This document shows, piece by piece, positions 1 to 64,000 of a stretch of 64,000 bases of DNA (positions are counted from its first letter, which is position 1; every line of letters starts with the position of its first letter). This DNA comes from Kineosporia babensis (GTDB lineage Bacteria > Actinomycetota > Actinomycetes > Actinomycetales > Kineosporiaceae): the NCBI RefSeq assembly GCF_021129305.1, contig NZ_JAJOMB010000003.1, forward strand, positions 62,001 to 126,000, written 5' to 3'. The notes under the pieces are model-generated. The model did not search any database. It saw only the letters and a program-made list of their open reading frames with translations, and had not been told where the DNA came from. The position numbers were made by a program, and so were the translations under genes.

Positions 1-2263
1 TACCGCTGCTGATCACGACGTTCTGCTGCACCCCGTCGATGGTCAGCTGCCCGGCCTGCGAACCGCGGAAGGCGTTGGCCACCAGGCCACCCACCGCCTG
101 CTCGGTCAGCCCGGCGCCGGCCGCCTTCTCCGGGTCGACGGCGACCTCGACCCGCGGGATCTCCTCGGACAGGTCGCTGGTGACGTCCTTGAGCTCGCTG
201 ACCTCGGCGACCGCGGCCCGCACCTGCTCGGAGGCCTCGGCCAGGACGTCCTGGTCGCCGGCCTGGACCTGCACCTGGATGTCGCTGGCGCCGAACCCGG
301 CCTGGGCCCCGCCGACCACCACGTCACCGGCGTCGCTGAGTGCGGCGACCTTCTTCTCGAGGCGCTCGGTGACCGCCTCGATGTCGGCGTCCTCGTTGAC
401 GGTGAGCGAGAAGGTGGCGGAGTTGGCGTTGCCGCCCAGGCCCGGGATCATCCCGCCGCCGACGGTGACCTGGTAGGAGTCCAGGTCGCCCTCCTCAGCG
501 AGCACGCCCTCGACCTTCTCGGCGGCAGCATCGGTGGTCTGCAGGCTGCTGCCGACCGGCAGGGTCTGGGTGACGTTGATCGTGTTCTGGCCGGACTGGT
601 CGAGGAAGTTGGTCTTCAGCAGCGAGGCCATGCCCAGGGTGGCGGCGAAGATCACCACCGAGGCCAGGATGACGCTCTTGCGCCAGTTCACCGCGAAGTG
701 GATGACCGGCACGTACATCCGCTGCAGGAAGCTCTTTCGTTCCTTCTCCTCGGCCGCGGCCCGGATCTCCTCGGCGTGCTCGAGTTCCTCGGCGGTCGGC
801 TGCTTCAGGAACCAGAAGGCCAGCACCGGGACGATGGTGAGCGAGACCAGCAGCGAGGCCAGCAGGGCCACGCTGACGGTGATGCCGAACGGCTGGAACA
901 GCTCGCCGATGATCCCGCCGACCAGGGTCAGCGGCAGGAACACGGCCACCGTGGTGATGGTCGAGGCGGTGATCGCCCCGGCCACCTCGCGCACCGCGGT
1001 GGTGATCGCGTGGATCTTCTCCTCGCCGTACTCCAGGTGCCGTTTGATGTTCTCCAGCACCACGATCGAGTCGTCCACCACCCGGCCGATCGCGATGGTC
1101 AGACCGCCCAGCGACAGCACGTTCAGCGAGATCCCGTCGACCCACATCACGATCAGCGCGGCCAGCACCGACAGCGGGATCGACACGGCGGTGACCAGGG
1201 TGGAGCGGATCGAGGTGAGGAAGACCAGGATCACGATCACGGCCATCACCAGGCCGAGCACACCCTCGGTGGCCAGCGACTCCACCGACTGCTCGATGAA
1301 CGGCGCCTGGTCGAACACGGTGACCAGCTGGGCGTCGGTGCCCAGGGCGGCCTGCCAGTCGTCCACGCTGTCCTGGATGGCGTGCGAGATGTCGACCGGG
1401 TTGCCGTCCGGGGTGGAGGTTACCGAGATACCCAGGCTCTCGGCGCCGTCGGTGCGGGTCAGCGAGGTGGGCGGCACATCCACCGACTCGACCTCGGCGA
1501 TGTCACCGAGCGCGACCGCGCCGACGTAGACCTTGCGCAGCTGCTCGATCGTCGAGATCGCGCCGCCCACCTGCACGGTCAGCGACTGCGAGCCGTCGGC
1601 CACCGAACCGGCCGGGATCGCGGTGCCCGCGGCGGAGAGGGCGGCGCTGATCGCCTGGCTGTCGACGTCGGCCTTGGCCATCTCGGTGGGATCGGGCGTG
1701 ACCACGATCTGGCGGTCCGGGGCACCGGTGACCTCGGCCGAGCGCACCCCGTCGATCTCCTGGATCTCCGGGATGACCAGCTGCTCGATCTTGTCGGCCA
1801 GGGCCGTGGTGTCGCCCCCGCTGCCGGCCGAGGCGGACAGCAGCACCGCGGGCAGGAAGTCGTCGGTGCTGCCGGCCAGGACCTGCGGGTCGGCGCCCTC
1901 GGGCAGTTGCGAGCTGATCCGGGTGATCGCCGTCTGCATCCGGTTGCTGGCCTGGTCGATGTTGGTGCCGTAGTCCAGCTCGACCTGGACGGTGGCGAAA
2001 CCTTCCGAGGCGGTGGAGACCACGCCGGTCACGCCCGGGACGCCGCGCACGGCTCCTTCGAGCGGCTCGACCAGCTGCGACTCCACGGCGTCGGGAGCGG
2101 CGCCGGAGTAGGTGGCGGTGACGAACGCCGCCGGGAACTCCAGGGAAGGCAGCAACTGCTGCTTCAGCGAGGGGATGGCCATCAGGCCGAACCCGGTGAT
2201 GGCGATCGACACCAGCAGGACCAACGCGCGGTTGGCCAGGCTGAGTCTGGTCAGAACAGACAT
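1..2263 (-). CDS. RND (HAE1/AcrB-type) efflux permease, partial
   Basis: Proton-driven export permease in the cytoplasmic membrane. About 754 residues are visible; the C-terminal end lies beyond the left edge of the window, since the family is usually over 1000 residues. There is one N-terminal membrane helix (about residues 13-31), a large extracytoplasmic porter loop (about 32-330), then a helix cluster with the typical RND signature GRVVDDSIVVLENIKRH near residue 391, followed by a second porter loop. It follows the tetR gene by 30 bp on the same strand and is probably its operon partner and target. HAE1-type pumps are best known from Gram-negative tripartite systems; no adaptor or outer-membrane partner is visible here. 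The substrate cannot be read from sequence. Confidence 0.9.
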   Translation of the reverse strand, partial: MSVLTRLSLANRALVLLVSIAITGFGLMAIPSLKQQLLPSLEFPAAFVTATYSGAAPDAVESQLVEPLEGAVRGVPGVTGVVSTASEGFATVQVELDYGTNIDQASNRMQTAITRISSQLPEGADPQVLAGSTDDFLPAVLLSASAGSGGDTTALADKIEQLVIPEIQEIDGVRSAEVTGAPDRQIVVTPDPTEMAKADVDSQAISAALSAAGTAIPAGSVADGSQSLTVQVGGAISTIEQLRKVYVGAVALGDIAEVESVDVPPTSLTRTDGAESLGISVTSTPDGNPVDISHAIQDSVDDWQAALGTDAQLVTVFDQAPFIEQSVESLATEGVLGLVMAVIVILVFLTSIRSTLVTAVSIPLSVLAALIVMWVDGISLNVLSLGGLTIAIGRVVDDSIVVLENIKRHLEYGEEKIHAITTAVREVAGAITASTITTVAVFLPLTLVGGIIGELFQPFGITVSVALLASLLVSLTIVPVLAFWFLKQPTAEELEHAEEIRAAAEEKERKSFLQRMYVPVIHFAVNWRKSVILASVVIFAATLGMASLLKTNFLDQSGQNTINVTQTLPVGSSLQTTDAAAEKVEGVLAEEGDLDSYQVTVGGGMIPGLGGNANSATFSLTVNEDADIEAVTERLEKKVAALSDAGDVVVGGAQAGFGASDIQVQVQAGDQDVLAEASEQVRAAVAEVSELKDVTSDLSEEIPRVEVAVDPEKAAGAGLTEQAVGGLVANAFRGSQAGQLTIDGVQQNVVISSG

Positions 2264-2293
2264 GCCTGCTCTCTCAGTCGAAAGATGGGGTGG

Positions 2294-2944
2294 TCAGGTG
2301 CCGGGTTCGGCGTCTTTGCCGGTGGTCGTGACGGGGTCGGGAAAGCCGTTGCGCAGCAGGTCGAAAGCTTCGCTGAGCAGCATCTGGGGGTCGCCCGGGC
2401 CACCCGCGGAGTGCCAGCGCACCATCGTGCTGTGCAGGGTGCAGGCCCCGGTCAGGGCCAGCAGAGCCGGGAAAGGGTGGTCGCAGGGCACCGCGACACG
2501 CTCGGCGATCGCATGCGTGAGGTCGCGGATCACCGACTCGCCGCCGGCCATCATCCGCGGGAACAGCGAAGGAGTACGTTCCAGCACGGCCATCCGCAGG
2601 GTGAACAGCTCCGGATGGTGGCGGATCTCCTCGACCTCGCCGTGCAGCGCCTGGTACAGGGCCTGCAGCGCAGTGAGCTCGGCGGGCGCGGAACGGATCT
2701 GCTCGCAGATCCGGGCGATGTCCTCGGCCGGATCGCCGAGGATCGCGTCGTCCTTGGTGGCGAAATAGTTGAAGAAGGTGCGCTCGGAGACCCCGGCGGC
2801 CTCACTGATCGCCTCGACCGTGACGTGCTCGATCCCGTGCTCGGCGGCCAGGGTGAGGGCGGCCAGGGTGAGGGCCTTGCGGGTGGCGCGTTTCCGGCGC
2901 TCGCGCAGGCCGAGTGGCGGCTTGTCCCCGGGGCTCACAGCCAC
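2294..2944 (-). CDS. TetR-family repressor of the RND exporter
   Basis: A 216-residue regulator with an N-terminal TetR helix-turn-helix: the recognition region reads VSERTFFNYFATKDD at about residues 50-65. The C-terminal all-helical part is the usual ligand-binding dimer domain. It is the first gene of a leftward operon with the RND permease. A perfect 38-bp palindrome starts 12 bp upstream of its start codon, so autoregulation of the operon is likely (inference). The inducer is unknown. Confidence 0.9.
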   Translation of the reverse strand: MAVSPGDKPPLGLRERRKRATRKALTLAALTLAAEHGIEHVTVEAISEAAGVSERTFFNYFATKDDAILGDPAEDIARICEQIRSAPAELTALQALYQALHGEVEEIRHHPELFTLRMAVLERTPSLFPRMMAGGESVIRDLTHAIAERVAVPCDHPFPALLALTGACTLHSTMVRWHSAGGPGDPQMLLSEAFDLLRNGFPDPVTTTGKDAEPGT

Positions 2945-2956
2945 ACCTTAGGGACG

Positions 2957-2994
2957 AACTTGCAGAGCCTGCAAATTTGCAGGCTCTGCAAGTT
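2957..2994. promoter_or_regulatory. 38-bp perfect palindrome: tandem TetR operator
   Basis: The sequence is a perfect 38-bp inverted repeat without a loop. It resolves into two identical-type 15-bp dyads of the form TTGCAG-N3-CTGCAA (2960-2974 and 2977-2991), with centres 17 bp apart. It lies just before the tetR-RND operon and 7 bp past the stop of the AI-2E permease gene. The absence of a loop and the nested symmetry fit two repressor dimers better than a transcription terminator, although it could form a cruciform. Confidence 0.75.
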
Positions 2995-3001
2995 TGCTCG
3001 C

Positions 3002-4147
3002 TCAGCTGGGTTCGGGCTGGGTGTCCTCGGCATAGGGGTCACTGACGGCATCCTCGGCCTCCGGATGTTCTTCCGGCTCAGGAGCGTCTTCGGCCAGTTG
3101 CTCGCGCAGGTAAACCCACAGCACCGCCACCATCCCGGCGACCGGCACGGCCAGCAGGCTGCCGACGATGCCCATCAGGCTGCCGCCCAGGGTCACGGCC
3201 AGCAGCACCACCGCCGCGTGCAGGCCCAGGCCCCGGCTCTGGATCATCGGCTGGAAGATGTTTCCCTCCAGCTGCTGCACCGCCAGGATGATGCCGAGCA
3301 CGATCAGCGCCGCGGTGAAACCGTTGAACACCAGCGCGATCAGCACTGCCACGAACCCGGCGAACAGCGCCCCGACGATCGGGATGAACGCGCCCAGGAA
3401 GGTCAGCACGGCCAGCGGCAGGACCAGCGGCACCCCGACCGCCCACAGCCCGATGCCGATGCAGATCGCGTCCAGCGCCCCGACGAAGGCCTGCGAGCGC
3501 ACGAACGAGCCGAGCATGTTCCAGGTGCGGGTGGCCACGATCGGCACGTCGACGGCCAGGCGGCCGGGCATCTGCTGGGACAGCCAGGGCAGGAAGCGGT
3601 GGCCGTCCTTGAGGAAGAAGAACATCAGGAACACCGCGAGCACGGCGGTGACCACACCGTTCACGATCGTGCCGACCCCGGTCAGGGTGACGCTGATGAT
3701 GTCGCTGACCCGCTCCTGCACCTGGGCAATGCCGGCGTCGATGCCCTGGGTGATCTGGTCGTCGCCGATGTTCAGGGGCGGTCCGGCGGCCCACTCGCGG
3801 GCCTGGTCGATGCCCTCGGTGACGCCGCTGGCCAGCTCCTCGGCCTGGGATGCGACCGGCACCACGATCAGCACCAGGGCGCCGACCACCACCAGCAGGG
3901 CCAGGATCGTGGTGACGGTGGCGGCCAGGACCGCGGGCCAGCCGTGGTTGCGCAGCCAGCGCGAGAGCGGCTCGGTCAGCGTGGTCAGCAGCAGCGCGAT
4001 CACCACCGGCCAGACCACCGACCAGGACGCGTTCAGCATCCGCAGCAGGATCCAGATCCCGACCAGGACGACGAGAAGTTTGGCAGTGGCCCAGGCAGCA
4101 GTGGTCAGCGCGGCGTTGGCCTTGGCAGCGCTCAATGATCGTGACAT
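3002..4147 (-). CDS. AI-2E family (PerM/UPF0118) transporter
   Basis: A polytopic membrane protein of 381 residues of the AI-2E exporter-like superfamily. It has an N-terminal pair of helices (about 20-60), a central soluble stretch (about 120-190) and a C-terminal block of helices with the family-like segment GAFIPIVGALFAG near residue 262. The acidic tail rich in Glu, Asp and Pro (from about residue 350) is probably cytoplasmic. The same-strand tetR gene follows but is separated by the operator palindrome, so this is probably its own unit. Some family members export small signals or act as Na+/H+ antiporters; the substrate here is unknown. Confidence 0.85.
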   Translation of the reverse strand: MSRSLSAAKANAALTTAAWATAKLLVVLVGIWILLRMLNASWSVVWPVVIALLLTTLTEPLSRWLRNHGWPAVLAATVTTILALLVVVGALVLIVVPVASQAEELASGVTEGIDQAREWAAGPPLNIGDDQITQGIDAGIAQVQERVSDIISVTLTGVGTIVNGVVTAVLAVFLMFFFLKDGHRFLPWLSQQMPGRLAVDVPIVATRTWNMLGSFVRSQAFVGALDAICIGIGLWAVGVPLVLPLAVLTFLGAFIPIVGALFAGFVAVLIALVFNGFTAALIVLGIILAVQQLEGNIFQPMIQSRGLGLHAAVVLLAVTLGGSLMGIVGSLLAVPVAGMVAVLWVYLREQLAEDAPEPEEHPEAEDAVSDPYAEDTQPEPS

Positions 4148-4235
4148 CAGGGCGGAGTCTGCACGGGTGACGTGGACGGCGCATCCTTGACAGGCCCGTT
4201 TCGCGTGTGTTTTCGGGTACGTCGTGCTCTGAACG

Positions 4236-4270
4236 GGTCACCGCCCCTTGACATCCAAGGGGCGGTGACC
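4236..4270 (-). terminator. Strong hairpin terminator of the lectin-like gene
   Basis: A perfect 15-bp stem (GGTCACCGCCCCTTG and its complement) with a 5-nt loop ACATC lies 7 bp past the stop codon of the leftward secreted beta-propeller gene. There is no clear U-tract, as is usual in actinobacteria. Confidence 0.75.
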
Positions 4271-4277
4271 GATCGGA

Positions 4278-5336
4278 TCACTTTCCGGCCACGCCGGGCG
4301 TGCTGCCGGGGCGGACGATGAAGCCGTGGTTCTTCTGGGTGCCGGCTGCGTCGTCCACGGTCCAGAACGTGTTGACCTGGTTGGCGTTGAAGACCAGGGC
4401 GAACCCGTTCTCGCTGACGCCGGGGGCGATCGCCGGGGTGCTGGTGTGGTCGATGCCCAGGCCGTTGCCCAGGCGTTTGAACACCCCGGTCTCCGGCTTC
4501 AGGCTCCAGAGCAGATTGTCCCCGGCGTTCTGGAACACGATCACCGGTTCACCGTTGCGCTGGCGGGTGATCACCGGGTCGGTGCCGTTGGCCACGGTCG
4601 CGCGCATGGCGCGCCCGACGCCGCTGCGGTCGACGAAGAACAACGTGTTGGTGCCGTTGGCGCGGAACGTGCCGATGGTGTTGGTGCTGGTCACGGCCAC
4701 GATCGACGGGCTCGAGGCCGGGGCCGCGCCCAGTCCGCCGCCGAACTTGTACCGCTGCGTCTGGCGGCCGGACGAGGTTTCCCGCCAGTTGAACGACCAC
4801 AGGTGGCCGTCCGCGTCGTTGGTGAACACCACCATCCGCCACGGTCCCTCGACCGTGATCGCCGGGCTGGTGCCGGCCTGGACCACGAATCCGGTGTCCA
4901 TCATCCGGTCGGACTCGTCCACGACCACCAGGTGGCTGTCGAACGAGCGATGGAACGCGATCACCGGCTTCGTGCCGATCGAAGCGACTGCTGGTTTGGT
5001 GTAGTACTTCACGCCCGGACCGCCGGCGACCAGGCGGGCCCCGGTATGGGTCCCGACCGAGCGCAGCACCCCGTTACCGTCGGCGAAGATCGCCTCCACA
5101 AGGCCGTTGCCCGGATGCCGCACCACGGCCGGCCCACCGCCCCCACCGCGCACCAGGAATCCGGTGTCGACGTTGGTACCCCCGATGACCCGGCGCAGTG
5201 TGTTGTCCGGAGCCACGAAGTAGGCCTCGGTGATCCCGGCGGCCTGGGCCGGTGACACCCCGATCGGCGCCAGCACCGCCGCCAGCATCAGCGCCAGCAG
5301 AATCAGCACCCGGCCCCGGTATCGATGAATCTTCAT
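4278..5336 (-). CDS. Secreted beta-propeller (PLL/tachylectin-like) protein
   Basis: A predicted exported protein of 352 residues. The chosen ATG starts MKIHRYRGR, has AGGAGG just upstream, and opens a clear signal peptide ending at SPAQAA (about residue 33); an in-frame start 27 codons further upstream would bury the signal. The mature part consists of recurring blocks of about 45-50 residues with a P-x-(I/V) strand, a (I/V)-(V/A)-F strand and an L-W/L-x-(S/V) strand, for example PVIVFQNAGDNLLWSL and RMVVFTNDADGHLWSF. This fits a six- or seven-bladed beta-propeller of the PLL-like lectin kind. Carbohydrate binding is inferred. No catalytic motif was recognised. Three phased repeats lie in its promoter region. 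Confidence 0.7.
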   Translation of the reverse strand: MKIHRYRGRVLILLALMLAAVLAPIGVSPAQAAGITEAYFVAPDNTLRRVIGGTNVDTGFLVRGGGGGPAVVRHPGNGLVEAIFADGNGVLRSVGTHTGARLVAGGPGVKYYTKPAVASIGTKPVIAFHRSFDSHLVVVDESDRMMDTGFVVQAGTSPAITVEGPWRMVVFTNDADGHLWSFNWRETSSGRQTQRYKFGGGLGAAPASSPSIVAVTSTNTIGTFRANGTNTLFFVDRSGVGRAMRATVANGTDPVITRQRNGEPVIVFQNAGDNLLWSLKPETGVFKRLGNGLGIDHTSTPAIAPGVSENGFALVFNANQVNTFWTVDDAAGTQKNHGFIVRPGSTPGVAGK

Positions 5337-5387
5337 GATCACCCTCCTGATCGGCCACCCACCTCGGGTGGTCCCGACTTCAAGGGC

Positions 5388-5417
5388 GTGCCACGGGTTG
5401 TGCCACGTCTGTGCCAC
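5388..5417. promoter_or_regulatory. Three phased GTGGCAC direct repeats
   Basis: GTGCCAC (GTGGCAC on the leftward coding strand) occurs three times, at 5388, 5400 and 5411. The 12- and 11-bp spacing is close to one helical turn. The array lies about 52-81 bp upstream of the secreted beta-propeller start, a plausible activator or repressor site. Just beyond it, CTACCCCGGCAGC is duplicated; the second copy forms the end of the neighbouring oxidoreductase gene. Confidence 0.4.
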
Positions 5418-5434
5418 CTACCCCGGCAGCAGAG

Positions 5435-5920
5435 CTACCCCGGCAGCGCAGGCCTGGGCTCCAGCACCACCACCGCCGTCGGCACCGGCCGCTGGGCCGC
5501 GTACGCGTCCAGATGCCGGTCGATCTCCAACGACGCTGCCCACAACCGCTCGCGTTCCTCCCCGGTGGCTTCCCTCGCCCGTACCGGCCGACTGCGACCG
5601 TTCAGATCGGACGTCTCCACCGAGGCCTCGGGCTGCGCGCGCAGATTGAGCAGCCAGGCCGGATCGTGTGGCGCCACCCCGTTCAGCGCCAGCACATACA
5701 AGTTCGGCCCGTCCACCTGATAGGTCAGCATCACCGCACGCGCCTGTCCGCTGCGCCGGCCGACAGTGGTGAGCCGGAGCATCCCCCAGCGACCCGCTTG
5801 CGGCAGCCGGATGCCGGCCCGCCCGCCGCTGAGAACGAAGACCTGCCGGTGCAGGCGCCAGAACCCGCGCATGAGCCAGCGCGGTGGAAGTTTTGGAGCT
5901 CTACCCGTCGTGGTTGCCAT
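5435..5920 (-). CDS. Deazaflavin (F420)-dependent nitroreductase-family protein
   Basis: A 161-residue protein of the DDN/DUF385 split-barrel family, which binds F420 or a related flavin and reduces or transfers hydride to varied substrates. Family features are the LRLTTVGRRSGQARAVMLTY segment and HDPAWLLNLRAQPEA, which match the conserved TTGRKSG..R..PL and P.W..NL.A.P pattern. The ATG at MATTTG was chosen because AAGGGG precedes it by 6 nt; a longer reading frame begins 15 codons upstream. The physiological substrate is unknown. A second family member lies near 57 kb. Confidence 0.85.
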   Translation of the reverse strand: MATTTGRAPKLPPRWLMRGFWRLHRQVFVLSGGRAGIRLPQAGRWGMLRLTTVGRRSGQARAVMLTYQVDGPNLYVLALNGVAPHDPAWLLNLRAQPEASVETSDLNGRSRPVRAREATGEERERLWAASLEIDRHLDAYAAQRPVPTAVVVLEPRPALPG

Positions 5921-6083
5921 CAGTACCCCTTGATCGGCGTCCCCCACGACGCTAGGTCCTGACAACGATTGCGAACATCAGGGAGCCCCCTGAATGAGTT
6001 CACTGGCAAGGGTATTGAGGTAAAGCCACTCCGGGATACCGGTGGCCATTTCGTCCACAATCGCACGGCACCACACCCACGGC

Positions 6084-6117
6084 GGTATTGGCAGCACACA
6101 CTTGTGCTGCCAATACC
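6084..6117 (-). terminator. Hairpin terminator after the YCII gene
   Basis: A perfect 15-bp stem GGTATTGGCAGCACA with a 4-nt loop CACT, 21 nt past the stop of the leftward YCII gene. The gap between this gene and the oxidoreductase before it (5921-6138) holds nothing else recognisable. Confidence 0.7.
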
Positions 6118-6138
6118 CCTATGCGTTGCCGTGGTGGA

Positions 6139-6516
6139 CTACCCCGCCATCGAGGGACGCAACTCGATCGTCCCGCCCGGCTGAGCGAACTGCGCGGCAA
6201 TCTCCTCAGCGCGCTCCCGGGTAGCCGTATCGATCACGAAGAACCCCGCCAACTGCTCCTTGGTCTCCGCGTACGGACCATCCGTGGCCAGGTACCCCTG
6301 CGGCTGCCACGTGTACACGCTCGACGTCGCCGGCGCCGCGAGCGCCTCCGCGCTCACCAGCTCCCCTGACTCCGACAGCTCACCCAGCAGGTCCTCGAAC
6401 GCCTTGTCCGCCGCCACATGCTCCTCAGTCGGCAGCGCCTTGCCCTCCGGGGTATATCGGGACGTGGGGTGGCCCCAGGGATCGGGATTGGAGTGGATCA
6501 GGATGACGTACTTCAA
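6139..6516 (-). CDS. YCII-domain (DGPF) protein
   Basis: A small cytoplasmic protein of 125 residues of the YCII-related ferredoxin-like fold. It shows the KYVILIH first strand, a central helix ELSESGELVSAEAL, and the signature TDGPYAETKEQLAGFFVID near residues 80-98. I chose a TTG start (then KYVILIH) because AGGGAGAG lies at the right distance and the strand begins the fold; the longer upstream frame is low-complexity Arg/Ser and looks non-coding. In actinobacteria such proteins often neighbour ECF sigma factors; none is present here. The function is unknown. Confidence 0.8.
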   Translation of the reverse strand: MKYVILIHSNPDPWGHPTSRYTPEGKALPTEEHVAADKAFEDLLGELSESGELVSAEALAAPATSSVYTWQPQGYLATDGPYAETKEQLAGFFVIDTATRERAEEIAAQFAQPGGTIELRPSMAG

Positions 6517-6694
6517 AACACTCTCCCTGTCAGTCGTCCGACGCGGCCCAACTGCCGCCTCACCCTCAGCTCGGACTGAGACCCACGATCGAGAAGAAGG
6601 CCGTGACCACGGCGAACCCTCGTCCGCCGTGTCATGACTACGACTGGCGTGCGCCGGCACATTCATCGGTGCCCAGCGGCTGGGATCATGGGGC

Positions 6695-7462
6695 ATGACC
6701 GATTCCCGCCCGGAGCTCGACTCCAGCGAAAGCCTGCGGGCCGCGCTCCTGGGCGCGGCCGTCCAGCAGGATCTCGACCTGGGCGAGGTTGTCCTCGAAC
6801 CGGATGTCCAGGTGCCATACGCCGGAGTCACCAGCCTGCTGGCGGAGCGTGAACCGTTCTGGGTTGCTCTCCTGTGGCCCGAGCAGGGCCTGTTCAGCTA
6901 CGAAGGCTGGGGCCAGGGCATAGAACTGCTGACCGACGACACGGACGATCTGGCCGAGGTCGCCCGGATCGCGGCCGGCTGGCGCCGGGGCCTGCCTCTG
7001 CGCGAGATCCAGCAGACGGCTCCCTCTCTCCAGATCAGCGAACTGGCCGAGGCCCACGAACGAGGCCCGGCCCACGTCGTCGATCTGAGGTGGCGAAACC
7101 TTCTGACCGGCCTGCAGAAAGACACCGTCTCCGCCGACCCGGGCATCCGGGCCCGGGGCCAGGATGCGCTACCCCTGGCGGAGGCCGCGGCCGCCGAACC
7201 GCAGCTGCGCCAGCTCTCGCCCTACCTCAGCCACTACACGCTGCATTTCTCCCGCTGCACCGGTCAGCCTCCCACCGCCGACGTCCCCTTCGTCGTCCCC
7301 CTGGGTGAGGACTACGAGGTCCGCGGCAACTGGACCATCGACCGCTTCCAGACGTTGGGCCGTGCTACCACCGCCCAACAGGCTGTCGCTCTGGTGCTGA
7401 ACCATCTACCACCGCGCTGCGGGCCAGCTGTGTCCGGAACCAGCGAGACGTTCGCGGGCTGA
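6695..7462 (+). CDS. DUF6193-family protein
   Basis: A soluble protein of 255 residues without membrane segments. The layout of an N-terminal alpha/beta part, then AGWRRGLPLREIQQTAPSL, then HERGPAHVVDLRWRNLL, then YLSHYTLHFSRC, then a terminal ALVLNHLPP helix matches my recollection of the actinobacterial DUF6193 family, sometimes labelled natural-product-biosynthesis associated. No catalytic residues can be assigned. It stands alone, rightward, between leftward genes and a membrane protein. Confidence 0.55.
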   Translation: MTDSRPELDSSESLRAALLGAAVQQDLDLGEVVLEPDVQVPYAGVTSLLAEREPFWVALLWPEQGLFSYEGWGQGIELLTDDTDDLAEVARIAAGWRRGLPLREIQQTAPSLQISELAEAHERGPAHVVDLRWRNLLTGLQKDTVSADPGIRARGQDALPLAEAAAAEPQLRQLSPYLSHYTLHFSRCTGQPPTADVPFVVPLGEDYEVRGNWTIDRFQTLGRATTAQQAVALVLNHLPPRCGPAVSGTSETFAG

Positions 7463-7567
7463 GCCTTAGCGAGCCGACCGGACGCCGAACTCGTGCCCGC
7501 TCGGCGGGGGTCCGGCCAAGCTGGTCGACGGCTTGAAAGTGCGACCTTCCGCGACCAGGATGAAGCC

Positions 7568-8242
7568 GTGTCGAATCCGCTGTACGGAACGCCCGAGGCA
7601 CCGAAAGATGCTGATCCGCAGGGTGTTCAGGATGAACAACCGGCACCGGTCTGGGGAACTCCCGGTGCCGCAAAGCAGCCCGTCGTCATCAGCGGCATCA
7701 GCTGGGACAAGTTCAAACGGAACCGGCCCGCGCAGATCCTGACCGCGCTCGCCTCCGGCGCTCTGCTGTTCGGTGGCGGCGCTCTGCTGGCCGGCTCCGT
7801 GTCCGGCGAGCCCTCGGACGACAACCGGCAGTGCCACCTGCTTCCGTTCAGCGAGGTCGACCGGGCGCTCGGGGGTTCGGCCGGCTACGACGAGTCCCGG
7901 ATCGACGCCTCGCGCTGCGTCTGGCATTCCGGCCAGGCCCGGCTCACCCTGAGTGCCAGCTGGCTCACGAGCATGGATGCCAAGTGGCGGGATCGGCAGC
8001 TGGCCCAGGACGTGAAGGCGGTCGAGGACGGACGGTTCGAGGAGGTGGACGGGATCGGCACCTACGCCACCTGGAACCCGGTCGCCGAGACCCTGACCTG
8101 GCGTACCACCGAGCAGATCTTCTACCTCGAGTTCGACGACCTCGCGCCGTCGGCGGACAACCCCACCCGGCAGAAGGCCGTCGACCTGGCGAACGTGGCG
8201 CTGCGCAACCAGGACGCAGCCCGTGCGGCGATCGACGACTGA
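7568..8242 (+). CDS. Membrane-anchored protein, DUF3558-like exported domain
   Basis: A 224-residue protein starting at GTG (SNPLYGTPE), with AGGA about 8 nt upstream. The N-terminal 45 residues are Pro/Glu-rich and cytoplasmic, followed by one membrane helix (about 52-73, ALASGALLFGGGALLAGSV). The exported domain has C-H-L-L and C-V-W motifs about 30 residues apart, recalling DUF3558-type lipoproteins of actinobacteria, which share a C..L....V...LG and C.W pattern. The two cysteines may form a disulfide. No function can be assigned. Confidence 0.6.
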   Translation: MSNPLYGTPEAPKDADPQGVQDEQPAPVWGTPGAAKQPVVISGISWDKFKRNRPAQILTALASGALLFGGGALLAGSVSGEPSDDNRQCHLLPFSEVDRALGGSAGYDESRIDASRCVWHSGQARLTLSASWLTSMDAKWRDRQLAQDVKAVEDGRFEEVDGIGTYATWNPVAETLTWRTTEQIFYLEFDDLAPSADNPTRQKAVDLANVALRNQDAARAAIDD

Positions 8243-8399
8243 GACGGATCGGTCAAGCACGATTTAAAGCATCGTGAAGTCCTGCCCGGCGAGCTCCGCC
8301 TGATTCCAGCGTTCCCGCTGGTCAGGGCTGGGATAGGCGCTGGGGATGGGACTTTTGCCCTACGGAAGAGGTCCAGAAACCGATCTAGGCTCAGCCACC

Positions 8400-9335
8400 A
8401 TGCCCTCCCTGACGAAGCGCACCACGGCTCTCCTGGCCGCGGCGGCCGTGGCCCTGACCGCGTCCGCCACCGCGGCGACCGCGGTCAACCGCTCCTCCAC
8501 CGACACCTCCGCGAAGGTGAGTGCCGCCGCCGCGGCGCCCGAAGCGTCCATTGGTACTGCCGCCAAGAAGAAGGACGCGATCGGCGGGCCCAAGAAGGGC
8601 GCCGCGCTGTGGAAGCAGAAGGGCATCACGAAGCAGCTGAAGAACTCGGGGGTGTCCTGGTACTACAACTGGGCGCCCCAGCCCAACGGGGTGAAGGCGC
8701 CCAAGGGCGTCGACTTCGTGCCGATGATCTGGGGCAAGGACTCGGTGACCAAGGCCAACCTGGCCGCGGCCAAGAAGCACGGCAAGCAGAGCAACACCCT
8801 GCTCGGCTTCAACGAGCCGGACCTGGGCGAGCAGTCGAACATGACGCCCCAGCAGGCTCTGGACCTGTGGCCGCAGCTGGAGAAGACCGGGATGCGGCTG
8901 GGCTCACCGGCCGTGGCCTGGGGCGCCGACCAGGACGGCAAGTGGCTGGACCAGTTCATGAAGGGGGCCAAGAAGCGCGGCTACCGGGTCGACTTCATCA
9001 CCCTGCACTGGTACGGCTCGGACTTCCGCAGCGCCCAGGCCACCAACCAGCTGAAGCAGTACGTGACCGCCGTACGCAAGAAGTACCCGAAGAAGCCGAT
9101 CTGGATCACCGAGTACGCGCTGATGAACTTCGGCGCGGGCCAGAAGTTCCCCTCGGCCACCAACCAGGCCAACTTCGTGAAGAAGTCCACCGCCATGCTG
9201 AACAAGCTGAAGTACGTGGAGCACTACAGCTGGTTCGCCTTCCCGACCTCGACCAACGGCCAGGACGAGACCGGGCTGTACCGGCCCGGCGGCGCGATCA
9301 CCAAGCCGGGCAAGGCCTACCGCGCCGCCAAGTAG
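8400..9335 (+). CDS. Secreted GH128-type endo-beta-1,3-glucanase
   Basis: A secreted glycoside hydrolase of 311 residues. The ATG at MPSLTKR opens an Ala-rich signal peptide (about 1-28), followed by a low-complexity Ala/Lys linker and then an Asl1-like/Glyco_hydro_cc TIM barrel. Catalytic candidates are Glu139 in GFNEPD (acid/base) and Glu238 in WITEY (nucleophile), with the sugar-binding HWYG motif between them. GH128 enzymes cleave beta-1,3-glucans such as laminarin or fungal wall glucan. It has no partner transporter beside it. Confidence 0.85.
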   Translation: MPSLTKRTTALLAAAAVALTASATAATAVNRSSTDTSAKVSAAAAAPEASIGTAAKKKDAIGGPKKGAALWKQKGITKQLKNSGVSWYYNWAPQPNGVKAPKGVDFVPMIWGKDSVTKANLAAAKKHGKQSNTLLGFNEPDLGEQSNMTPQQALDLWPQLEKTGMRLGSPAVAWGADQDGKWLDQFMKGAKKRGYRVDFITLHWYGSDFRSAQATNQLKQYVTAVRKKYPKKPIWITEYALMNFGAGQKFPSATNQANFVKKSTAMLNKLKYVEHYSWFAFPTSTNGQDETGLYRPGGAITKPGKAYRAAK

Positions 9336-9342
9336 GACGTAT

Positions 9343-9365
9343 CTTCAGGATCACCACTCCTGAAG
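9343..9365 (+). terminator. Weak hairpin after the glucanase gene
   Basis: An 8-bp stem CTTCAGGA with a 7-nt loop, beginning 8 nt past the glucanase stop codon and ending 17 nt before the TTG of the next gene. It could be a weak terminator or a translational element for the permease. Confidence 0.4.
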
Positions 9366-9381
9366 CAGAACGGCTCCACCC

Positions 9382-10113
9382 TTGATCCTCGAGAACGCCC
9401 CCGCCGCGGTGACCTGGCTCGTCCTGGTCACCGCGGCTTTGTGCGCCGGCTTCGCCAAGACTGCGGTCGGCGGGATCGGCCTGTTCACCGTGGTGCTGGC
9501 CGCCACCGTGATGCCGGCCGCGGAGTCCACCGCGGCCGTCCTCCTGCTGTTGATCATCGCCGACGCCTGCGCGGTGGCCCGCTACCACCAGCATGCCGAC
9601 TGGAAGCTGATCCGCCAGGTGGTGCCCGCAGTGCTGCCCGGGCTGCTGGTCGGCACCGCGCTGCTGGCCGTGCTCCCGGACTCCCTGCTGCGCCGGATCA
9701 TCGGGGGCATTCTGCTGGCGATGGCCGCGCTGCAACTGCTCCCCCGCACGCCCAGGCCCTCACGGGGTACAGCCGTCGCGACCGGACTGGCCGCCGGCGC
9801 CTGCACGATGATGGCCAACGCCGCCGGGCCGGTGATGTCCCTGTACCTTCTGGCCCGCGGCCTGGACAAGCGCCGGTTCCTGGGCACTTCGGCCTGGTTC
9901 TTCGCCGGGGTCAACCTGTGCAAGGTACCTTTCGCCGCCGGGCTCGGGCTGTTCGACGGCGAGATGCTGGTGCGCACGCTGATCCTGGCGCCGGCCGTCC
10001 TGCTGGGGGCCTTCCTGGGCGTGAAGCTGGTGGACCGGCTGAAGCAGAGCGTGTTCCAGCGGGTGGTGCTGGGCGCTACCGCCGTGAGCGCTTTGGCCTT
10101 GATCCTGCTCTGA
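9382..10113 (+). CDS. TauE/SafE-family anion permease
   Basis: A membrane protein of 243 residues with about seven to eight helices. The family hallmarks are an early glycine-rich helix CAGFAKTAVGGIGLF (about 21-35) and a matching second-half motif LAAGACTMMANAAGPVMSLYLL (about 135-156), the internal duplication typical of TauE/SafE sulfite or organosulfonate exporters. It begins at TTG (ILENAPA) with a poor ribosome site, so the start is uncertain. Its last 38 bp overlap the convergent unknown gene. The substrate is not predictable. Confidence 0.85.
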   Translation: MILENAPAAVTWLVLVTAALCAGFAKTAVGGIGLFTVVLAATVMPAAESTAAVLLLLIIADACAVARYHQHADWKLIRQVVPAVLPGLLVGTALLAVLPDSLLRRIIGGILLAMAALQLLPRTPRPSRGTAVATGLAAGACTMMANAAGPVMSLYLLARGLDKRRFLGTSAWFFAGVNLCKVPFAAGLGLFDGEMLVRTLILAPAVLLGAFLGVKLVDRLKQSVFQRVVLGATAVSALALILL

Positions 10114-10966
10114 ACAGACGCTCGGCCCGTTCTTGAGCATCGGCCGGAGCTGCCGATCGCAGGCGCTCAGACAGCTCTCGGGGCAGCTGAGCGATGTCCC
10201 GGGTCTGCTGGGGACGGCTCTTCCACCCGATCAGGTGACGAGCCGCCCCGGCAAAGTGCGGGGCAGCAGCTTGCGGATGCTGCAACGCCGTAATGATGTG
10301 GGCGATCGGTACTTCCCTCAGCAGGAGCTCGGGAATACCTTCGTGCAACGGATATCCGCTGTACCGGCCGCTGCCCGCGGCATGCCAGGCCAGCAGATCG
10401 AGCACCCCCTCGACCACATCCGGGTACGTCTGCTTCAGCTTCGCCTGAACATTCCCGAGACGCTCGCCGGACAGCATGACGCCGTCGCGGGAGGCGGCCA
10501 GCATCTGATCGGTCAACCCGGTCAGGGCCGGTGGAACGGCCATGACCCAGTCTGCCTCCTGTTCGGCCCAGACCTGCTGCCGCGCCTGGTGCTGCTCGAC
10601 GTAGCGCAGTGGCCCTGGCATGCCGTGCCGATCCAGCCAACTCAACAGCGCCGGGCCATCCACCAGAACGGCATCGGTCTCGAAAGGCTCGTAACGCAAA
10701 GTCGTCCCGTGATGGAGGCTCACCGACCCCAGCGACCGGCCCGCCCCGTCCATAAGCTCAAAACGTACGTCACCCATGCACATACAGGCGAAGTCGGACA
10801 GCCCTTCGATCGCCAGGGCCGTGCGCAGACTGCTCCGCTCGGCCGGATCACTCAGATCCACCTCGACCGTTCCGGCCCCCTCCTGCGCGACCTCGCTCAA
10901 CCGCACGAGCCGAGCCGAACTCACCAACCGGTCGATCTCGAGCACCGCAGCCGTCATGACCCACAT
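10076..10966 (-). CDS. Unknown soluble protein
   Basis: I do not recognise this 296-residue protein. The N-terminal third is beta-rich (VEVDLSDPAERSSL, VRFELMDGAGRSLGSVSL); the C-terminal two thirds look helical, with repeated short helices (LLAWHAAGSGRY, ELLLREVPIAHIITALQH, ERLRSAAPADAQERAERLF). It has no signal peptide or membrane segment. The start may instead be the ATG three codons in. It overlaps the end of the convergent TauE-like gene, which is unusual but small. Confidence 0.55.
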   Translation of the reverse strand: MWVMTAAVLEIDRLVSSARLVRLSEVAQEGAGTVEVDLSDPAERSSLRTALAIEGLSDFACMCMGDVRFELMDGAGRSLGSVSLHHGTTLRYEPFETDAVLVDGPALLSWLDRHGMPGPLRYVEQHQARQQVWAEQEADWVMAVPPALTGLTDQMLAASRDGVMLSGERLGNVQAKLKQTYPDVVEGVLDLLAWHAAGSGRYSGYPLHEGIPELLLREVPIAHIITALQHPQAAAPHFAGAARHLIGWKSRPQQTRDIAQLPRELSERLRSAAPADAQERAERLFRAGSRPKRSRR

Positions 10967-11034
10967 TCTGCCCGAGGTCCGGTAGTTCGTGACCCCGCGC
11001 AGCCATCAGGCCAGGGCCGCCACGAGCAGCGAGA

Positions 11035-13629
11035 TCAGCCGTAGTAGGCGGCCCGCATCAGTTCCTGCATGTCCTCCAGCATCGGCATCCGCGGGTTGGC
11101 CGGGGCGCACTGGTCCTCGTAGGCGTTCAGGGCCTGCTGCGGCAACGAGGCCAGGAACTCCTCCTCGACCACCTGCAGGGCCTGGAACGAGGCCTCGATC
11201 CCGACCTTGCGCCGCAACTGCTCCACCGCCGCGGCCAGCGCCTCGACCGGGTCCTCGCCCTCCAGGCCCAGCATGCCCGCGATGTCGGCGAAACGTTGCG
11301 GTGCGCGATAGTTCTCGTACTTCGGCCAGCCGGACAGCTTGGTCGGCGCACTACCGTTGTACCTGATCACGTGCGGCAGCAGCACCGCGTTCGTCCGGCC
11401 GTGAGCAATGTGGAACGTGGCGCCGAGAGTGTGCGACATGGCGTGCACGATCCCCAGAAACGCACTGCCGAAGGCCATCCCGGCAATCGTCCCGGCGTTG
11501 TGCATCCGCTCCCGGGCCTCGCTGTCGTTGCCGGTCACCGACTTCTCCAGGTTGCCGAAGATCAGCCGGATCGCGTGCAGGGCCAGCCCGTCGGTGAAGT
11601 CGTTGGCGTACACCGAGACATAGGCCTCGATCGCGTGGGTCAGCGCATCGAAACCACTGTCCGCGGCGATGCTTCGGGGCATGCTCGCGGTCAGTGCCGG
11701 GTCGACGATGGCCACGGTCGGAGTGAGGGCGTAGTCGGCCAGCGGGTACTTCTTACCGGTCCGCGGGTCGGTGATCACCGCGAACGGCGTCACTTCGGCA
11801 CCGGTGCCCGACGTGGTGGGAACACAGACCAGACGGGCCTTCTCACCCAGGGCAGGGAAGGCGAAGGCGCGCTTGCGGATGTCGAAGAACTTCTGCCGGG
11901 TGTCGTCGAAGTCCACCTCGGGGTGCTCGTACTTCAGCCACATCACCTTGGCCGCATCCATCGCCGAGCCACCACCCAGGGCGATGATCGTGTCCGGCCG
12001 GAACGAGCGCATCAGCTCGGCGCCGCGATCGACGGTGGTGGTCTGCGGTTCCGGCTCCACGTCGTCGATGATCTGCAGCACCACCTGGTCGGCCCGGCGC
12101 TGCAGCACCTGGCTGATCCGCTCGACGAAGCCCAGCCGGGTCATCGTGGCGTCGGTGACCACCGTGACCCGGTGCACGTCAGGCATGTCGGTGAGGTAGC
12201 GGATCGCGTACGGCTCGAAGTAGATCCGGCTGGGCACCTTGAACCACTGCATGTTGTTCGTGCGCCTGCCGATCCGCTTGATGTTGATCAGATTGACCGC
12301 CGAGACGTTGTTCGACACCGAGTTCCGGCCGTAACTGCCGCAACCCAGAGTCAGCGACGGCAGGAACGCGTTGTACATGTCGCCGATCCCGCCCTGCGAG
12401 GCCGGAGAGTTCCAGATCAGCCGCACGGCCTTGACCCGGGTGCCGAATTCGACGGCCAGGTCCCGGTCCTCGGTGTGGATCACCGCGCTGTGGCCCAGGC
12501 CGTGGAACTCGACCATCTCGGTGGCCGCCCTCAGCCCTTCCTCACGGCTGCCGACCTTGAGTACCGCCAAGACCGGGCAGAGCTTTTCGCGGGTCAGCGG
12601 TTCGTCCGGTCCGACCTCGGCAACTTCGGCAAGAATGACGGACGTTTGCGCCGGGATCTCGAAGCCGGCCTGCCGGGCGATCCACTGGGGAGAACGACCG
12701 ACGACGTCGGGGTTGAGTTTGGCTTCGCTGCAGGCGGTTCCGTAGGCGCCGGCACCGAAGACGAACTCCTCCAGCTTCCGCTTCTCGTCGGCGCTCGCCA
12801 GGTAGGCGTGCAGGTTGCGGAACTCCTGCAGCGCCTCGTCGTAGATCTCCTGGTCGATGAGCGCGGCCTGCTCGGAGGCACAGATCATGCCGTTGTCGAA
12901 GGACTTCGACAGCACGATGTCGTTGACCGCGCGCTTGAGCTTGGCGCTCTTCTCGATCCAGGCCGGAACGTTGCCCGCGCCGACGCCCAGCGCCGGCTTG
13001 CCCGCCGAGTAGGCGGCCCGGACCATGCTGTTGCCGCCGGTGGCCAGGATCGTCGCAATGCCCGGGTGGTGCATCAACGCGGTTGTGGCGGCCACCGAGG
13101 GATTTTCGATCCACTGGATGCAGTACTCCGGCGCCCCGGCCGCCACCGCCGCATCCCTGACCGTGCGTGCGGCCTCAACACTGCACTGCTGCGCGGAGGG
13201 ATGAAAGGCGAACACGATCGGATTGCGCGTCTTCAGAGCCAGCAGGGCCTTGAAAATGGCTGTCGAGGTGGGGTTCGTGACCGGCGTGATCCCCGCGACC
13301 ACCCCCACCGGATCGGCGATCTCGGTGACCCCGGTGATGTCGTCCTCGCTGATCACCCCGACCGTGCGCAGCTTCGCCATGCTGTGGGTGACGTGCTCGC
13401 AGGCGAAGATGTTCTTGACCGCCTTGTCCTCGAACACGCCGCGGCCGGTCTCCTGCACCGCCAGCTGGGCCAGCGCCGCATGCCGGTCCAGCGCCGCCAC
13501 CGAGGCCTTCTTGACGATGTGGTCGATCTGCTCCTGGTCGAAGTCCTGGTACTGCTCAAGGGCTTTCAGCCCGGACTCGACCAGGGTGTGAACTTCGAGC
13601 GGGGTTTCGTGCTGAACGGCGGCAGTCAT
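11035..13629 (-). CDS. adhE: Bifunctional acetaldehyde-CoA / alcohol dehydrogenase
   Basis: Converts acetyl-CoA to acetaldehyde and then to ethanol (reversibly) with NADH. The 864-residue length matches the two-domain AdhE family. The N-terminal aldehyde dehydrogenase domain (about 1-440) has the catalytic Cys250 in NGMICASEQA and the ITPVTNPTS nucleotide-binding stretch. The C-terminal iron alcohol dehydrogenase domain (about 450-864) has GGGSAMDAAK, the DSGFDALTHAIEAY metal region and the HAMSHTLGATFHIAHGRTN histidine cluster. AdhE forms filaments (spirosomes) in other bacteria. It is monocistronic, pointing to fermentative survival when oxygen is low. I saw no clear Rex site upstream. Confidence 0.97.
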   Translation of the reverse strand: MTAAVQHETPLEVHTLVESGLKALEQYQDFDQEQIDHIVKKASVAALDRHAALAQLAVQETGRGVFEDKAVKNIFACEHVTHSMAKLRTVGVISEDDITGVTEIADPVGVVAGITPVTNPTSTAIFKALLALKTRNPIVFAFHPSAQQCSVEAARTVRDAAVAAGAPEYCIQWIENPSVAATTALMHHPGIATILATGGNSMVRAAYSAGKPALGVGAGNVPAWIEKSAKLKRAVNDIVLSKSFDNGMICASEQAALIDQEIYDEALQEFRNLHAYLASADEKRKLEEFVFGAGAYGTACSEAKLNPDVVGRSPQWIARQAGFEIPAQTSVILAEVAEVGPDEPLTREKLCPVLAVLKVGSREEGLRAATEMVEFHGLGHSAVIHTEDRDLAVEFGTRVKAVRLIWNSPASQGGIGDMYNAFLPSLTLGCGSYGRNSVSNNVSAVNLINIKRIGRRTNNMQWFKVPSRIYFEPYAIRYLTDMPDVHRVTVVTDATMTRLGFVERISQVLQRRADQVVLQIIDDVEPEPQTTTVDRGAELMRSFRPDTIIALGGGSAMDAAKVMWLKYEHPEVDFDDTRQKFFDIRKRAFAFPALGEKARLVCVPTTSGTGAEVTPFAVITDPRTGKKYPLADYALTPTVAIVDPALTASMPRSIAADSGFDALTHAIEAYVSVYANDFTDGLALHAIRLIFGNLEKSVTGNDSEARERMHNAGTIAGMAFGSAFLGIVHAMSHTLGATFHIAHGRTNAVLLPHVIRYNGSAPTKLSGWPKYENYRAPQRFADIAGMLGLEGEDPVEALAAAVEQLRRKVGIEASFQALQVVEEEFLASLPQQALNAYEDQCAPANPRMPMLEDMQELMRAAYYG

Positions 13630-13750
13630 GCTTCACCTCAGCTGTTGTGTGATGCCGTCTGTACCCCTCAATCCTCGGGCGGGGCGGCGGCCAGCCGGAT
13701 GAGTCCGTGGTCCCCCGCCGGTCGGCGCAAGTCCCGTCACTCTGACGAGA

Positions 13751-13786
13751 AACGGCCCGGCACCTCTGGACGAGGGCCGGGCCGTT
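13751..13786 (-). terminator. Terminator after the YdjM-like gene
   Basis: An 11-bp stem AACGGCCCGGC, continued by a 4-bp CCTC/GAGG stem past a single bulged A, with a 5-nt loop. It lies 14 nt beyond the stop codon of the leftward YdjM-like gene and in front of adhE. It probably separates the two transcripts. Confidence 0.75.
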
Positions 13787-13800
13787 GCGCTCGTCTTGCG

Positions 13801-14316
13801 CTACGAGACCACCAGAGCGAACGGCATCGGCCCGCCCAGCGCGATGTAGGCCAGCGGGAAGCTGATCACCGTCAGGAAGGTGGTGATCGCCTTCTCGATC
13901 GGGCCGCCGGTCTTCACCCCGAACCCGATCCGTTTCTTGTTACCGCCCAGCGTGGCCGCCGCCCAGGGAACCCCGCCGCAGAGGAAGTCCGCCGCCAGGT
14001 GCGAGCCCCAGGCCGCTGCGGCCGCCATCAGGAACCAGTCCAGGTCCGGGGGCATCACCAGACTCAGGGCGAACAGCGCGGCCGCCACGAGCTCGGGCAT
14101 GTGCGTGATCCCGCGGTGCCCGCCGGGGATGAACTTGGCCATCCACCCACCCTGGTCCACATCGGGAGACCAGTCGTCGGCGCACATGCTCGAGGCGACG
14201 ATGCAACCGGCCAGCACGTGCTGCCAGCCCAGGTCCCAGCGACCGATCAGTTGTTCATAAGAGCAGACGCCAAGCCAGGTTGCCTGTGCGGCGGCTTGGT
14301 GGCCGAGCCTGTTCAT
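13801..14316 (-). CDS. YdjM/DUF457-like membrane metal-dependent hydrolase
   Basis: A membrane protein of 171 residues. The ATG at MNRLGHQ has GGAG upstream; the much longer open frame before it is Arg/Pro-rich antisense of the deacylase gene and was excluded. Family motifs are DDWSPDVD, HRGITHMPE (H-x3-TH) and WGSHLAADFLCGGV, in the order seen in YdjM-type inner-membrane hydrolases, where the His and Asp residues are thought to bind metal. About four membrane helices are present. Family members are SOS-linked in E. coli; no LexA box was seen here. Confidence 0.75.
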   Translation of the reverse strand: MNRLGHQAAAQATWLGVCSYEQLIGRWDLGWQHVLAGCIVASSMCADDWSPDVDQGGWMAKFIPGGHRGITHMPELVAAALFALSLVMPPDLDWFLMAAAAAWGSHLAADFLCGGVPWAAATLGGNKKRIGFGVKTGGPIEKAITTFLTVISFPLAYIALGGPMPFALVVS

Positions 14317-14426
14317 GTGGTGCTCGATCTCCGTTTCCTGGTCGTCCCTCCGCTTCCTTGATCCAAAGCGGGGACTGCCAGTGCACCAGATGGACCTTTT
14401 GCCCTTGTAACGGGGGTAGGGGCCAG

Positions 14427-16031
14427 CTACTTGCGCAGCGCGCGGCCAGGTAGTGCGTCGGTACGGGCACCGTCCGTGATCACTGGAGCTCCGGCGACGA
14501 AGACATGCGGAATGCCGACGGCTGGCCGGCGGGGTTCGGCGAAGGTAGCGCCAGCGGCGACCGTGGATGGGTCGAAGAGGACGAGGTCGGCCGCGGCGCC
14601 GACCTTGATGACGCCGCGGTCGGTGAGGCCGAGGCGGCGGGCCGGGCGCGAGGTCAGGTGGGCTACGCACTCCTCCAGGCTGAGCACTCCCTCCTCGCGG
14701 ACGTAGTGACCTAGGTAGCGAGGAAAGGTGCCCCAGGCGCGCGGGTGGGGTTTGGCGCCGACCAGGAGGCCGTCGCTGCCGCCGCAGTGCTGGGGGTGGG
14801 CCATGACGGCTCGCACGTTTTCCTCGTGGCCTACGTGCTGCAGGATCGTGGTGCCCAGGCGGTCGCGGCGCAGGATGCCGACGAAGACGTTGAACGGAGG
14901 CTGACCGGTGTCGACGGCGATCTGAGCGATGGTGCGGCCGACCAGGGCGGTGAGTTCGTCGTGGCGGACGCCGGAGATTTCCAGGGTCTCCCACTCGGCG
15001 ATCACCCCATGACAGCCGTCCGAGCCCGTGACCTCGACGGCGTGACGGATGCCGGCCAGCTGTACCGGATCTTCGAGGCGCTGCAGGGTTGCGACCGGCC
15101 CACCCGCCGAAGCCCAGCTTGGCAGGACGGCGGACAACGTCGTGGAGCCGGGCAGATAGGGGTAGGTGTCCAGCGTGACGTCGATACCGTCGGCGAGCGC
15201 CGCATCGACGAGGGCCAGGAGGTCGGCGCCTCGGCCGGCGTTGACAGCGAAGTTCATGGTGGCGTGGGTCAGGTGCAGCGCGGCGCCGGATCGGCGAGCT
15301 ACCTCGACAACTTCTGCGTACGCCTCCAGCGCACCCCTGCCGTAGGAGCGCTGATGTGGGGCGTAGAAGCCACCGTGGGCCGCGACGACCTCGCACAGGG
15401 CAACGAGCTCGTCGGTGTCCGCGTACATCCCCGGTACATAGGTAAGGCCGCTGGACATCCCGAACGCGCCCTCGCGCATGCCCTGGTCCACGAGCTGACG
15501 CATGCGCTGTAGCTCCAGTTCGCTACACGGCCTGTTACCGGTACCCACGGCCAGCATCCGTACCGTCCCCTGAGGCACGAGATAACAGACGTTGACCGCG
15601 GCACCTTGGTCGACGCGATCGAGGTATTCCCCCACGCTGCGCCACGACCAGTCGATGTCCGGGATGCCGTTCCATCCCGCCAGCTGTTCGCGCAGCACGT
15701 CGAGGGTGGCTTCGTCGGCCGGGGCGTAGCTGAGCCCGTCCTGCCCCAGCACTTCGGTGGTAACCCCCTGCGTGGTCTTCGCCAGGTGCTCGGGATCGGT
15801 CAGTACAGCCAGATCGGAGTGGGCGTGCATGTCGATGAACCCCGGGGCCAGAACCAGACCGCCGGCGTCGAGCACACGCGCCCCCGCCGTCATTCCTACC
15901 TCCCCGAGCTCAGCGATGCGCCCACCCACTAGTAAGGCATCCGCCCGACGTGCTGGCCTACCCGTACCGTCCGCCAGGAGCGCCCCACGTACCACCACGG
16001 GCTCAATGTCACTAGCAACCAAGGTGCTCAC
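14427..16031 (-). CDS. N-acyl-D-amino-acid deacylase-like amidohydrolase
   Basis: A cytoplasmic enzyme of 534 residues that should cleave N-acyl-D-amino acids or related N-acyl substrates. Amidohydrolase landmarks are the HxH motif MHAHSD (about 68-73), LHLTHATM, LQHVGHEENV, and GSDGLLVGAKPHPRAWGTFPR with the catalytic Asp. At the position where classical D-aminoacylases have a zinc-bridging Cys (GNCG) it reads LGQDGLS, so the metal site differs. Codon use is looser than in the neighbours, with a TTA leucine codon at residue 33 (15933-15935), suggesting transfer or bldA-type control. It lies downstream of ridA with a 475-bp gap. Confidence 0.85.
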   Translation of the reverse strand: MSTLVASDIEPVVVRGALLADGTGRPARRADALLVGGRIAELGEVGMTAGARVLDAGGLVLAPGFIDMHAHSDLAVLTDPEHLAKTTQGVTTEVLGQDGLSYAPADEATLDVLREQLAGWNGIPDIDWSWRSVGEYLDRVDQGAAVNVCYLVPQGTVRMLAVGTGNRPCSELELQRMRQLVDQGMREGAFGMSSGLTYVPGMYADTDELVALCEVVAAHGGFYAPHQRSYGRGALEAYAEVVEVARRSGAALHLTHATMNFAVNAGRGADLLALVDAALADGIDVTLDTYPYLPGSTTLSAVLPSWASAGGPVATLQRLEDPVQLAGIRHAVEVTGSDGCHGVIAEWETLEISGVRHDELTALVGRTIAQIAVDTGQPPFNVFVGILRRDRLGTTILQHVGHEENVRAVMAHPQHCGGSDGLLVGAKPHPRAWGTFPRYLGHYVREEGVLSLEECVAHLTSRPARRLGLTDRGVIKVGAAADLVLFDPSTVAAGATFAEPRRPAVGIPHVFVAGAPVITDGARTDALPGRALRK

Positions 16032-16506
16032 TCCTATGTGGTTGCGGCCGATGCTCTCGGGGGTCGGCCTTCAAATGGGGGACGCATCTGGTCGGGTGAC
16101 ACGGGTCGATTCAAGTGTCGCTGTGGGTTTCCAAGTCCCTGTAGGTCCCCAGGAGCAGAGTGAGCCACCGGTCCGCGGCGACCACCCCTTCTGGCACCCA
16201 CCATTTCTGGCCGGTCTTCTCAGCCTGGAAACCCGGCGCGCGATTGCGGGCGGAAGCAGACCAGGGGTGCTTCGGACGCGTACACCTGGTACAGCCGGTA
16301 GCTGGAGTACCAGGTGTACTCAACGCGAGGCTTCGTCTCCGCGAGTCGATCACGAGGCCGGAGCCAGGTGCTCTACGTCCTGGGCGTGGTTGGCCAGACT
16401 TGCGTGGTGACTGCTCAGACCCCCACCCGGGGGCGTTCTTAAATCACCCCTTACCCCGTGCCCAAGGTGACCTACGTCCGCGAGGCGCGCACCCCGTCCT
16501 CAATTT
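16032..16506. other. 475-bp gene-poor gap with long inverted repeat
   Basis: No credible gene was found between the deacylase start and the RidA stop. Short open frames exist on both strands, for instance a leftward one of 80 codons at 16111-16353, but none has a ribosome site or recognisable motif. Base composition is slightly less GC-rich than the genes around it. It holds the inverted repeat listed separately and presumably the deacylase promoter. Confidence 0.6.
16280..16319. promoter_or_regulatory. 13-bp inverted repeat GTACACCTGGTAC
   Basis: Perfect arms GTACACCTGGTAC at 16280-16292 and the complement at 16307-16319, with a 14-nt spacer. Each arm is itself a near-palindrome (GTAC at both ends), so it looks like a pair of regulator half-sites rather than a terminator. 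The GTACACC element also occurs in the putative LacI operators in front of the mannoside transport operon, which hints at shared control (inference). Confidence 0.5.
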
Positions 16507-16908
16507 TCAGTCCAGGACGGCGAGTGCGTCGATCTCGACCAGCATTTCCTCGCGGGGCAGTTCGGTCATGACCGTAGTGCGCGAAGGCAGAATTCCGGAT
16601 TCGCAGTGCTGCAGGATGTATTCGCCGTAGGCCTCGTTCATCGCAGGGAAGTCGTTGCGCGTGGTCAGGTACACGCGCAGCATGATGACGTCGTCGAAGG
16701 TGGCTCCCCCGGCGGTCAGAATGGCGTGGACGTTGCGCAGGGTCTGGATGGTCTGGGCTTTGACGTCGCCGGGGTGAAGGTATTCGTTGGTGGTGGGGTC
16801 GACCGGGCCCTGGCCGGAGACCTGCAGCACGTTGCCCTTGCGGACTCCCTGGGAGAACGTGTGGGCGGGGGCGGGCGCGTCGGTGGTGGTGACGGCGGTG
16901 CGGGGCAT
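16507..16908 (-). CDS. RidA/YjgF/UK114-family protein
   Basis: A 133-residue trimeric Rid-fold protein; canonical members hydrolyse reactive enamine/imine intermediates made by PLP enzymes. Visible family features are FSQGVRKGNVLQVSGQGP, the VIMLRVYLT strand, the substrate-carboxylate arginine in PSRTTV and the terminal VEIDALAVL. It sits 12 bp downstream of the GH5-like gene on the same strand and upstream of the D-amino-acid deacylase, so it could detoxify imines from amino sugar or D-amino acid turnover (inference). Confidence 0.9.
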   Translation of the reverse strand: MPRTAVTTTDAPAPAHTFSQGVRKGNVLQVSGQGPVDPTTNEYLHPGDVKAQTIQTLRNVHAILTAGGATFDDVIMLRVYLTTRNDFPAMNEAYGEYILQHCESGILPSRTTVMTELPREEMLVEIDALAVLD

Positions 16909-16920
16909 GGCGATGAACTC

Positions 16921-18162
16921 CTAGGCGTTGACGGTGGGGTGAACGAGCTGCGTGATACCTCGGGCGGCCAACGCGGCTGAGTCACGAGCGACGGTGCTGG
17001 TGACTACGGCGGGGAAGCTTCCGGTAGAGCGCTTTTCGTACCAGGCTTCGACGACGGCGCCGCCAGGGGCCAGGGCGGTGCGGTCGAGGGGGACATCGTT
17101 CTCGTCCACGTCGATGACGATGGCTTCCTGGCGGGCCGGGGCGACGGGCGGGGTGGCGCGGGCGGCGGCCACGGCTTCGGCGTACGCGCGGCCGACCGGC
17201 TTGACCTTGTTGTCCACGTCGAGCAGGCCCAGGGAGTACTCCAGGTCCTTGTAGTCGCCCAGGTCGCGGCTGACGTCGTGCGAGCACCACCAGGTGATGC
17301 CGTACAGGTTCTGCGTGGTCAGGATGGATTCGACCGTGCGGCTGCAGAACTCGGGCATCTCGTCGGGGGCGAGGTTCAGCGCGGGGGCGCCGACCTCCTG
17401 CACCCAGACCTGCCGGTCCGGGTCGGTGGCGAAGGCCTTGGACAACTCGGCCATCCACTCGGCGTGGGTCACGGCCTGCTCGGACAGTCCGCCGTAACGC
17501 TGGCCGGTGCCGTTGAAGATCCAGGAGTGGACGGTGGTCACGTCACCGAGGCGGGCGGCGTGGGCCGGCAGGAACGGGTGCTCGTTGCGGTACCAGAGAT
17601 GGTCGTTCTCGCTGTGGGTGATCACGTGGCCGGGCTCGGGATCGCGTGCCCCGGCCAGCAGGCTGCGCAGCCAGTGCTCGATCTGGGCGCTGTCCGCGGG
17701 CATCGCGGCCGGGTTCGGGGGCTGGAACTGGTTGACCTCGTTGCCCAGTGTGAGCCCGGTGAAGTTGGGGGCGTCGCGCACTGCCTCGTAGACCGCGCCG
17801 ACCAGATCGGCCTGGGCCTGCACGGCGGGCCGGTCGGTGAACATGTTGCCCGCGTGCCAGTTCACCAGCCAGGCCGGGACGAAGTCGAAACCCGACATGT
17901 GGCCCTGGATCACGTCGACCGAGGCCTGCAGCTCGAACTCGGCGGCGAGGTCGACGACCAGGCGCACGTCGTCCAGGGCACGCCGGCGGATCAGCGTGCG
18001 GTTGGGCTGCAGCACCGGCCACAGCGGGAACATCCGCACATGGTCCAGGCCGAGGCCGGCGATCGCCTCGAAGTCACGCCGTACGGCGTCCGCGTCGATG
18101 GCCATCCACTGGAACATCCAGTCCTGGCTGGGCACGTAGTTGACACCGAAACGCGTTTTCAC
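16921..18162 (-). CDS. GH5-like beta-mannanase/mannosidase
   Basis: A 413-residue clan GH-A TIM-barrel hydrolase without signal peptide, hence intracellular. The start is a GTG (KTRFGVNYV) preceded by AAAGGAATTCT; a longer frame overlapping the LacI gene is rejected. The acid/base candidate is Glu142 in LGNEVNQ and the nucleophile Glu256 in WVQEVGAP, with HSWIFNGTG between them. The tail from about residue 355 is probably a small beta domain. It is encoded just behind the LacI gene and divergent from a sugar ABC transporter with GH3 and GH125, so an imported mannoside is the likely substrate. The exact family assignment (GH5 versus a related GH-A family) is uncertain. Confidence 0.75.
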   Translation of the reverse strand: MKTRFGVNYVPSQDWMFQWMAIDADAVRRDFEAIAGLGLDHVRMFPLWPVLQPNRTLIRRRALDDVRLVVDLAAEFELQASVDVIQGHMSGFDFVPAWLVNWHAGNMFTDRPAVQAQADLVGAVYEAVRDAPNFTGLTLGNEVNQFQPPNPAAMPADSAQIEHWLRSLLAGARDPEPGHVITHSENDHLWYRNEHPFLPAHAARLGDVTTVHSWIFNGTGQRYGGLSEQAVTHAEWMAELSKAFATDPDRQVWVQEVGAPALNLAPDEMPEFCSRTVESILTTQNLYGITWWCSHDVSRDLGDYKDLEYSLGLLDVDNKVKPVGRAYAEAVAAARATPPVAPARQEAIVIDVDENDVPLDRTALAPGGAVVEAWYEKRSTGSFPAVVTSTVARDSAALAARGITQLVHPTVNA

Positions 18163-18184
18163 AGAATTCCTTTGGTTGCTGGTT

Positions 18185-19198
18185 TCAGGTGGGCACGGGT
18201 CCGGTGGACTCCCGGACGACCAGGCGCCGGCCGGGAACCACGACGGACGGCGGTTTTTCGCCACGCACCATCCGGTGCATCAGGTCGACGGCGTGGCGGG
18301 CGCTGTCCTCGATCGGGGCGGACAGGGCGGTCAGGCGGGGCCGGACCAGTTCGCTGACCCAGGAGTCCTCCCAGGACAGCACCGACAGCTCGGCCGGCAC
18401 CCGGACCCCGAGATCCTGGGCGTGCGAGACCACCCGGGTGGCCAGCGCCTCGCTGTCCAGGATGAGGGCGGTGACGTTGCCCCGGGCGGCCAGCAGTTCC
18501 TCGACCGGGTCGGCGGCGTTCTCGTTCCAGGCCAGAGTTTTCACTTGTAGGCCGCGTTCGCGAGCGGCCGCGCTCAGCGCCCGGTCGCGCTTGCGACTGT
18601 GGGCCAGGCCCGGTGCAGACGTTACCCGGGCGATCCGCCGATGGCCAAGACCTGCGAGGTGATCGAGTACTTCGGTGAGTGCGCTGTCGTCGTCCAGGGT
18701 GACCGCCGGGAAGGCGGCGGGAGCCGGGCCCAGCGCGACGGCGGTGGCGGACAGGCTGCGCAGCAGGGGAATGCGCGGGTCCTTGGTACGCAGGTCGACC
18801 AGCAGGAACCCGTCCACGCGCTGCTCGGTCCACCACTGCCGGTAGATCTGCGCCTCGTCGGCCTCGGGCGCCACGGTCAGCGACAACGACCAGCCGACCG
18901 TGGCCAGCGGGCCGGTCAGACCGGCGATCAGGCGGATGAAGAACGGGTCGCGCCGGAACGACTCCTCCGACTGGGTGACCACCAGGCCGATGCTGTTGCC
19001 GACCGCCCCGGAGATCCGCCGCCCGGCCAGGTTGGGCCGCCAGTTCAGCGCGTCGGCCGCCTCACGGATGCGCTGCGCCGTCTCGGGCGAGATGTTGGTC
19101 CGCCCGTTGAAGACGTGCGACACCGCCGAGACCGACACCCCGGCCGCCTGGGCGACGGCCGCGATGGTGGGCCGCCGGTTCCCCGTGCTCGCGCTCAT
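18185..19198 (-). CDS. LacI-family repressor of the mannoside locus
   Basis: A 337-residue sugar-responsive repressor. The N-terminal helix-turn-helix and hinge run through TIAAVAQAAGVSVSAVSHVFNG and PNLAGRRISG (about 10-65), followed by a periplasmic-binding-protein-like effector domain. GGAGG precedes the start. It is first in a leftward unit with the GH5-like enzyme and RidA, and divergent from the ABC transporter operon; the 132-bp gap between them contains repeated near-palindromes that it probably binds. Confidence 0.92.
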   Translation of the reverse strand: MSASTGNRRPTIAAVAQAAGVSVSAVSHVFNGRTNISPETAQRIREAADALNWRPNLAGRRISGAVGNSIGLVVTQSEESFRRDPFFIRLIAGLTGPLATVGWSLSLTVAPEADEAQIYRQWWTEQRVDGFLLVDLRTKDPRIPLLRSLSATAVALGPAPAAFPAVTLDDDSALTEVLDHLAGLGHRRIARVTSAPGLAHSRKRDRALSAAARERGLQVKTLAWNENAADPVEELLAARGNVTALILDSEALATRVVSHAQDLGVRVPAELSVLSWEDSWVSELVRPRLTALSAPIEDSARHAVDLMHRMVRGEKPPSVVVPGRRLVVRESTGPVPT

Positions 19199-19260
19199 GA
19201 ACAGCCGACCTCCGCTTGTTGTGAACAGGTAACCAATGCTCGCAGCGTCTTGACTCTTCA

Positions 19261-19305
19261 GTACACCGGTATACCTTAGCCCGCAGACCTAGTACACCGC
19301 TATAT
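19261..19305. promoter_or_regulatory. Two GTACACCG(G/C)TATA operators
   Basis: GTACACCGGTATAC (19261-19274) is a near-palindrome with six of seven pairs matched, and GTACACCGCTATAT (19292-19305) is a degenerate second copy. The centres are 31 bp apart, about three helical turns. They lie 26-70 bp before the substrate-binding-protein start, in the divergent LacI/ABC gap. CG at the dyad centre is typical of LacI-family operators. GGAGG at 19320-19324 is the ribosome site of the transporter gene. Confidence 0.6.
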
Positions 19306-19330
19306 CCGTTCCCAACGTCGGGAGGATCCG

Positions 19331-20623
19331 ATGAGCGAGCCCTTCAGCAGGCGCACCCTGCTGACCGCCGGTGGTGCGGCCGCCGCCCTCATGTCGTTGT
19401 CCGGATGCGGTGCCGTGCAAGCACTTCGGCCCGCCTCCGGCGGCGCCGACACGCTCGTCGTGCACTCGCAGTTCAATGGTGCGGTGGCCGGCGCGGACGT
19501 CTTCCGGGCGATCGTCGAGCAGTACCGCAAGAACACCGGGCGATCGGTCGCCACCCTGAGCAACGGCAACGATCTGCCGATCGTCTTCGAGACCTCGGTC
19601 CTGGCCGGCAAGGAAGCCGACATCGCCATCGTCAACATGATGGGCAAGACGCTGGCCTGGACCGGGGCCGACGCCACGGTCCCGGTGGAGAAGTTCCTGC
19701 AGCCCTGGGGCCTGGCCGAGCGCATCGAGCCGGGCGCGATCGAGGAGTGGACCACCCCGGAGGGCCATCTGCGGGCCTTCCCCTACACCCGCACCAACTG
19801 GCCGGTCGCGTTCAACCACCGCCTGCTCGAAGAAGCCGGGGTCGAGATCCCGCTGACCTCGGAAGAACTCATCAATGCCGCGGATGCTCTGCGCAGCAAG
19901 GGAGTCGGGCCGGTCAGCATCGGCGGCGGTGACTGGAGCGGGCAGAAGCTGTTCATCCAGATCATCCAGTCCTACCTCACCGCCGACGAAGCAGCCGAGG
20001 TGTTCGCCTCCGGCGCGTTCAGCTCCTCCCCCGGCGCGATGGCCGGGATCAAGCACTTCGCCGAACTGCGGGACGCCGGCGTGTTCGTGGACAGCGCGCA
20101 GGGTTTCACCTCGGACTCGATGCTCACGCAGTACAACACCGGCGAGGCGGCGATCATGTCGTCGATGTCCTCGGCCCTGGCCAAGGTTCCCGCCGAACGG
20201 GCGGCCGAGACCACGATCGGTGGCTGGCCGGTCCCACCCCAGGCGGTCTCCACCAAACCCACGGTGATCCAGAGCTTCAACGGCATGGGCGTGTGGATCA
20301 GCGAGAACGGCGCCGAGAAGCTGGATCTCGTCGAGCCGTTCGTGCAGTGGCTGTTCAGCGAGGAGGTGATCACCCAGTTCGTCCTGGAGTCCGGCCGCGA
20401 CATGAACGCCCTCACCCACGTCACCAGTCAGGACTTCCCGCTGGTGGCCCAGGCCCAGGCGCTGGCCGCCGGCGACACTGTGGACCCGGTGATCCTTCCC
20501 GACCTGCTCATCCCCGAGGCTGTTTTCGAGCCGCTGACCCAGGCCACGGCCCGGGCGTTCGGGCCGGGCACCAGCCCGGAGGAGATCGTCGAAGTCCTCG
20601 AAGCCTCGTACAAGAACGCCTGA
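19331..20623 (+). CDS. Sugar ABC transporter substrate-binding lipoprotein
   Basis: An extracellular solute-binding protein of the MalE/COG1653 type, 430 residues. The N-terminus has a twin-arginine-like SRRTLLTAGG followed by a lipobox LSGC (Cys about residue 26), so it should be a Tat- or Sec-exported lipoprotein. The mature part has the two-lobe layout with GPVSIGGGDWSGQ and AIMSSMSSALAKV segments. It is first gene of a five-gene operon with two permeases and two glycosidases. The ligand is inferred to be a manno-oligosaccharide. Confidence 0.9.
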   Translation: MSEPFSRRTLLTAGGAAAALMSLSGCGAVQALRPASGGADTLVVHSQFNGAVAGADVFRAIVEQYRKNTGRSVATLSNGNDLPIVFETSVLAGKEADIAIVNMMGKTLAWTGADATVPVEKFLQPWGLAERIEPGAIEEWTTPEGHLRAFPYTRTNWPVAFNHRLLEEAGVEIPLTSEELINAADALRSKGVGPVSIGGGDWSGQKLFIQIIQSYLTADEAAEVFASGAFSSSPGAMAGIKHFAELRDAGVFVDSAQGFTSDSMLTQYNTGEAAIMSSMSSALAKVPAERAAETTIGGWPVPPQAVSTKPTVIQSFNGMGVWISENGAEKLDLVEPFVQWLFSEEVITQFVLESGRDMNALTHVTSQDFPLVAQAQALAAGDTVDPVILPDLLIPEAVFEPLTQATARAFGPGTSPEEIVEVLEASYKNA

Positions 20624-20633
20624 GGGAGCACAG

Positions 20634-21557
20634 ATGACCATCCAGGCCCCGCGGGTCTCCACGCCGCCCGTGCTCGACCACCGCTCACAGACCCACTCCG
20701 CCCTGCGTGAGCGTTTCCCCGGCCTGGCCCTGCCCGGCCTGATCTGGTACGCGATCTTCACGATCGGCCCGGTGATCGCGATGTTCGTGATCGCGTTCCT
20801 GCGCTGGCCGGGCATGCTGGTCGAGCCCACCTTCGCCGGGTTCGACAACTTCGTCGACGTGTTCAACGACCCGGTGTTCTGGGATGCGGTGCGCAACAGC
20901 GCCACCCAGATCCTCATCGGCCTGCCGCTGATGATCCTGCTGGCCTTCTCGCTGGCCTTCTACGTGGTCCGCAAGCCGCGTGGGCACCAGGTGCTGCGCT
21001 TCACCCTGTTCATCCCGGCGCTGATCTCGGCCCCGGCCACTGCGCTGATGTTCTACTCGCTGCTGAACCCCGACGGTCTGGTCAACGGCGTGCTCGGGGC
21101 GCTCGGCTTCGACGACGGCCGGGCCTGGCTGGCCGACCCGGCCACCGCGCTGCCCTCGCTGATCGTGATCGACCTGTGGGCCGGAATCGGCTACTCGGCT
21201 GTTCTGCTGGCTTCCCGGATGGACTCCGTGGACGAGGAGATCGTCCAGGCCGCGCAGGTGGACGGCGCCGGTAACGCCCGCCTGGCCTGGGGCATCTACT
21301 GGCCGATCGCCAAGGACTTCATCGGCGTGGTGGCCATGCTGCAGTTCCTGTCGATCCTGTTCAGCTCGGCCCAGAACGTCCTGCTGCTGACCAAGGGCGG
21401 CCCGGGCACGGAGACCACCACGCTGTCGTACCTGATCTACCAGAAGGCCTTCGTCGACGCCGATCTCGGCTACAGCCAGGCGGTCGGCATCGTGCTGTTC
21501 GTGATCGGCCTGCTCGGGATGTTCTGCATCCGCCGCCTGCTACGGGCCAGCTACTAA
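20634..21557 (+). CDS. Sugar ABC permease (MalF type)
   Basis: A 307-residue membrane subunit with six helices. The cytoplasmic EAA loop reads EIVQAAQVDGAGNARLAWGIYWP, which docks the ATPase. GGGAG precedes the ATG and only 10 bp separate it from the binding-protein gene. No ATPase gene occurs in the operon; in actinobacteria a shared MsiK-type ATPase normally serves such systems. Confidence 0.93.
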   Translation: MTIQAPRVSTPPVLDHRSQTHSALRERFPGLALPGLIWYAIFTIGPVIAMFVIAFLRWPGMLVEPTFAGFDNFVDVFNDPVFWDAVRNSATQILIGLPLMILLAFSLAFYVVRKPRGHQVLRFTLFIPALISAPATALMFYSLLNPDGLVNGVLGALGFDDGRAWLADPATALPSLIVIDLWAGIGYSAVLLASRMDSVDEEIVQAAQVDGAGNARLAWGIYWPIAKDFIGVVAMLQFLSILFSSAQNVLLLTKGGPGTETTTLSYLIYQKAFVDADLGYSQAVGIVLFVIGLLGMFCIRRLLRASY

Positions 21558-21566
21558 GGAGTCCAG

Positions 21567-22385
21567 ATGAAGATGCCACGGATCAGCGGTTTCCTGGCCT
21601 GGGGCTACGCCGCCCTGCTGGTGATCCCCTTCTACTACCTCGTCATCTCCTCGCTGAAGGAGAACGACGACATCTTCACCAACCCGCTGTCCCTGCCCAG
21701 CACCTGGGACTTCGGCAACTACCGGGAGGCGATCAGCAGCGCCGAACTGGTTCCTGCGGTGGCCAACTCGGTGATCGTCACCGGTCTGGCCCTGGCCCTG
21801 ACCCTGCTGCTGGCCGTCCCGGCCGCGTTCGCCCTCTCCCGCGCCACCGGCCGGGCCGGGCGCCTGGTCGAGGCCACGTTCTCGCTGGGCTTCCTGATCC
21901 CGACGTTCGCGGCGCTGTTCCCCACGTTCCTGCTCGCCGCGTTCACCGGCCTGTTCCACACCCGCACGTTCCTGGTGTTCCTGCTGCCGGCCACCGCCAT
22001 GCCACTGGCCGTGATCATCCTGACCCAGTTCATGCGCACCATCCCGCGGGAACTGGAAGAGGCCGCCTCGATGGACGGCGCCTCCACCCTGACCATCCTG
22101 CGGCACGTGCACCTGCCGATCTGCGTGCCCGGCATCGCCACCGTCGTGTTGCTGTGCTTCCTGTCCTTCTGGAACGAATACCTTTACTCCCTGATCATCA
22201 TCGGCCCCGATCCGGCCCAGCGCACCATCCAGGTCGCCCTGCCCACGCTGCAGCTGACCACCGGTACCGACTACGGAGTCCTGATGGCCGGAACGGTCTT
22301 CACCCTGCTGCCGGTGTTCGCGGTCTACGCGGTGACCCAGCGGCAGATGCAGAAGGCCCTGGTCTCCGGGGCGGTGAAGGGATGA
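21567..22385 (+). CDS. Sugar ABC permease (MalG type)
   Basis: A 272-residue partner permease with six helices; the EAA loop reads ELEEAASMDGASTLTILRHVHLP. AAGGAG lies just before the ATG. Its stop codon overlaps the start of the GH3 gene (ATGA), indicating translational coupling of uptake and hydrolysis. Confidence 0.93.
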   Translation: MKMPRISGFLAWGYAALLVIPFYYLVISSLKENDDIFTNPLSLPSTWDFGNYREAISSAELVPAVANSVIVTGLALALTLLLAVPAAFALSRATGRAGRLVEATFSLGFLIPTFAALFPTFLLAAFTGLFHTRTFLVFLLPATAMPLAVIILTQFMRTIPRELEEAASMDGASTLTILRHVHLPICVPGIATVVLLCFLSFWNEYLYSLIIIGPDPAQRTIQVALPTLQLTTGTDYGVLMAGTVFTLLPVFAVYAVTQRQMQKALVSGAVKG

Positions 22386-24574
22386 AGCAGATCCTTGACC
22401 GGCTGAGCCTGAAAGAGAAGATCGGCCAGCTCAACCAGCGGCTGCCCGGCTGGGACGCGCTGCGCGTCGAAGGCTCGCAGCTGATCGTCACCGACGAGCT
22501 CAAGCGCGAGGTGGATCAGTTCGGCGGCATCGGTTCCCTCTACGGGCTGCAGCGCGCCGACCCCTGGTCCGGCCGGCACTGGGGCAACGGCATCCCGCCG
22601 GAGCGTTCGGCCGAGGCCGCGGCCCTGGTGCAGTCGTACATCGTCGAGAACTCCTCCTCCGGGCTGCCCACGCTGTTCGTGGAGGAAGCACCGCACGGCC
22701 TGCAGGGGCTGGGCGGGCACGTCCTGCCGGTGAACCTGGCGGTCGGCGCAGCCTGGGACGACGCCCTGGTCGCGGAGCTCGCCCAGGAAGTAGCGGTCGA
22801 ACTGCGCTCGCGGGGGATCCACATCGCGCTGCTGTCCGGCCTCGACATGCTGCGTGACCCGCGCTGGGGCCGGGCCGAGGAGTGCTTCTCCGAAGACCCG
22901 ATGCTGGCCGCCCGGCTGGTCCGGGCCACGGTCACCGCCATGCAGGACGCCGGGGTCGGCGTGGTGATCAAGCACCTGGCTGCTCAGGGCGCGGGCATCG
23001 GTGGCCGTAACGGTTCCGGGGCTCCGTTGGGCTGGCGCGAGCTGCACGAGATCCACCTGACCGCGGCCCGGGCGGCGGCGCAGGCCGGGGTGGTCGGGTA
23101 CATGGCGGCCTACAACGATGTGGACGGCATCGCCTGCAGCGCCAATCGCGATCTGCTGACCGGTGTCCTGCGCGAGACGTGGGGTTGGGAAGGCATCGTC
23201 ATGGCCGACTGCACCGCGTTGGACCGGCTGCTGGACCAGACGCCGGATCATGCCTCGGCCGGCGCGTTGGCGCTGAAGGCCGGCCTGGACATCAGTTTCT
23301 GGGACCAGGCGTACGTCGTGCTCGACGAGGCTCTGGACCGGGGCCTGATTTCGATGGAGGACGTCGACCAGGCTTGCGCACGAGTGCTTTCGGTCAAGGA
23401 GCGGTTGGGTTTGCTCACACCCGTCCCGGCCCCGGCAGCCAATCCGGTAGGAGCCACGACCCGCGCTGACGCCCTGGCCCGGCGGCTGGCCCGTGAGAGC
23501 GTGGTTCTCCTGCGCAACAACGGTGTGCTTCCGTTGTCGGAAACGTCGCGGCTGGCGGTGGTCGGGCCGAACTCCGACGACCTCCTGTCGCAGCTTGGCG
23601 ACTACACCGCGCCCCGTCCTACCCCCGACCCGGATTCCTCCACCGTGCGTTCCGCGCTGCAGGAGTGCGGTTTCCCCGTCCTGCACGCGACCGGCAGCAA
23701 GCTTCGCGAGCGCATCCCCGGTGGCGTGGAAGCCGTCCGGTCGGCGGTCGACGCCTCTGACATCGCGATCGTCGTGGTGGGTAGCTCCAGCCGCCGCCTG
23801 TACGAGTCCGAGTTCGCCGAGAACGGTGCCGTCGCCGGCGCAGATCTCGGCATGACCAACGGCGAAGGCGTGGACATGAGCCGGGTCAGCATCGACCCGG
23901 TCCAGATCGAGGTGGCCCGGGCCGCCCGGGAAGCCGGCAAGCCTGTCGTCGGCATCGTCATCGGCGGAAGGCCGCACGCCCTGACCGAATTCGCCGGCTA
24001 CTGCGACGCCCTGCTCTTCTCCGCCTTCCCAGGCCCCACCGGCGGACACGCCATCGCCGACATCCTCACCGGCGCCGAATCCCCCTCCGGCCGACTCCCC
24101 GTCACCCTGCCCGGCGGCGAAGGAGTCTGGCCGGTCGCCCACGACGAGCGCCGGGAAACATCGCGGGGGTACGCCAATGCCTCCTACGCCGACAACATCC
24201 TGCTCGGCACCGGGCTGACCTACAGCACGTTCGAGAGCACCATCCTCTCCGCAACCAAAACCGCAGCGGCCGAGGCTGAGGTGCGCGTACGCGTCCTCAA
24301 TTCTGGTTCTGCTCGTTCGCGTTACGTCGTGCCGCTGTACGGACGGCGGCACGTGCTGGGGGTACGGCCTCGCAAGCGTCAGATCATCGACTACTCCCCC
24401 GTCATGCTGGACCCCGGCGCTGAGCAGGAAATCGTCTTCCGGCTCGGCCTGGAGCAGCTAGGTACGGTGAACTCCCAGGGGCTGCTGGAAACGGCACCAG
24501 GGCATCTGGACGTGTGGGTCTCCGACGATCTGCACCCGCCCACAGATTCGGTGAGGATCGAGGTCCAGGGATGA
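22382..24574 (+). CDS. GH3 beta-glycosidase
   Basis: A cytoplasmic exo-glycosidase of 730 residues with the GH3 two-domain plan: a TIM barrel (about 1-310) with IKHLAAQGAG and the nucleophile Asp in GIVMADCTALDRL, then the alpha/beta sandwich (about 370-620) with SVVLLRNNGVLPL, and an FnIII-like tail. The residue after the nucleophile is Cys instead of the common Trp of SDW. No secretion signal is present, so it acts on imported oligosaccharides. It is coupled by ATGA overlaps to the permease before and the GH125 after. Beta-mannosidase or beta-glucosidase action cannot be told apart. Confidence 0.88.
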   Translation: MKQILDRLSLKEKIGQLNQRLPGWDALRVEGSQLIVTDELKREVDQFGGIGSLYGLQRADPWSGRHWGNGIPPERSAEAAALVQSYIVENSSSGLPTLFVEEAPHGLQGLGGHVLPVNLAVGAAWDDALVAELAQEVAVELRSRGIHIALLSGLDMLRDPRWGRAEECFSEDPMLAARLVRATVTAMQDAGVGVVIKHLAAQGAGIGGRNGSGAPLGWRELHEIHLTAARAAAQAGVVGYMAAYNDVDGIACSANRDLLTGVLRETWGWEGIVMADCTALDRLLDQTPDHASAGALALKAGLDISFWDQAYVVLDEALDRGLISMEDVDQACARVLSVKERLGLLTPVPAPAANPVGATTRADALARRLARESVVLLRNNGVLPLSETSRLAVVGPNSDDLLSQLGDYTAPRPTPDPDSSTVRSALQECGFPVLHATGSKLRERIPGGVEAVRSAVDASDIAIVVVGSSSRRLYESEFAENGAVAGADLGMTNGEGVDMSRVSIDPVQIEVARAAREAGKPVVGIVIGGRPHALTEFAGYCDALLFSAFPGPTGGHAIADILTGAESPSGRLPVTLPGGEGVWPVAHDERRETSRGYANASYADNILLGTGLTYSTFESTILSATKTAAAEAEVRVRVLNSGSARSRYVVPLYGRRHVLGVRPRKRQIIDYSPVMLDPGAEQEIVFRLGLEQLGTVNSQGLLETAPGHLDVWVSDDLHPPTDSVRIEVQG

Positions 24575-25833
24575 AAGACGTCCTCAATGCGTACGTAGAA
24601 CAGGTCGCTCGCACCTTCGAGGACCCTCGCGTCGCCTCCATGGTTTCCGATGCGCTGGAACGCACACTGGCCGACACGCTCACCCGTGACGGGGACGAGT
24701 ACTTCGTCATCACCGGCGACATCCCCGCCATGTGGCTGCGCGACTCCACCACCCAGTTGTGGCCCTACCTAAGGATGCTCGGCGAGAGCCCGGAACTGTC
24801 GGACATCGTGGCGGGGGTACTGCGCCGGCAGTTCCGCCAGATCGAGCACGACCCGTACGCGAATTCGTTCAACCCCGGCCCGACCGGCGCCCACTACGAA
24901 CCGGACGACCTGAACGACGACCCGTGGGTGTGGGAGCAGAAGTACGAGATCGACTCGCTCGCCTTCCCCCTGCTGCTCGCTCACCGGTGGTGGAAGGCCA
25001 CCGGACGCACCGACGTCTTCAATGACCGCGCCCACCAGGTGTTCCGGACGATCGTGGCGCAGTTCCGGCTGGAACAACGGCACGAAGAGCTCTCCCCGTA
25101 CCGCTTCGTCCGCCCCGATGCCATCCCCACCGAAACCCTTGTCCGGGAAGGTCTGGGCACTCCCCTGGGCTTCACCGGCATGACATGGAGCGGATTCCGG
25201 CCCAGCGACGACGCCTGCACCTACGGCTACAACGTCCCCGGCAACCTTCTGGCTGCCCAGGGCCTGCGCTACCTGGCCGAGATCGCCACATCCTGTTTCG
25301 CCGACGCCGCCCTGGCGCAAGATGCACTGGCCCTGTCCGGTGAACTGGTCGCCGGGGTCAACGAATTCGGCCTGGTCAAGCACCCGACGCACGGGCAGAT
25401 CTACGCCTACGAGGTGGACGGCCTGGGCGGGGAACTGCTCATGGACGACGCGAACATGCCTTCCCTGCTGAGCCTTCCCCTCCTGTCGCCGGACGTGTAC
25501 GACCCCGAGGTCTACGCCCGTACGCGCGCTTTCGTGCTGGGCCCGGACAACCCTTGGTGGTTCTCGGGCACTGCGGCCTCCGGCGTAGGCAGTCCGCACA
25601 CCCGCGAGCGCCGGATCTGGCCCATCGCCCTGTCGGTGGAGGGCCTGACCAGCGGCTCGCCCGAGCGCCAGCGGGAACTGGTCGCGCTGCAGGTGGCCAC
25701 GGATGCGGGCACCGGGCGGATCCACGAGGCCTTCGACATGGACGATCCGGCCCAGTTCAGCCGGCCCTGGTTCTCCTGGGCCGACTCGATGTTCTGCGAA
25801 CTCGCGCTCGAGGTCGCCCACCCTCGGTCGTGA
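24571..25833 (+). CDS. GH125 exo-alpha-1,6-mannosidase
   Basis: A 420-residue metal-independent alpha-mannosidase (formerly DUF1237). The signature YFVITGDIPAMWLRDSTTQLWPYLR lies at about residues 47-71, with KYEIDSLAFPLLLAHRWW and MTWSGFRPSDDACTYGYNVPGN further on, all typical of the (alpha/alpha)6 barrel. GH125 enzymes release mannose from alpha-1,6-linked mannosides of N-glycan or mannan cores. It has no signal peptide. It is the last gene of the ABC/GH3 operon; the convergent MFS gene ends 4 bp away. Confidence 0.93.
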   Translation: MKDVLNAYVEQVARTFEDPRVASMVSDALERTLADTLTRDGDEYFVITGDIPAMWLRDSTTQLWPYLRMLGESPELSDIVAGVLRRQFRQIEHDPYANSFNPGPTGAHYEPDDLNDDPWVWEQKYEIDSLAFPLLLAHRWWKATGRTDVFNDRAHQVFRTIVAQFRLEQRHEELSPYRFVRPDAIPTETLVREGLGTPLGFTGMTWSGFRPSDDACTYGYNVPGNLLAAQGLRYLAEIATSCFADAALAQDALALSGELVAGVNEFGLVKHPTHGQIYAYEVDGLGGELLMDDANMPSLLSLPLLSPDVYDPEVYARTRAFVLGPDNPWWFSGTAASGVGSPHTRERRIWPIALSVEGLTSGSPERQRELVALQVATDAGTGRIHEAFDMDDPAQFSRPWFSWADSMFCELALEVAHPRS

Positions 25834-25837
25834 CGCC

Positions 25838-27397
25838 TCAGCCGGCGGCTTCCGAACCGCCCGTTCCCCTGGGCCCCCGAACCAGCACGTAAACCAGCAG
25901 GACAGCAGTAATGGCAGCACCGACCCACATTGCCTGTTGCCATCCCTCGACGAATGACTCCTGAGCGGCCCGGACCAGCTCCGGCCCGGCTGCTCCGGGG
26001 CTGTTCGCGATCTCCAGAGCGTTGGCGATGCCGTCCCCGGCGGCCTCGGCGGCATCCGGAGACAGGTCCAGGCTCGCACCGCTCATCGCGCTGCGGTACC
26101 CGGACGACAGGAGCGCTCCCAGCAGGGCGACTCCCAGAGCCGTTCCGAGCTCGCGGGTGACGTCGTTCAGAGCTGACGCCACCCCCTGTTTCTGCTGCGG
26201 CAGCGCCCCGGTGATGGCCTCGGTCGACGGGGTCATCACCAGCCCGGAGCCAAGGCCCAGGGCCAGCAAGCCCGGAAGGACCGCCAGGTAGCCGCCATCC
26301 GCCGCAACGAGCAGGGCCAGCAGGACCAGACCCGCACCCAAGAGCGCGGTTCCACCGGCCAGTGTCCACCGGGCCCCGATCAGACCGCTCACCCGAGGAG
26401 CCAAACCCGCCCCCACCACCAGCATCACCGCCATCGGCAGCATGGCGAGCGACGAGACCAGCGCCGACCACCCCAGCACCGCCTGCAAGAAGGGCAACAG
26501 CGCCACCATGATGCCCGCCTGGACGCCGAAGGCGGTCACCAGGATGACCGAGCCCGCGCTGAGGCCGCGCTCGCGGAACAGCCGCACGTCCAGCAGGGCG
26601 GCATCCTGAAGCCGCAGCTGCCACCGGACGAAGACCGCGACGCTCAGGCCACCGATCATCAGGCCGAGCAGGGTCGGCCCATCGGTCCAGCCGTGCTCCG
26701 GGCCCTCCTGCAGGGCGAAGATCAGTCCCGCTACGGCCACTACCGAGCTGACCGCACCGACAACGTCGAAGCCGTGTCCTGAGCGCTCGACGGAGTTGGG
26801 AACCACCCTCAACGTCATCACCATCGCCGCCCCGGCCAGCACCACCGGCAACGCAAAGAGCCAGCGCCAACTGGCCACATCGACCAGGAAAGCGGAGAGG
26901 AAGAGCCCCACCACCCCGCCGCTGCCCCCGACGCCGGTCCATACCCCGATCGCCCGGCCTTTCTGTTCCTCGGGGAAGGTGGAGGTGATCACCGCCAGGG
27001 TGATGGGCATGATCATCGCCGCCCCGACCCCCGCGACCAGCCGGGCCACGAGCATGAGCTCGGCATTCGGGGCGAGAGCGCCGGCGGCACTGGCCACGCC
27101 GAACAGCGCCAGCCCTGCGAGCAGCACCGTCCTGCGTCCCCACCGGTCGCCGATCGCCCCCAGCGGAAGCAGCAGGGACGCCAGGGCCAGGGTGTAGATG
27201 TTGATGATCCACAGGACCGTGCCCTGTGAGGCGCCGAAAGCTACGGCCAGATGGGTCTGGGCGACGTTGAGGCCCGACACCGACGCGATCACCGCCATCA
27301 GCGCGATCGAGACCGAGATCAGGATCAGGCGCAGTTGACGGGCGCTGGGCTCGGGACCGGTCGGGACCTGGGCCCGCCGATCGGGACGGATCGTCAC
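25838..27397 (-). CDS. DHA2-type MFS multidrug exporter
   Basis: A proton-coupled exporter of 519 residues with about 14 helices. The GTG start (TIRPDRRAQ) has GAGG 7 nt upstream. Family motifs are GAIGDRWGRRTVLLAG (motif A, about 76-91) and LVARLVAGVGAAMIMPITLAVI (motif C region). The adjacent divergent TetR gene is the probable regulator. The substrate is unknown; quinolone/antiseptic-type exporters are the nearest family. Confidence 0.9.
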   Translation of the reverse strand: MTIRPDRRAQVPTGPEPSARQLRLILISVSIALMAVIASVSGLNVAQTHLAVAFGASQGTVLWIINIYTLALASLLLPLGAIGDRWGRRTVLLAGLALFGVASAAGALAPNAELMLVARLVAGVGAAMIMPITLAVITSTFPEEQKGRAIGVWTGVGGSGGVVGLFLSAFLVDVASWRWLFALPVVLAGAAMVMTLRVVPNSVERSGHGFDVVGAVSSVVAVAGLIFALQEGPEHGWTDGPTLLGLMIGGLSVAVFVRWQLRLQDAALLDVRLFRERGLSAGSVILVTAFGVQAGIMVALLPFLQAVLGWSALVSSLAMLPMAVMLVVGAGLAPRVSGLIGARWTLAGGTALLGAGLVLLALLVAADGGYLAVLPGLLALGLGSGLVMTPSTEAITGALPQQKQGVASALNDVTRELGTALGVALLGALLSSGYRSAMSGASLDLSPDAAEAAGDGIANALEIANSPGAAGPELVRAAQESFVEGWQQAMWVGAAITAVLLVYVLVRGPRGTGGSEAAG

Positions 27398-27564
27398 TGA
27401 ATACCTCGCAGAGCATGTCGGATCAGGGCAGCACGAATGACCTTCTGCACACCACAGACGGTCCGGTCGATCCCGGCGGCCGTTCGACAATGTCCACCTG
27501 CCGGGCCCGTTCACCGTATCCCCGGAAACGGGCGGCCCTGCCCACTTCATCTAAAGTGAGAGAC
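27398..27564. promoter_or_regulatory. Divergent MFS/TetR promoter region
   Basis: The 167-bp gap carries both promoters. A 7-bp dyad GCCCGTT (27505-27511) and AACGGGC (27527-27533), 15 nt apart, is the best operator candidate, but it is weak. TCTAAAGT just before the TetR start may be a -10 element of a short-leader transcript. Confidence 0.35.
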
Positions 27565-28239
27565 GTGCCTGCCCAGCCGTCTCAGAATCCCTCACCGCCG
27601 AACGATGCGGCCGGTGCGCTACGGACCGACGCCCGGCGCAATCGTGAGCGCATCCTGGAGGCTGCCCGGGAAGCGTTCTCTTCCCGTGGGATCGAAGTTC
27701 CCACTGCGGCGATCGCCCGACGCGCCGGAGTGGGCACCGCCACCCTCTACCGCCATTTCCCGTCCCGGGCCTCGCTGGTCACCGAAGCCTTCGCCGATCA
27801 GATGGCGCACTGCGTGGAGGTTCTGGAGAACGCCTTGGCCGATCCCGACCCCTGGCACGGGTTCTGCCGGGTGATCGAGGAGGTCTTCGTCATGCAGGCC
27901 ACCGACCGCGGCTTCACCAGCGCTTTTCTGGCGCAGTTCCCGGACGCCGTCGATTACGAACACAGCCACAGCTACGCCGAGGCCGGCGTCGCCGAACTGG
28001 TTCGCCGCGCCCAGGAAACCGGCTTTCTACGAAACGATTTCACTCCAGCCGACGTCACTCTGGCGCTCCTGGCCAACAGCGGCTTGGTCGCCGCCACGCA
28101 GGACGCGCCGGTGGAGGCATCCCGGCGACTGGCGGCCTACTTCCTTCAGGCATTCCGCTCGGGCCACGACCAGCCCCTGCCACCCCCGGTCCACCTGGAG
28201 CTGCGCCAGATGCACGAGATGCCCAACACGCCAGCCTGA
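27565..28239 (+). CDS. TetR-family regulator, divergent from MFS exporter
   Basis: A 224-residue regulator. The TetR domain follows a disordered N-terminus: NRERILEAAREAFSSRG then IARRAGVGTATLYRHFPSRA. I chose the GTG reading PAQPSQNPS; another GTG three codons earlier and frames further upstream are possible. The divergent arrangement suggests repression of the MFS gene. Its stop is directly followed by the end of a convergent second TetR gene. Confidence 0.85.
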   Translation: MPAQPSQNPSPPNDAAGALRTDARRNRERILEAAREAFSSRGIEVPTAAIARRAGVGTATLYRHFPSRASLVTEAFADQMAHCVEVLENALADPDPWHGFCRVIEEVFVMQATDRGFTSAFLAQFPDAVDYEHSHSYAEAGVAELVRRAQETGFLRNDFTPADVTLALLANSGLVAATQDAPVEASRRLAAYFLQAFRSGHDQPLPPPVHLELRQMHEMPNTPA

Positions 28240-28848
28240 TCACCGCTCCAGCAGCTCGCGCACCAAGACCGTGTTCAGCCAGTCCCGGGACCGTTGAGAT
28301 GACCAACCCAGGTCGTCGGCGCGCACGAAACAGGCTGTGTTGCAAAGGTAGAGCCACAGCAGATCGGTCGCCTGGCCGGCATCCAGGCCGGCCCGCAGCG
28401 CCTCCTGAGCGGCAAGTCGCTCGGCCGCGAGCCGCAGTCCTTGTCGCAGGCTTTCGTGCGCGATCCCCAGGCTTTCCCGTACGCCGGCCTCCTGCGGGGC
28501 AGCCGCTATGACCTGGCGCAGGAGCGGGGCCCAACGGTCGAACCGCGACTGGGCGGCGTCGACAATCAGCTGGAGCAACAGCTGCGGGTCGTCGGCAGCT
28601 TCGATCTCGCCGCGCAGATCGGCATTTTCCGGGGAGTTCACCGCAGTCTCGATCAGCGTGCGCAGCAGCCCGTTCTTGCCTCCGCCCACGGCGTAGACCG
28701 TGGCCGGGGCGACCTGGGCAGCGGCAGCGATCTGCTCGACCTTGGTGCCGAAGTAGCCGTGCTCGATGAAGAGGGCGCGGGCCGCGTCGAGGATGGCCTG
28801 GCGGGTCAGGGCCGCGTACTGGGCGCGGCGGGTGGCGGCAGCTGGCAT
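28240..28848 (-). CDS. TetR-family regulator, divergent from esterase
   Basis: A 202-residue regulator with helix-turn-helix RQAILDAARALFIEHGYFGTKVEQIAAAAQVAPATVY in the first 55 residues. The recognition helix region reads VAPATVYAVGGGKNGL, with a Gly-rich stretch where most members have YxHFxxKE. It faces the alpha/beta hydrolase gene across a gap with a strong inverted repeat and probably represses both. Confidence 0.88.
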   Translation of the reverse strand: MPAAATRRAQYAALTRQAILDAARALFIEHGYFGTKVEQIAAAAQVAPATVYAVGGGKNGLLRTLIETAVNSPENADLRGEIEAADDPQLLLQLIVDAAQSRFDRWAPLLRQVIAAAPQEAGVRESLGIAHESLRQGLRLAAERLAAQEALRAGLDAGQATDLLWLYLCNTACFVRADDLGWSSQRSRDWLNTVLVRELLER

Positions 28849-28879
28849 GGCAGCAGCATATCGACGGAGCGTGCTCTAC

Positions 28880-28901
28880 TCATCAGAGTTGACTCTGATG
28901 A
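28880..28901. promoter_or_regulatory. TetR operator TCATCAGAGT-TG-ACTCTGATGA
   Basis: Perfect 10-bp arms around a 2-nt spacer, centred between the divergent TetR gene (31 bp away) and the hydrolase gene (38 bp away). A further half-site GAGTCA follows at about 28909. TTGACT inside the dyad (28889-28894) could be the -35 element for the hydrolase, so binding would block the promoter. Confidence 0.7.
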
Positions 28902-28939
28902 ACTGTTAGAGTCACCGCACCCACTTGAGGAGGATCCCC

Positions 28940-29641
28940 ATGCACTACGTCTTCATCCCCGGCGCCTGGCACGGCGGCTGGGCCTGGCACCCGGTCGGCC
29001 ACCGGGTACTAGCCGCCGGCCACCGCGCCACCGCGCTGACCATGCCGGGGCTCGCGCTCGGCGACGACCCGGCCGGGCTGCGGCTGTCCGACGCGATCGA
29101 CCACATCGTGCACACGATCGAGCACCAGGACCTGAACGACGTGGTACTGGTCGGGCACAGCTGGGGCGGCATCCCGATCACCGGCGTCGCGCCCCGGATC
29201 CGCGAAAGGCTGGCCGGGATCTCCTACTTCAGTGCGTTCATCCCGCGCCGGGGCGAGTCGATGGCCGCCGCGATGGGCCCGATGGAGAGCTTCGTGCGGG
29301 ACGCGATCGCCGCCGCCCCGGACGGCACGATCAGCGTGGACTTCGCCAGCTTCGCGCAGGGCCTGATGCCCGGGCAGCCGAAGCCCCTGCAGCGGGTGGT
29401 CTTCGACCAGCTGATGCCACAGCCCGGCAGGTACATGCTCGATGCTCAGGACCTGCCCGGGGTGGAGACGCTCGGCCTGCCGATCCGGTACGTGCTGGCC
29501 GAGGACGACTTCGCGCTGGCGGCGCCCGGCGCCGAGCTGGCCGCCCGGGTCGGGGTGGAACCGGTGCTGGTGCCCGGTGGCCACGAGGCACTGCTGACCC
29601 ATCCCGACGAGGTGGCCAAGGCTCTGCTCGCGCAGCCATAA
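28940..29641 (+). CDS. Alpha/beta hydrolase (esterase)
   Basis: A 233-residue cytoplasmic serine hydrolase. It starts at ATG after GAGGAGG. The N-terminal FIPGAWHGGWAW oxyanion region and the nucleophile Ser in LVGHSWGG (about residue 74) resemble the hydroxynitrile-lyase/methyl-esterase-like branch. The Asp is probably in LAEDDF and the His in GGHEALLTHP. It is controlled by the divergent TetR through the palindrome upstream; the substrate is probably a small ester or xenobiotic. Confidence 0.88.
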   Translation: MHYVFIPGAWHGGWAWHPVGHRVLAAGHRATALTMPGLALGDDPAGLRLSDAIDHIVHTIEHQDLNDVVLVGHSWGGIPITGVAPRIRERLAGISYFSAFIPRRGESMAAAMGPMESFVRDAIAAAPDGTISVDFASFAQGLMPGQPKPLQRVVFDQLMPQPGRYMLDAQDLPGVETLGLPIRYVLAEDDFALAAPGAELAARVGVEPVLVPGGHEALLTHPDEVAKALLAQP

Positions 29642-29779
29642 CCCGAAGCCGGGCCGCGCGGGTTACCGGCCCGTGAACGCTGATGTCGGGCAGATGTCCG
29701 CGGGCGAGGACGGCGGTGATTCGCGCCGCACCGGACGTCGGAACCACCTTTTGCGTTGGCAAGATGCCATATTCGCGCC

Positions 29780-32035
29780 ATGGCGATCCCTACGCAGACG
29801 CAGATCGATGCACGGCATCCCTCGCTGCAGGATGTCGATCCCTTCATCGGAACCGCCGCGACCGGCCTGCCACCGGCCCGCGGCCTGGCCGCCACCTGGT
29901 GGTTCCCCAAGCCCCAGGTCGGCAACACCCACCCGGGGGCCACCTCACCGTTCGGCATGGTCTCGGCCTGCGCCTACTCCGGCGCCTACCCGACCGGGTA
30001 CGGGCGCTACGGCAAGAACACCCAGGGCGTGCCGGAGACGATCTTCCCCCGGCTGGAGGCCAGCGGGTTCACGCACTTCCAGCAGAGCGGTACCGGCATG
30101 ATCCGCAAGTACTACAACTACGTGCGGGTCACGCCGATGGTCCAGCCGCTGGACGACCTGGGGCAGTCCTGGGCGCTCGGCGACGAGACGGCGCACCCGG
30201 GCTACTACGCGGCCAGCCTGGACACCGGCATCCGCTGCGAGATCACCGTGGGCGAGAAGGTCGCCGTGCACCGCTACACCTTCCCCGAGAGCCGCAGCGC
30301 CCGCGCCGTGGTCGACCTGACCTGCGGCGGGCTGGCGATCGACCGCAGCCGCACGGTTCCGCTGCGCGCCCAGGTCGAGATCACCGGCAAGGGCCAGGCT
30401 CAGGGGACGGTGGTGGTGGAGGGGGTGCCGCTGTCGTTCTACCTGGAGGTGGACTCCCCCGGCTGGAGGCAGATGCTCTGGCACGACCGCCGGCTGATCG
30501 ACGGCGGCACCCGCCTGGACTTCGACAGCATCCGGCACACCACCCTGCGGGCCTTCGGCCTGGTCTTCATCGGGCCCGCCACCGCCGGGCAGAGCATCGA
30601 GCTACGCATCGGCTTCTCGCTGCGCGGGCAGGAACAGGCCCAGGAGAACCTGCGGCGTGAGTGCGGCTCGGGCCAGCCGGCCTTCGACCGGGTGCAGGTC
30701 AACACCGGCGAGCGCTGGGCCCGGCACCTGGAACAGATCCAGGTCGAGGGCGGTACGCAGGCCCGGCGCACGGTGTTCGGCAGCGCGCTGTACCACTCGC
30801 TGATCAAGCCCTGCATCGCCGACGACGAGAGCCCGTTCTGGCCCTACGGCGGGCCGTTCGCCTTCGACATCTGCACCATGTGGGACATCTACAAGACCCA
30901 ACTGCCGCTGCTGCAGGCGATCGCCCCCAAGCGCGCGGTGGACATCATGGAGTCGCTGATCCGGGTCTGCGAGGAGGAGGGCAACTTCCCGATCGGCTAC
31001 CGGATGGCTCGCGGCGCCGACCGCTTCTCCCGGCAGGGCTCGGCCCTGGCCCACACCGCGCTGGCCGACATCCACGCGCTCGGTATCGGCGATCTGGACT
31101 GGCAGTGGGCCCTGGTGCACATGGACGACGACCTGCGCCGCCAGTACGGCGAGGACTTCCTGGACAAGGGTGTGGTGCACCCGATCACGCACACCCTGGA
31201 CCTGGCCTTCGCGCACCACTGCACCGCCCGGATCGCTCACGCGCTGGGCGACGACGACCTGTCCCGCAGTCTGTTCGAGTACAGCGAGAACTGGGTGAAC
31301 GCCTTCGAGGAGGACACCGGCCTGCTGCGTGAGTCCACGTTCTACGAGGGCGGCAAGTGGAACTACTCGTTCCGGCTGATGCAGGACATGGCGGCCCGGA
31401 TCAAGCTGGCCGGCGGCGACGCCGCGTTCGTCGCCATGCTCGACTCGTTCTTCGGTTTCGGCGCCCCGCCGGTGCGTCAGCCCGGCCGGGCCGCCTCGCT
31501 GCAGGAGATGGCCGACGGGTACGCCCTGAACCGGTTCGAGGGGCTGAACAACGAGCCCGACATGGAGGCGCCCTGGGCCTACCACTGGGCCGGGCGCCCC
31601 GACCGCACGGCGCAGGTCGTGCACTCGGCGCTCACCTGGCAGTTCGGGACCGGCCCGGGCGGGCTGCCCGGCAACGACGACTCCGGGGGCCTGAGCGCCT
31701 GGTACGTCTGGGCCTCGCTGGGGCTGTTCCCGGTGGCCGGACAGAATCTCTTCCTCATTCATCCACCGGCTTTTTCCCGCAGCGTCATGCAGTTCAGCCA
31801 GGGCGAGCTCACCATCGAGACCACCGGGCACATCGAGCAGAAGATCAGCAGCGACGGTATCGACGAGGAGCCGCCCGTGCAGTACGTTCAGTCGGCCACG
31901 CTCGACGGGAAAGCGCTGGACGGGCCCCACATCCCGGCTTCCCGGCTGCATCGTGGCGGTCGTCTCCACCTCCAGCTCGGTTCCAGCCCCACCTCGTGGG
32001 GCCAGAGCGTGCGTCCCCCGTCCCTGTCCCACTGA
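29780..32035 (+). CDS. GH92 alpha-mannosidase
   Basis: A calcium-dependent exo-alpha-mannosidase of 751 residues. GH92 landmarks are VDPFIGT at the N-terminus, GNTHPGATSPFGMVS, FTHFQQSGTG, and in the catalytic (alpha/alpha)6 barrel FDICTMWDIYKTQLPLL and GLPGNDDSGGLSAWYVWASLGLFPV. No signal peptide is visible, so it seems cytoplasmic, whereas many GH92 enzymes are exported. The ATG (MAIPTQ) lacks a ribosome site; CATATT about 8 nt upstream suggests a leaderless or near-leaderless transcript. The GT4 gene follows by 20 bp. Confidence 0.93.
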   Translation: MAIPTQTQIDARHPSLQDVDPFIGTAATGLPPARGLAATWWFPKPQVGNTHPGATSPFGMVSACAYSGAYPTGYGRYGKNTQGVPETIFPRLEASGFTHFQQSGTGMIRKYYNYVRVTPMVQPLDDLGQSWALGDETAHPGYYAASLDTGIRCEITVGEKVAVHRYTFPESRSARAVVDLTCGGLAIDRSRTVPLRAQVEITGKGQAQGTVVVEGVPLSFYLEVDSPGWRQMLWHDRRLIDGGTRLDFDSIRHTTLRAFGLVFIGPATAGQSIELRIGFSLRGQEQAQENLRRECGSGQPAFDRVQVNTGERWARHLEQIQVEGGTQARRTVFGSALYHSLIKPCIADDESPFWPYGGPFAFDICTMWDIYKTQLPLLQAIAPKRAVDIMESLIRVCEEEGNFPIGYRMARGADRFSRQGSALAHTALADIHALGIGDLDWQWALVHMDDDLRRQYGEDFLDKGVVHPITHTLDLAFAHHCTARIAHALGDDDLSRSLFEYSENWVNAFEEDTGLLRESTFYEGGKWNYSFRLMQDMAARIKLAGGDAAFVAMLDSFFGFGAPPVRQPGRAASLQEMADGYALNRFEGLNNEPDMEAPWAYHWAGRPDRTAQVVHSALTWQFGTGPGGLPGNDDSGGLSAWYVWASLGLFPVAGQNLFLIHPPAFSRSVMQFSQGELTIETTGHIEQKISSDGIDEEPPVQYVQSATLDGKALDGPHIPASRLHRGGRLHLQLGSSPTSWGQSVRPPSLSH

Positions 32036-32055
32036 TTTCTGCCAGGTAGGTCCCG

Positions 32056-33372
32056 ATGAGTCTTCCGCGCCGCCGTCTCGTCATCGCTGTCCGAGCCGAT
32101 CCGGTGATCTGTGGCCATTCGGGCGAGGCCCGAAACCTGGCCGAAACAGCGCTGACTCGAGGATTTGACGATGTCCGTCTGCTCACCTGGCCGATGGAGG
32201 CCCTCGAGGCGGCCGGCCTGCCGCTGAAGCCGGTGGACCGGCTGCTGCCCTACAGCCCGGGGATCACGGTCGAGCGCCCGGAGCCGATCGGTGACTACCG
32301 GGTGCCCGACGGCCGGTACATCGCCGGGCTCACCGGCCGGCTGGTCGAACTGCTGAGCGAACCGGTGCCCACGGTGTGCCTGTCGATGTACCTCACCCCG
32401 CACACCGACGTGGTGAACAACGCGGTCACCGCCGCCCGCGCGGCCGGGTTACGCCCGCAGGTGCGCACCATGGCCAAGGCGGTCGGCTCGGACGTCACCA
32501 ACGTGATCAGGAACGCGCTGCGGGACGGCCATTTCGGCGCCGCGATCGCGCTGTTCACCACGTTCCTGGCCAACGACGAGGTGATCGCCGTCTCGGAATA
32601 CACCCGCGAGGAGATCGTGGCCTGCGCCGAGGAGGTGGACCGGCTGGCCGGGACCACGTTCGCGGACGAGTGCCGGCAGCGGGTGACGATCGGGTACCCG
32701 CCGATCGACACGTCCGCCTACCTGGACCTGGATCCGGCGGAGGTGGACGCCGTGCTGGAGCGCCGGGGTCTGCAGCGCGGTGGCTACCTGCTGTTCCTGT
32801 CCCGGGTGGCCCGGGCCAAGGGCGTTTACGACCTGGTGACGGCCTTCGCCCAGGCGCGCTGCCGGGAGCAGGTGAAGCTGGTGATCGCCGGCACCGGGCC
32901 CGCCCTGGAGCACATCCAGGCGATGGCGCTGGAGGACGAGCGGATCATCTTCCTCACCGACGTCAGCGACGAGGAGAAGCCGATGCTGATGAACGGCTGC
33001 GCCGCCTACACCCTGCCGACCAAGCCCGAACCCGACTTCGTGGAGACGTTCGGGATCGCCCTGGTGGAGAAGATGCTCTCGGGCGGTGGCCCGGTGATCA
33101 CCACGATCACCGGCGGCACCGGGGAGGCGGTGGGCGACACGGCCATCGTCATCGAGGCCGGGAACGTCCAGGCGCTGTCCGACGCGATGGACCATGCGGT
33201 ACTGGAAATGGGTGTGGAAGAACGGGAGACGATGGCCCGGCGGGCTCTGGAGCACGCCGTCGCCTTCGACCGCGAGCGGGTTTTCGACGCCCTGTTCCCG
33301 CCGGAGCCCCTGACCACCTTGACCGACCTGCGCGAACCCGGCCGGGATCTCAACGTGACCGAGCCGATCTAG
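32056..33372 (+). CDS. GT4-family glycosyltransferase
   Basis: A 438-residue GT-B-fold retaining glycosyltransferase. The C-terminal nucleotide-sugar domain shows YLLFLSRVARAKGVYDLV, LVIAGTGPALEHI and the E-x7-E motif in ETFGIALVEKM, followed by a glycine-rich TTITGGTGEAV. It is probably co-transcribed with the GH92 mannosidase. A pairing of a mannosidase with a transferase could serve remodelling of a mannosylated glycan. The donor and acceptor are unknown. Confidence 0.85.
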   Translation: MSLPRRRLVIAVRADPVICGHSGEARNLAETALTRGFDDVRLLTWPMEALEAAGLPLKPVDRLLPYSPGITVERPEPIGDYRVPDGRYIAGLTGRLVELLSEPVPTVCLSMYLTPHTDVVNNAVTAARAAGLRPQVRTMAKAVGSDVTNVIRNALRDGHFGAAIALFTTFLANDEVIAVSEYTREEIVACAEEVDRLAGTTFADECRQRVTIGYPPIDTSAYLDLDPAEVDAVLERRGLQRGGYLLFLSRVARAKGVYDLVTAFAQARCREQVKLVIAGTGPALEHIQAMALEDERIIFLTDVSDEEKPMLMNGCAAYTLPTKPEPDFVETFGIALVEKMLSGGGPVITTITGGTGEAVGDTAIVIEAGNVQALSDAMDHAVLEMGVEERETMARRALEHAVAFDRERVFDALFPPEPLTTLTDLREPGRDLNVTEPI

Positions 33373-33507
33373 GTCGTGACTGGTTCCCCGGACGGCGCGC
33401 AGCCGTTCGGGTGGGCCGGTCTCATACCGGTACCGGCGCAGCCGATTCAGCCCACAGGTTCGGCACAGCTTCGGTGGCGGGTCGCCAGAGATCGGGAATG
33501 GGACAGC

Positions 33508-33894
33508 ATGCAAACTGTTTTCGGGCTGGTGGCCCTCGGCACCGCCGTGTGGGCCGGCATCGACTCCTCGCGCCTGGGGGCCCGACGCGGCCGGCTCGGC
33601 GGCGGTTTTCTGGACATGGGCCCGGCCGCCTGGTTCTTCGCCCTGTTCCTGTTCTGGATCATCGGCTTCCCCTGCTATCTCGTCGCCCGCACGCGACTCG
33701 TCGAGGTCCAGCGCCAGGAACAGAGTGCCTGGTTCACCAACGCCGCCCCGCCCGGCGTACCCCCGGTTCAGCCGTGGACCTCGTACGTGCCCCCGCCGCA
33801 GCCGACCTACAACGCTCCCACCAGCCCGGAACCCCAGGCGTGGGCTCCACCGCACCGGACTCCGCCGAAGATCGTCTACCCGCCGCCGCGGTGA
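33508..33894 (+). CDS. Small membrane protein with Pro-rich tail
   Basis: A protein of 128 residues that I do not recognise. Two membrane helices (about 2-17 and 38-58) are followed by a Pro/Gln/Tyr-rich cytoplasmic tail. The ATG at MQTVFGL has GGGAATGGGA upstream; an in-frame GTG 44 codons earlier exists, but that extension lacks helix or motif. It may be the last gene of the GH92/GT4 unit. Confidence 0.55.
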   Translation: MQTVFGLVALGTAVWAGIDSSRLGARRGRLGGGFLDMGPAAWFFALFLFWIIGFPCYLVARTRLVEVQRQEQSAWFTNAAPPGVPPVQPWTSYVPPPQPTYNAPTSPEPQAWAPPHRTPPKIVYPPPR

Positions 33895-34098
33895 CCCGAG
33901 CGGGTGGGAAAGCCGCCCCTGGTCGGGGAGACAAGCGTCCATTGGTGGTGACCTGACCGGCACGAGGCCCCAGGATCTGGACTACAGCAGGTGACCAATG
34001 TAGGTGGGCTGTCAAACCTTCCTTAACTCTCTGCAGCACCGTTGTGGTCCCTGTCCAGATTCGTCACCGTGGAGGTCGTGGCGACGACCGGGAGCGTA

Positions 34099-35361
34099 GT
34101 GACGGAACAAGACCTCGCGGACCACTGGCTGGACACCGGTGGCATCCCGGTCCTGAACGGCGACGGCACCAAGGTCTACCCCAAGCGGTCGGACCTTCGC
34201 CGGGCCGAAGCCCGCGCGACCACCCGGCGCGGCGCCGGTACCCGCCCCGTCGGCGCCCGCCGGTTCGACTCGCTGCCCAGCCACGAGCGTCCCTCCGCTC
34301 CGATCTCCGCCCTGCGCAGCCCCCAGGCCAGCCGACGCCCCGCGCTGCAGGATCGGTACTCGATCGCGACGGTCCCCACCGCTGCCGTGCTGCCTACCCC
34401 GCGCACCAGCCCGCGGCGTCCGGCCGGTATCGACGTCCCAATGCCCCCGTCGCCCGACGCCTTCCACCGGGTTCCCCCGCAAGCCGCGCCCATCGCCGTC
34501 TCCACCGACTGGGGCCTGGACCTCACGGAGGAGGAGTCCGCCCCGTCCGACGTTTCCCCGCGCTCGGGGCGGTTGCGTGGCACGGCCACCCGACTGCTGG
34601 TGATGGCCTTGGTCGTCGGCGCCGAGGGCGTGGCGTTCTCCCAGTTCGCGGGCCCGATCGCGGCGCCGGACAGCAATGCCACCACCACCGCTGCCTTCGC
34701 CCTCGAGGACGCTCAGAAGCAGGCTCAGCGAGACGCCGCGGCGCAAGAGGCTGAGGAGGCTCTGGCGGCGGAGAAAGAGCGGGCCGAGACCACGGCGGTA
34801 GCCCTGGAGAAGGTGAAAGACGCTTCGCCGGCCAAGGCGCAGGCGGCCCTGGACCAGGCGAAGAAGGCCAAGGCCACGCAGGCCCGCGAGCGCAAGGAAG
34901 CGCAGGAGCGCAAGGAGAAGGCCGAGGCGGCGCGAGAGGCCAAGGCCGCCCAAGCCGCCCAGGCAGCCGAGAGGAAGAAGGCCGCCGAGCCCAAGGCCGA
35001 GGAGAAGAAGGCGGCCCCCACCTCGAGCCGGAAGAAGGCGCTGGCGGTGGAGAACGCCCGGAAGAACCCGCAGGCCGCGGCCAAGGTCCTGCTGACCGAC
35101 CGGGGCTGGTCGTCCACCCAGTACACCTGCCTGGACTCGCTGTGGACCCGCGAGAGCAACTGGAACTACCAGGCCACGAACCCCTCGTCCGGCGCCTACG
35201 GCATTCCTCAGGCCCTGCCCGGCGACAAGATGGGCGCCTCGGGCTCGGACTGGAAGACCAACCCGATCACCCAGATCCGTTGGGGCCTGGACTATATCGC
35301 CGAGCGCTACGGCAATCCGTGCGGCGCCTGGGAGCACAGCGAGGCCAAGGGCTGGTACTGA
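34099..35361 (+). CDS. Membrane-anchored SLT/Rpf-like transglycosylase
   Basis: A putative cell-wall lytic transglycosylase of 420 residues. The layout is a basic, Pro-rich N-terminal region (about 1-165), one membrane helix (about 167-187, LLVMALVVGAEGVAFSQF), a long Ala/Lys/Glu coiled coil (about 205-320) and a C-terminal SLT-like domain of about 75 residues with catalytic Glu in WTRESNWNYQATN and GAYGIPQALPG. The GTG start (TEQDLAD) has GGGAG 4 nt upstream; a TTG 19 codons earlier is possible. The coiled coil may span the wall or mediate oligomerisation. It is related to the C-terminal catalytic module of actinobacterial Rpf-like proteins. Confidence 0.82.
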   Translation: MTEQDLADHWLDTGGIPVLNGDGTKVYPKRSDLRRAEARATTRRGAGTRPVGARRFDSLPSHERPSAPISALRSPQASRRPALQDRYSIATVPTAAVLPTPRTSPRRPAGIDVPMPPSPDAFHRVPPQAAPIAVSTDWGLDLTEEESAPSDVSPRSGRLRGTATRLLVMALVVGAEGVAFSQFAGPIAAPDSNATTTAAFALEDAQKQAQRDAAAQEAEEALAAEKERAETTAVALEKVKDASPAKAQAALDQAKKAKATQARERKEAQERKEKAEAAREAKAAQAAQAAERKKAAEPKAEEKKAAPTSSRKKALAVENARKNPQAAAKVLLTDRGWSSTQYTCLDSLWTRESNWNYQATNPSSGAYGIPQALPGDKMGASGSDWKTNPITQIRWGLDYIAERYGNPCGAWEHSEAKGWY

Positions 35362-35851
35362 CCGCCCCATCCGCAGATCGAAACCTCGGCAGGGGTCTCG
35401 TTCTCGCATCTTTCGCCGGCGCAGTGTTTCCCCCTGGGACGCTGCTGCCCTGCAACCGCACACCTCTGGACTTTCGCCGGAAAAGGTGATCCCCGAAGGA
35501 TTCTCGACGCCCGTGCGACGGAAGAATCTCCTGCTGCAGAAGTCATTCATGGGATTTTTTTGAACCATTGATTTCCCGGAGATCGGCGATGACCCAGGCC
35601 CCCTCTGAGGGCATTGCGGTTAATCCCGAGTAGTTTTCGAGAAAAGTTCCCGGGTTCTGCACTTTGCCCGTTTCTGCGCCAATTGACTTGTATGGTTGGC
35701 AGCACTTGATCGTTATTCCGGCGAATGCCCGCACGCCCTGACCGTGCGCTCTCGCCGTCCGGCCGAGTCTTCCCGGCCCGCCGTCCATCTCGCTTCCTGG
35801 TCCCCTGCCAGGAGGCCATCGATCATGCCCGTCCGTGCTCAGGAGACCTGT
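35362..35851. promoter_or_regulatory. AT-richer 490-bp leader before the PKS
   Basis: This gap is clearly less GC-rich than its surroundings, with T- and A-runs near 35550 and 35630. TTGACT at about 35683 is the best -35 candidate, but no good -10 at 16-18 bp was found. AGGAG at 35841-35845, 6 nt before the GTG, sets the PKS start. The open frame continues upstream to 35696, so an alternative start at 35825 (ATG) cannot be excluded. No operator or riboswitch was recognised. Confidence 0.5.
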
Positions 35852-38800
35852 GTGAAGAAAACCGAAGTGGCGATCGTCGGCATCGGATGCCGTTTCCCCG
35901 GGGGAATCCGCTCCCCCCAAGGGTTCTGGGAGTTCCTGGTGCAGGCCCGGGACGGCATCACAGCCGTCCCGGGTGATCGCTGGGACATCAACCGTTACTA
36001 CGACGCCGATCCGGACACCCCGGGCCGGATGTACACCCGGCACGGCGGTTTCCTGACCGATCCACTCTGGGAATTCGATGCCGAGTTCTTCGGTATCTCC
36101 CCGCGTGAGGCCCAGGTGATGGACCCGCAGCAACGTCTGCTGCTGGAGGTCACGGCCGAGGCGCTGGACGACGCGGGCCTGGCCGGGCGGGTCGCCGGCG
36201 AGCAGGTCGGGGTGTACGTCGGTGGTTTCATGAGCGACAACCAGGCGGCCCGGCACACCTCCGGGGCCCGGTCCCAGATCACCTCGCACACGGCCACATC
36301 CGGCACCCACACCATGCTCAGCAACCGGCTCTCGCATGTTTTCGACCTGCGCGGGCCCAGCCTGACCATCGACACCGCCTGCTCGTCGTCGCTGGTGGCC
36401 TTCCACCAGGCGCACCGGGCCGTGCTGAGCGGAGAGTGCTCGGTGGCGCTGGTCGGCGGGGTGAACGCGATGCTCAGCCCGGAGACGTTCGTCTCCATGA
36501 GCAAGGGCCGTTTCCTGGCTGCGGACGGCCGGTGCAAGACCTTTGACGCCGCCGCCGACGGTTACGCCCGGGGTGAGGGCGCGGGTCTGCTGGTCCTGAA
36601 GACCCGCGAGGCGGCGGAACGGGACGGAGACCGGATCTACGCGGTGATCTGCGGAACCGGGGTGAACCAGGACGGCCGCACGCCCGGTATCACGGTGCCG
36701 AACCCGCAGTCCCAGACCGCGCTGATGCGGCAGGTTCTGGGCGAGGCCGGGGTGGATCCGGCCGAGGTGGGCTACATCGAGGCACACGGAACCGGCACTG
36801 CCGTGGGCGATCCCCTGGAGATGCAGGCGATCGGCGCCGCTCTGGGGGCAGTGCCCGGGCGGCGCCGGGACCTGTGGGTCGGTTCGGTGAAGGCCGCGAT
36901 CGGGCACACCGAGGCCGCGTCCGGCGTGGCCAGCGTGATCAAGACGGTCCTGTGCCTGCAGCACGCCGAACTGGTACCGCAGGCCTGGCTGAACGAGCTC
37001 AACCCGGCCATTCCGTTCGGGCAGTACCGGCTGCAGGTCCTCACCCAGGGCCAGGACTTCCCGGTGCTCGGGGAGCGACGTCTGGCCGCGGTCAACAGTT
37101 TCGGTTACGGCGGGACGAATGCCCACGCCCTGCTGGCCAGTGCTCCCGAGCCCGCGCGGCGCCCCGGTACGGCCGGGCCGGTGCAGGTGTTCCCGCTGTC
37201 CGGTCGCACGGTTCAGGGGGTCCGGGAGATCGCCACCAAGTGGTCGCAGGCGCTGGAGACGGTGAAACCCCAGGCGTTGTGCGCGGCGGCCTGGACCCGC
37301 CGGGCGCATCACCCGCAGCGGATCGGCCTGCCCTACACCGATGCCGAAGACCTGCGCCGCAAGCTCGATTCCGTCGCCGCCGGTGAAGGCCGGGTCCCGG
37401 CCCGGACGGTGACCGCGACGAACCCGACCGTGGTGTTCAGCGGGATGGGACCGCAGTGGTGGGGTATGGGCCGTGGCCTGCTGCAGGCCGAGGGCCCGTT
37501 CGCCCGGGCCGCGGCCGAGGTCGACGAGGCGTACCGCAGCATCAGCGGTGTCTCGCTGATCGGCGAGCTGCTGCGCGACGAGGACTCCTCACGGATCACC
37601 CGCACCGAATTCGCCCAGCCCACGAATTTCCTTGTGCAGGTCGGCCTGATGGCCGAACTGCGCAGTCTCGGGGTACAGCCCACCCGGGTGATCGGCCACA
37701 GCGTCGGCGAGGTGACGGCCGCCTACGTCAGCGGAATGCTCAGCCTCCAGGACGCTGTCGCGGTCGCCTACCATCGCAGCCGCCTGCAGGCGACGCTGGC
37801 GCACACCGGCGTGATGCTGGCCGTCGGCCTCTCCGAAGCCACCGCCGCCGAACTGATCCGAGGCCGCGAGATCGATGTGGCAGCGGTGAACAGCCCCACC
37901 GGGGTCACGCTCGCCGGCTGTTCCGAGGCGATCGACGAACTGGCCCTGCTGCTGGAGGCGGACGGCGTGTTCGCCCGCAAGCTGCGGGTCGAGGTGCCCT
38001 ATCACAGCCGTCTGATGGATCCGATCCTGGAACCGCTGACCACCGATCTGGCCGGAATCTCGCCTCGGCCGCCCGAACTGGAGGTCTGGTCGACCGTGAC
38101 CGGGCAGCCGGCCGCCGACCAACTGTGGGGGGCCGCCTACTGGGCCCAGAACGTCCGTAAGCCGGTTCTGTTCGCCGAGACCCTGGCCAGGATCGTCGAC
38201 GCCGGTGAGACCGCCTTCCTGGAGGTCGGCCCGCATCCGGTGCTGTCCGGCAACATTCGCGAGATCCTGGTGCGCTCGGGTGTGAGTGGGGTGGCCGTGC
38301 CCACGCTGGTGCGTCGCCAGGACGACGCCGAGAGCATGTCCACGGTGGTGACGGACCTTTACGCGGCCGGTTGTCTCGACACCGCCCTGGCCACCGCCCA
38401 CGCCCCGGGCGCCGATCCCGGGGTCGCCCCGCACCTCGAACTCCCCCGGCATCGTTTCGACCGCTCCCCCTTGTGGGTTCAGGCCCCGAGCGTCGAGCGC
38501 GAGTGGCTGGGAACGCCCGATGCGCCGCCGCTGCTCGGTGACCGCACCGAAACGGCAGCGCCGCAGTGGCAGGCCGACCTGTCGCGAGCCCAGCTGCCTT
38601 GGCTGCCGGACCATGTCGTGGCGGGCACGGTGCTCCTGCCGGCCACCGGATTCGTGGACGCAGCCCTGTCGGCGACCCTGGCGCTGGGGGCCGAGTCCGC
38701 GGTGCTGGAGGCGGTCCGGGTGATCGCGCCGCTGGTGATCGGCGAGAGCGAGGTGCCGGTCCTACGCACCTCGGTCGAGCCCAGCACCGGCCGGTTCACC

Positions 38801-41800
38801 ATCAGTTCCCGTCCGGCCACCGGCGGCGAATGGACGGTGCACGCCACCGGGCGGGTGCTCGATGCCCTGGCCGAGCCGGTCCCCGGGGTCAGCGGGGTGC
38901 CGATCACCGCGGAGCACATCAGTGGTGTCGATCTGTACGCCCGTCTCTCGGCTCGCGGCCTGGAATACGGCCCGGCCTTCCGGCGGGTGCAGCACCTGGA
39001 GCTGAGCCAGGATCGCGTGGTGGCCGAGGTGGACGGCTCGGTCGGCTCCGACGGGCATCCGGCGCATCCGGCGGTCACCGATGCAGCCCTGCAGTGCGTG
39101 GCCGCGCTGATGGCCCAGGCCGGTGGCGGTCCTCTGGTGCCGTCCGAGATCCGGGCCGTGCGCCTGCTGGCTGCACTGCCGGCGCGGATCCAGGTCACCG
39201 CCGATCGCGTTGCCGGCGAAGAACTTCAGGCCGATGTCGTCCTGCGTGATCCGGACGGCGCGGTGGTGATGGAACTGCTGGGGGTCCGGTTCCGCCCGCT
39301 GACGCCGGCCCAGCCGGTTCTCGCCGAGCTCGGCCCGCTCTGGTACGAGCCGGTCTTCGAGGCCGTGGCCGAGCGGGAAAGCACCTCGGTAGCGGAAGCG
39401 CTGGTCGCGTTGCCCCTGCACGCCGACGGTCTGCCTCTGGCCGCGGCACTGAACGCCCGTCGTCCCGGGACGCACCTGATCGACGCTCTGGCCGGGTGCG
39501 AGGGCCCGCTGAGCGCCGAGCGGGTGCAGGCCCTGCTCACCGAACCGCTGTCCCACCTGCCGGCCGATCAGCCCGTCGTGGTGGCCGTGATCGCTCCAGC
39601 GGCTCAGGTCGCTCCCGGCCAGTTGCTGCCGGAGCACGGCGCGGCTGAGGTGACGGCGCTGGTCGGGGCCTTGGCCGGGGTGGCCCGGTGCCTGCCGGAG
39701 GCCAGTGAGGCCGGGCTGGCGGTGGTCGTGGTCACCCAGAACGCCTTCGCCCTGCCCGGTGACCGGACCGGTCCCCAGCTGCTGCCGGCCGCGCTGGTGG
39801 GAGCCCGCCGGGTGCTGCTGAACGAGCAACCGCACGTGCGGTGGCGGCTGGTCGACACCGCACAGCAGACCGAGGACGACCTGGACTACCTCGCCCGGGA
39901 ACTGTCCGCCGACGGCCCGGACGAGGTGGCCCTGCGCGACGGCGTGCGCCTGGTGCCGGTCCTGCGCCGCACGCTGCCCGAGCTGCTGGAACTGCGCGGG
40001 CTGGCCTCACCGGTCCTCGACCAGGAGGAGTCGTTCGCGATCGAGGCGCCGGGGTCCCTGGCCGGGATCCGCCTGCGCCGGGTGCCACGACGCGCTCCGG
40101 AACGAGGTGAGGTCGAGGTGCGGATGGAGAGCCTGGGCCTGAACTACAAGGACGGACTGAAGGCGATCGGCCTGCTCACCGAGGTCGAGATGGAGGGCAC
40201 GTACTTCGGCACCGGGCTGGGCATGGAGGGCCTGGGCGTGGTGACCCGCACCGGGCCGGACATCACCGAGGTGAAGGTGGGCGACCGGCTGATCGTGGCC
40301 GCCCGGGGCATGGGCCGGCGCTTCGCCACCATCCGGCTCGACGAAGGCGGCACCGTCCCGGCCCCCGCAGGCTGGGACAACGCCGAGGACTTCGCCTCGG
40401 CCGTCTCGTTCCTGACCGCGCATTACGGCCTGGCGCACGCAGCCCGGCTGCGGGCGGGCGAGACCGTCCTGATCCACGGCGGGGCCGGCGGCACGGGCCG
40501 GGCCGCCATCCAGGTGGCCCGTTCTCTGGGCGCCACGGTCATCGCGGCCGCCGGTACCCCACAACGCCGGGCCGAGGTCGAAGCTGCGGGCGCGCACTAT
40601 TCGGTCCGCTCCCGTTCGATCGGCTTCGTCGAGGAGGTCCTGGCCCTGACCGGCGGACGAGGCGTCGACGTCGTCCTGAACACCGCCCCCGGTGAAGTCA
40701 CCCAGCAGAACCTCACCGTGGCGGCCGAGTTCGGCCGGATCGTCGAGGTCGGCAAGCAGGGCATCTACACCGGTGCGGTGCTGGATCTGCGGCCGTTCGA
40801 CAAGAACCTCTCCTTCACCGCGATCGACCTGGACCGGATGATGCGGCACCGTCGCGACCTGGTGCTGCAGCTGATCGGCGAGGTGAGCGATCGGTTCGCC
40901 GAGGGGCAGTACCGGCCACTGCCGACCCAGGTGTTCGGGCTCGGCGACCTGTCCGGAGCCTTCGACGCGGTGATGCGGGGCAGCACGAAGGCAAGGGTCT
41001 GCCTGGATCTGAGCACCCCCGCCCCGGCCGCGCTGCCGGCCGTCCCGACCCCGGGGATCCGGCCGGACGCGACGTACCTGATCACCGGTGGGTTCGGCGC
41101 GTTCGGCCTGGCCATCGCCCGCTGGCTGGCCGGGCAAGGAGCGCGCTCGCTGGTGCTGGTCGGCCGCGGCGGCGCAACGTCCGCGGCGGCCCGCTCCACT
41201 CTGGCCTACCTCGAGGACGAGGGGGTGAACGTGGCGATCGAGCGCACCGACGTCACCGTTGCGGGGGCCCTGGACGCCGTCATCCGGCGCAGCAGCGAAC
41301 TGCGCGGCGTCTATCACACGGCCGGGGTGCTGCAGGACGAGTCGTTCGCCGACCTCACCCAGGAAGGAGCCGAGCGGGTCATCGGCACCAAGGTCGCCGG
41401 GCTGGAACACCTGCACCGATCGCTGGTCCGGGCCGGGGCCGAGCTCGACCACCTGGTCCTGTTCTCCTCCACCAGCGCCCTGACCGGGACGGTGCCGCAG
41501 TTCTCCTACGCGGCGGCGAACAGCGTGCTGGATGCCGCCGCGGCCCGGCTGCGGGCCGACGGCTGGCCGGCCGTGGCCGTCGACTGGGGAGCCATGCGCG
41601 GCGGTGGGATGGCTCAGTCCAGCGAGGAGATCGAGCGGTACCTGGGCCTGCTCGGCCTGAACCCGATCGGGATGGACCGCGCGGGCGAATACCTCGGCGA
41701 GGTCATCGCTTCCGGGGTGAGTCAGGTGGCGGTCGTGGATGTCGACTGGGCGCAGTGGGCCCGCACCCATCCGGAGGCTGCCCGCAGTTCCCGCTTCGCC

Positions 41801-42127
41801 GGCCTGATCGCCGAGAACGGCGGCGGCGAGTCCGGCAGTGCCCTGAGGGCCCAGCTTCTCGCGCTGGAGCAGGAGCAACGGACGCAGGTGGTCTCGGCGA
41901 TCCTGACCGATCAGGTGGCCACGGTGCTGGGTATCCCGGCCGACTCGATCGACCCGGCGACTCCCCTGCCCGAGCTGGGCATGGACTCGCTGATGGCGGT
42001 CGAGCTGGGCGCCCGGATCAACCTGGCCCTCGGCCTGGAGGTCTCGGCCCTGGAGTTCAGCCGGGGCGGAGGCCTGCACGGCCTGGCCGGACGTTTCACC
42101 CTGCGACTGACCGGAGAGAAGGCATGA
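35852..42127 (+). CDS. Highly reducing iterative type I PKS (KS-AT-DH-ER-KR-ACP)
   Basis: A 2091-residue single-module polyketide synthase with a full reductive loop. KS (about 1-425): Cys177 in TACSSS, His312 in EAHGTGT, His352 in GHTEAASG. AT (about 525-830): Ser617 in GHSVGE, with PYHS at the specificity position, not diagnostic. DH (about 885-1160): His921 in DHVVAGTVLLP and Asp1077 in VTDAALQ. ER (about 1395-1715): GGAGGTGRAA near 1542. KR (about 1735-1925): GGFGAFG, Tyr1886, Asn1890. ACP: Ser2046 in LGMDSLMAVEL. There is no thioesterase, reductase or condensation domain, so release must come from elsewhere; the stop overlaps the start of an alpha-oxoamine synthase (ATGA). All catalytic residues are present, so a saturated acyl chain is predicted. 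No loading module is present, so it probably works iteratively. Confidence 0.95.
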   Translation: MKKTEVAIVGIGCRFPGGIRSPQGFWEFLVQARDGITAVPGDRWDINRYYDADPDTPGRMYTRHGGFLTDPLWEFDAEFFGISPREAQVMDPQQRLLLEVTAEALDDAGLAGRVAGEQVGVYVGGFMSDNQAARHTSGARSQITSHTATSGTHTMLSNRLSHVFDLRGPSLTIDTACSSSLVAFHQAHRAVLSGECSVALVGGVNAMLSPETFVSMSKGRFLAADGRCKTFDAAADGYARGEGAGLLVLKTREAAERDGDRIYAVICGTGVNQDGRTPGITVPNPQSQTALMRQVLGEAGVDPAEVGYIEAHGTGTAVGDPLEMQAIGAALGAVPGRRRDLWVGSVKAAIGHTEAASGVASVIKTVLCLQHAELVPQAWLNELNPAIPFGQYRLQVLTQGQDFPVLGERRLAAVNSFGYGGTNAHALLASAPEPARRPGTAGPVQVFPLSGRTVQGVREIATKWSQALETVKPQALCAAAWTRRAHHPQRIGLPYTDAEDLRRKLDSVAAGEGRVPARTVTATNPTVVFSGMGPQWWGMGRGLLQAEGPFARAAAEVDEAYRSISGVSLIGELLRDEDSSRITRTEFAQPTNFLVQVGLMAELRSLGVQPTRVIGHSVGEVTAAYVSGMLSLQDAVAVAYHRSRLQATLAHTGVMLAVGLSEATAAELIRGREIDVAAVNSPTGVTLAGCSEAIDELALLLEADGVFARKLRVEVPYHSRLMDPILEPLTTDLAGISPRPPELEVWSTVTGQPAADQLWGAAYWAQNVRKPVLFAETLARIVDAGETAFLEVGPHPVLSGNIREILVRSGVSGVAVPTLVRRQDDAESMSTVVTDLYAAGCLDTALATAHAPGADPGVAPHLELPRHRFDRSPLWVQAPSVEREWLGTPDAPPLLGDRTETAAPQWQADLSRAQLPWLPDHVVAGTVLLPATGFVDAALSATLALGAESAVLEAVRVIAPLVIGESEVPVLRTSVEPSTGRFTISSRPATGGEWTVHATGRVLDALAEPVPGVSGVPITAEHISGVDLYARLSARGLEYGPAFRRVQHLELSQDRVVAEVDGSVGSDGHPAHPAVTDAALQCVAALMAQAGGGPLVPSEIRAVRLLAALPARIQVTADRVAGEELQADVVLRDPDGAVVMELLGVRFRPLTPAQPVLAELGPLWYEPVFEAVAERESTSVAEALVALPLHADGLPLAAALNARRPGTHLIDALAGCEGPLSAERVQALLTEPLSHLPADQPVVVAVIAPAAQVAPGQLLPEHGAAEVTALVGALAGVARCLPEASEAGLAVVVVTQNAFALPGDRTGPQLLPAALVGARRVLLNEQPHVRWRLVDTAQQTEDDLDYLARELSADGPDEVALRDGVRLVPVLRRTLPELLELRGLASPVLDQEESFAIEAPGSLAGIRLRRVPRRAPERGEVEVRMESLGLNYKDGLKAIGLLTEVEMEGTYFGTGLGMEGLGVVTRTGPDITEVKVGDRLIVAARGMGRRFATIRLDEGGTVPAPAGWDNAEDFASAVSFLTAHYGLAHAARLRAGETVLIHGGAGGTGRAAIQVARSLGATVIAAAGTPQRRAEVEAAGAHYSVRSRSIGFVEEVLALTGGRGVDVVLNTAPGEVTQQNLTVAAEFGRIVEVGKQGIYTGAVLDLRPFDKNLSFTAIDLDRMMRHRRDLVLQLIGEVSDRFAEGQYRPLPTQVFGLGDLSGAFDAVMRGSTKARVCLDLSTPAPAALPAVPTPGIRPDATYLITGGFGAFGLAIARWLAGQGARSLVLVGRGGATSAAARSTLAYLEDEGVNVAIERTDVTVAGALDAVIRRSSELRGVYHTAGVLQDESFADLTQEGAERVIGTKVAGLEHLHRSLVRAGAELDHLVLFSSTSALTGTVPQFSYAAANSVLDAAAARLRADGWPAVAVDWGAMRGGGMAQSSEEIERYLGLLGLNPIGMDRAGEYLGEVIASGVSQVAVVDVDWAQWARTHPEAARSSRFAGLIAENGGGESGSALRAQLLALEQEQRTQVVSAILTDQVATVLGIPADSIDPATPLPELGMDSLMAVELGARINLALGLEVSALEFSRGGGLHGLAGRFTLRLTGEKA

Positions 42128-43416
42128 ACCCCGAAGACCTGCTGGCCAACGCCCGCCGCCTGATCGAGGCCCGGCCCACGAACCAGGTGGCGGCCGGCGA
42201 GCGCCGCGTGGCCACCATCGAGGAACTGCCGCAGGTCGTGCTCAGCGGCGAGCGCGACTCGTTCCTGGCCGCCGGGCTGGCCCTGCTCGACGCCCCCAAC
42301 CCGTACTACCTGCCGCACAACGGTGTGAACGGCGCCGAGGTGGAGATCCTCGGGCGCACCATGGTCAACTTCGCCGGGTACAACTACCTGGGCCTGGCCG
42401 GTGACCCGCGGGTGCAGGCGGCCGCCGCCGAGGCGATCGGCACGTTCGGCACGTCGGCCTCGGCGGCCCGGCTGATCGGCGGTGAACTGCCGTTGCACGC
42501 CCAGCTCGAGGAACGCCTGGCGGCGGCCTACCAGGTGGACGACGCGGTGGTCACCGGCAGCGGTTTCCTCACCAACGCGGCGGCGCTGGCGTTCCTGCTC
42601 GGCGAGGGTGATCTGGCGGTGTGCGACTCCCTCGTGCACAACAGCATCGTCTCGGGGACCCGGTGGGCCGGTTGCCGGCGGATGTCGTTCCAGCACAACG
42701 ACCCGGACGCCCTGGAGGCGCTGCTGAGCCGCAGCCGTCGGCACTTCGGTACTGCTCTGGTGGTGCTGGAGGGCGTCTACAGCATGGACGGCGACGTGGC
42801 CGCGCTGCCGGAGCTGGTCGAGGTGGCGCGCCGGCACGAGTGCTTCGTGATGGTGGACGAGGCGCACTCGTTCGGGGTGCTCGGCGAGACCGGTGCGGGG
42901 ATCCACGAGCACACCGGACTGGCGGGCACCGACGTCGATCTGTGGATGGGGACCCTGTCGAAGTCGATGGCCAGCTACGGCGGCTATCTGGCCGGGTCCC
43001 GGGAGCTGATGGCGGCGATGAAGATGTCGGCGGCCGGGATCAGCCTGTACGCCGCGGCGCCACCACCGGCGCAGATGGCCGCGGCCGGGGCGGCGTTCGA
43101 CATCATGCTGGCCGAGCCCGGACGGCTGAAGCAGTTGCGTGACAACCAGGCGCAGATGCTCGGGGCGGCCCGGGCCGCCGGACTGGACACCGGTCTCGCC
43201 CAGCCCGGTACCCCGCTGGTGCCGGTGATCACCGGGGGCACCGAGACCACCATGCGGATCTGCCTGGCCCTGCTGGACCAGGGGATCCACACCACGGCGA
43301 TCGTGCATCCGGCGGTGGCGGAGACCGAGGGACGTCTGCGGTTCTTCGTCACCTCGGAGCACACTCCGGAACAGATCAGGCGGGCGGTCGCGGCGACCGC
43401 CCGGCTGATGGCCTGA
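42124..43416 (+). CDS. PLP alpha-oxoamine synthase, PKS offloading enzyme
   Basis: A fold-type I PLP enzyme of 430 residues related to serine palmitoyltransferase, AONS (BioF), KBL and CqsA. Key residues: PLP lysine Lys280 in TLSKSMASYGG, Asp245 and His248 in VDEAHSFG, His172 in VHNSIVSG. About 60 residues precede the family core. It is translationally coupled to the PKS and precedes a strong terminator; no biotin genes are nearby. The inferred role is decarboxylative condensation of an amino acid with the ACP-bound chain, releasing a long-chain alpha-aminoketone, as Fum8 does for fumonisin. The amino acid cannot be read from sequence. Confidence 0.9.
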   Translation: MNPEDLLANARRLIEARPTNQVAAGERRVATIEELPQVVLSGERDSFLAAGLALLDAPNPYYLPHNGVNGAEVEILGRTMVNFAGYNYLGLAGDPRVQAAAAEAIGTFGTSASAARLIGGELPLHAQLEERLAAAYQVDDAVVTGSGFLTNAAALAFLLGEGDLAVCDSLVHNSIVSGTRWAGCRRMSFQHNDPDALEALLSRSRRHFGTALVVLEGVYSMDGDVAALPELVEVARRHECFVMVDEAHSFGVLGETGAGIHEHTGLAGTDVDLWMGTLSKSMASYGGYLAGSRELMAAMKMSAAGISLYAAAPPPAQMAAAGAAFDIMLAEPGRLKQLRDNQAQMLGAARAAGLDTGLAQPGTPLVPVITGGTETTMRICLALLDQGIHTTAIVHPAVAETEGRLRFFVTSEHTPEQIRRAVAATARLMA

Positions 43417-43421
43417 AACTG

Positions 43422-43456
43422 GGACGGCCCACCGGCTCCAAGCCGGTGGGCCGTCC
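43422..43456. terminator. Bidirectional 16-bp terminator
   Basis: A perfect 16-bp stem GGACGGCCCACCGGCT with a 3-nt loop CCA, between the convergent alpha-oxoamine synthase (stop 5 bp before) and antiporter (stop 14 bp after) genes. It closes the PKS operon. Confidence 0.9.
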
Positions 43457-43470
43457 GCGCGGGCCGAGGA

Positions 43471-44592
43471 TCAGGGCTGGACGGTGAGGAACAGCCAGGC
43501 GCCGAGCAGGACCAGGTGCACCACACCCTGCAGCGTGTAGGCCCGGCCCTGCACCACGGTGAACGCGGTGACCACGATGGTCAGCGCGAACAGGATCATC
43601 TGGGTGGGCTCCAGACCCAGCTCCAGCGGTCCGGACAGCCAGATCATCGCGATCGCCACGGCCGGGATGGTCAGGCCGATCGAGGCCATCGCCGAGCCGT
43701 AGGCCAGGTTCAGGCTGAGCTGCACCCGGTTGCGGGCGGCGTTGCGGCCGGCCGCGATCGACTCGGGGGCGAGCACGAACAGCGCGATCACCACACCGAC
43801 CACCGCGTAGGGCAGGCCCAGGTCGCTGACCACGTTCTCGATGGTCGGCGAGAGCAGCTTGGCCAGGCCGACCACCGACACCAGCGACACGATCAGCAGG
43901 CCCAGGCTGACCCAGGCGGCGCTGGCCGGCGGCGGGTCGGCGTGACCGTCCTCGTCCAGGTCCAGCAGGCCGGTGACCTTGCCCTGCTCGTCGCTGGAGA
44001 CCGGCAGGAAGAAGTCGCGGTGCCGGATGGTCTGGGTGAACACGAAGGTGCCGTACAGGGCCAGCGACGCGACGGCCGCGAAGACCAGCTGCGACGTGGA
44101 GTAGGCCAGGCCCGCCGCGGAGGTGGTGAAGGTGGGCAGCACCAGCGCGATCCCGGCCAGCGCGATCACCGTGGTCACGGCCGAGCCGGTGCCGGAGGCG
44201 TTGAAGCTGACGATGTGGTGCTTGCGGGCGCCCAGCAGCAGCGACAGACCGACGATGCCGTTGAAGGTGATCATCACCGCCGCGAACACCGTGTCCCGGG
44301 CGTAGGTGCTGGCCCCCTGGCCGCCGCTGGTCATCAGCAGCACGATGAGCGCCACCTCGATCACGGTGACCGCGACCGCCAGGATCAGCGAGCCGAACGG
44401 TTCACCGACCTTGTGGGCCACCACCTCGGCGTGGTGCACCGCAGCGACGATCGACGCGATCAGCGCCACCGTCACCAGCGTGAGCTCCAGCCAGTGGTCG
44501 TGCCGGAACCAGGTCACGGCCAGGACGAGTGCGGAGACGACAGGGAGGACGAGCGGCCACCGGAGACGCTCAGTAGATGCAGGGGCGCTCAT
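43471..44592 (-). CDS. chaA: ChaA-type Ca2+(Na+,K+)/H+ antiporter
   Basis: A membrane antiporter of 373 residues with 11 or so helices. The two alpha repeats of the CaCA superfamily are visible: GEPFGSLILAVAVTVIEVALI (about 62-82) and LAPESIAAGRNAARNRVQLSLNLAYGSAMASIGL (about 270-305). A short acidic loop SSDEQGKVTGLLDLDEDGHAD links the halves. It exports Ca2+ or monovalent cations in exchange for protons. It is convergent with the PKS operon and probably unrelated to it. Confidence 0.93.
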   Translation of the reverse strand: MSAPASTERLRWPLVLPVVSALVLAVTWFRHDHWLELTLVTVALIASIVAAVHHAEVVAHKVGEPFGSLILAVAVTVIEVALIVLLMTSGGQGASTYARDTVFAAVMITFNGIVGLSLLLGARKHHIVSFNASGTGSAVTTVIALAGIALVLPTFTTSAAGLAYSTSQLVFAAVASLALYGTFVFTQTIRHRDFFLPVSSDEQGKVTGLLDLDEDGHADPPPASAAWVSLGLLIVSLVSVVGLAKLLSPTIENVVSDLGLPYAVVGVVIALFVLAPESIAAGRNAARNRVQLSLNLAYGSAMASIGLTIPAVAIAMIWLSGPLELGLEPTQMILFALTIVVTAFTVVQGRAYTLQGVVHLVLLGAWLFLTVQP

Positions 44593-44954
44593 AGGGTCAA
44601 CCTATCGACAGTTACCCTCGGTCGGCACGTCGGGGCCTGACCGTTATGTGGCTGTAGCCTGATGCGGCAGCATGTTTCGCGGGCGAAAGTGGGCGAGATC
44701 TCCATCCCCGCACCAGATCAACGCCTTTGGCGCCCCGTCCCGCGAGAATCTCAAAGCCGCACGACCCGGCCCCGGAACGATGCCCCGGAGCCGAGAAAGC
44801 CTTACCCAAGAGCCGATTCACCAGCTCATTACGAACGACTAACAATCTTGCCGGTTCGCTTTAGCTTCTGACGTCACCGTTTTAGTTGCCTGCAGCATCT
44901 TCTGCACCGGCGCCCGACGTCACCCGTTCGGTCCACATCTCGTAGCCTGGCCCG
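44593..44954. other. 362-bp intergenic region
   Basis: It contains the divergent promoters of the antiporter and HAD genes. It is less GC-rich in its middle. GACGTCACC-GTT occurs twice (near 44872 and 44919), a possible direct-repeat site. A leftward open frame of 77 codons (44612-44845) has no motif or ribosome site and is not called. No RNA gene was recognised. Confidence 0.5.
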
Positions 44955-45653
44955 ATGGACCCGGCCGCCACCCAGACCCCCGCCGCCGTGCTCTGGGACA
45001 TCGACGGCACTCTGCTCACCTCCGGAGGAGTTGCCGCCCGCGCCTTCCTCGAGGCTGTCGAGCAGGTGACCGGCCGGGCGCCGATACCGGACGGGATCGA
45101 GTTCGGCGGCCGGATCGATCCCGAGATCGCACAGTTGCTCCTGGAAACCATCGAGCACGACGTCAGCCATGTCCCGGCCGCCCTGGCCCACTACCACGAC
45201 CTGATGCGCGAGCGCACCGAAGCACTGAACTCCCGGACTCGGGCTCTGCCCGGCGTCCAGGCCCTGGTGTCCGAACTCGCCCAGGCCCAGGTCCGGCAGA
45301 CCGTTGTCACCGGCAACATCCGCTCCGTCGCCGCGATGAAGCTGGCCGCCGCCGGGCTGGTGCCTCCCATCGACGTGGAGGCCGGCGGCTACGGCGACAG
45401 CGGCGCCACCCGGGCCGACGTTGCTGCCGCCGGCCTGCAGTCTCTCTTCGGGGCCGAGTGGCGCTCCCGCGCGGCCGAGTGCTGGATCATCGGTGACACC
45501 CCACGCGACCTGGCCTGCGCCCGGGCGGTCGGTACGCGCTGCGCCTTGGTGGCTACCGGGCGGACACCAATGGACGCACTGGTCGGGTTGGGCGCGGACG
45601 TCGTGCTGAGCGGTCTGGAGACTTCCGAGGACCTGCGGCGCTTTTGGGGCTGA
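44955..45653 (+). CDS. HAD-family phosphatase
   Basis: A 232-residue hydrolase of the phosphoglycolate-phosphatase/beta-phosphoglucomutase group. Motif I is LWDIDGTLL with the nucleophile Asp15, motif II VTGN, and motif IV GDTPRDLACA. A helical cap domain (about 20-95) sits between motifs I and II. It is cytoplasmic, and the substrate is unknown. The lectin-fusion gene follows by 80 bp. Confidence 0.9.
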   Translation: MDPAATQTPAAVLWDIDGTLLTSGGVAARAFLEAVEQVTGRAPIPDGIEFGGRIDPEIAQLLLETIEHDVSHVPAALAHYHDLMRERTEALNSRTRALPGVQALVSELAQAQVRQTVVTGNIRSVAAMKLAAAGLVPPIDVEAGGYGDSGATRADVAAAGLQSLFGAEWRSRAAECWIIGDTPRDLACARAVGTRCALVATGRTPMDALVGLGADVVLSGLETSEDLRRFWG

Positions 45654-45732
45654 TCACCGGAGCCTCGAAAGTGAACTCGGCCTCCGGCCTCGCCGTGCTT
45701 CAGGGAGACGGTTCCGACCAGAGAAGGCAGCG

Positions 45733-46995
45733 ATGCTCCCGCCCACCTACGCAACAGTCCTCCGCCCCGGGGAACATCTCTCCGACCGGGCGGTGAGCAG
45801 CCCGAACGGCGAGTTCAGCCTGGTGCACCAGCACGACGGCAACGTGGTGATCTACCGCAACGCCGACGGCCACGCGGTCTGGGCGACCGGCACCAACTTC
45901 CAGGGCGATGTCGATCTGGGCGCGCGCACGGGCCGGCTGACGCTACGCGAGAACGGTTCGCTGGCGGTGCAGGACTCCGACGGCATCTACCTGTGGCAGA
46001 GCCCGGCGCAGCCGAACCCGGCGCAGTTGAGCCTGGTGGTGACCGACCGGGGCCAGGCCCTTCTGGTGGACGGCTCGGGCCGGGAGGTCTGGTACTCGCC
46101 GCGCCCGCCCGAGTACTGGCGCGTGTGGAAGTCCGTGTCCGACGGCCACCGACTGCGCCGTGGCCAGACGCTGCGGGGGCAGTCCCTGACTTCGGCCAAC
46201 GGCCGCTTCACCTTGGTGTGGGACCACGGCGGCCAGGTGTACCTGCGGGAGAAGGACGTGGGGGTGCGCTGGCTACGGCGGCTCGAGCCGGGTGCCGGCC
46301 TGGTGATGGACGACGAGGGCAGCCTGGACGTCCGGCACCCCAACGGGACGGTGTCGAGCTGGACCCTGGCCCCCAGCTGGCAGGGCGTGCACGAGTGCTA
46401 TGTCAGCGACGAAGGACGGATCACGCTGGCCGACGGGTCCGGCCAGGTGCTGTGGGCCGGTGAGGCTCCTCAGGGCATGCTGCGGGACGCCGAGTGGCCG
46501 GCCGATATACCCGAGCGCCGGCTGCGGTCCTCGGAGCGCCCGGAGATCGACCTGTCCGATCACAACGAGTTCGACGCGCTGGTGGTACGCACCGACTTCG
46601 AGCATCCCGAGGCCTGGGCCCGGATCGTGGCCGAGCTGCACCTGCCGATGCAGGGCGTGCCGGACTCCGAGCCGGCGACGCCGCGGCTGATCGACGATCC
46701 GATCTGGGCCGGCGCCCACTACGAGGAGATTGTCTCGGCCCTGCCTGCGGATGCTCCCGAGGCGGTTTTCGTCGCGGACTCCGAAGCCATGAGCACCGAC
46801 GATCGCGGATTGCTGGCCGTTCACGCCGAACGACTGCTCAATCCGGAGGAATTCGCCGAGGACTTCGATCCGGACGAGGTGCCGGAGGCCTTCCGGATCG
46901 AGGCCCGGCAGGCCGAGCTGATGACAGTGAACCTGGCCCTGGCCAACTCGGACTTCGAGGACTGGGTGCACCAGGGAATCGACCTCAGCGCCTGA
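45733..46995 (+). CDS. B-lectin domains fused to DUF6924
   Basis: A 420-residue protein without signal peptide. Two bulb-type (mannose-binding) lectin units occupy about residues 8-125 and 135-245, each with LRPGEHL or LRRGQTL openings and NGEFSLVHQHDGNVVIY-type Q-x-D-x-N-x-V-x-Y repeats; in the second unit the Q/D/N/Y residues are largely replaced (LVWDHGGQVYL), so sugar binding there may be lost. The C-terminus (about 275-415) starts LVVRTDFEHPEAWARIV and ends NLALANSDFEDWV, matching DUF6924 as I remember it. The role is unknown. It converges on the glycan operon and overlaps its last gene by 11 bp. Confidence 0.75.
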   Translation: MLPPTYATVLRPGEHLSDRAVSSPNGEFSLVHQHDGNVVIYRNADGHAVWATGTNFQGDVDLGARTGRLTLRENGSLAVQDSDGIYLWQSPAQPNPAQLSLVVTDRGQALLVDGSGREVWYSPRPPEYWRVWKSVSDGHRLRRGQTLRGQSLTSANGRFTLVWDHGGQVYLREKDVGVRWLRRLEPGAGLVMDDEGSLDVRHPNGTVSSWTLAPSWQGVHECYVSDEGRITLADGSGQVLWAGEAPQGMLRDAEWPADIPERRLRSSERPEIDLSDHNEFDALVVRTDFEHPEAWARIVAELHLPMQGVPDSEPATPRLIDDPIWAGAHYEEIVSALPADAPEAVFVADSEAMSTDDRGLLAVHAERLLNPEEFAEDFDPDEVPEAFRIEARQAELMTVNLALANSDFEDWVHQGIDLSA

Positions 46996-48187
46996 AGAGT
47001 TCGGCCATCAGGTCCCGGCCGGGTAGGGCGTGCTGCCACCGCGCCACCCGGCCGAGGACACGTGAGGACCGTACGAGGAGCCGACCGAAACGCACCTCGC
47101 CCACGGTGTTCTCACGCAGCTGATCCACTGCGTCCTGCAGGAGAGCCACCAGGTCGTCCGAGGGTGCCTCGCCGTGAAACGTGGCCTGGTAACGGGCTCG
47201 GGATCGGGCCAGCCGACCCGGTGTCTCGCCGTCCGGGTAGACGGCCACGTTCAATCGGCACGCAAGCAATGCTTGGAGCAGCCGCGGTGAGACCGGTCCG
47301 TTCAGCGACAGCAGCAGGTTGGCCGGGTACTCCCCTCGGCTGACGTCCTCCGGCGGGATCCGTTCCAGCAGCGCCCGCTTCTCCTCCTCCTTCTCCTGCC
47401 GGCGGCTGTCGGGACTGGATCGGCCGGCCCAGTCCGGACCGTCGTGCCAGGCCACCGCCGCGGGCTCGTGGGCCAGCACGGCTCCAGCGTTCCAGGCGCG
47501 GAACGCGAACTCCCAGTCCTCGCCCCCGTAGTGCCGGAACGACTCGTCGAACCCGCCGATCTCGCTGAACAGTTGGGCGCTGCAGCACATCACCGCACTG
47601 ATCACGTACTGGTAGCTGGACGAATCCGCCCTCAGCAGATCGGAGCTGTCCCGGTATCCCCGGCTCAACCACTCCGGTGCGCCCAACTCCCGAGGCGCCG
47701 GCCCGTGTCCGTTGATCCAGTCCCTCACCTCCAATGGCGTCCAGCCCGCCAGATCGGCGTGCTCACGACGGCCGACCACCAGAGCATCAGGAACCAGGGA
47801 CGGTAGGCGCGAGATTGCTTCCAGGTATCCGGTGGTCGGGATGGTGTCCTGGTCCAAGAACACCAGCACCTGCCCCCGGGCCGATCGAACGGCCAGGTTA
47901 CGGGCTGCGGCAGCCCGAAAACCCAGATCCTCCTGGCGTACTACGCGCACGTCCAGAGAGCAGGCGTCGAGGGTCAAGGGTTGCGGTGAGCCGTCGTCGG
48001 CCACGATCACCTCGAACCGGGAACGCGGATAGCTCTGCAGGCGCAGCCCTTCAAGCAGCATCGCCAACTGCCGCTCACCCTGGTAATAGGGCACGATGAC
48101 GCTGAGGAACGGGCGAGGATGGGCTGCCGTCACCAGATCCCAGCGGTTGCCCGGCACCACGTACCGGCCGTCGGGCAGACAGATCAT
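46985..48187 (-). CDS. GT2-family glycosyltransferase
   Basis: A 400-residue GT-A-fold transferase. N-terminal LSVIVPYYQGERQL, IVADDGSPQPL, the metal-binding LDQD and acceptor-side FDESFRHYGGEDWEFAFRAW are all visible, giving a chondroitin-polymerase/GalNAc-transferase-like organisation. The C-terminal 130 residues are unassigned. Its start overlaps the stop of the preceding GT4 gene (ATGA). It is the last gene of the leftward glycan operon. Confidence 0.9.
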   Translation of the reverse strand: MICLPDGRYVVPGNRWDLVTAAHPRPFLSVIVPYYQGERQLAMLLEGLRLQSYPRSRFEVIVADDGSPQPLTLDACSLDVRVVRQEDLGFRAAAARNLAVRSARGQVLVFLDQDTIPTTGYLEAISRLPSLVPDALVVGRREHADLAGWTPLEVRDWINGHGPAPRELGAPEWLSRGYRDSSDLLRADSSSYQYVISAVMCCSAQLFSEIGGFDESFRHYGGEDWEFAFRAWNAGAVLAHEPAAVAWHDGPDWAGRSSPDSRRQEKEEEKRALLERIPPEDVSRGEYPANLLLSLNGPVSPRLLQALLACRLNVAVYPDGETPGRLARSRARYQATFHGEAPSDDLVALLQDAVDQLRENTVGEVRFGRLLVRSSRVLGRVARWQHALPGRDLMAELFRR

Positions 48188-49185
48188 CGGCTCAGGACCG
48201 GTCCGGGCCGGGACGGTTCCAGAGCCTGGGCATAGGCCGCCGCCACCGACGCCTCGTGCCGATCCGTAGGTGGCCCGACCTCCAGCCAGGACCGGGCCGG
48301 TTCGGCCAGGACTGCCCTCGCCGATTCGGCGAAAGACCCGGGCCGGTAGAGATTCACCAGCCCGGGGCAGGCCTCGGCCAGTTCCCGGGAGTAAGGACCG
48401 GCAGCCACCAACGGACGACGTCCGGCCGCGATCCAGCTGTTCAGCGAGCCCGACGCCGAGATGTTCGGGGCCGGGACGACGGGAAGCGCAACCTGCCGCA
48501 ACCTTTTCAGCAGATCCTCTTGCGGAACGTACCCGGTCACCTCGAAGCCGCGTCCGGATTGCGCGGCCCGAGACGACAGGTGAGCGATCAGACCGTCATG
48601 GCCCTCGGCCGGACGACCGATCGCGGTCAGCCCAAGATCGGTCGGCAGTTCGCGCATCTCCTCCAGCAGTTCCTCGTGCCCCTTGCCCGGGTAGAGAAAT
48701 CCGAAGACGGCGGCCTGCCGAAGTGGGCGGGGACGCTGCTGCGCTTCGATCGGCGAACCGGCAACCATGGGCAGCGGAACGACCTGAGCAACCACAAGCT
48801 TGGCGAACGTCTGCAAAAGGCCGAGTTCATGGCGGCTGTTCACGAAGACCGCATCCGCGGCTTCGGCCACCGCCCGGAACCCGTCCGCCCGGCGCCGGTA
48901 CCGCGATGGTTCGTCCCCCGGGTCCGGCAGGTCGTGCAGCGTCACGCTGAGCGGAACCGGAAGGTTCGCGCGCATCCGCAGGAACGCAGCAGCGGCCGCA
49001 CGAGCGTCCGGCCCGAAAAGCGCCTCGGTGTAATGCACATGCGCCCGCCGGATACCCTCCGGCTCCAGATTCTGCGGATCGGCCAGAAAGACTCGCCGAC
49101 CCCCGGTACTGCGGGCCAGCCAGTCCGCGAAGATCACCACCCCGTGCTCACGCGGCCCGATCACCAGATGCGTCACCTCGCTCAT
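48184..49185 (-). CDS. GT4-like glycosyltransferase
   Basis: A 333-residue GT-B-like protein. It shows LSVTLHDLPDPGDE in the N-terminal domain, VFVNSRHELGLL, then AAVFGFLYPGKGHEELLEEM at the start of the nucleotide-sugar domain and SASGSLNSWIAAGRRPLVA in place of the usual E-x7-E acceptor motif. The ATG start (MSEVTH) overlaps the stop of the upstream GT gene. It acts in the same pathway as its neighbours; the substrate is unknown. Confidence 0.8.
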   Translation of the reverse strand: MSEVTHLVIGPREHGVVIFADWLARSTGGRRVFLADPQNLEPEGIRRAHVHYTEALFGPDARAAAAAFLRMRANLPVPLSVTLHDLPDPGDEPSRYRRRADGFRAVAEAADAVFVNSRHELGLLQTFAKLVVAQVVPLPMVAGSPIEAQQRPRPLRQAAVFGFLYPGKGHEELLEEMRELPTDLGLTAIGRPAEGHDGLIAHLSSRAAQSGRGFEVTGYVPQEDLLKRLRQVALPVVPAPNISASGSLNSWIAAGRRPLVAAGPYSRELAEACPGLVNLYRPGSFAESARAVLAEPARSWLEVGPPTDRHEASVAAAYAQALEPSRPGPVLSR

Positions 49186-50228
49186 CCGGAGATCACCGCC
49201 ATCGGTTGCGCCTGCCGGGGTTCGATCAGTCGGCGCACGGCTCCTCGGTAGATCTCTTCGTGCCGCCTTCGGACGTCGGTGAGCTGTCGCGCCCGCATCT
49301 GCGGGTCCGCGGGTGGTACCGGGTCGGCGGTGAGCGCCTGCTGAACCGCGGCCGACAGCGAAACCGGATCCAGACCGAAGGTTTCGTCGTGCTGGTAGCC
49401 GACCACCTCGTCCCATTGGTCTGCGTAGTACCCGCACGAAGGGGCCACGACCCGGGTGCCCAAGTCCCGGCAGGCCTCCAGCCACCCAGAATGAGTACCG
49501 AACCGGTTGGGCAGAACGTACGCGTGCAGGCCCTGAAGGTAGGCGGCGAACTCAGGATCGCTGAAGCGTTCGTGGACCGCCAGGTCGATCAGCCCTTGCT
49601 CAGCGAGGCCGCGAGTCAGTCTCAGCTCCAACCGGTTTCGTACCCCGGGGTGCAGGTCGACCCGTAACCGGGCCGAGGCCGTCTGCGCCCCGATCAGCGC
49701 TGCCTCCACCACCAGGTCGGGCTCGACCACGTTGCGGCGCAGGTCTTTGAAGTGGATGCCGATCATGCGTTCCCGGCCGCTGGCGAGCATCGGCTGGGTC
49801 GGGGTGCCGAAGACCGCCGGATGCTCGAGCACCTGAGCCTTGCGCCCCCACCGGTGACGGATCTCGGCCGCGGCACCGGTGGTGAGGGTGATCACCGCGG
49901 CCGCGGCCGGCACCAGCAGATCCAGATGCCGGTCGTGGGCCTCGGAGCTGAGCTGATGCGGGTTGCGCAGGTCGTGCACGGTCAGCACCAGCGGGACCTG
50001 AAGAATCCCCAGTTGGGCGATCCACACCTGCATCTCGTCGGCGCTGAGGTGCTCATAGCCGAAATGCAGGTGCACCAGGTCGAACTCGTGGTGGTGCCGG
50101 CCGATCCACTCCGGGGTCAGCGCCAGGCTCGGAACCTCCAGGGGCGAGCTGGCGAATCGCCACCGGCCGGGGCAGACCTGGCGCACGTACGGATGCTCAC
50201 CCGGGATCTGCAGAACCTTCAGCCTCAC
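49182..50228 (-). CDS. GT4-like glycosyltransferase
   Basis: A 348-residue GT-B-like protein with FDLVHLHFGYEHLSADE, LVLTVHDLRNPH and a nucleotide-sugar domain containing PNRFGTHSGWLEACRDLGTRVVAPSCGYYAD, an E-bearing acceptor motif. The GTG start overlaps the methyltransferase stop by four bases (GTGA); an ATG four codons upstream is an alternative. It is paralogous in layout to the following GT gene, suggesting successive sugar additions. Confidence 0.8.
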   Translation of the reverse strand: MRLKVLQIPGEHPYVRQVCPGRWRFASSPLEVPSLALTPEWIGRHHHEFDLVHLHFGYEHLSADEMQVWIAQLGILQVPLVLTVHDLRNPHQLSSEAHDRHLDLLVPAAAAVITLTTGAAAEIRHRWGRKAQVLEHPAVFGTPTQPMLASGRERMIGIHFKDLRRNVVEPDLVVEAALIGAQTASARLRVDLHPGVRNRLELRLTRGLAEQGLIDLAVHERFSDPEFAAYLQGLHAYVLPNRFGTHSGWLEACRDLGTRVVAPSCGYYADQWDEVVGYQHDETFGLDPVSLSAAVQQALTADPVPPADPQMRARQLTDVRRRHEEIYRGAVRRLIEPRQAQPMAVISG

Positions 50229-50755
50229 GAGGTACGGCATTCGTACACGCCGACCTCGGAACCCGTCCAGCTGTTGCCGATCCCGGGGAAAGTGGCCAGC
50301 ACCCGTTCGTGGTCCCAGTCGTCCACCACGTGCACTTCGTGCGGGTTGCCCTCGAGCGCGCCCTGCGGGTAATGCACCACCGGGATGGACAGATACACGG
50401 CCCGGGCCGCGGCTTTACGCGACTTGTCCCACAGCGCCAGGGCCTCGGGCTCGCTCATGTGCTCGGCCACGTCCCCCAGGATCACCACATCCGCGTCGGG
50501 GAACTCCAGCTTCCGGGCGTCTCCCAGCACGATCTCGTCGTAGTGGTCGCGCAGCCGGTAGGTGTGCACGTACGGCTCGTAGATCTCGATCCCGGTGATC
50601 CGCTCGATCGGCAGCTCCCGCAGCAGCTTGGCGTAGGTACCGACCCCCGGGCCGATGTCCAGCACAGACACCGGGCGGTCGGCAGCGAGCTCGGCGACCC
50701 GGTCGCGGATCCAGCTCTTTCCTTCGGCTGAACTCATCGGCATGCGCCGCAGCAT
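50225..50755 (-). CDS. Class I SAM-dependent methyltransferase
   Basis: A 176-residue methyltransferase. Motif I is VLDIGPGVGTYAKLL (about 30-44), motif II acidic residue in ITGIEIYE, and post-motif DVVILGDVAEHM. It is cytoplasmic. Internal ATGs at codons 5 and 7 are possible starts, since no ribosome site is clear. As a member of the coupled glycosyltransferase operon it probably methylates a sugar or lipid acceptor. Confidence 0.85.
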   Translation of the reverse strand: MLRRMPMSSAEGKSWIRDRVAELAADRPVSVLDIGPGVGTYAKLLRELPIERITGIEIYEPYVHTYRLRDHYDEIVLGDARKLEFPDADVVILGDVAEHMSEPEALALWDKSRKAAARAVYLSIPVVHYPQGALEGNPHEVHVVDDWDHERVLATFPGIGNSWTGSEVGVYECRTS

Positions 50756-50848
50756 GGCACCGGGTCGCCGGGATCACATTACGAAAAGGCACCGTGCGTG
50801 ACGGCAGGCAACCGAAACGGACTTGTGCGACTGCCGGGGTTGCCGGTC

Positions 50849-51733
50849 CTACTGCTCCGGCCGGTGCAGCCAGGTGTTCAGCTCGGCCGGAAGCACCTGA
50901 GCCGCCCGCTCGCGGTAGGCCTCCAGCACCTCGGGTTCGAGCAGTGCTGCGCCGCCACCCGAGCGACCCTCACGGAAGAACGCGGCGCGGTCGTGGAACG
51001 GCTGGGTGGGCGTCCAGACCTCGGGCCGGGCCGACATCTGCTTGAACGACGCGGCCTCGAGGAGTTCGGCCCACAGCTCGTCGGGCACCTGCGCGCCGAG
51101 TCGTTCGGCGAGCGCGCGCATCTGCCCTTCCAGGTCGGCCGAGAGGTCGGCGTAGTGCAGGAGCACCAGGTCGTCCCGGTCGCGCTGCTCCCAGGCGATC
51201 CGGGCATGGTCCAGGTAGGCGTTCATCGACTGGCTCTCGCCGGCCGGGGCGCTGTCGGCCATCACCCACTCCCGCAGCCAGGTCCGGTCGTCGGTGGTCG
51301 GGTACAGGCTGATCTCCGGCGGGAAGCCCAGGCTCGTCATCATCGCCGGGGAGTCCATGTTGTGCAGGTGGTGGTACCAGGACAACGCACTGTCGAGCGG
51401 GTGCCGGGCCACGAACACGGTCTTCACACCCTCAGCCGTGGGCAGGCCGTCCAGCGGAGTGTGCGACTTCAGGATGCGACGGTGCGCCTGGGCCTCCAGG
51501 CGCGCCACGACGTCCTCGATCGGGGTGTCCTTCATGTCGATCCAGGGCGAGAGCCGGCTCAGCGGAGCATCGAAGCCGGTGGCCCGGAACAGCAGCATCG
51601 CGCAGATCGACTGCACCCACGTGGTGCCCGATTTCATCGGTGCCGCGACGATCACATCATCTGGGCGCAGCGTCACCGACTGCCAGCGCGCGTTGTCCTG
51701 AAAAGGGCCGTCGTACCGCTTGAGCTGCGTCAT
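50849..51733 (-). CDS. PAPS-dependent sulfotransferase
   Basis: A 294-residue cytosolic-type sulfotransferase (Sulfotransfer_1). The 5'-phosphosulfate loop is PMKSGTTWVQ near residue 33-42, the 3'-phosphate-binding segment is TVFVARHPLDSALSWYHH, and the C-terminal phosphate loop is FFREGRSGG. The ATG reading MTQLKRYDG was preferred because the family core begins about 25 residues before the loop; an ATG 15 codons upstream is also in frame. It lies 93 bp upstream of the glycosyltransferase operon and may sulfate its product. Confidence 0.88.
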   Translation of the reverse strand: MTQLKRYDGPFQDNARWQSVTLRPDDVIVAAPMKSGTTWVQSICAMLLFRATGFDAPLSRLSPWIDMKDTPIEDVVARLEAQAHRRILKSHTPLDGLPTAEGVKTVFVARHPLDSALSWYHHLHNMDSPAMMTSLGFPPEISLYPTTDDRTWLREWVMADSAPAGESQSMNAYLDHARIAWEQRDRDDLVLLHYADLSADLEGQMRALAERLGAQVPDELWAELLEAASFKQMSARPEVWTPTQPFHDRAAFFREGRSGGGAALLEPEVLEAYRERAAQVLPAELNTWLHRPEQ

Positions 51734-52050
51734 TTCCTTACCCACAACCACTCGCCGGGCGCTGTCGGCGGTGATCATAGGTGACGAACCTGGGCACTAC
51801 AGTCCCTGGTGCACTCCTGCATCCGACCTTCGGATGAGGCCGCCGACCGCAAGATCATCCGTCGTGATGGCGAACCCGCCTGCCTGCCCTGCCAGACTCC
51901 CCGAAAGCCGGATGAGCGCTCGGTGCATCCGCGGAAACGTACTCATCGTGGACGGGATACTCAGCAATGAAGTGGCGCACGGCAGTTGCGGCCGATGTTT
52001 CTCCCAGCCGACTGCCGGACGCAGCCCCAGCGCAGTGGGCGATCCTGGCG

Positions 52051-52242
52051 ATGTCGGCATCCCCGTCCGGTCAGGAGCCACCGGACGACGCGTTCGACGA
52101 GGAGAGCCCGGGCGCGTCGGACGACCTGAGCGTTCACGAGGTCGTCCGATCGCTCCTCTGGTCGGCCGCCGCGATTCTGCTGGTCGCGCTGGCGTGGTGG
52201 GTGCTCGGCCGGGCGACCGTCGACGGCCTGCGTCTTCTCTGA
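52051..52242 (+). CDS. Small single-pass membrane protein
   Basis: A possible 63-residue protein: an acidic, Pro/Ser-rich N-terminus of about 25 residues, then a membrane helix (SLLWSAAAILLVALAWWVLG). It could start further upstream at 51967. The stop lies 19 bp before the histidine kinase gene, so it may be co-transcribed and act as a small partner. Support is only composition and position. Confidence 0.45.
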   Translation: MSASPSGQEPPDDAFDEESPGASDDLSVHEVVRSLLWSAAAILLVALAWWVLGRATVDGLRLL

Positions 52243-52261
52243 GGCCTACCCTGATCCCCTG

Positions 52262-53860
52262 ATGAAGCAGATGCGTCGAAAAGTAGCTGTGGCAATGCGT
52301 TCGGTGAGGACGGTGAGCCGGCTCCGGCTGGCCTTCGAGGTCGGTCTGGTCCTGGTCTTCGGGACCGGGTCCATCGCCGTGGCGCTGCGCTTCACCGACA
52401 ACCTCCTCGGAGGCAACCCGCAGACGGCGCTCGGGTTCGCGGTGCTCGCGTTCCTGGCCTGGGCCGTCGTGCTGCCGCTGAGGCTGGTCCGCCCGTTGAC
52501 CGCCCTGGTTCTGGGCGGCCTGCTGAGCATCCCGCTGGGTAGTACGGGCCTGGTCATGATCCCGTTGAGCGCCGCGGTCGGGTACCGCGTCCGCCGCAAG
52601 GTGCCACTCGCCCTGGCCTACCTGGCTGTCTTTGCCTGCGGCATCACCGGAGTCGGCCTGAGTGGGGGCCTCTCCTGGCTGACCGTGTTCCTGTTCGCCC
52701 TGGCCCAGTTCAGCGCCTACGTCGTCCTGCCGGGCACCGTGGGAGCCATGGCTGCGCAGCGTCGCCTGCTGGTGATGACCATGCACCAGCGCAACGTCGA
52801 ACTGCACGCCGAACGCCAGGCCATCGAGGGGCAGGCCCAGGCCCGCGAGCGCAACCGGATCGCCGCGGAGCTGCACGACTCGCTCGGCCACCGGCTCACC
52901 CTGCTCTCGCTCTACACCGGCGGGCTGGCCCAGGCGCCGGAACTGGCGGCGCTGAGCCCGGAACGCCGGCAGGCCCTGGACCTGGTGCGTGACACCTCGG
53001 GCCAGGCGATGGGTGAGCTCCGCCAGATCCTGAAGATCCTCCACCAGGACGCCTCGGACGATGCCGGTGGGCGTTCGCTCGCGGAGGTCGAGGAGACGGT
53101 GGCCTCGGCCCGGGCGACCGGGACCCAGGTCGAGCTGGTCCGGGCCGGAGAGCCTCGGCCGTTGCCTCTGCTCGCCGAGCACGCCGCCTATCGCGTGGTG
53201 CAGGAAGGGCTGACGAACGCCCTCAAGCACGCCGGTGGCGCACCGATCCGCGTGGAGGTGCGCTACGCGGAGGAAGAACTCTTCGTCGAGGTCCGCAACG
53301 GTCCCGGCCGTCCGTACGCGGGGCAGAGCTCCGGGCAAGGGCTCGCCGGCCTGGCGGAACGAGTCCGCCTGGCCGGCGGCGTGCTGACCTCCGGTCCGGT
53401 GATCGACGCGTCTTCAGGCGGTGGGTTCCGGATCTCGGCCGTCCTGCCGTACAACGCCGAGATCCCGGATGCGCTCGCGCCGAAGACGGGCGACTTCCCG
53501 GAGGAGATCAAGCGCAATACCCGTCGTCAGCGACTCGGCGTCCTGACCGTGATCACTGCCGTGGTGCTCTCGCTGGGCTCGTGCGTCGGGGCGCTGGTGG
53601 TCCCGGATCCCGTCTCCTCGGACGATGTTGCAGCCGAGCTGGTTTCGGAACCGGTGTCGCAGCAGCAGTTCGATGAACTACGCATCGGCGAGGCGGCGAC
53701 CGGCCTGCCGGAGCCCTGGCACACCGAAGAATCCGGTGGAAAGGTCTGCAGCTACTACACCGCGGCCGCCGACGTGGAGTCGGATGACCCCTTGATCGAC
53801 GAGATCGACTTCGAATTCTGCTTCCTGGACGGGAAACTGGTGAGCAAGGACAAGCTCTGA
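52262..53860 (+). CDS. NarL-type histidine kinase with C-terminal exported domain
   Basis: A 532-residue sensor kinase. Five or six N-terminal helices (about 25-165) lead into a HisKA_3 dimerisation domain with phospho-acceptor His205 in ERNRIAAELHDSLGHRL and a HATPase domain with the N-box TNALKHA and GQGLAGLAERVRLAGG (about 300-400). Unusually, the protein continues through a further membrane helix (about 425-447) into an 85-residue extracytoplasmic domain with two cysteines (CSYY and FCFLDGKL), resembling a BamE/BLIP-like fold. No response-regulator gene is adjacent; a convergent hydrolase follows 7 bp away. Confidence 0.85.
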   Translation: MKQMRRKVAVAMRSVRTVSRLRLAFEVGLVLVFGTGSIAVALRFTDNLLGGNPQTALGFAVLAFLAWAVVLPLRLVRPLTALVLGGLLSIPLGSTGLVMIPLSAAVGYRVRRKVPLALAYLAVFACGITGVGLSGGLSWLTVFLFALAQFSAYVVLPGTVGAMAAQRRLLVMTMHQRNVELHAERQAIEGQAQARERNRIAAELHDSLGHRLTLLSLYTGGLAQAPELAALSPERRQALDLVRDTSGQAMGELRQILKILHQDASDDAGGRSLAEVEETVASARATGTQVELVRAGEPRPLPLLAEHAAYRVVQEGLTNALKHAGGAPIRVEVRYAEEELFVEVRNGPGRPYAGQSSGQGLAGLAERVRLAGGVLTSGPVIDASSGGGFRISAVLPYNAEIPDALAPKTGDFPEEIKRNTRRQRLGVLTVITAVVLSLGSCVGALVVPDPVSSDDVAAELVSEPVSQQQFDELRIGEAATGLPEPWHTEESGGKVCSYYTAAADVESDDPLIDEIDFEFCFLDGKLVSKDKL

Positions 53861-53867
53861 ACGACGG

Positions 53868-55373
53868 TCAGTCGCTCGGGCAGGCGACGTCCTTGGCCGG
53901 CAACTTCCCGCTGATCAGATACGACGTGGTCACGTTGGAGGCACAGGCGTTCCGGCCGAGCACGTACACGCCGTGACCGCTGCCGTCCACCGTGACCAGC
54001 CGGGAGCGCTGCCCGAACTTCTCCCGCAGCAGTTGCCCGCCCGCGAGCGGGGTGACCGGGTCGTGCTGGTTCTGCAGGATCAGGATGTTGGCCGGGCCCT
54101 CGTCGTTGATCGCCACCGGTTCCTTCTCCGGACCGAGCTCCCAGTAGGCGCAGGGCAGGATGTTGGCGCTGGCCGGGCCGAACAGCGGGTACCGCTCGCG
54201 ATCCTCGGCCACGGCCTGCTGGTAGGCCTTGACGTTGCTCGGCCATTCGCTGTCGTTACAGGTCACCGCGAGGAACACGGTGAGCGCGTTGTCCAGCGGA
54301 TTGGCGTCCGCCGCAACCTGCGCAGCCGGGGCCGCCGTACCGGGATCAAGCAACGACTGCCAGTACTGCGCCCGCGAGCCGTAGGAGAGCGGGCTGTAGG
54401 CGCCCACGAACACGTAGTGGCGGAACAGGGCGCCGTTGGTCCCGTCCGGAGCCGGGGTCTCGTCCAGCCGCTCGGCCGTGCTGACGAAGTTCTCGCGCAC
54501 TTCCTGCGGGGTACTGCCCAGGCCGTAGGCCCCGTCCCGGGCCGCGACCCAGGCCGCGAAGTCCCCGAAGGTTTCCTCGAAGCCCAGTCCGTACCGGCGC
54601 ATGCCTTCCTGGTTCAGGTGGGTGTCGCCGACGTTGCTGTCCAGCACGATCCGGTCGGAGCGCTGCGGGAACATCGAGGCGTACGCCGCTCCGAGGGCCG
54701 AGCCGTACGAGGCCCCGTAGAAGCTGGTCTTCTTCTCCCCCAGCGCGATCCGGATCTGGTCCAGGTCACGCGCCATGTTCTCGGTCGTCAGCTGCTTGAG
54801 CGCCGCCGCGTCCGGGCTATTGGCGCAGGTCTGGGCCGCGGCCTTGACCACCTTCGCCCGCTGCGCGACCGCGGCCTCGTCCACCGCGAACGGAGGGATG
54901 TTGCCGTTGTACGGGTCGTCCGCCTTGAACCCGCACTTCACCGGCGAGGAGAAGCCGACGCCCCGGGTGTCCATGCCGATCAGGTCGTAGGCGTCCATGA
55001 CGCTGGCCGGCAGCCCCTGCTCGACCATCAGCGCGGCCTGCCCCAGCCCCGTGCCACCCGGACCGCCCGGGTTGAACAGCATGATCCCGCGCCGCTTCTC
55101 CGGCTTGGTGCTGGCGATCCGGGAGAGCGTGAGCTCGATCTTCTTGCCCTTGGGCTTGCTGTAGTCCAGCGGCACCTTCACCGTGGCGCACTGCACCAGC
55201 GGCATCTGCGTCGGCGGGATGTCCGTCCCCTCCGGGCATCCCGCCCACTTGACCTTCGCGGCCGTCTGGGCCACCGGCTGAGCCTCACGAACCGACCCGG
55301 TGTCTCCCGGCATCACGATCGCACCTGCGAGTAGTCCGGCCGAAACCGCCAGACCTGCGCCTCTTCCCACCAA
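53868..55373 (-). CDS. Secreted tripeptidyl-aminopeptidase-like alpha/beta hydrolase
   Basis: A 501-residue exported serine hydrolase of the Streptomyces TAP/SlpD group. The TTG start gives VGRGAGLAVSAGLLAGAIV as signal peptide and has AAAGGAGG 7 nt upstream; an ATG 16 codons earlier lacks this. The oxyanion stretch is LFNPGGPGGTG, the nucleophile Ser is in FYGASYGSALG, Asp is in NQHDPVTP and His in GSGHGVYV, within the C-terminal TAP-like domain. Such enzymes trim N-terminal tripeptides or act on esters outside the cell. Confidence 0.9.
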   Translation of the reverse strand: MVGRGAGLAVSAGLLAGAIVMPGDTGSVREAQPVAQTAAKVKWAGCPEGTDIPPTQMPLVQCATVKVPLDYSKPKGKKIELTLSRIASTKPEKRRGIMLFNPGGPGGTGLGQAALMVEQGLPASVMDAYDLIGMDTRGVGFSSPVKCGFKADDPYNGNIPPFAVDEAAVAQRAKVVKAAAQTCANSPDAAALKQLTTENMARDLDQIRIALGEKKTSFYGASYGSALGAAYASMFPQRSDRIVLDSNVGDTHLNQEGMRRYGLGFEETFGDFAAWVAARDGAYGLGSTPQEVRENFVSTAERLDETPAPDGTNGALFRHYVFVGAYSPLSYGSRAQYWQSLLDPGTAAPAAQVAADANPLDNALTVFLAVTCNDSEWPSNVKAYQQAVAEDRERYPLFGPASANILPCAYWELGPEKEPVAINDEGPANILILQNQHDPVTPLAGGQLLREKFGQRSRLVTVDGSGHGVYVLGRNACASNVTTSYLISGKLPAKDVACPSD

Positions 55374-55446
55374 CGTCCAGCCTCCTTTGGATGCACTCCT
55401 CGGGCAGATGAGCACATCCATCAGAAACCCTGCCGTCGGGGCATGG

Positions 55447-56817
55447 TCAAACCGACGAACCGTCCAGCAGCAGTCCGTCCTGCTCCGGGCCGGGGAAGAC
55501 CAGTTCGGTGAGCACGACCTCGCCGTGCCCGGCGATCACCTCGATACAGCAGCGGTCCACCACCACATCCAGCTGCAGTTCACCGTTCTCGAGCGCCACC
55601 GGTACCCGCCGCGCCACCATGAACGCAGGATCAGCGAGCGTTCCGCTGCGGCTGCGGTCGACGTAGAGACAGCCGTCCTGGTAGCCGATCCTGGTTCCGT
55701 CGCCGTCCGCGCTCGCGTGCACGAGAAGCGAAGCCCCGGGCTGCAGGCGGGTCTGCAACCGGTAGGCGAGTGGGACGGTGATCCGTTGCCCCGACGCGGG
55801 AACCTCGACCGACGGCGTATCCAGCTCCCGCAGGAACCGGCTGGTCAGCCTCGGCACCCTGTCGAGCGTGACCAGGGCCAGTTCGCGGGGCAAGGTCTGG
55901 ATACCACGCCAAGGAGCGGTCGGCGCCAGGAAAGCGTGTCCCATCCAGCCCATCATCAGCCGACGCTCCGGGATGCCCGAGAAGGTGACGGCGGCGTAGT
56001 TGTCGTGCCCGAAGTCGCTGGTCCGGTACAGGTCGCCCGGGGGAATGCTGGCGTCCTCGGTGAACTTGGTCCCGTCGAAGTCGCCGAGCAGGTACACCTG
56101 GGCCGGGCCGCGGGTACACAGCGAGAGCACCCAGCGCGGCCGGCCCTCGTCGCCGTCCAGCGGCAGCGGGAACAGATCCGGGCACTCCCAGAACCCCGGC
56201 AGGTTCGGGCTGGTGAACGTGCTCAGCTCCGTCCAGTGCAGAAGGTCGTCCGAGCGGTTGATCACCAGCCGCGAGTCGTCGGCCTCGACCGTGACCATCA
56301 CCCAGTAGCCGCCCGGACGCTCGCCGAACCAGAAGACCTTGGGGTCGCGGTAGTCGTTGCGGCCCCGGTCGCTGACCGGGTTGTCCGGGTGCTGCTTCCA
56401 GGTCCGGCCGGCGTCGGTGCTGACCGCGATGGACTGGGCCTGGCGGGTGCCGTACTGCGGGTGGTCACGGTACTGGCTCGTGTAGAACGCGATCAGCGGA
56501 CCATCGGATCCCTCGCCCAGGCCGGAGGTGTTGTCCTGGTCGTGCACGATCGAGCCGGAGAAGATCCACTCGTCCTCGCTGCAGCCGATCGCGATCTCGT
56601 GCTCGGTCCAGTGCTGAAGATCGGTGGACGTGGCGTGGCCCCAGCTGATCGACCCCCACTCGTCGCCGGTGGCGTTGTACTGGAAGAAGAGGTGGTACAC
56701 CCCGTCGTGCCGGATCAGGCCGTTCGGATCGTTCATCCAGTTCTTCTGTGGGGTGAAGTGAACCAGAGGACGCCATTGCTCAGTTGGTTCGCGACGGCTC
56801 ACGATGCGCTCCCACAA
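55447..56817 (-). CDS. GH32 beta-fructofuranosidase
   Basis: A 456-residue sucrose/levan-type hydrolase. The nucleophile Asp is in WMNDPNG (about residue 29), the transition-state stabiliser in YRDPKVF and the acid/base Glu in FWECPDLF, giving the five-bladed propeller; the rest is the beta-sandwich. No signal peptide is present, so it should hydrolyse imported sucrose or fructo-oligosaccharide. No transporter or LacI gene accompanies it. Confidence 0.93.
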   Translation of the reverse strand: MWERIVSRREPTEQWRPLVHFTPQKNWMNDPNGLIRHDGVYHLFFQYNATGDEWGSISWGHATSTDLQHWTEHEIAIGCSEDEWIFSGSIVHDQDNTSGLGEGSDGPLIAFYTSQYRDHPQYGTRQAQSIAVSTDAGRTWKQHPDNPVSDRGRNDYRDPKVFWFGERPGGYWVMVTVEADDSRLVINRSDDLLHWTELSTFTSPNLPGFWECPDLFPLPLDGDEGRPRWVLSLCTRGPAQVYLLGDFDGTKFTEDASIPPGDLYRTSDFGHDNYAAVTFSGIPERRLMMGWMGHAFLAPTAPWRGIQTLPRELALVTLDRVPRLTSRFLRELDTPSVEVPASGQRITVPLAYRLQTRLQPGASLLVHASADGDGTRIGYQDGCLYVDRSRSGTLADPAFMVARRVPVALENGELQLDVVVDRCCIEVIAGHGEVVLTELVFPGPEQDGLLLDGSSV

Positions 56818-56839
56818 GTTGCGTGCCGAACAGGTCTCC

Positions 56840-57358
56840 TCAGACCGGGCGCCCGGACGACTCGCCGCTGCTCTCCAGAGCGAAGGTCCGGAACGACGAG
56901 TGTGAGCTGTTGGTCAGATAGTTACCGTAGACGGGTGCCTCGCTGACGAAGAAATCCCACACCTCCTCGTGCTCGGCGTCTTTCAGCATCCGCGCCCGCA
57001 CCGGGATCACCTGGTTGCCGAAGGTGACGACGGCGTCGGGGTGAGCCAGCAGATTTTCCGCCCAGGCGGCCGGCTGCGGACGCCCGAAGTTCGATGCGAC
57101 AACCGCGAAAACACCGTCACCATGCGGTTTGAAGAACAGGGGCGTGGTGCGCGGTTGGCCGGTGCGGCGGCCGGTGGTGGTCAGCAGCAACGTCCCGGCG
57201 CCGGTCGTCCCGCCCATGCTGTACCGCCCCTTGCTCCGGGCCAGGAGGTACCGGTCGACCGGGACCATCACCTGGCGCATGAAGGTGACGAACCACGGCC
57301 GCGGAGCCAGGCGGATCATCGTGGCCCGCACAAGTCCCTGAACTCGTTCCCGGATCAT
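56840..57358 (-). CDS. Deazaflavin (F420)-dependent nitroreductase-family protein
   Basis: A 172-residue DDN-family split-barrel protein. Family features are the GTLLLTTTGRRTGQPRTTPLFF core and AAWAENLLAHPDAVVTFGNQVIPVRA. The ATG at MIRERVQG has GGGAG 6 nt upstream. The N-terminal amphipathic segment (RATMIRLAPRPWFVTFMRQ) could sit on the membrane, as in mycobacterial Ddn. It is 43 bp downstream of a TetR gene on the same strand and is probably co-regulated with the FAD monooxygenase. Confidence 0.88.
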   Translation of the reverse strand: MIRERVQGLVRATMIRLAPRPWFVTFMRQVMVPVDRYLLARSKGRYSMGGTTGAGTLLLTTTGRRTGQPRTTPLFFKPHGDGVFAVVASNFGRPQPAAWAENLLAHPDAVVTFGNQVIPVRARMLKDAEHEEVWDFFVSEAPVYGNYLTNSSHSSFRTFALESSGESSGRPV

Positions 57359-57401
57359 GCTGCTCCCCCGTAACCCTCGGCACATCGACGGATCAGGCCG
57401 A

Positions 57402-58016
57402 TCAGGACACCGTAAGCCCCAGCAGCCCGCCATGAACGAAGGCCGCCAGGGCGTCCGTCATCGCGTCCTCGGAAAGGTCCTGGCGTACGGCCGGATTCCA
57501 CCAGGTGGAGGCGAACGACCACATCAGGCCGGTCATCAGCGAGGCCGCGAGCACCGGATCGACGCTCAGTTCCAGCTGGGCCAGGTGCCCGGCCAGGTGC
57601 TCCAGGTCCGGCTCGAACATCTCCTGCTGCCGCCGGGCGAAGGTCTCGTCCACGATGGCGGCCTGCTGCAGCGCGATCATCACGGTGCGGTGCTCGCGGA
57701 AGGACCGCACGAAGGTGGCGACGTGCCAGCGGACCGCGTCCCGCTCCCGGAAGTCGTCCGGATGCGACGGCCCGGCGGCGGTGACCGTGGCGTCGCTCTC
57801 GGCCAGCAGGCTGCTCAGCAGCGCCTCGAGCAGCTTCTCCTTGCTGGCGAAGTGCTTGTAGAACGACCCGGTGGCCCGGCCGGCCTCGGCCGTGATGTCG
57901 GTGATCTTGGTGTTCAGGTAGCCCTTGCGCTCGAACACCCGGATCGCCGCGGCCTGCAGTTCGGCCTCGGTCTGGGCGGCCTGCTGCCTGCGCATGCCGC
58001 GGTTGGGTCCACTCAC
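57402..58016 (-). CDS. TetR-family regulator of the FAD monooxygenase
   Basis: A 204-residue regulator with helix-turn-helix AAAIRVFERKGYLNTKITDITAEAGRATGSFYKHFASKEKL in its first 60 residues. I use the GTG at SGPNRG; an ATG ten codons upstream and one seven codons downstream are alternatives. It is divergent from the monooxygenase gene, whose promoter carries a long imperfect palindrome, and it is followed by the F420-type reductase. Confidence 0.87.
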   Translation of the reverse strand: MSGPNRGMRRQQAAQTEAELQAAAIRVFERKGYLNTKITDITAEAGRATGSFYKHFASKEKLLEALLSSLLAESDATVTAAGPSHPDDFRERDAVRWHVATFVRSFREHRTVMIALQQAAIVDETFARRQQEMFEPDLEHLAGHLAQLELSVDPVLAASLMTGLMWSFASTWWNPAVRQDLSEDAMTDALAAFVHGGLLGLTVS

Positions 58017-58036
58017 CCTGCTGCCCACCTTCGCTC

Positions 58037-58066
58037 TTGACCCCAACCTACCAGCCGACCTATGGT
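58037..58066 (+). promoter_or_regulatory. Leaderless promoter TTGACC-18-TATGGT
   Basis: A near-consensus primary-sigma promoter. TATGGT ends only 6 nt before the ATG of the monooxygenase gene, so transcription should begin at or next to the start codon. No ribosome site is present, consistent with a leaderless mRNA. Confidence 0.7.
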
Positions 58067-58096
58067 GAATTTATGTTCACTGAATCTAAGTTCACC
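58064..58096. promoter_or_regulatory. 33-bp imperfect palindrome over the start codon
   Basis: GGTGAA at the left end and TTCACC at the right bound a dyad with 13 of 16 positions matched per arm, including an inner GTTCA element. It covers the -10 box end, the predicted start site and the first eight codons of the monooxygenase gene, an ideal site for repression by the divergent TetR protein. Confidence 0.7.
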
Positions 58097-59458
58097 TTAA
58101 TCGTCGGGGCCGGGCCGACCGGGCTGACGCTGGCCCGCCAGCTGCAGCGCCACGGCGTTCCGTTCCGGATCATCGAGCAGTCCCCCACCCCGTTCGAGGG
58201 CTCGCGGGGCAAGGGCCTGCAGCCCCGGACCCTTGAGGTGCTCGACGATCTGGGCGTGCTCGAGGAGTTTCTGGCCTCGGGCGGCCCCTACCCGAGCATG
58301 CTGATCCACCTGCCCGACGGCGGCACGATGCCCCGGCCGATGGGCGAGGTCCGGGAGCCGTCCGCGACCGTTCCCCACCCGAACCCGCTGATGCTGCCGC
58401 AGTGGCGGACCGGCGAGATCCTGGCCCAGGGTGTCCCGGTGGAATACGGCGTCGGCCTGGATGAACTGACTCAGGACGAGTCCGGCGTGCACCTGAAGCT
58501 GGACAACGGCGAAGAGTTCACCGCACGGTACGTCGTGGGCGCGGACGGCGGCAAGAGCACAGTGCGCCGCGCGATCGGCGTGGCCTTCGAGGGCGAGACC
58601 CAGGAGAGCGAGCAGCTGTTCATCGCCGATGTGAAGCTGACCGGACTGGACCGCGACAACTGGCACATCTGGCTGGGCCCGGACGGCCGCTCCATCGGCC
58701 TGGCGGTGTGCCCACTGGCCGGCACCGACGACTTCCAGCTGGTCTCGCCCGAAACGGATTCTTCGGTGGAGCAACTGCTTTCCGATGCCGACCCGTCCAT
58801 CGGTCTTCAGCACGTCGGCTGGACCTCTCGCTGGCGCGCGAACGTCCGGATGGCGCAGCGTTTCCGGGTGGGCAACATCTTCCTCGCCGGCGACGCTGCC
58901 CACGTCCACCCGCCCACCGGCGCGCAGGGACTGAACACCGGGGTCCAGGACGCCTACAACCTCGGCTGGAAGCTCGCGACCGGCGACGATGCCGTCCTGG
59001 ACACCTACGAGTCCGAACGACTTCCGGTGGCCGCGGCCGTCCTCGGGATCAGCACCAAGCTGTACCAGCGGGCGGTCGACAACCAGGAGGATGCCATGCG
59101 CCGGGACGACCCGGACCTGCAGCAACTGAACCTGAACTACCGGGAAAGCCCTCTGGCCGTGGAGCATCGGGCCGGGCCGGGCGTGCTTCAGGCCGGAGAC
59201 CGGGCACCGGACCACCCGCGAGGCGACGGCCGGGTCTTCGACCTGCTGCGTGGCCCGCACTTCACCCTGCTGGCCCTCGACTGGTCCGCCGACCTGCCCG
59301 ATCTCGGCATTCCGGCCTACCGCATCGACGAGGCGAGCGACGCCTACGACGGCCAGGGTCCACGCCTGTTCCTGGTCCGTCCGGACAACTACATCGGCTG
59401 TGCAGCAACCGATCCCGCCGACGTTGCCGCCTATCTCAAGAAGGCTTCAGCGGCCTAG
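58073..59458 (+). CDS. FAD-dependent aromatic monooxygenase
   Basis: A class A flavoprotein hydroxylase of 461 residues (PheA/TfdB/RdmE-like). It has the N-terminal GXGXXG FAD motif LIVGAGPTGLTLARQL, the DG motif YVVGADGGKSTVRRAIG and the GD motif NIFLAGDAAHVHPPTGAQGLNTGVQDAYNL. A shortened thioredoxin-like C-terminal domain (about 380-460) is present. It uses NAD(P)H and O2 to hydroxylate aromatic compounds. It is TetR-regulated as above. The last 12 bp overlap the convergent SDR gene. Confidence 0.9.
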   Translation: MFTESKFTLIVGAGPTGLTLARQLQRHGVPFRIIEQSPTPFEGSRGKGLQPRTLEVLDDLGVLEEFLASGGPYPSMLIHLPDGGTMPRPMGEVREPSATVPHPNPLMLPQWRTGEILAQGVPVEYGVGLDELTQDESGVHLKLDNGEEFTARYVVGADGGKSTVRRAIGVAFEGETQESEQLFIADVKLTGLDRDNWHIWLGPDGRSIGLAVCPLAGTDDFQLVSPETDSSVEQLLSDADPSIGLQHVGWTSRWRANVRMAQRFRVGNIFLAGDAAHVHPPTGAQGLNTGVQDAYNLGWKLATGDDAVLDTYESERLPVAAAVLGISTKLYQRAVDNQEDAMRRDDPDLQQLNLNYRESPLAVEHRAGPGVLQAGDRAPDHPRGDGRVFDLLRGPHFTLLALDWSADLPDLGIPAYRIDEASDAYDGQGPRLFLVRPDNYIGCAATDPADVAAYLKKASAA

Positions 59459-60343
59459 CAGCTCGGCCGTCGCCTCCCACAGGCGACGCTCCCGCGCCCG
59501 GTCCTGGGCCATCGGCTGCACCTCGGTAACTCGGTCCCGCACCACGAACGCTCCGTCGCGCAGATCGGACCAGCGTTCGTCCACGGCGACCGAAGCCAGC
59601 AGTGGCCCGGACTTTTCCGGGGTCGCCACACCGGGAATCCGACCGAGCGCACGTCCGATTGCCTGTACGGCCGGCGGAGCGCTCCGGCTCAGGGCACTAC
59701 CCGGCATCCAACCCGGTTCGTAGACGATGACGTTCACCCCGGCGGCAACCCTGCGCTGCAGTTCGTGGGCGTAGTAGAGAATCGCGAGCTTGGCATCCGA
59801 GTACGCGGTCATGCCGAGATGACCCTCTGCGGCAGCCGGTTCGGCCAGTTCGATCGGATCCCGCCACTGGGCCGGTGGCACCTTCAGCAGCCGCCGCCAG
59901 AAGTTGGCGTAGTACGTGTTCGAGCCGAGCAGAACAATTCTGGACGAGGTGGCCAGCGTTGCGGTCAAGTCACCGATGAGTTGGGCGTGGGCCAGGTAGT
60001 TGACCGCGAAGGTCAGCTCGTGACCGTCCACCGAGGCCCGGCGGGTGTCGGGCGAGACGAATCCGGCGTTGGCGATCAGAGCTACCAATGGACGGACGTC
60101 CCCGGCCTCCACAAGATCCCGAACGGTGGATGCCGCGGCCCGGACGTCGGAAAGGTCGGCCAGGTCGCACCCGATCGCGTGCGCCTGGGCCCCACGCCGA
60201 CGCACCTGCTCGGCCACCTCGTCCAGAGCGGTTCCTGCTCGCCCGAGGAGCACCACGTCGCGGACCTGCGGATGCTCGGCCAAGGCGAGAGCGGCCACCC
60301 GGCCGAGGCTGCGGGTGGGGCCGGTGATGAGCGCTGTTGTCAT
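59447..60343 (-). CDS. Short-chain dehydrogenase/reductase
   Basis: A 298-residue Rossmann NAD(P)-dependent oxidoreductase of the protochlorophyllide-reductase-like SDR branch. The nucleotide motif is TGPTRSLGR (TGxxxxxGx), NAG is in IANAGFV, and the catalytic Tyr-x3-Lys is AYSDAKLAI with the Ser in LLGSNTYY. The extended C-terminal region suggests a larger hydrophobic substrate. It is divergent from an XRE regulator. Confidence 0.9.
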   Translation of the reverse strand: MTTALITGPTRSLGRVAALALAEHPQVRDVVLLGRAGTALDEVAEQVRRRGAQAHAIGCDLADLSDVRAAASTVRDLVEAGDVRPLVALIANAGFVSPDTRRASVDGHELTFAVNYLAHAQLIGDLTATLATSSRIVLLGSNTYYANFWRRLLKVPPAQWRDPIELAEPAAAEGHLGMTAYSDAKLAILYYAHELQRRVAAGVNVIVYEPGWMPGSALSRSAPPAVQAIGRALGRIPGVATPEKSGPLLASVAVDERWSDLRDGAFVVRDRVTEVQPMAQDRARERRLWEATAELLGR

Positions 60344-60440
60344 GTCCGCCAGCCTGGCCCGGTCGGCGCTGCTCAGGCAGTCGCCAGGTTGTCGTAGGAC
60401 CAGCAGGGCCAGGATCTCGCGGCCTGGTCCGGGCAGACTG

Positions 60441-61289
60441 GTGCTGGTGGAGACTTGGGAATTCGGTCAGGCCCTGCGCCGGCGGCGGGACGAGGTGGCG
60501 CCGGAGGCGGTCGGCCTGCCGGTGGGCCGTCGGCGCCGGGCGACCGGGCTGCGGCGTGAGGAACTGGCCCAGCTGGCCGGGATCTCCGCGGACTACCTGA
60601 CCCGCCTCGAACAGGGCCGGGCCACCACTCCCTCGGCGCAGGTGGTGGAGGCCCTGGCCCGGGCCCTGCGGCTGCCCGACCGCGACCGGGCGCTGCTGTA
60701 CGAGCTGGCCGGGCTGACCGTGCCCGGGCCGGAGGTGGTGCCGACCCGGCTGGCCCCGAGCATCCAGCGGATGCTCGACCGGCTGGACCACACCCCGGTC
60801 GTGGTCTACGACGCAACCTGGACCCTGGTCCTGGCCAACCGCGCCTACGACGCGCTGATGGGCGACACGACCGGCTGGCAGGGCCTGGAGCGCAACGCGA
60901 TCTGGCGCCACCTCAACGGCCGCCGCAACCGGGTCGTGCACTCACCGCAAGAGTTCGCCCGGCACGTGGCCCTCCTCGTCGCCGACCTTCGGCTGACCGC
61001 GGCCCGCTACCCCACCGACCGAGCACTGCGGCAGCTGATCGATCATCTGCACGAATCCCCGGGCTTCACCGCGCTGTGGGACTCCCCCGCACTCCCGGCC
61101 CCGGAACGGGCCCGGCACAAGACGATCGCCCACCCAGCCGTGGGCCCGATCACGCTCGACTGCGACGTCCTGCTCCTGGCCCTCGACGACCTGCGGATCA
61201 GCGTGTACACCGCCGAACCCGGCACCCCCGACGCCGAGCGCCTCGCCCTGGCCCTGGTCCTCGGCACCCAGGACCTCGTCGACTCGTGA
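60441..61289 (+). CDS. XRE regulator with MmyB-like ligand domain
   Basis: A 282-residue regulator: helix-turn-helix TGLRREELAQLAGISADYLTRLEQGR (about 33-58) followed by the PAS-like MmyB ligand-binding domain (about 100-275), with TPVVVYDATWTLVLANRAYDALMG. I chose the GTG beginning LVETWEFGQ; the upstream open frame is antisense of the SDR gene. Family members typically control an adjacent divergent SDR, and that arrangement holds here. Confidence 0.87.
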   Translation: MLVETWEFGQALRRRRDEVAPEAVGLPVGRRRRATGLRREELAQLAGISADYLTRLEQGRATTPSAQVVEALARALRLPDRDRALLYELAGLTVPGPEVVPTRLAPSIQRMLDRLDHTPVVVYDATWTLVLANRAYDALMGDTTGWQGLERNAIWRHLNGRRNRVVHSPQEFARHVALLVADLRLTAARYPTDRALRQLIDHLHESPGFTALWDSPALPAPERARHKTIAHPAVGPITLDCDVLLLALDDLRISVYTAEPGTPDAERLALALVLGTQDLVDS

Positions 61290-61321
61290 ACTCGTAACAC
61301 GGCCACAACAAAGGAGGCCTA

Positions 61322-61348
61322 TGGTCTGGTGGTCAGACCACCTGACCA
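61322..61348. promoter_or_regulatory. 27-bp GntR-like palindrome before the ligase operon
   Basis: A perfect 15-bp core GGTGGTCAGACCACC (61328-61342) is extended by TGGTCT and TGACCA arms with five of six pairs matched. TGGTCAGACCA resembles the operator type of FadR-like GntR regulators. It ends 13 bp before the GTG of the ligase gene, over the ribosome-site region (AGGAG at 61351). No GntR gene is within the window. Confidence 0.65.
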
Positions 61349-61361
61349 CTAGGAGCTCGCC

Positions 61362-62798
61362 GTGACCGAAGGATTCATCGCCCGCCACGGACTGTGGACG
61401 GACGAGCAACGGACCGCCGCCGACCGCCTGCTCAGCGAGATCGAGCAGAAGAAGCTGCGCCAGGTCCGGATCGCCTGGTGCGACCAGCACGGCATCCTGC
61501 GCGGCAAGACGCTGGAGATCCCGCATTTCCGCTCGGTGCTGCGTCAGGGCAAGGACTTCCAGACCGCCACCCTGATCTTCGACACGACCAACAGCCCGGT
61601 GGTTCCCCCGTTCGGCGCGGACGCCCTGGGCGACTCCCGGATGACCGGCCTGCCCGACGGCGTCCTGGTGCCCGATCCGCTGACCTTCAAGGTCCTGCCC
61701 TGGCTGGAGGGGACCGGCTGGATCCTGTCCGAACTGCACTACCGCAGCGGCGAGCGGGTTCCGTTCGACACCCGGGGCGTCCTCACCGAGCAGCTGACCC
61801 GGCTCGGCGACGAGGGCTTCGAGTACGTCAGCGGCATCGAGATGGAGTTCTACCTGACCAGGCTGGTCGATCCGATGCTCGGTTTCGAGGACTCCGGCTA
61901 CCCGCCCGCTCCCCCGAAGGTCACGGCGGTCGGTCACGGCTTCCAGTACCTGACCGAGTCGCGGGGCGACGAGATCGAGCCGATCCTGTCGGTCCTGCGC
62001 GACAACCTGGTCGAACTGGGCCTTCCGCTGAGCACGATCGAGGACGAGTGGGGGCCCGGGCAGGTCGAGTTCACCTTCGAGCCACTCACCGGGAAGGCCA
62101 CTGCGGACGCTGCGGTCCTGGCCCGCACGGTGATCAAGCAGCTGGCCCGCCGGCACGGCTACCACGCGACCTTCATGGCCCGCCCGGCTCTGCCGAACGC
62201 GTTCTCCAGCGGCTGGCACCTGCACCAGTCGCTGCGCTCGTCCGCGCAGGCCAACGCCTTCGCCGGGAGCGCCCCGGACGAGCTGCTCTCGCCCACCGGT
62301 ACCCAGTTCATGGCCGGGCTGCTGGAGCACGCTCTGGCCTGCTCGGTCCTGACCACCCCGACGGTCAACGGCTACAAGCGTTACCGGCCGGACTCTTTCG
62401 CACCCGACCGGATCGCCTGGGCCGAGGAGAACCGTGGGGCGATGGTGCGGGTGGCCGGTGCCCGCGGTGACGCGAACACCCACCTGGAGAACCGGATCGG
62501 GGACCCGGCGGCGAACCCGTACCTGTACCTGGCCTCACAGATCGCCTCGGGGCGGGACGGCCTGCGGCGCGGGCTCGACCCGGGTGCCTCGGCCGACGAG
62601 CCGTACCTGGCCGCGGCCACGGCACTGCCGGCCACCCTGGAGCAGGCGGTCGGGCACTTCAGCGAGAGCAAGCTGCTGCGGGCGGAGTTCGGCGAGGCGT
62701 TCGTCGACTACCTGACGATGATCAAGCGTCACGAGGTCTCCCGCTTCAACGCCGCCGTCACCGACTGGGAGCACCGTGAGTACTTCGAGGTCTATTGA
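61362..62798 (+). CDS. Glutamine-synthetase-like gamma-glutamyl ligase
   Basis: A 478-residue GS-fold ATP-dependent ligase, outside the classical GlnA group. Metal and substrate sites include SGIEMEFYL, DEWGPGQVEFTFEP, GWHLHQSL, NGYKRYRPDSFAPDRIAWAEENR and THLENRIGDPAANPYL. The GTG has AGGAG 6 nt upstream. Residues around 40-120 carry the beta-grasp domain. Relatives glutamylate amines such as polyamines, ethanolamine or anilines. Coupled to a nitrilase and a glutamine amidotransferase, it may start a pathway of amine activation followed by hydrolysis (inference). Confidence 0.87.
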   Translation: MTEGFIARHGLWTDEQRTAADRLLSEIEQKKLRQVRIAWCDQHGILRGKTLEIPHFRSVLRQGKDFQTATLIFDTTNSPVVPPFGADALGDSRMTGLPDGVLVPDPLTFKVLPWLEGTGWILSELHYRSGERVPFDTRGVLTEQLTRLGDEGFEYVSGIEMEFYLTRLVDPMLGFEDSGYPPAPPKVTAVGHGFQYLTESRGDEIEPILSVLRDNLVELGLPLSTIEDEWGPGQVEFTFEPLTGKATADAAVLARTVIKQLARRHGYHATFMARPALPNAFSSGWHLHQSLRSSAQANAFAGSAPDELLSPTGTQFMAGLLEHALACSVLTTPTVNGYKRYRPDSFAPDRIAWAEENRGAMVRVAGARGDANTHLENRIGDPAANPYLYLASQIASGRDGLRRGLDPGASADEPYLAAATALPATLEQAVGHFSESKLLRAEFGEAFVDYLTMIKRHEVSRFNAAVTDWEHREYFEVY

Positions 62799-63765
62799 TC
62801 TGCTCGAGCACGTCCGCAGCGAGGCCGGTGACCCTTTCGTGGTGGCGGCGGCGCAGCTGGGCGGGCCGTGGCTGGACGTGCCTGCTCGACTCGAGCGGGC
62901 CGTCCAGGCGAGCGAACTGGCCGCGTCTCACCGAGCGTCCGTCATTGCCTTTCCGGAGTGCTATCTCAGTGGCTACCCGTACTGGCTGTCCCGGACCAAC
63001 GGTGCGACGTTCGGCGACCCGTTGCAGAAGAAGGCTTATCGCTACTACCTGGAGTCGGCCGTCCCGGTGGACGGGCCCGAGGTTGCCCGGCTGAAGGAAC
63101 TCAGCGCCGATCTGGGCATCACCGTGGTCATCGGCCTGACCGAGCGTTCCTCCGGCACCACGTACTGCTCGCTGCTGACGATCACTCCCGCCGGCCTGGC
63201 CGGGCATCACCGCAAACTCGTTCCCACGTATGACGAACGTCTGGTCTGGGGGTCCGGCGACGGGCACGGTCTGCGCGCTCACGAGGTGGGCCGGGCCCGG
63301 ATCGGCAGCCTGAACTGCTGGGAGAACTGGATGCCCCAGGCCCGGCAGGCGATGTACGCGACCGGCGAGGACGTGCATTTCGGGGTCTGGCCCGGCTCGG
63401 TCGGGCTCACCGGTGACATCACGCGGTTCACGGCCCTGGAAGGACGGGTCTTCAGCGTCGCTGCCTCGGGACTGCTGCGGCGGGACGAGGTTCCGGACGA
63501 TTTCCCCTTGGCCCAAGCTCTTCTGCAGGACGCCGATGAGCTGCCGTTCGACGGAGGCACAGCGGTGGCCGGTCCCGACGGGCGCTGGGTGATCGAGCCG
63601 ATCGCCGGACGGGAGGGCATCGTGGTGGCCGAACTCGACCTGTCCCGGGTGGCCGAGGAGCGTTTCGCCTTCGACCCCACCGGGCACTACAGCCGTCCGG
63701 ACGTTCTGCGTACTACGGTTGACCGTACGCGGCGAACCGCAATCGCATGGGAGGACGTCCGTTGA
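62776..63765 (+). CDS. Nitrilase (true nitrilase branch)
   Basis: A 329-residue carbon-nitrogen hydrolase with the Glu61 (IAFPECYLSGYP), Lys147 (HRKLVPTYDERLVWG) and Cys181 (LNCWENWMP) triad. The CWEN signature is characteristic of branch 1 nitrilases/cyanide hydratases. The GTG start has GGGAG 4 nt upstream and overlaps the ligase gene by 23 bp. Its stop overlaps the TTG of the next gene (TTGA). The substrate is probably an organic nitrile; its link with the ligase is not obvious. Confidence 0.9.
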   Translation: MSTSRSIDLLEHVRSEAGDPFVVAAAQLGGPWLDVPARLERAVQASELAASHRASVIAFPECYLSGYPYWLSRTNGATFGDPLQKKAYRYYLESAVPVDGPEVARLKELSADLGITVVIGLTERSSGTTYCSLLTITPAGLAGHHRKLVPTYDERLVWGSGDGHGLRAHEVGRARIGSLNCWENWMPQARQAMYATGEDVHFGVWPGSVGLTGDITRFTALEGRVFSVAASGLLRRDEVPDDFPLAQALLQDADELPFDGGTAVAGPDGRWVIEPIAGREGIVVAELDLSRVAEERFAFDPTGHYSRPDVLRTTVDRTRRTAIAWEDVR

Positions 63766-64000
63766 AACCAGTTCTCGTGCTGCAACACCAGGATGACGTC
63801 GCACCCGGCAACCTCGGTGAGTGGCTCACCGTTCAGGGCATCCCGTTCGTCGTTCAGGACGTGACGGCTCAGGGGCCGCACGACGAGACCGACTGGGGCG
63901 CCGTGGTGGTGCTGGGCAGCAAGGAATCGGCGTACGACGCCTCGGTCCCCTGGCTGGAGTGGGAGCGAACTGAGCTTCGGCGCCATCTGGACGCCGGTCG
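63762..64000 (+). CDS. Class I glutamine amidotransferase, partial
   Basis: About 79 residues are visible before the window ends. They start at TTG (KPVLVLQHQ), overlapping the nitrilase stop. The segment VLVLQHQDDVAPGNL, then VVVLGSKESAYD and PWLEWERTELRRHLDAG matches the N-terminus of GMP-synthase-like GATase1 proteins; the nucleophile Cys should lie just beyond the edge. In amine pathways, such enzymes hydrolyse gamma-glutamyl amides, which would fit the ligase at the head of the operon. Confidence 0.8.
   Translation, partial: MKPVLVLQHQDDVAPGNLGEWLTVQGIPFVVQDVTAQGPHDETDWGAVVVLGSKESAYDASVPWLEWERTELRRHLDAG

Follow-up and report, generated by a model that had tools for sequence, protein, structure and literature searches.

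The window (the whole stretch of DNA analysed, 64,000 nt) carries two overlapping genes, for a type I polyketide synthase (PKS) and an alpha-oxoamine synthase (AOS), that very probably form a co-inherited cassette, building a long chain and releasing it through the AOS as an alpha-aminoketone. Direct aminoketone release from an iterative PKS had been proposed in an earlier, sequence-only reading; conservation of the pair, congruent trees, gene fusions and the chemistry of a Pseudomonas system speak for it, but the pathway type is not an unrecognised one, being already known from SgaAB (2025) and from the rkp and wcb capsule pairs. Going by sequence, the window pair is a distant, stripped-down relative of PfSgaAB. 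With it, the making of sphingolipid-type aminoketones by PKSs would reach a deep branch of the actinobacteria, and there in the smallest form known here, a two-gene cassette that comes and goes. The features of the pair are as follows, with domain limits from Pfam and residues counted from GTG 35852:

35810..35815, + strand: AGGAGG, likely ribosome-binding site for ATG 35825
35825..42127, + strand: type I PKS, single module KS-AT-DH-ER-KR-ACP, 2091 aa from GTG 35852; ATG 35825 adds nine codons
35861..36985, + strand: KS domain, residues 4-378
37433..38356, + strand: AT domain, residues 528-835
38528..39313, + strand: DH domain, residues 893-1154
40103..40996, + strand: ER domain, residues 1418-1715
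41069..41599, + strand: KR domain, residues 1740-1916
41903..42061, + strand: ACP domain, residues 2018-2070
42124..43416, + strand: AOS, 430 aa, PLP lysine K280 in WMGTLSK, Ala115 at the position of Ser81 in serine palmitoyltransferase (SPT)
43422..43456, + strand: 16-bp hairpin with a 3-nt loop and no U-tract, a possible terminator between convergent genes

The in-frame ATG at 35825, with its AGGAGG, is probably a better start for the PKS than GTG 35852. The protein had been described as a complete KS-AT-DH-ER-KR-ACP module with intact catalytic residues and no release domain, and the Pfam and motif checks agree. A scripted search and reading of the sequence both found DTACSS, EAHGTGT and IGHTEA in the KS, GHSVGE in the AT, HVVAGTVLLP and TDAALQ in the DH, LNYKD and GGAGGTG in the ER, FSYAAAN in the KR and GMDSL in the ACP, all intact; VPYHS in the AT was found by reading. 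No release domain was detected by Pfam anywhere in the protein. With GHSVGE and VPYHS, the AT is presumably malonyl-type. The predicted coupling to the PLP enzyme is present as an ATGA overlap of PKS stop and AOS start, and the AOS active site named beforehand (Lys280, Asp245, His248) is complete, since K280, D245, H248, H172 and R406 align with residues 236, 204, 207, 133 and 361 of E. coli BioF. The 16-bp terminator is present as a hairpin (16 pairs, -49.3 kcal/mol, z -6.3 for the 61 nt folded); it has no U-tract, and a terminator scan gave 0 sites. A promoter scan also gave 0 sites.

In the pathway that we favour, the PKS would iterate with malonyl units, reducing fully in each round, and the saturated chain would stay on the enzyme's own ACP. 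The AOS would form a PLP aldimine with a presumptive amino acid and then attack the thioester on the ACP; CO2 would be lost and a long-chain alpha-aminoketone of predicted length and structure set free, which with serine as the substrate would be of the 3-ketosphinganine type. Genes elsewhere would have to provide for reduction of the ketone, for the head group and for export. This explanation is preferred because a complete module without a release domain is ATGA-coupled to an intact AOS; because the PKS adjoins the AOS in 70 of the 80 related loci scanned (the best 80 of 574 relatives), and in the actinobacterial clade 19 of the 20 loci match a PKS upstream of their AOS gene; because the KS and AOS trees are congruent and PKS-AOS fusions are present in Planktothrix and Streptomyces; and because of the PfSgaAB experiments (PMC12134224), the preference of Rhodobacteria SPTs for an ACP-bound acyl chain (PMC9386255) and the match to SPT as the closest structure. 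The neighbourhood comparison suggested beforehand thus finds the pair kept together.

Tree distances of KS and AOS correlate with r 0.848 over 71 loci, r 0.96 over 15 loci of the actinobacterial clade and r 0.819 over the other 56, and in each case 0 of 2000 permutations reached as high a value. The actinobacterial figure is that obtained with the upstream KS of locus L022; with its other KS, r falls to 0.247, and 229 of 2000 permutations are as high. For six of the 80 AOS genes (the best 80 of 574 relatives again), 1.5 kb or more of upstream sequence is available and contains no PKS match, which counts against the favoured pathway. It is also what would be expected if the AOS took an acyl-CoA or acyl-ACP of primary metabolism and the PKS made something else, the two sharing no product, and PfSgaB does accept acyl-CoA surrogates in vitro (PMC12134224). 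Such a division is improbable given the ATGA overlap, the congruent trees, the fusions and the PKS without a release domain, and deletion of either sgaA or sgaB abolishes protection in Pseudomonas (PMC12134224).

The actinobacterial clade to which the window AOS belongs has 20 rows and is the sister group of the Sga/Rkp/Wcb-type enzymes. Comparison with BioF, KBL and SPT had been proposed as a check on the PLP enzyme, and the family clade splits from the eight references (among them BioF, KBL, ALAS and SPT) with a support of 99, in a quick-mode tree without bootstrap and with long reference branches. The Trp of WMGT is found in 91/91 family rows and 0/8 references. The best NCBIfam score is to BioF, at 321.7 bits, and the host genome has no other strong BioF match, so that one might take the enzyme for the BioF, or the KBL, of its host. 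However, 321.7 bits is below the curated cut-off of 426.45, which no protein of the host genome exceeds; the KBL equivalogs give 277 and 228.2 bits (cut-offs 460 and 493); and the tree places the enzyme outside both groups. BioB passes its cut-off in 0 of 6 genomes of the genus, with weak matches of at most 38 bits, as against 7 of 14 control genomes, and tdh is absent beside the AOS. A BioF or KBL role was rejected on these scores, the tree position and the BioB result, and we consider it extremely unlikely; the grouping with BioF and nearby biotin genes, named earlier as what would overturn the pathway, is not what is seen.

The closest solved structures by sequence are those of SPT from Sphingobacterium multivorum (3a2b and 8guh, 227 bits), which shares the GTxSKS motif. 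SPT nevertheless lies outside the family clade and has no Trp of WMGT, its Asn52 and Ser81 are not conserved in the window AOS, and the latter scores below all three SPT equivalog cut-offs (283.9/640, 270.4/500 and 217.4/670 bits). In fungi, PLP enzymes such as Fum8 and SphA free a reduced polyketide with decarboxylation. The comparison with fumonisin synthesis drawn in the sequence-only reading holds as an analogy of mechanism but not as kinship; a close relationship to the fungal enzymes was rejected, SphA (structure 9pep) scoring just 89 bits where bacterial SPT reaches 227.

The choice of amino acid is less clear. At the position of SPT Ser81, Ser is found in 70 of 71 sister-clade rows, while the actinobacterial clade has nine Ser, eight Val, two Thr and one Ala, the last being the window AOS; serine as the substrate is thus not secure. 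At the Asn52 position, 91/91 family rows have Tyr or Phe. With these substitutions the SPT contacts are not transferable to the family, and along with the absence of an adjacent 3-ketosphinganine (KDS) reductase they are points against the best explanation. It is quite possible, if somewhat short of an even chance, that the same mechanism operates with glycine, alanine or another amino acid, giving a deoxy-type or other aminoketone instead of a sphingoid base; this would be a variant of the favoured pathway and compatible with it. The references carry Val (both KBLs), Thr (ALAS) and Ala (ThAOS) at the Ser81 position, as might be expected of such a shift, but both BioF references have Ser there, though BioF takes alanine. 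Moreover, Ser81 touches the substrate carboxylate through water and partly by its main chain (PMC10196870), leaving its effect on amino-acid choice unclear. With residue evidence so mixed, a serine-derived head group is uncertain for the window pair; the term "sphingoid" used earlier is weakened by this and by the question of PKS origin taken up below. With this pair it could be tested cleanly whether anything besides the AOS has a say in the choice of amino acid.

In Pseudomonas fluorescens MYb115 the pair PfSgaAB, an iterative PKS with an AOS, yields sphinganines, and its AOS, PfSgaB, is an SPT specific for L-serine (PMC12134224, 2025). As in the window, one PKS gene is followed by one AOS gene. 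Pseudomonas loci L008, L037 and L069, which represent the MYb115 pair by gene order, were used for the sequence comparisons: their AOSs are 45-49% identical to that of the window, and the L008 PKS has an identical domain set, the window PKS being about 400 aa shorter. The two types differ in AOS clade, in KS clade and in the residue at the Ser81 position (Ser against Ala); the window pair lacks the adjoining SDR, LTA-synthase-type or capsule gene and is known from its genes alone, whereas activity and sphinganines have been shown experimentally for PfSgaAB. PMC12134224 lists 6,101 clusters; no open-access paper was found on sphinganine, Nocardia and polyketide synthase together. In a KS tree of 39 rows (33 of them pair KSs), actinobacterial and proteobacterial KSs form separate clades, the actinobacterial pair-KS clade also taking in a further KS of the host (87/73); a single common pair-KS clade is not rejected (p-AU 0.328). 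As a common KS origin is thus neither established nor refuted, what was found in Pseudomonas may apply to the window pair only in part. One possibility, which we hold to be rather unlikely, is that the actinobacterial pairs were assembled separately, from their own PKS lineage and the AOS family, that the pocket then diversified, and that the window makes an aminoketone from a non-serine amino acid. We know of no long-chain aminoketone of that kind from actinobacteria.

The rkp loci of rhizobia and the wcb loci of Burkholderia also have homologous PKS and AOS genes (the latter presumably rkpG and wcbT), adjacent as in the window or one gene apart (L093, L006, L007), but within capsule-export gene sets of which the window pair has none. 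PMC3908369 describes wcbR/rkpA as type I PKSs. No open-access literature linking rkpA or wcbR to a sphingolipid was found, though such a link may well have been published; as these pairs and the Pseudomonas sphinganine pair are here placed in one AOS family, the lipid of the capsule loci becomes a testable question. The swf PKS of a sponge symbiont has the same single KS-AT-DH-ER-KR-ACP module; it was rejected as a relative, its partner being a reductase-sulfotransferase instead of an AOS and its KS motif HATGT instead of HGTGT.

Among the 80 related loci (best 80 of 574 relatives), an SDR match occurs in 34, an LTA type in 31 and a capsule type in 17, none being universal, and no SDR of KDS-reductase type, LTA-synthase-type, capsule or other tailoring gene adjoins the window pair. 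The upstream neighbour is a 439-aa protein without a Pfam match, and the convergent downstream gene belongs to the Na/Ca-exchanger family, an ion transporter and no obvious lipid exporter; the earlier observation that no reductase, transporter or N-acyltransferase lies next to the pair is borne out. The pair is an accessory cassette, since the genes flanking it adjoin each other in one of five congeners, defining the following segment:

35362..43463, no strand assigned: accessory segment, lacking in congener G003 (locus L117), whose two flanking genes adjoin; right edge approximate

Reading of both edges showed neither a target-site duplication nor a terminal repeat, and none of the repeats listed by a search (the 20 largest direct families and 25 inverted pairs) marks the cassette, all being coding-internal or weak. 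Glycosyltransferase, methyltransferase and sulfotransferase genes at 46985-51778, within 9 kb of the pair, raise the thought of one larger glycolipid or sulfolipid locus. This is very improbable: those genes are transcribed away from the pair, with exchanger, HAD-family and DUF6924 genes in between, and the other 19 loci of the actinobacterial clade share no flanking cluster with the window apart from the PKS and AOS. A common locus of the pair with these downstream genes was rejected on account of the intervening genes, the unshared flanks and the empty site of G003, which places the cassette edge before the exchanger.

The polyketide synthase (PKS) and PLP-dependent alpha-oxoamine synthase (AOS) genes of the window belong to an already described kind of gene pair, so the main claim of the sequence-only reading, that an iterative bacterial PKS has its chain released directly as a long-chain alpha-aminoketone, has been anticipated: Peters et al. 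2025 (PMC12134224) describe the PKS-AOS pair PfSgaAB (Sga) of Pseudomonas fluorescens MYb115. The window pair consists of the following:

35852-42127 as first read, plus strand: single-module type I PKS, KS-AT-DH-ER-KR-ACP (Pfam)
Directly after the PKS with an ATGA overlap, plus strand: AOS, 430 aa
43422-43456, after the AOS: 16-bp hairpin (fold of 61 nt, -49.3 kcal/mol, z -6.3)

The Pfam matches and the catalytic motifs, found intact by motif script and by reading, agree with the complete KS-AT-DH-ER-KR-ACP protein first described; by reading of the sequence, ATG 35825, with AGGAGG upstream, is seemingly a better start than 35852. The AT motifs GHSVGE and VPYHS suggest malonyl-CoA under general AT motif rules. 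The AOS start overlaps the PKS stop as ATGA, and the AOS retains the PLP lysine K280 plus D245, H248, H172 and R406, confirming the coupling of the PKS to an enzyme with a full active site. The 16-bp terminator that had been proposed stands as a hairpin; it lacks a U-tract.

Release of the PKS chain by the AOS as an alpha-aminoketone is quite probable; the AOS would take the acyl chain directly off the PKS ACP. Such a take-over from the PKS's own ACP is plausible, since serine palmitoyltransferases (SPTs) of Rhodobacteria favour an ACP-bound acyl chain (PMC9386255). As a lone complete module, the PKS probably works iteratively with full reduction. The Vibrio vitroprocines are amino-polyketides for which labelling indicates PLP-dependent release (PMC4523872); also considered were PMC6148460 and PMC4698589 (TamD).

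The window AOS falls below the cut-off of all 12 NCBIfam models that it matches (BioF 321.7 vs 426.45, SPT 283.9 vs 640). Its top match among sequences of solved structure is SPT 3a2b (227 bits), ahead of KBL 1fc4 (181), BioF 1bs0 (129), and CqsA 2wk8 and fungal SphA 9pep (89 each). In a quick-mode tree of 99 AOS rows it lies inside a 20-row clade (SH-aLRT 94) with Nocardia, one Mycobacterium MAG and genomes of the host's class or family. The sister (support 98) is a 71-row clade dominated by Proteobacteria; some Planctomycetota and single representatives of other phyla also belong to it. This clade includes two fusions, one of them from Streptomyces, and the S. meliloti rkp-type, Burkholderia and Paraburkholderia capsule, and Pseudomonas Sga-type enzymes. 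The eight references (two BioF, two KBL, ALAS, SPT, ThAOS and a Bacteroides plasmid AOS) split from these family rows with support 99, which upholds the separation from BioF, though their branches are long and the order among them unreliable. The Trp of WMGT is found in 91/91 family rows vs 0/8 references.

A role of the window AOS in biotin synthesis is very unlikely: besides its own score under the BioF cut-off, BioB exceeded its cut-off in 0/6 genus genomes, with weak matches of up to 38 bits in all six (the cut-off was passed in 7/14 control genomes). A search of the host genome with the window AOS gave one match at E<=0.001, the gene itself; the BioF model search found no other BioF above cut-off there, its four further matches each reaching at most 39 bits. 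The genus, represented by the host and five congeners, may be unable to make biotin.

Eight aligned PKS-linked AOS served as query for a scan of the named genomes; this query set is biased toward PKS-linked loci, and the best 80 of 574 relatives were used. The pair is conserved: a same-strand PKS match lies within 3 kb upstream of the AOS in 70 of these 80 (at L078 the KS-AT part only), four are cut off by a contig end, and six have at least 1.5 kb upstream yet no PKS match. The six loci of this last group are L043, L047, L049, L084, L086 and L087, with 3-10 kb of sequence upstream of each. In the 20-row actinobacterial clade the PKS is present at 19 loci, the remaining one (L014) beginning at a contig end. 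KS and AOS distances are correlated over 71 loci (r 0.848), over 15 of the actinobacterial clade (r 0.96) and over the other 56 (r 0.819), with 0/2000 permutations as high in each case. The two parts are coupled in nature, as fusions show: on a Planktothrix plasmid (L098:1-7158) the AOS is fused to a whole PKS module, and on a Streptomyces plasmid (L009:6359-11197) a KS-AT-ACP-AOS fusion adjoins an MMPL transporter gene.

Loci of Shinella, Paraburkholderia, Pseudomonas and S. meliloti share the PKS-AOS arrangement of the window but add capsule genes, and the first three also have LTA-synthase or alkaline-phosphatase-type genes. The gene order of the Pseudomonas locus L008 appears to fit the locus tags reported for MYb115. 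The L008 PKS has 2497 aa vs 2091 in the window, and its DH and ER Pfam matches stand 612 residues apart vs 264. The wcbR/rkpA PKSs of capsule clusters are treated in PMC3908369; the main text of PMC12134224 contains none of 'rkp', 'capsul', 'Rhizobium' or 'Nocardia'. Sga-, Rkp- and Wcb-type pairs (L006, L007, L008, L093 and many of L023-L092) form one AOS family, in capsule or LTA-synthase-type loci. Because the capsule-locus pairs share this family with Sga, the lipid of the capsule loci may be sphingoid; no rkp/wcb-sphingolipid link was found in the open-access papers searched. A KS tree of 39 rows (10/15 actinobacterial-clade KSs, 23/56 others, L009, L078 and four further host KSs) places the actinobacterial KSs in one clade (100/100) and the proteobacterial ones in another (96/98), with another host KS, L122, joining the former (87/73). 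A joint clade of both groups is not rejected by the AU test (p-AU 0.328); the PKS half may have arisen once or twice.

In S. multivorum SPT, the water networks that involve Ser81 and Asn52 lie at the substrate carboxylate and at the serine hydroxyl, respectively (PMC10196870). The Ser81 position is Ser in 70/71 sister-clade rows (Ala in the Streptomyces fusion) and S9 V8 T2 A1 in the 20-row clade, the window having Ala. The Asn52 position is Tyr or Phe in 91/91 family rows, so the SPT contacts are not simply transferable. Serine is the likely amino acid for Sga-type members; for the window AOS the chances are about even.

Neighbours of the actinobacterial-clade pairs were assigned by Pfam on one or two representatives per family and otherwise by BLAST clusters. 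Eight of the 20 loci (L014-L021, Nocardia) carry UnbV_ASPIC/FG-GAP-type and DUF1702-type genes within ~6 kb downstream of the AOS, an SDR match (8/8), a called RnfD-like membrane gene (4/8) and Val at the Ser81 position (8/8). UnbV_ASPIC/FG-GAP-, DUF1702- and RnfD-like types are known from enediyne clusters. Five loci (L011, L013, L033, L034, L038) have an MMPL-type transporter, and at L012 a PAP2_3 protein adjoins the AOS. None of these types, SDR included, is adjacent to the window pair; the top host match of the Nocardia SDR (36% over 183 residues) is weak as evidence.

Close AOS relatives are rare at strict thresholds: host included, 2/13 family genomes at 1e-90, and 2/396 order genomes and 3/394 of the class sample at 1e-115; within the genus the host stands alone (1/6). 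The relatives in the class sample and the tree neighbours of the window AOS are the grounds for regarding the host as an actinobacterium. The downstream exchanger gene is present in 6/6 genus genomes. In one congener (G003, locus L117) it adjoins the upstream neighbour (34042-35361), which means that a stretch of 8.1 kb (35362 to ~43463) was gained in the host or lost in that congener; in the other four the exchanger has different neighbours, and the empty site is thus seen in 1/5. GC is 71-72% in the pair genes vs 69% in the flanks, and 60% in the 490 bases before 35852. Elsewhere in the window, 24514-33372 holds GH125 and GH92 glycosidases, an MFS transporter, a TetR regulator and a glycosyltransferase, likely for mannoside utilisation; three genes at 19331-22385, judged on size alone, resemble a sugar ABC transporter; and 46985-51778, minus strand, carries glycosyltransferase, weak glycosyltransferase-4, methyltransferase and sulfotransferase genes.
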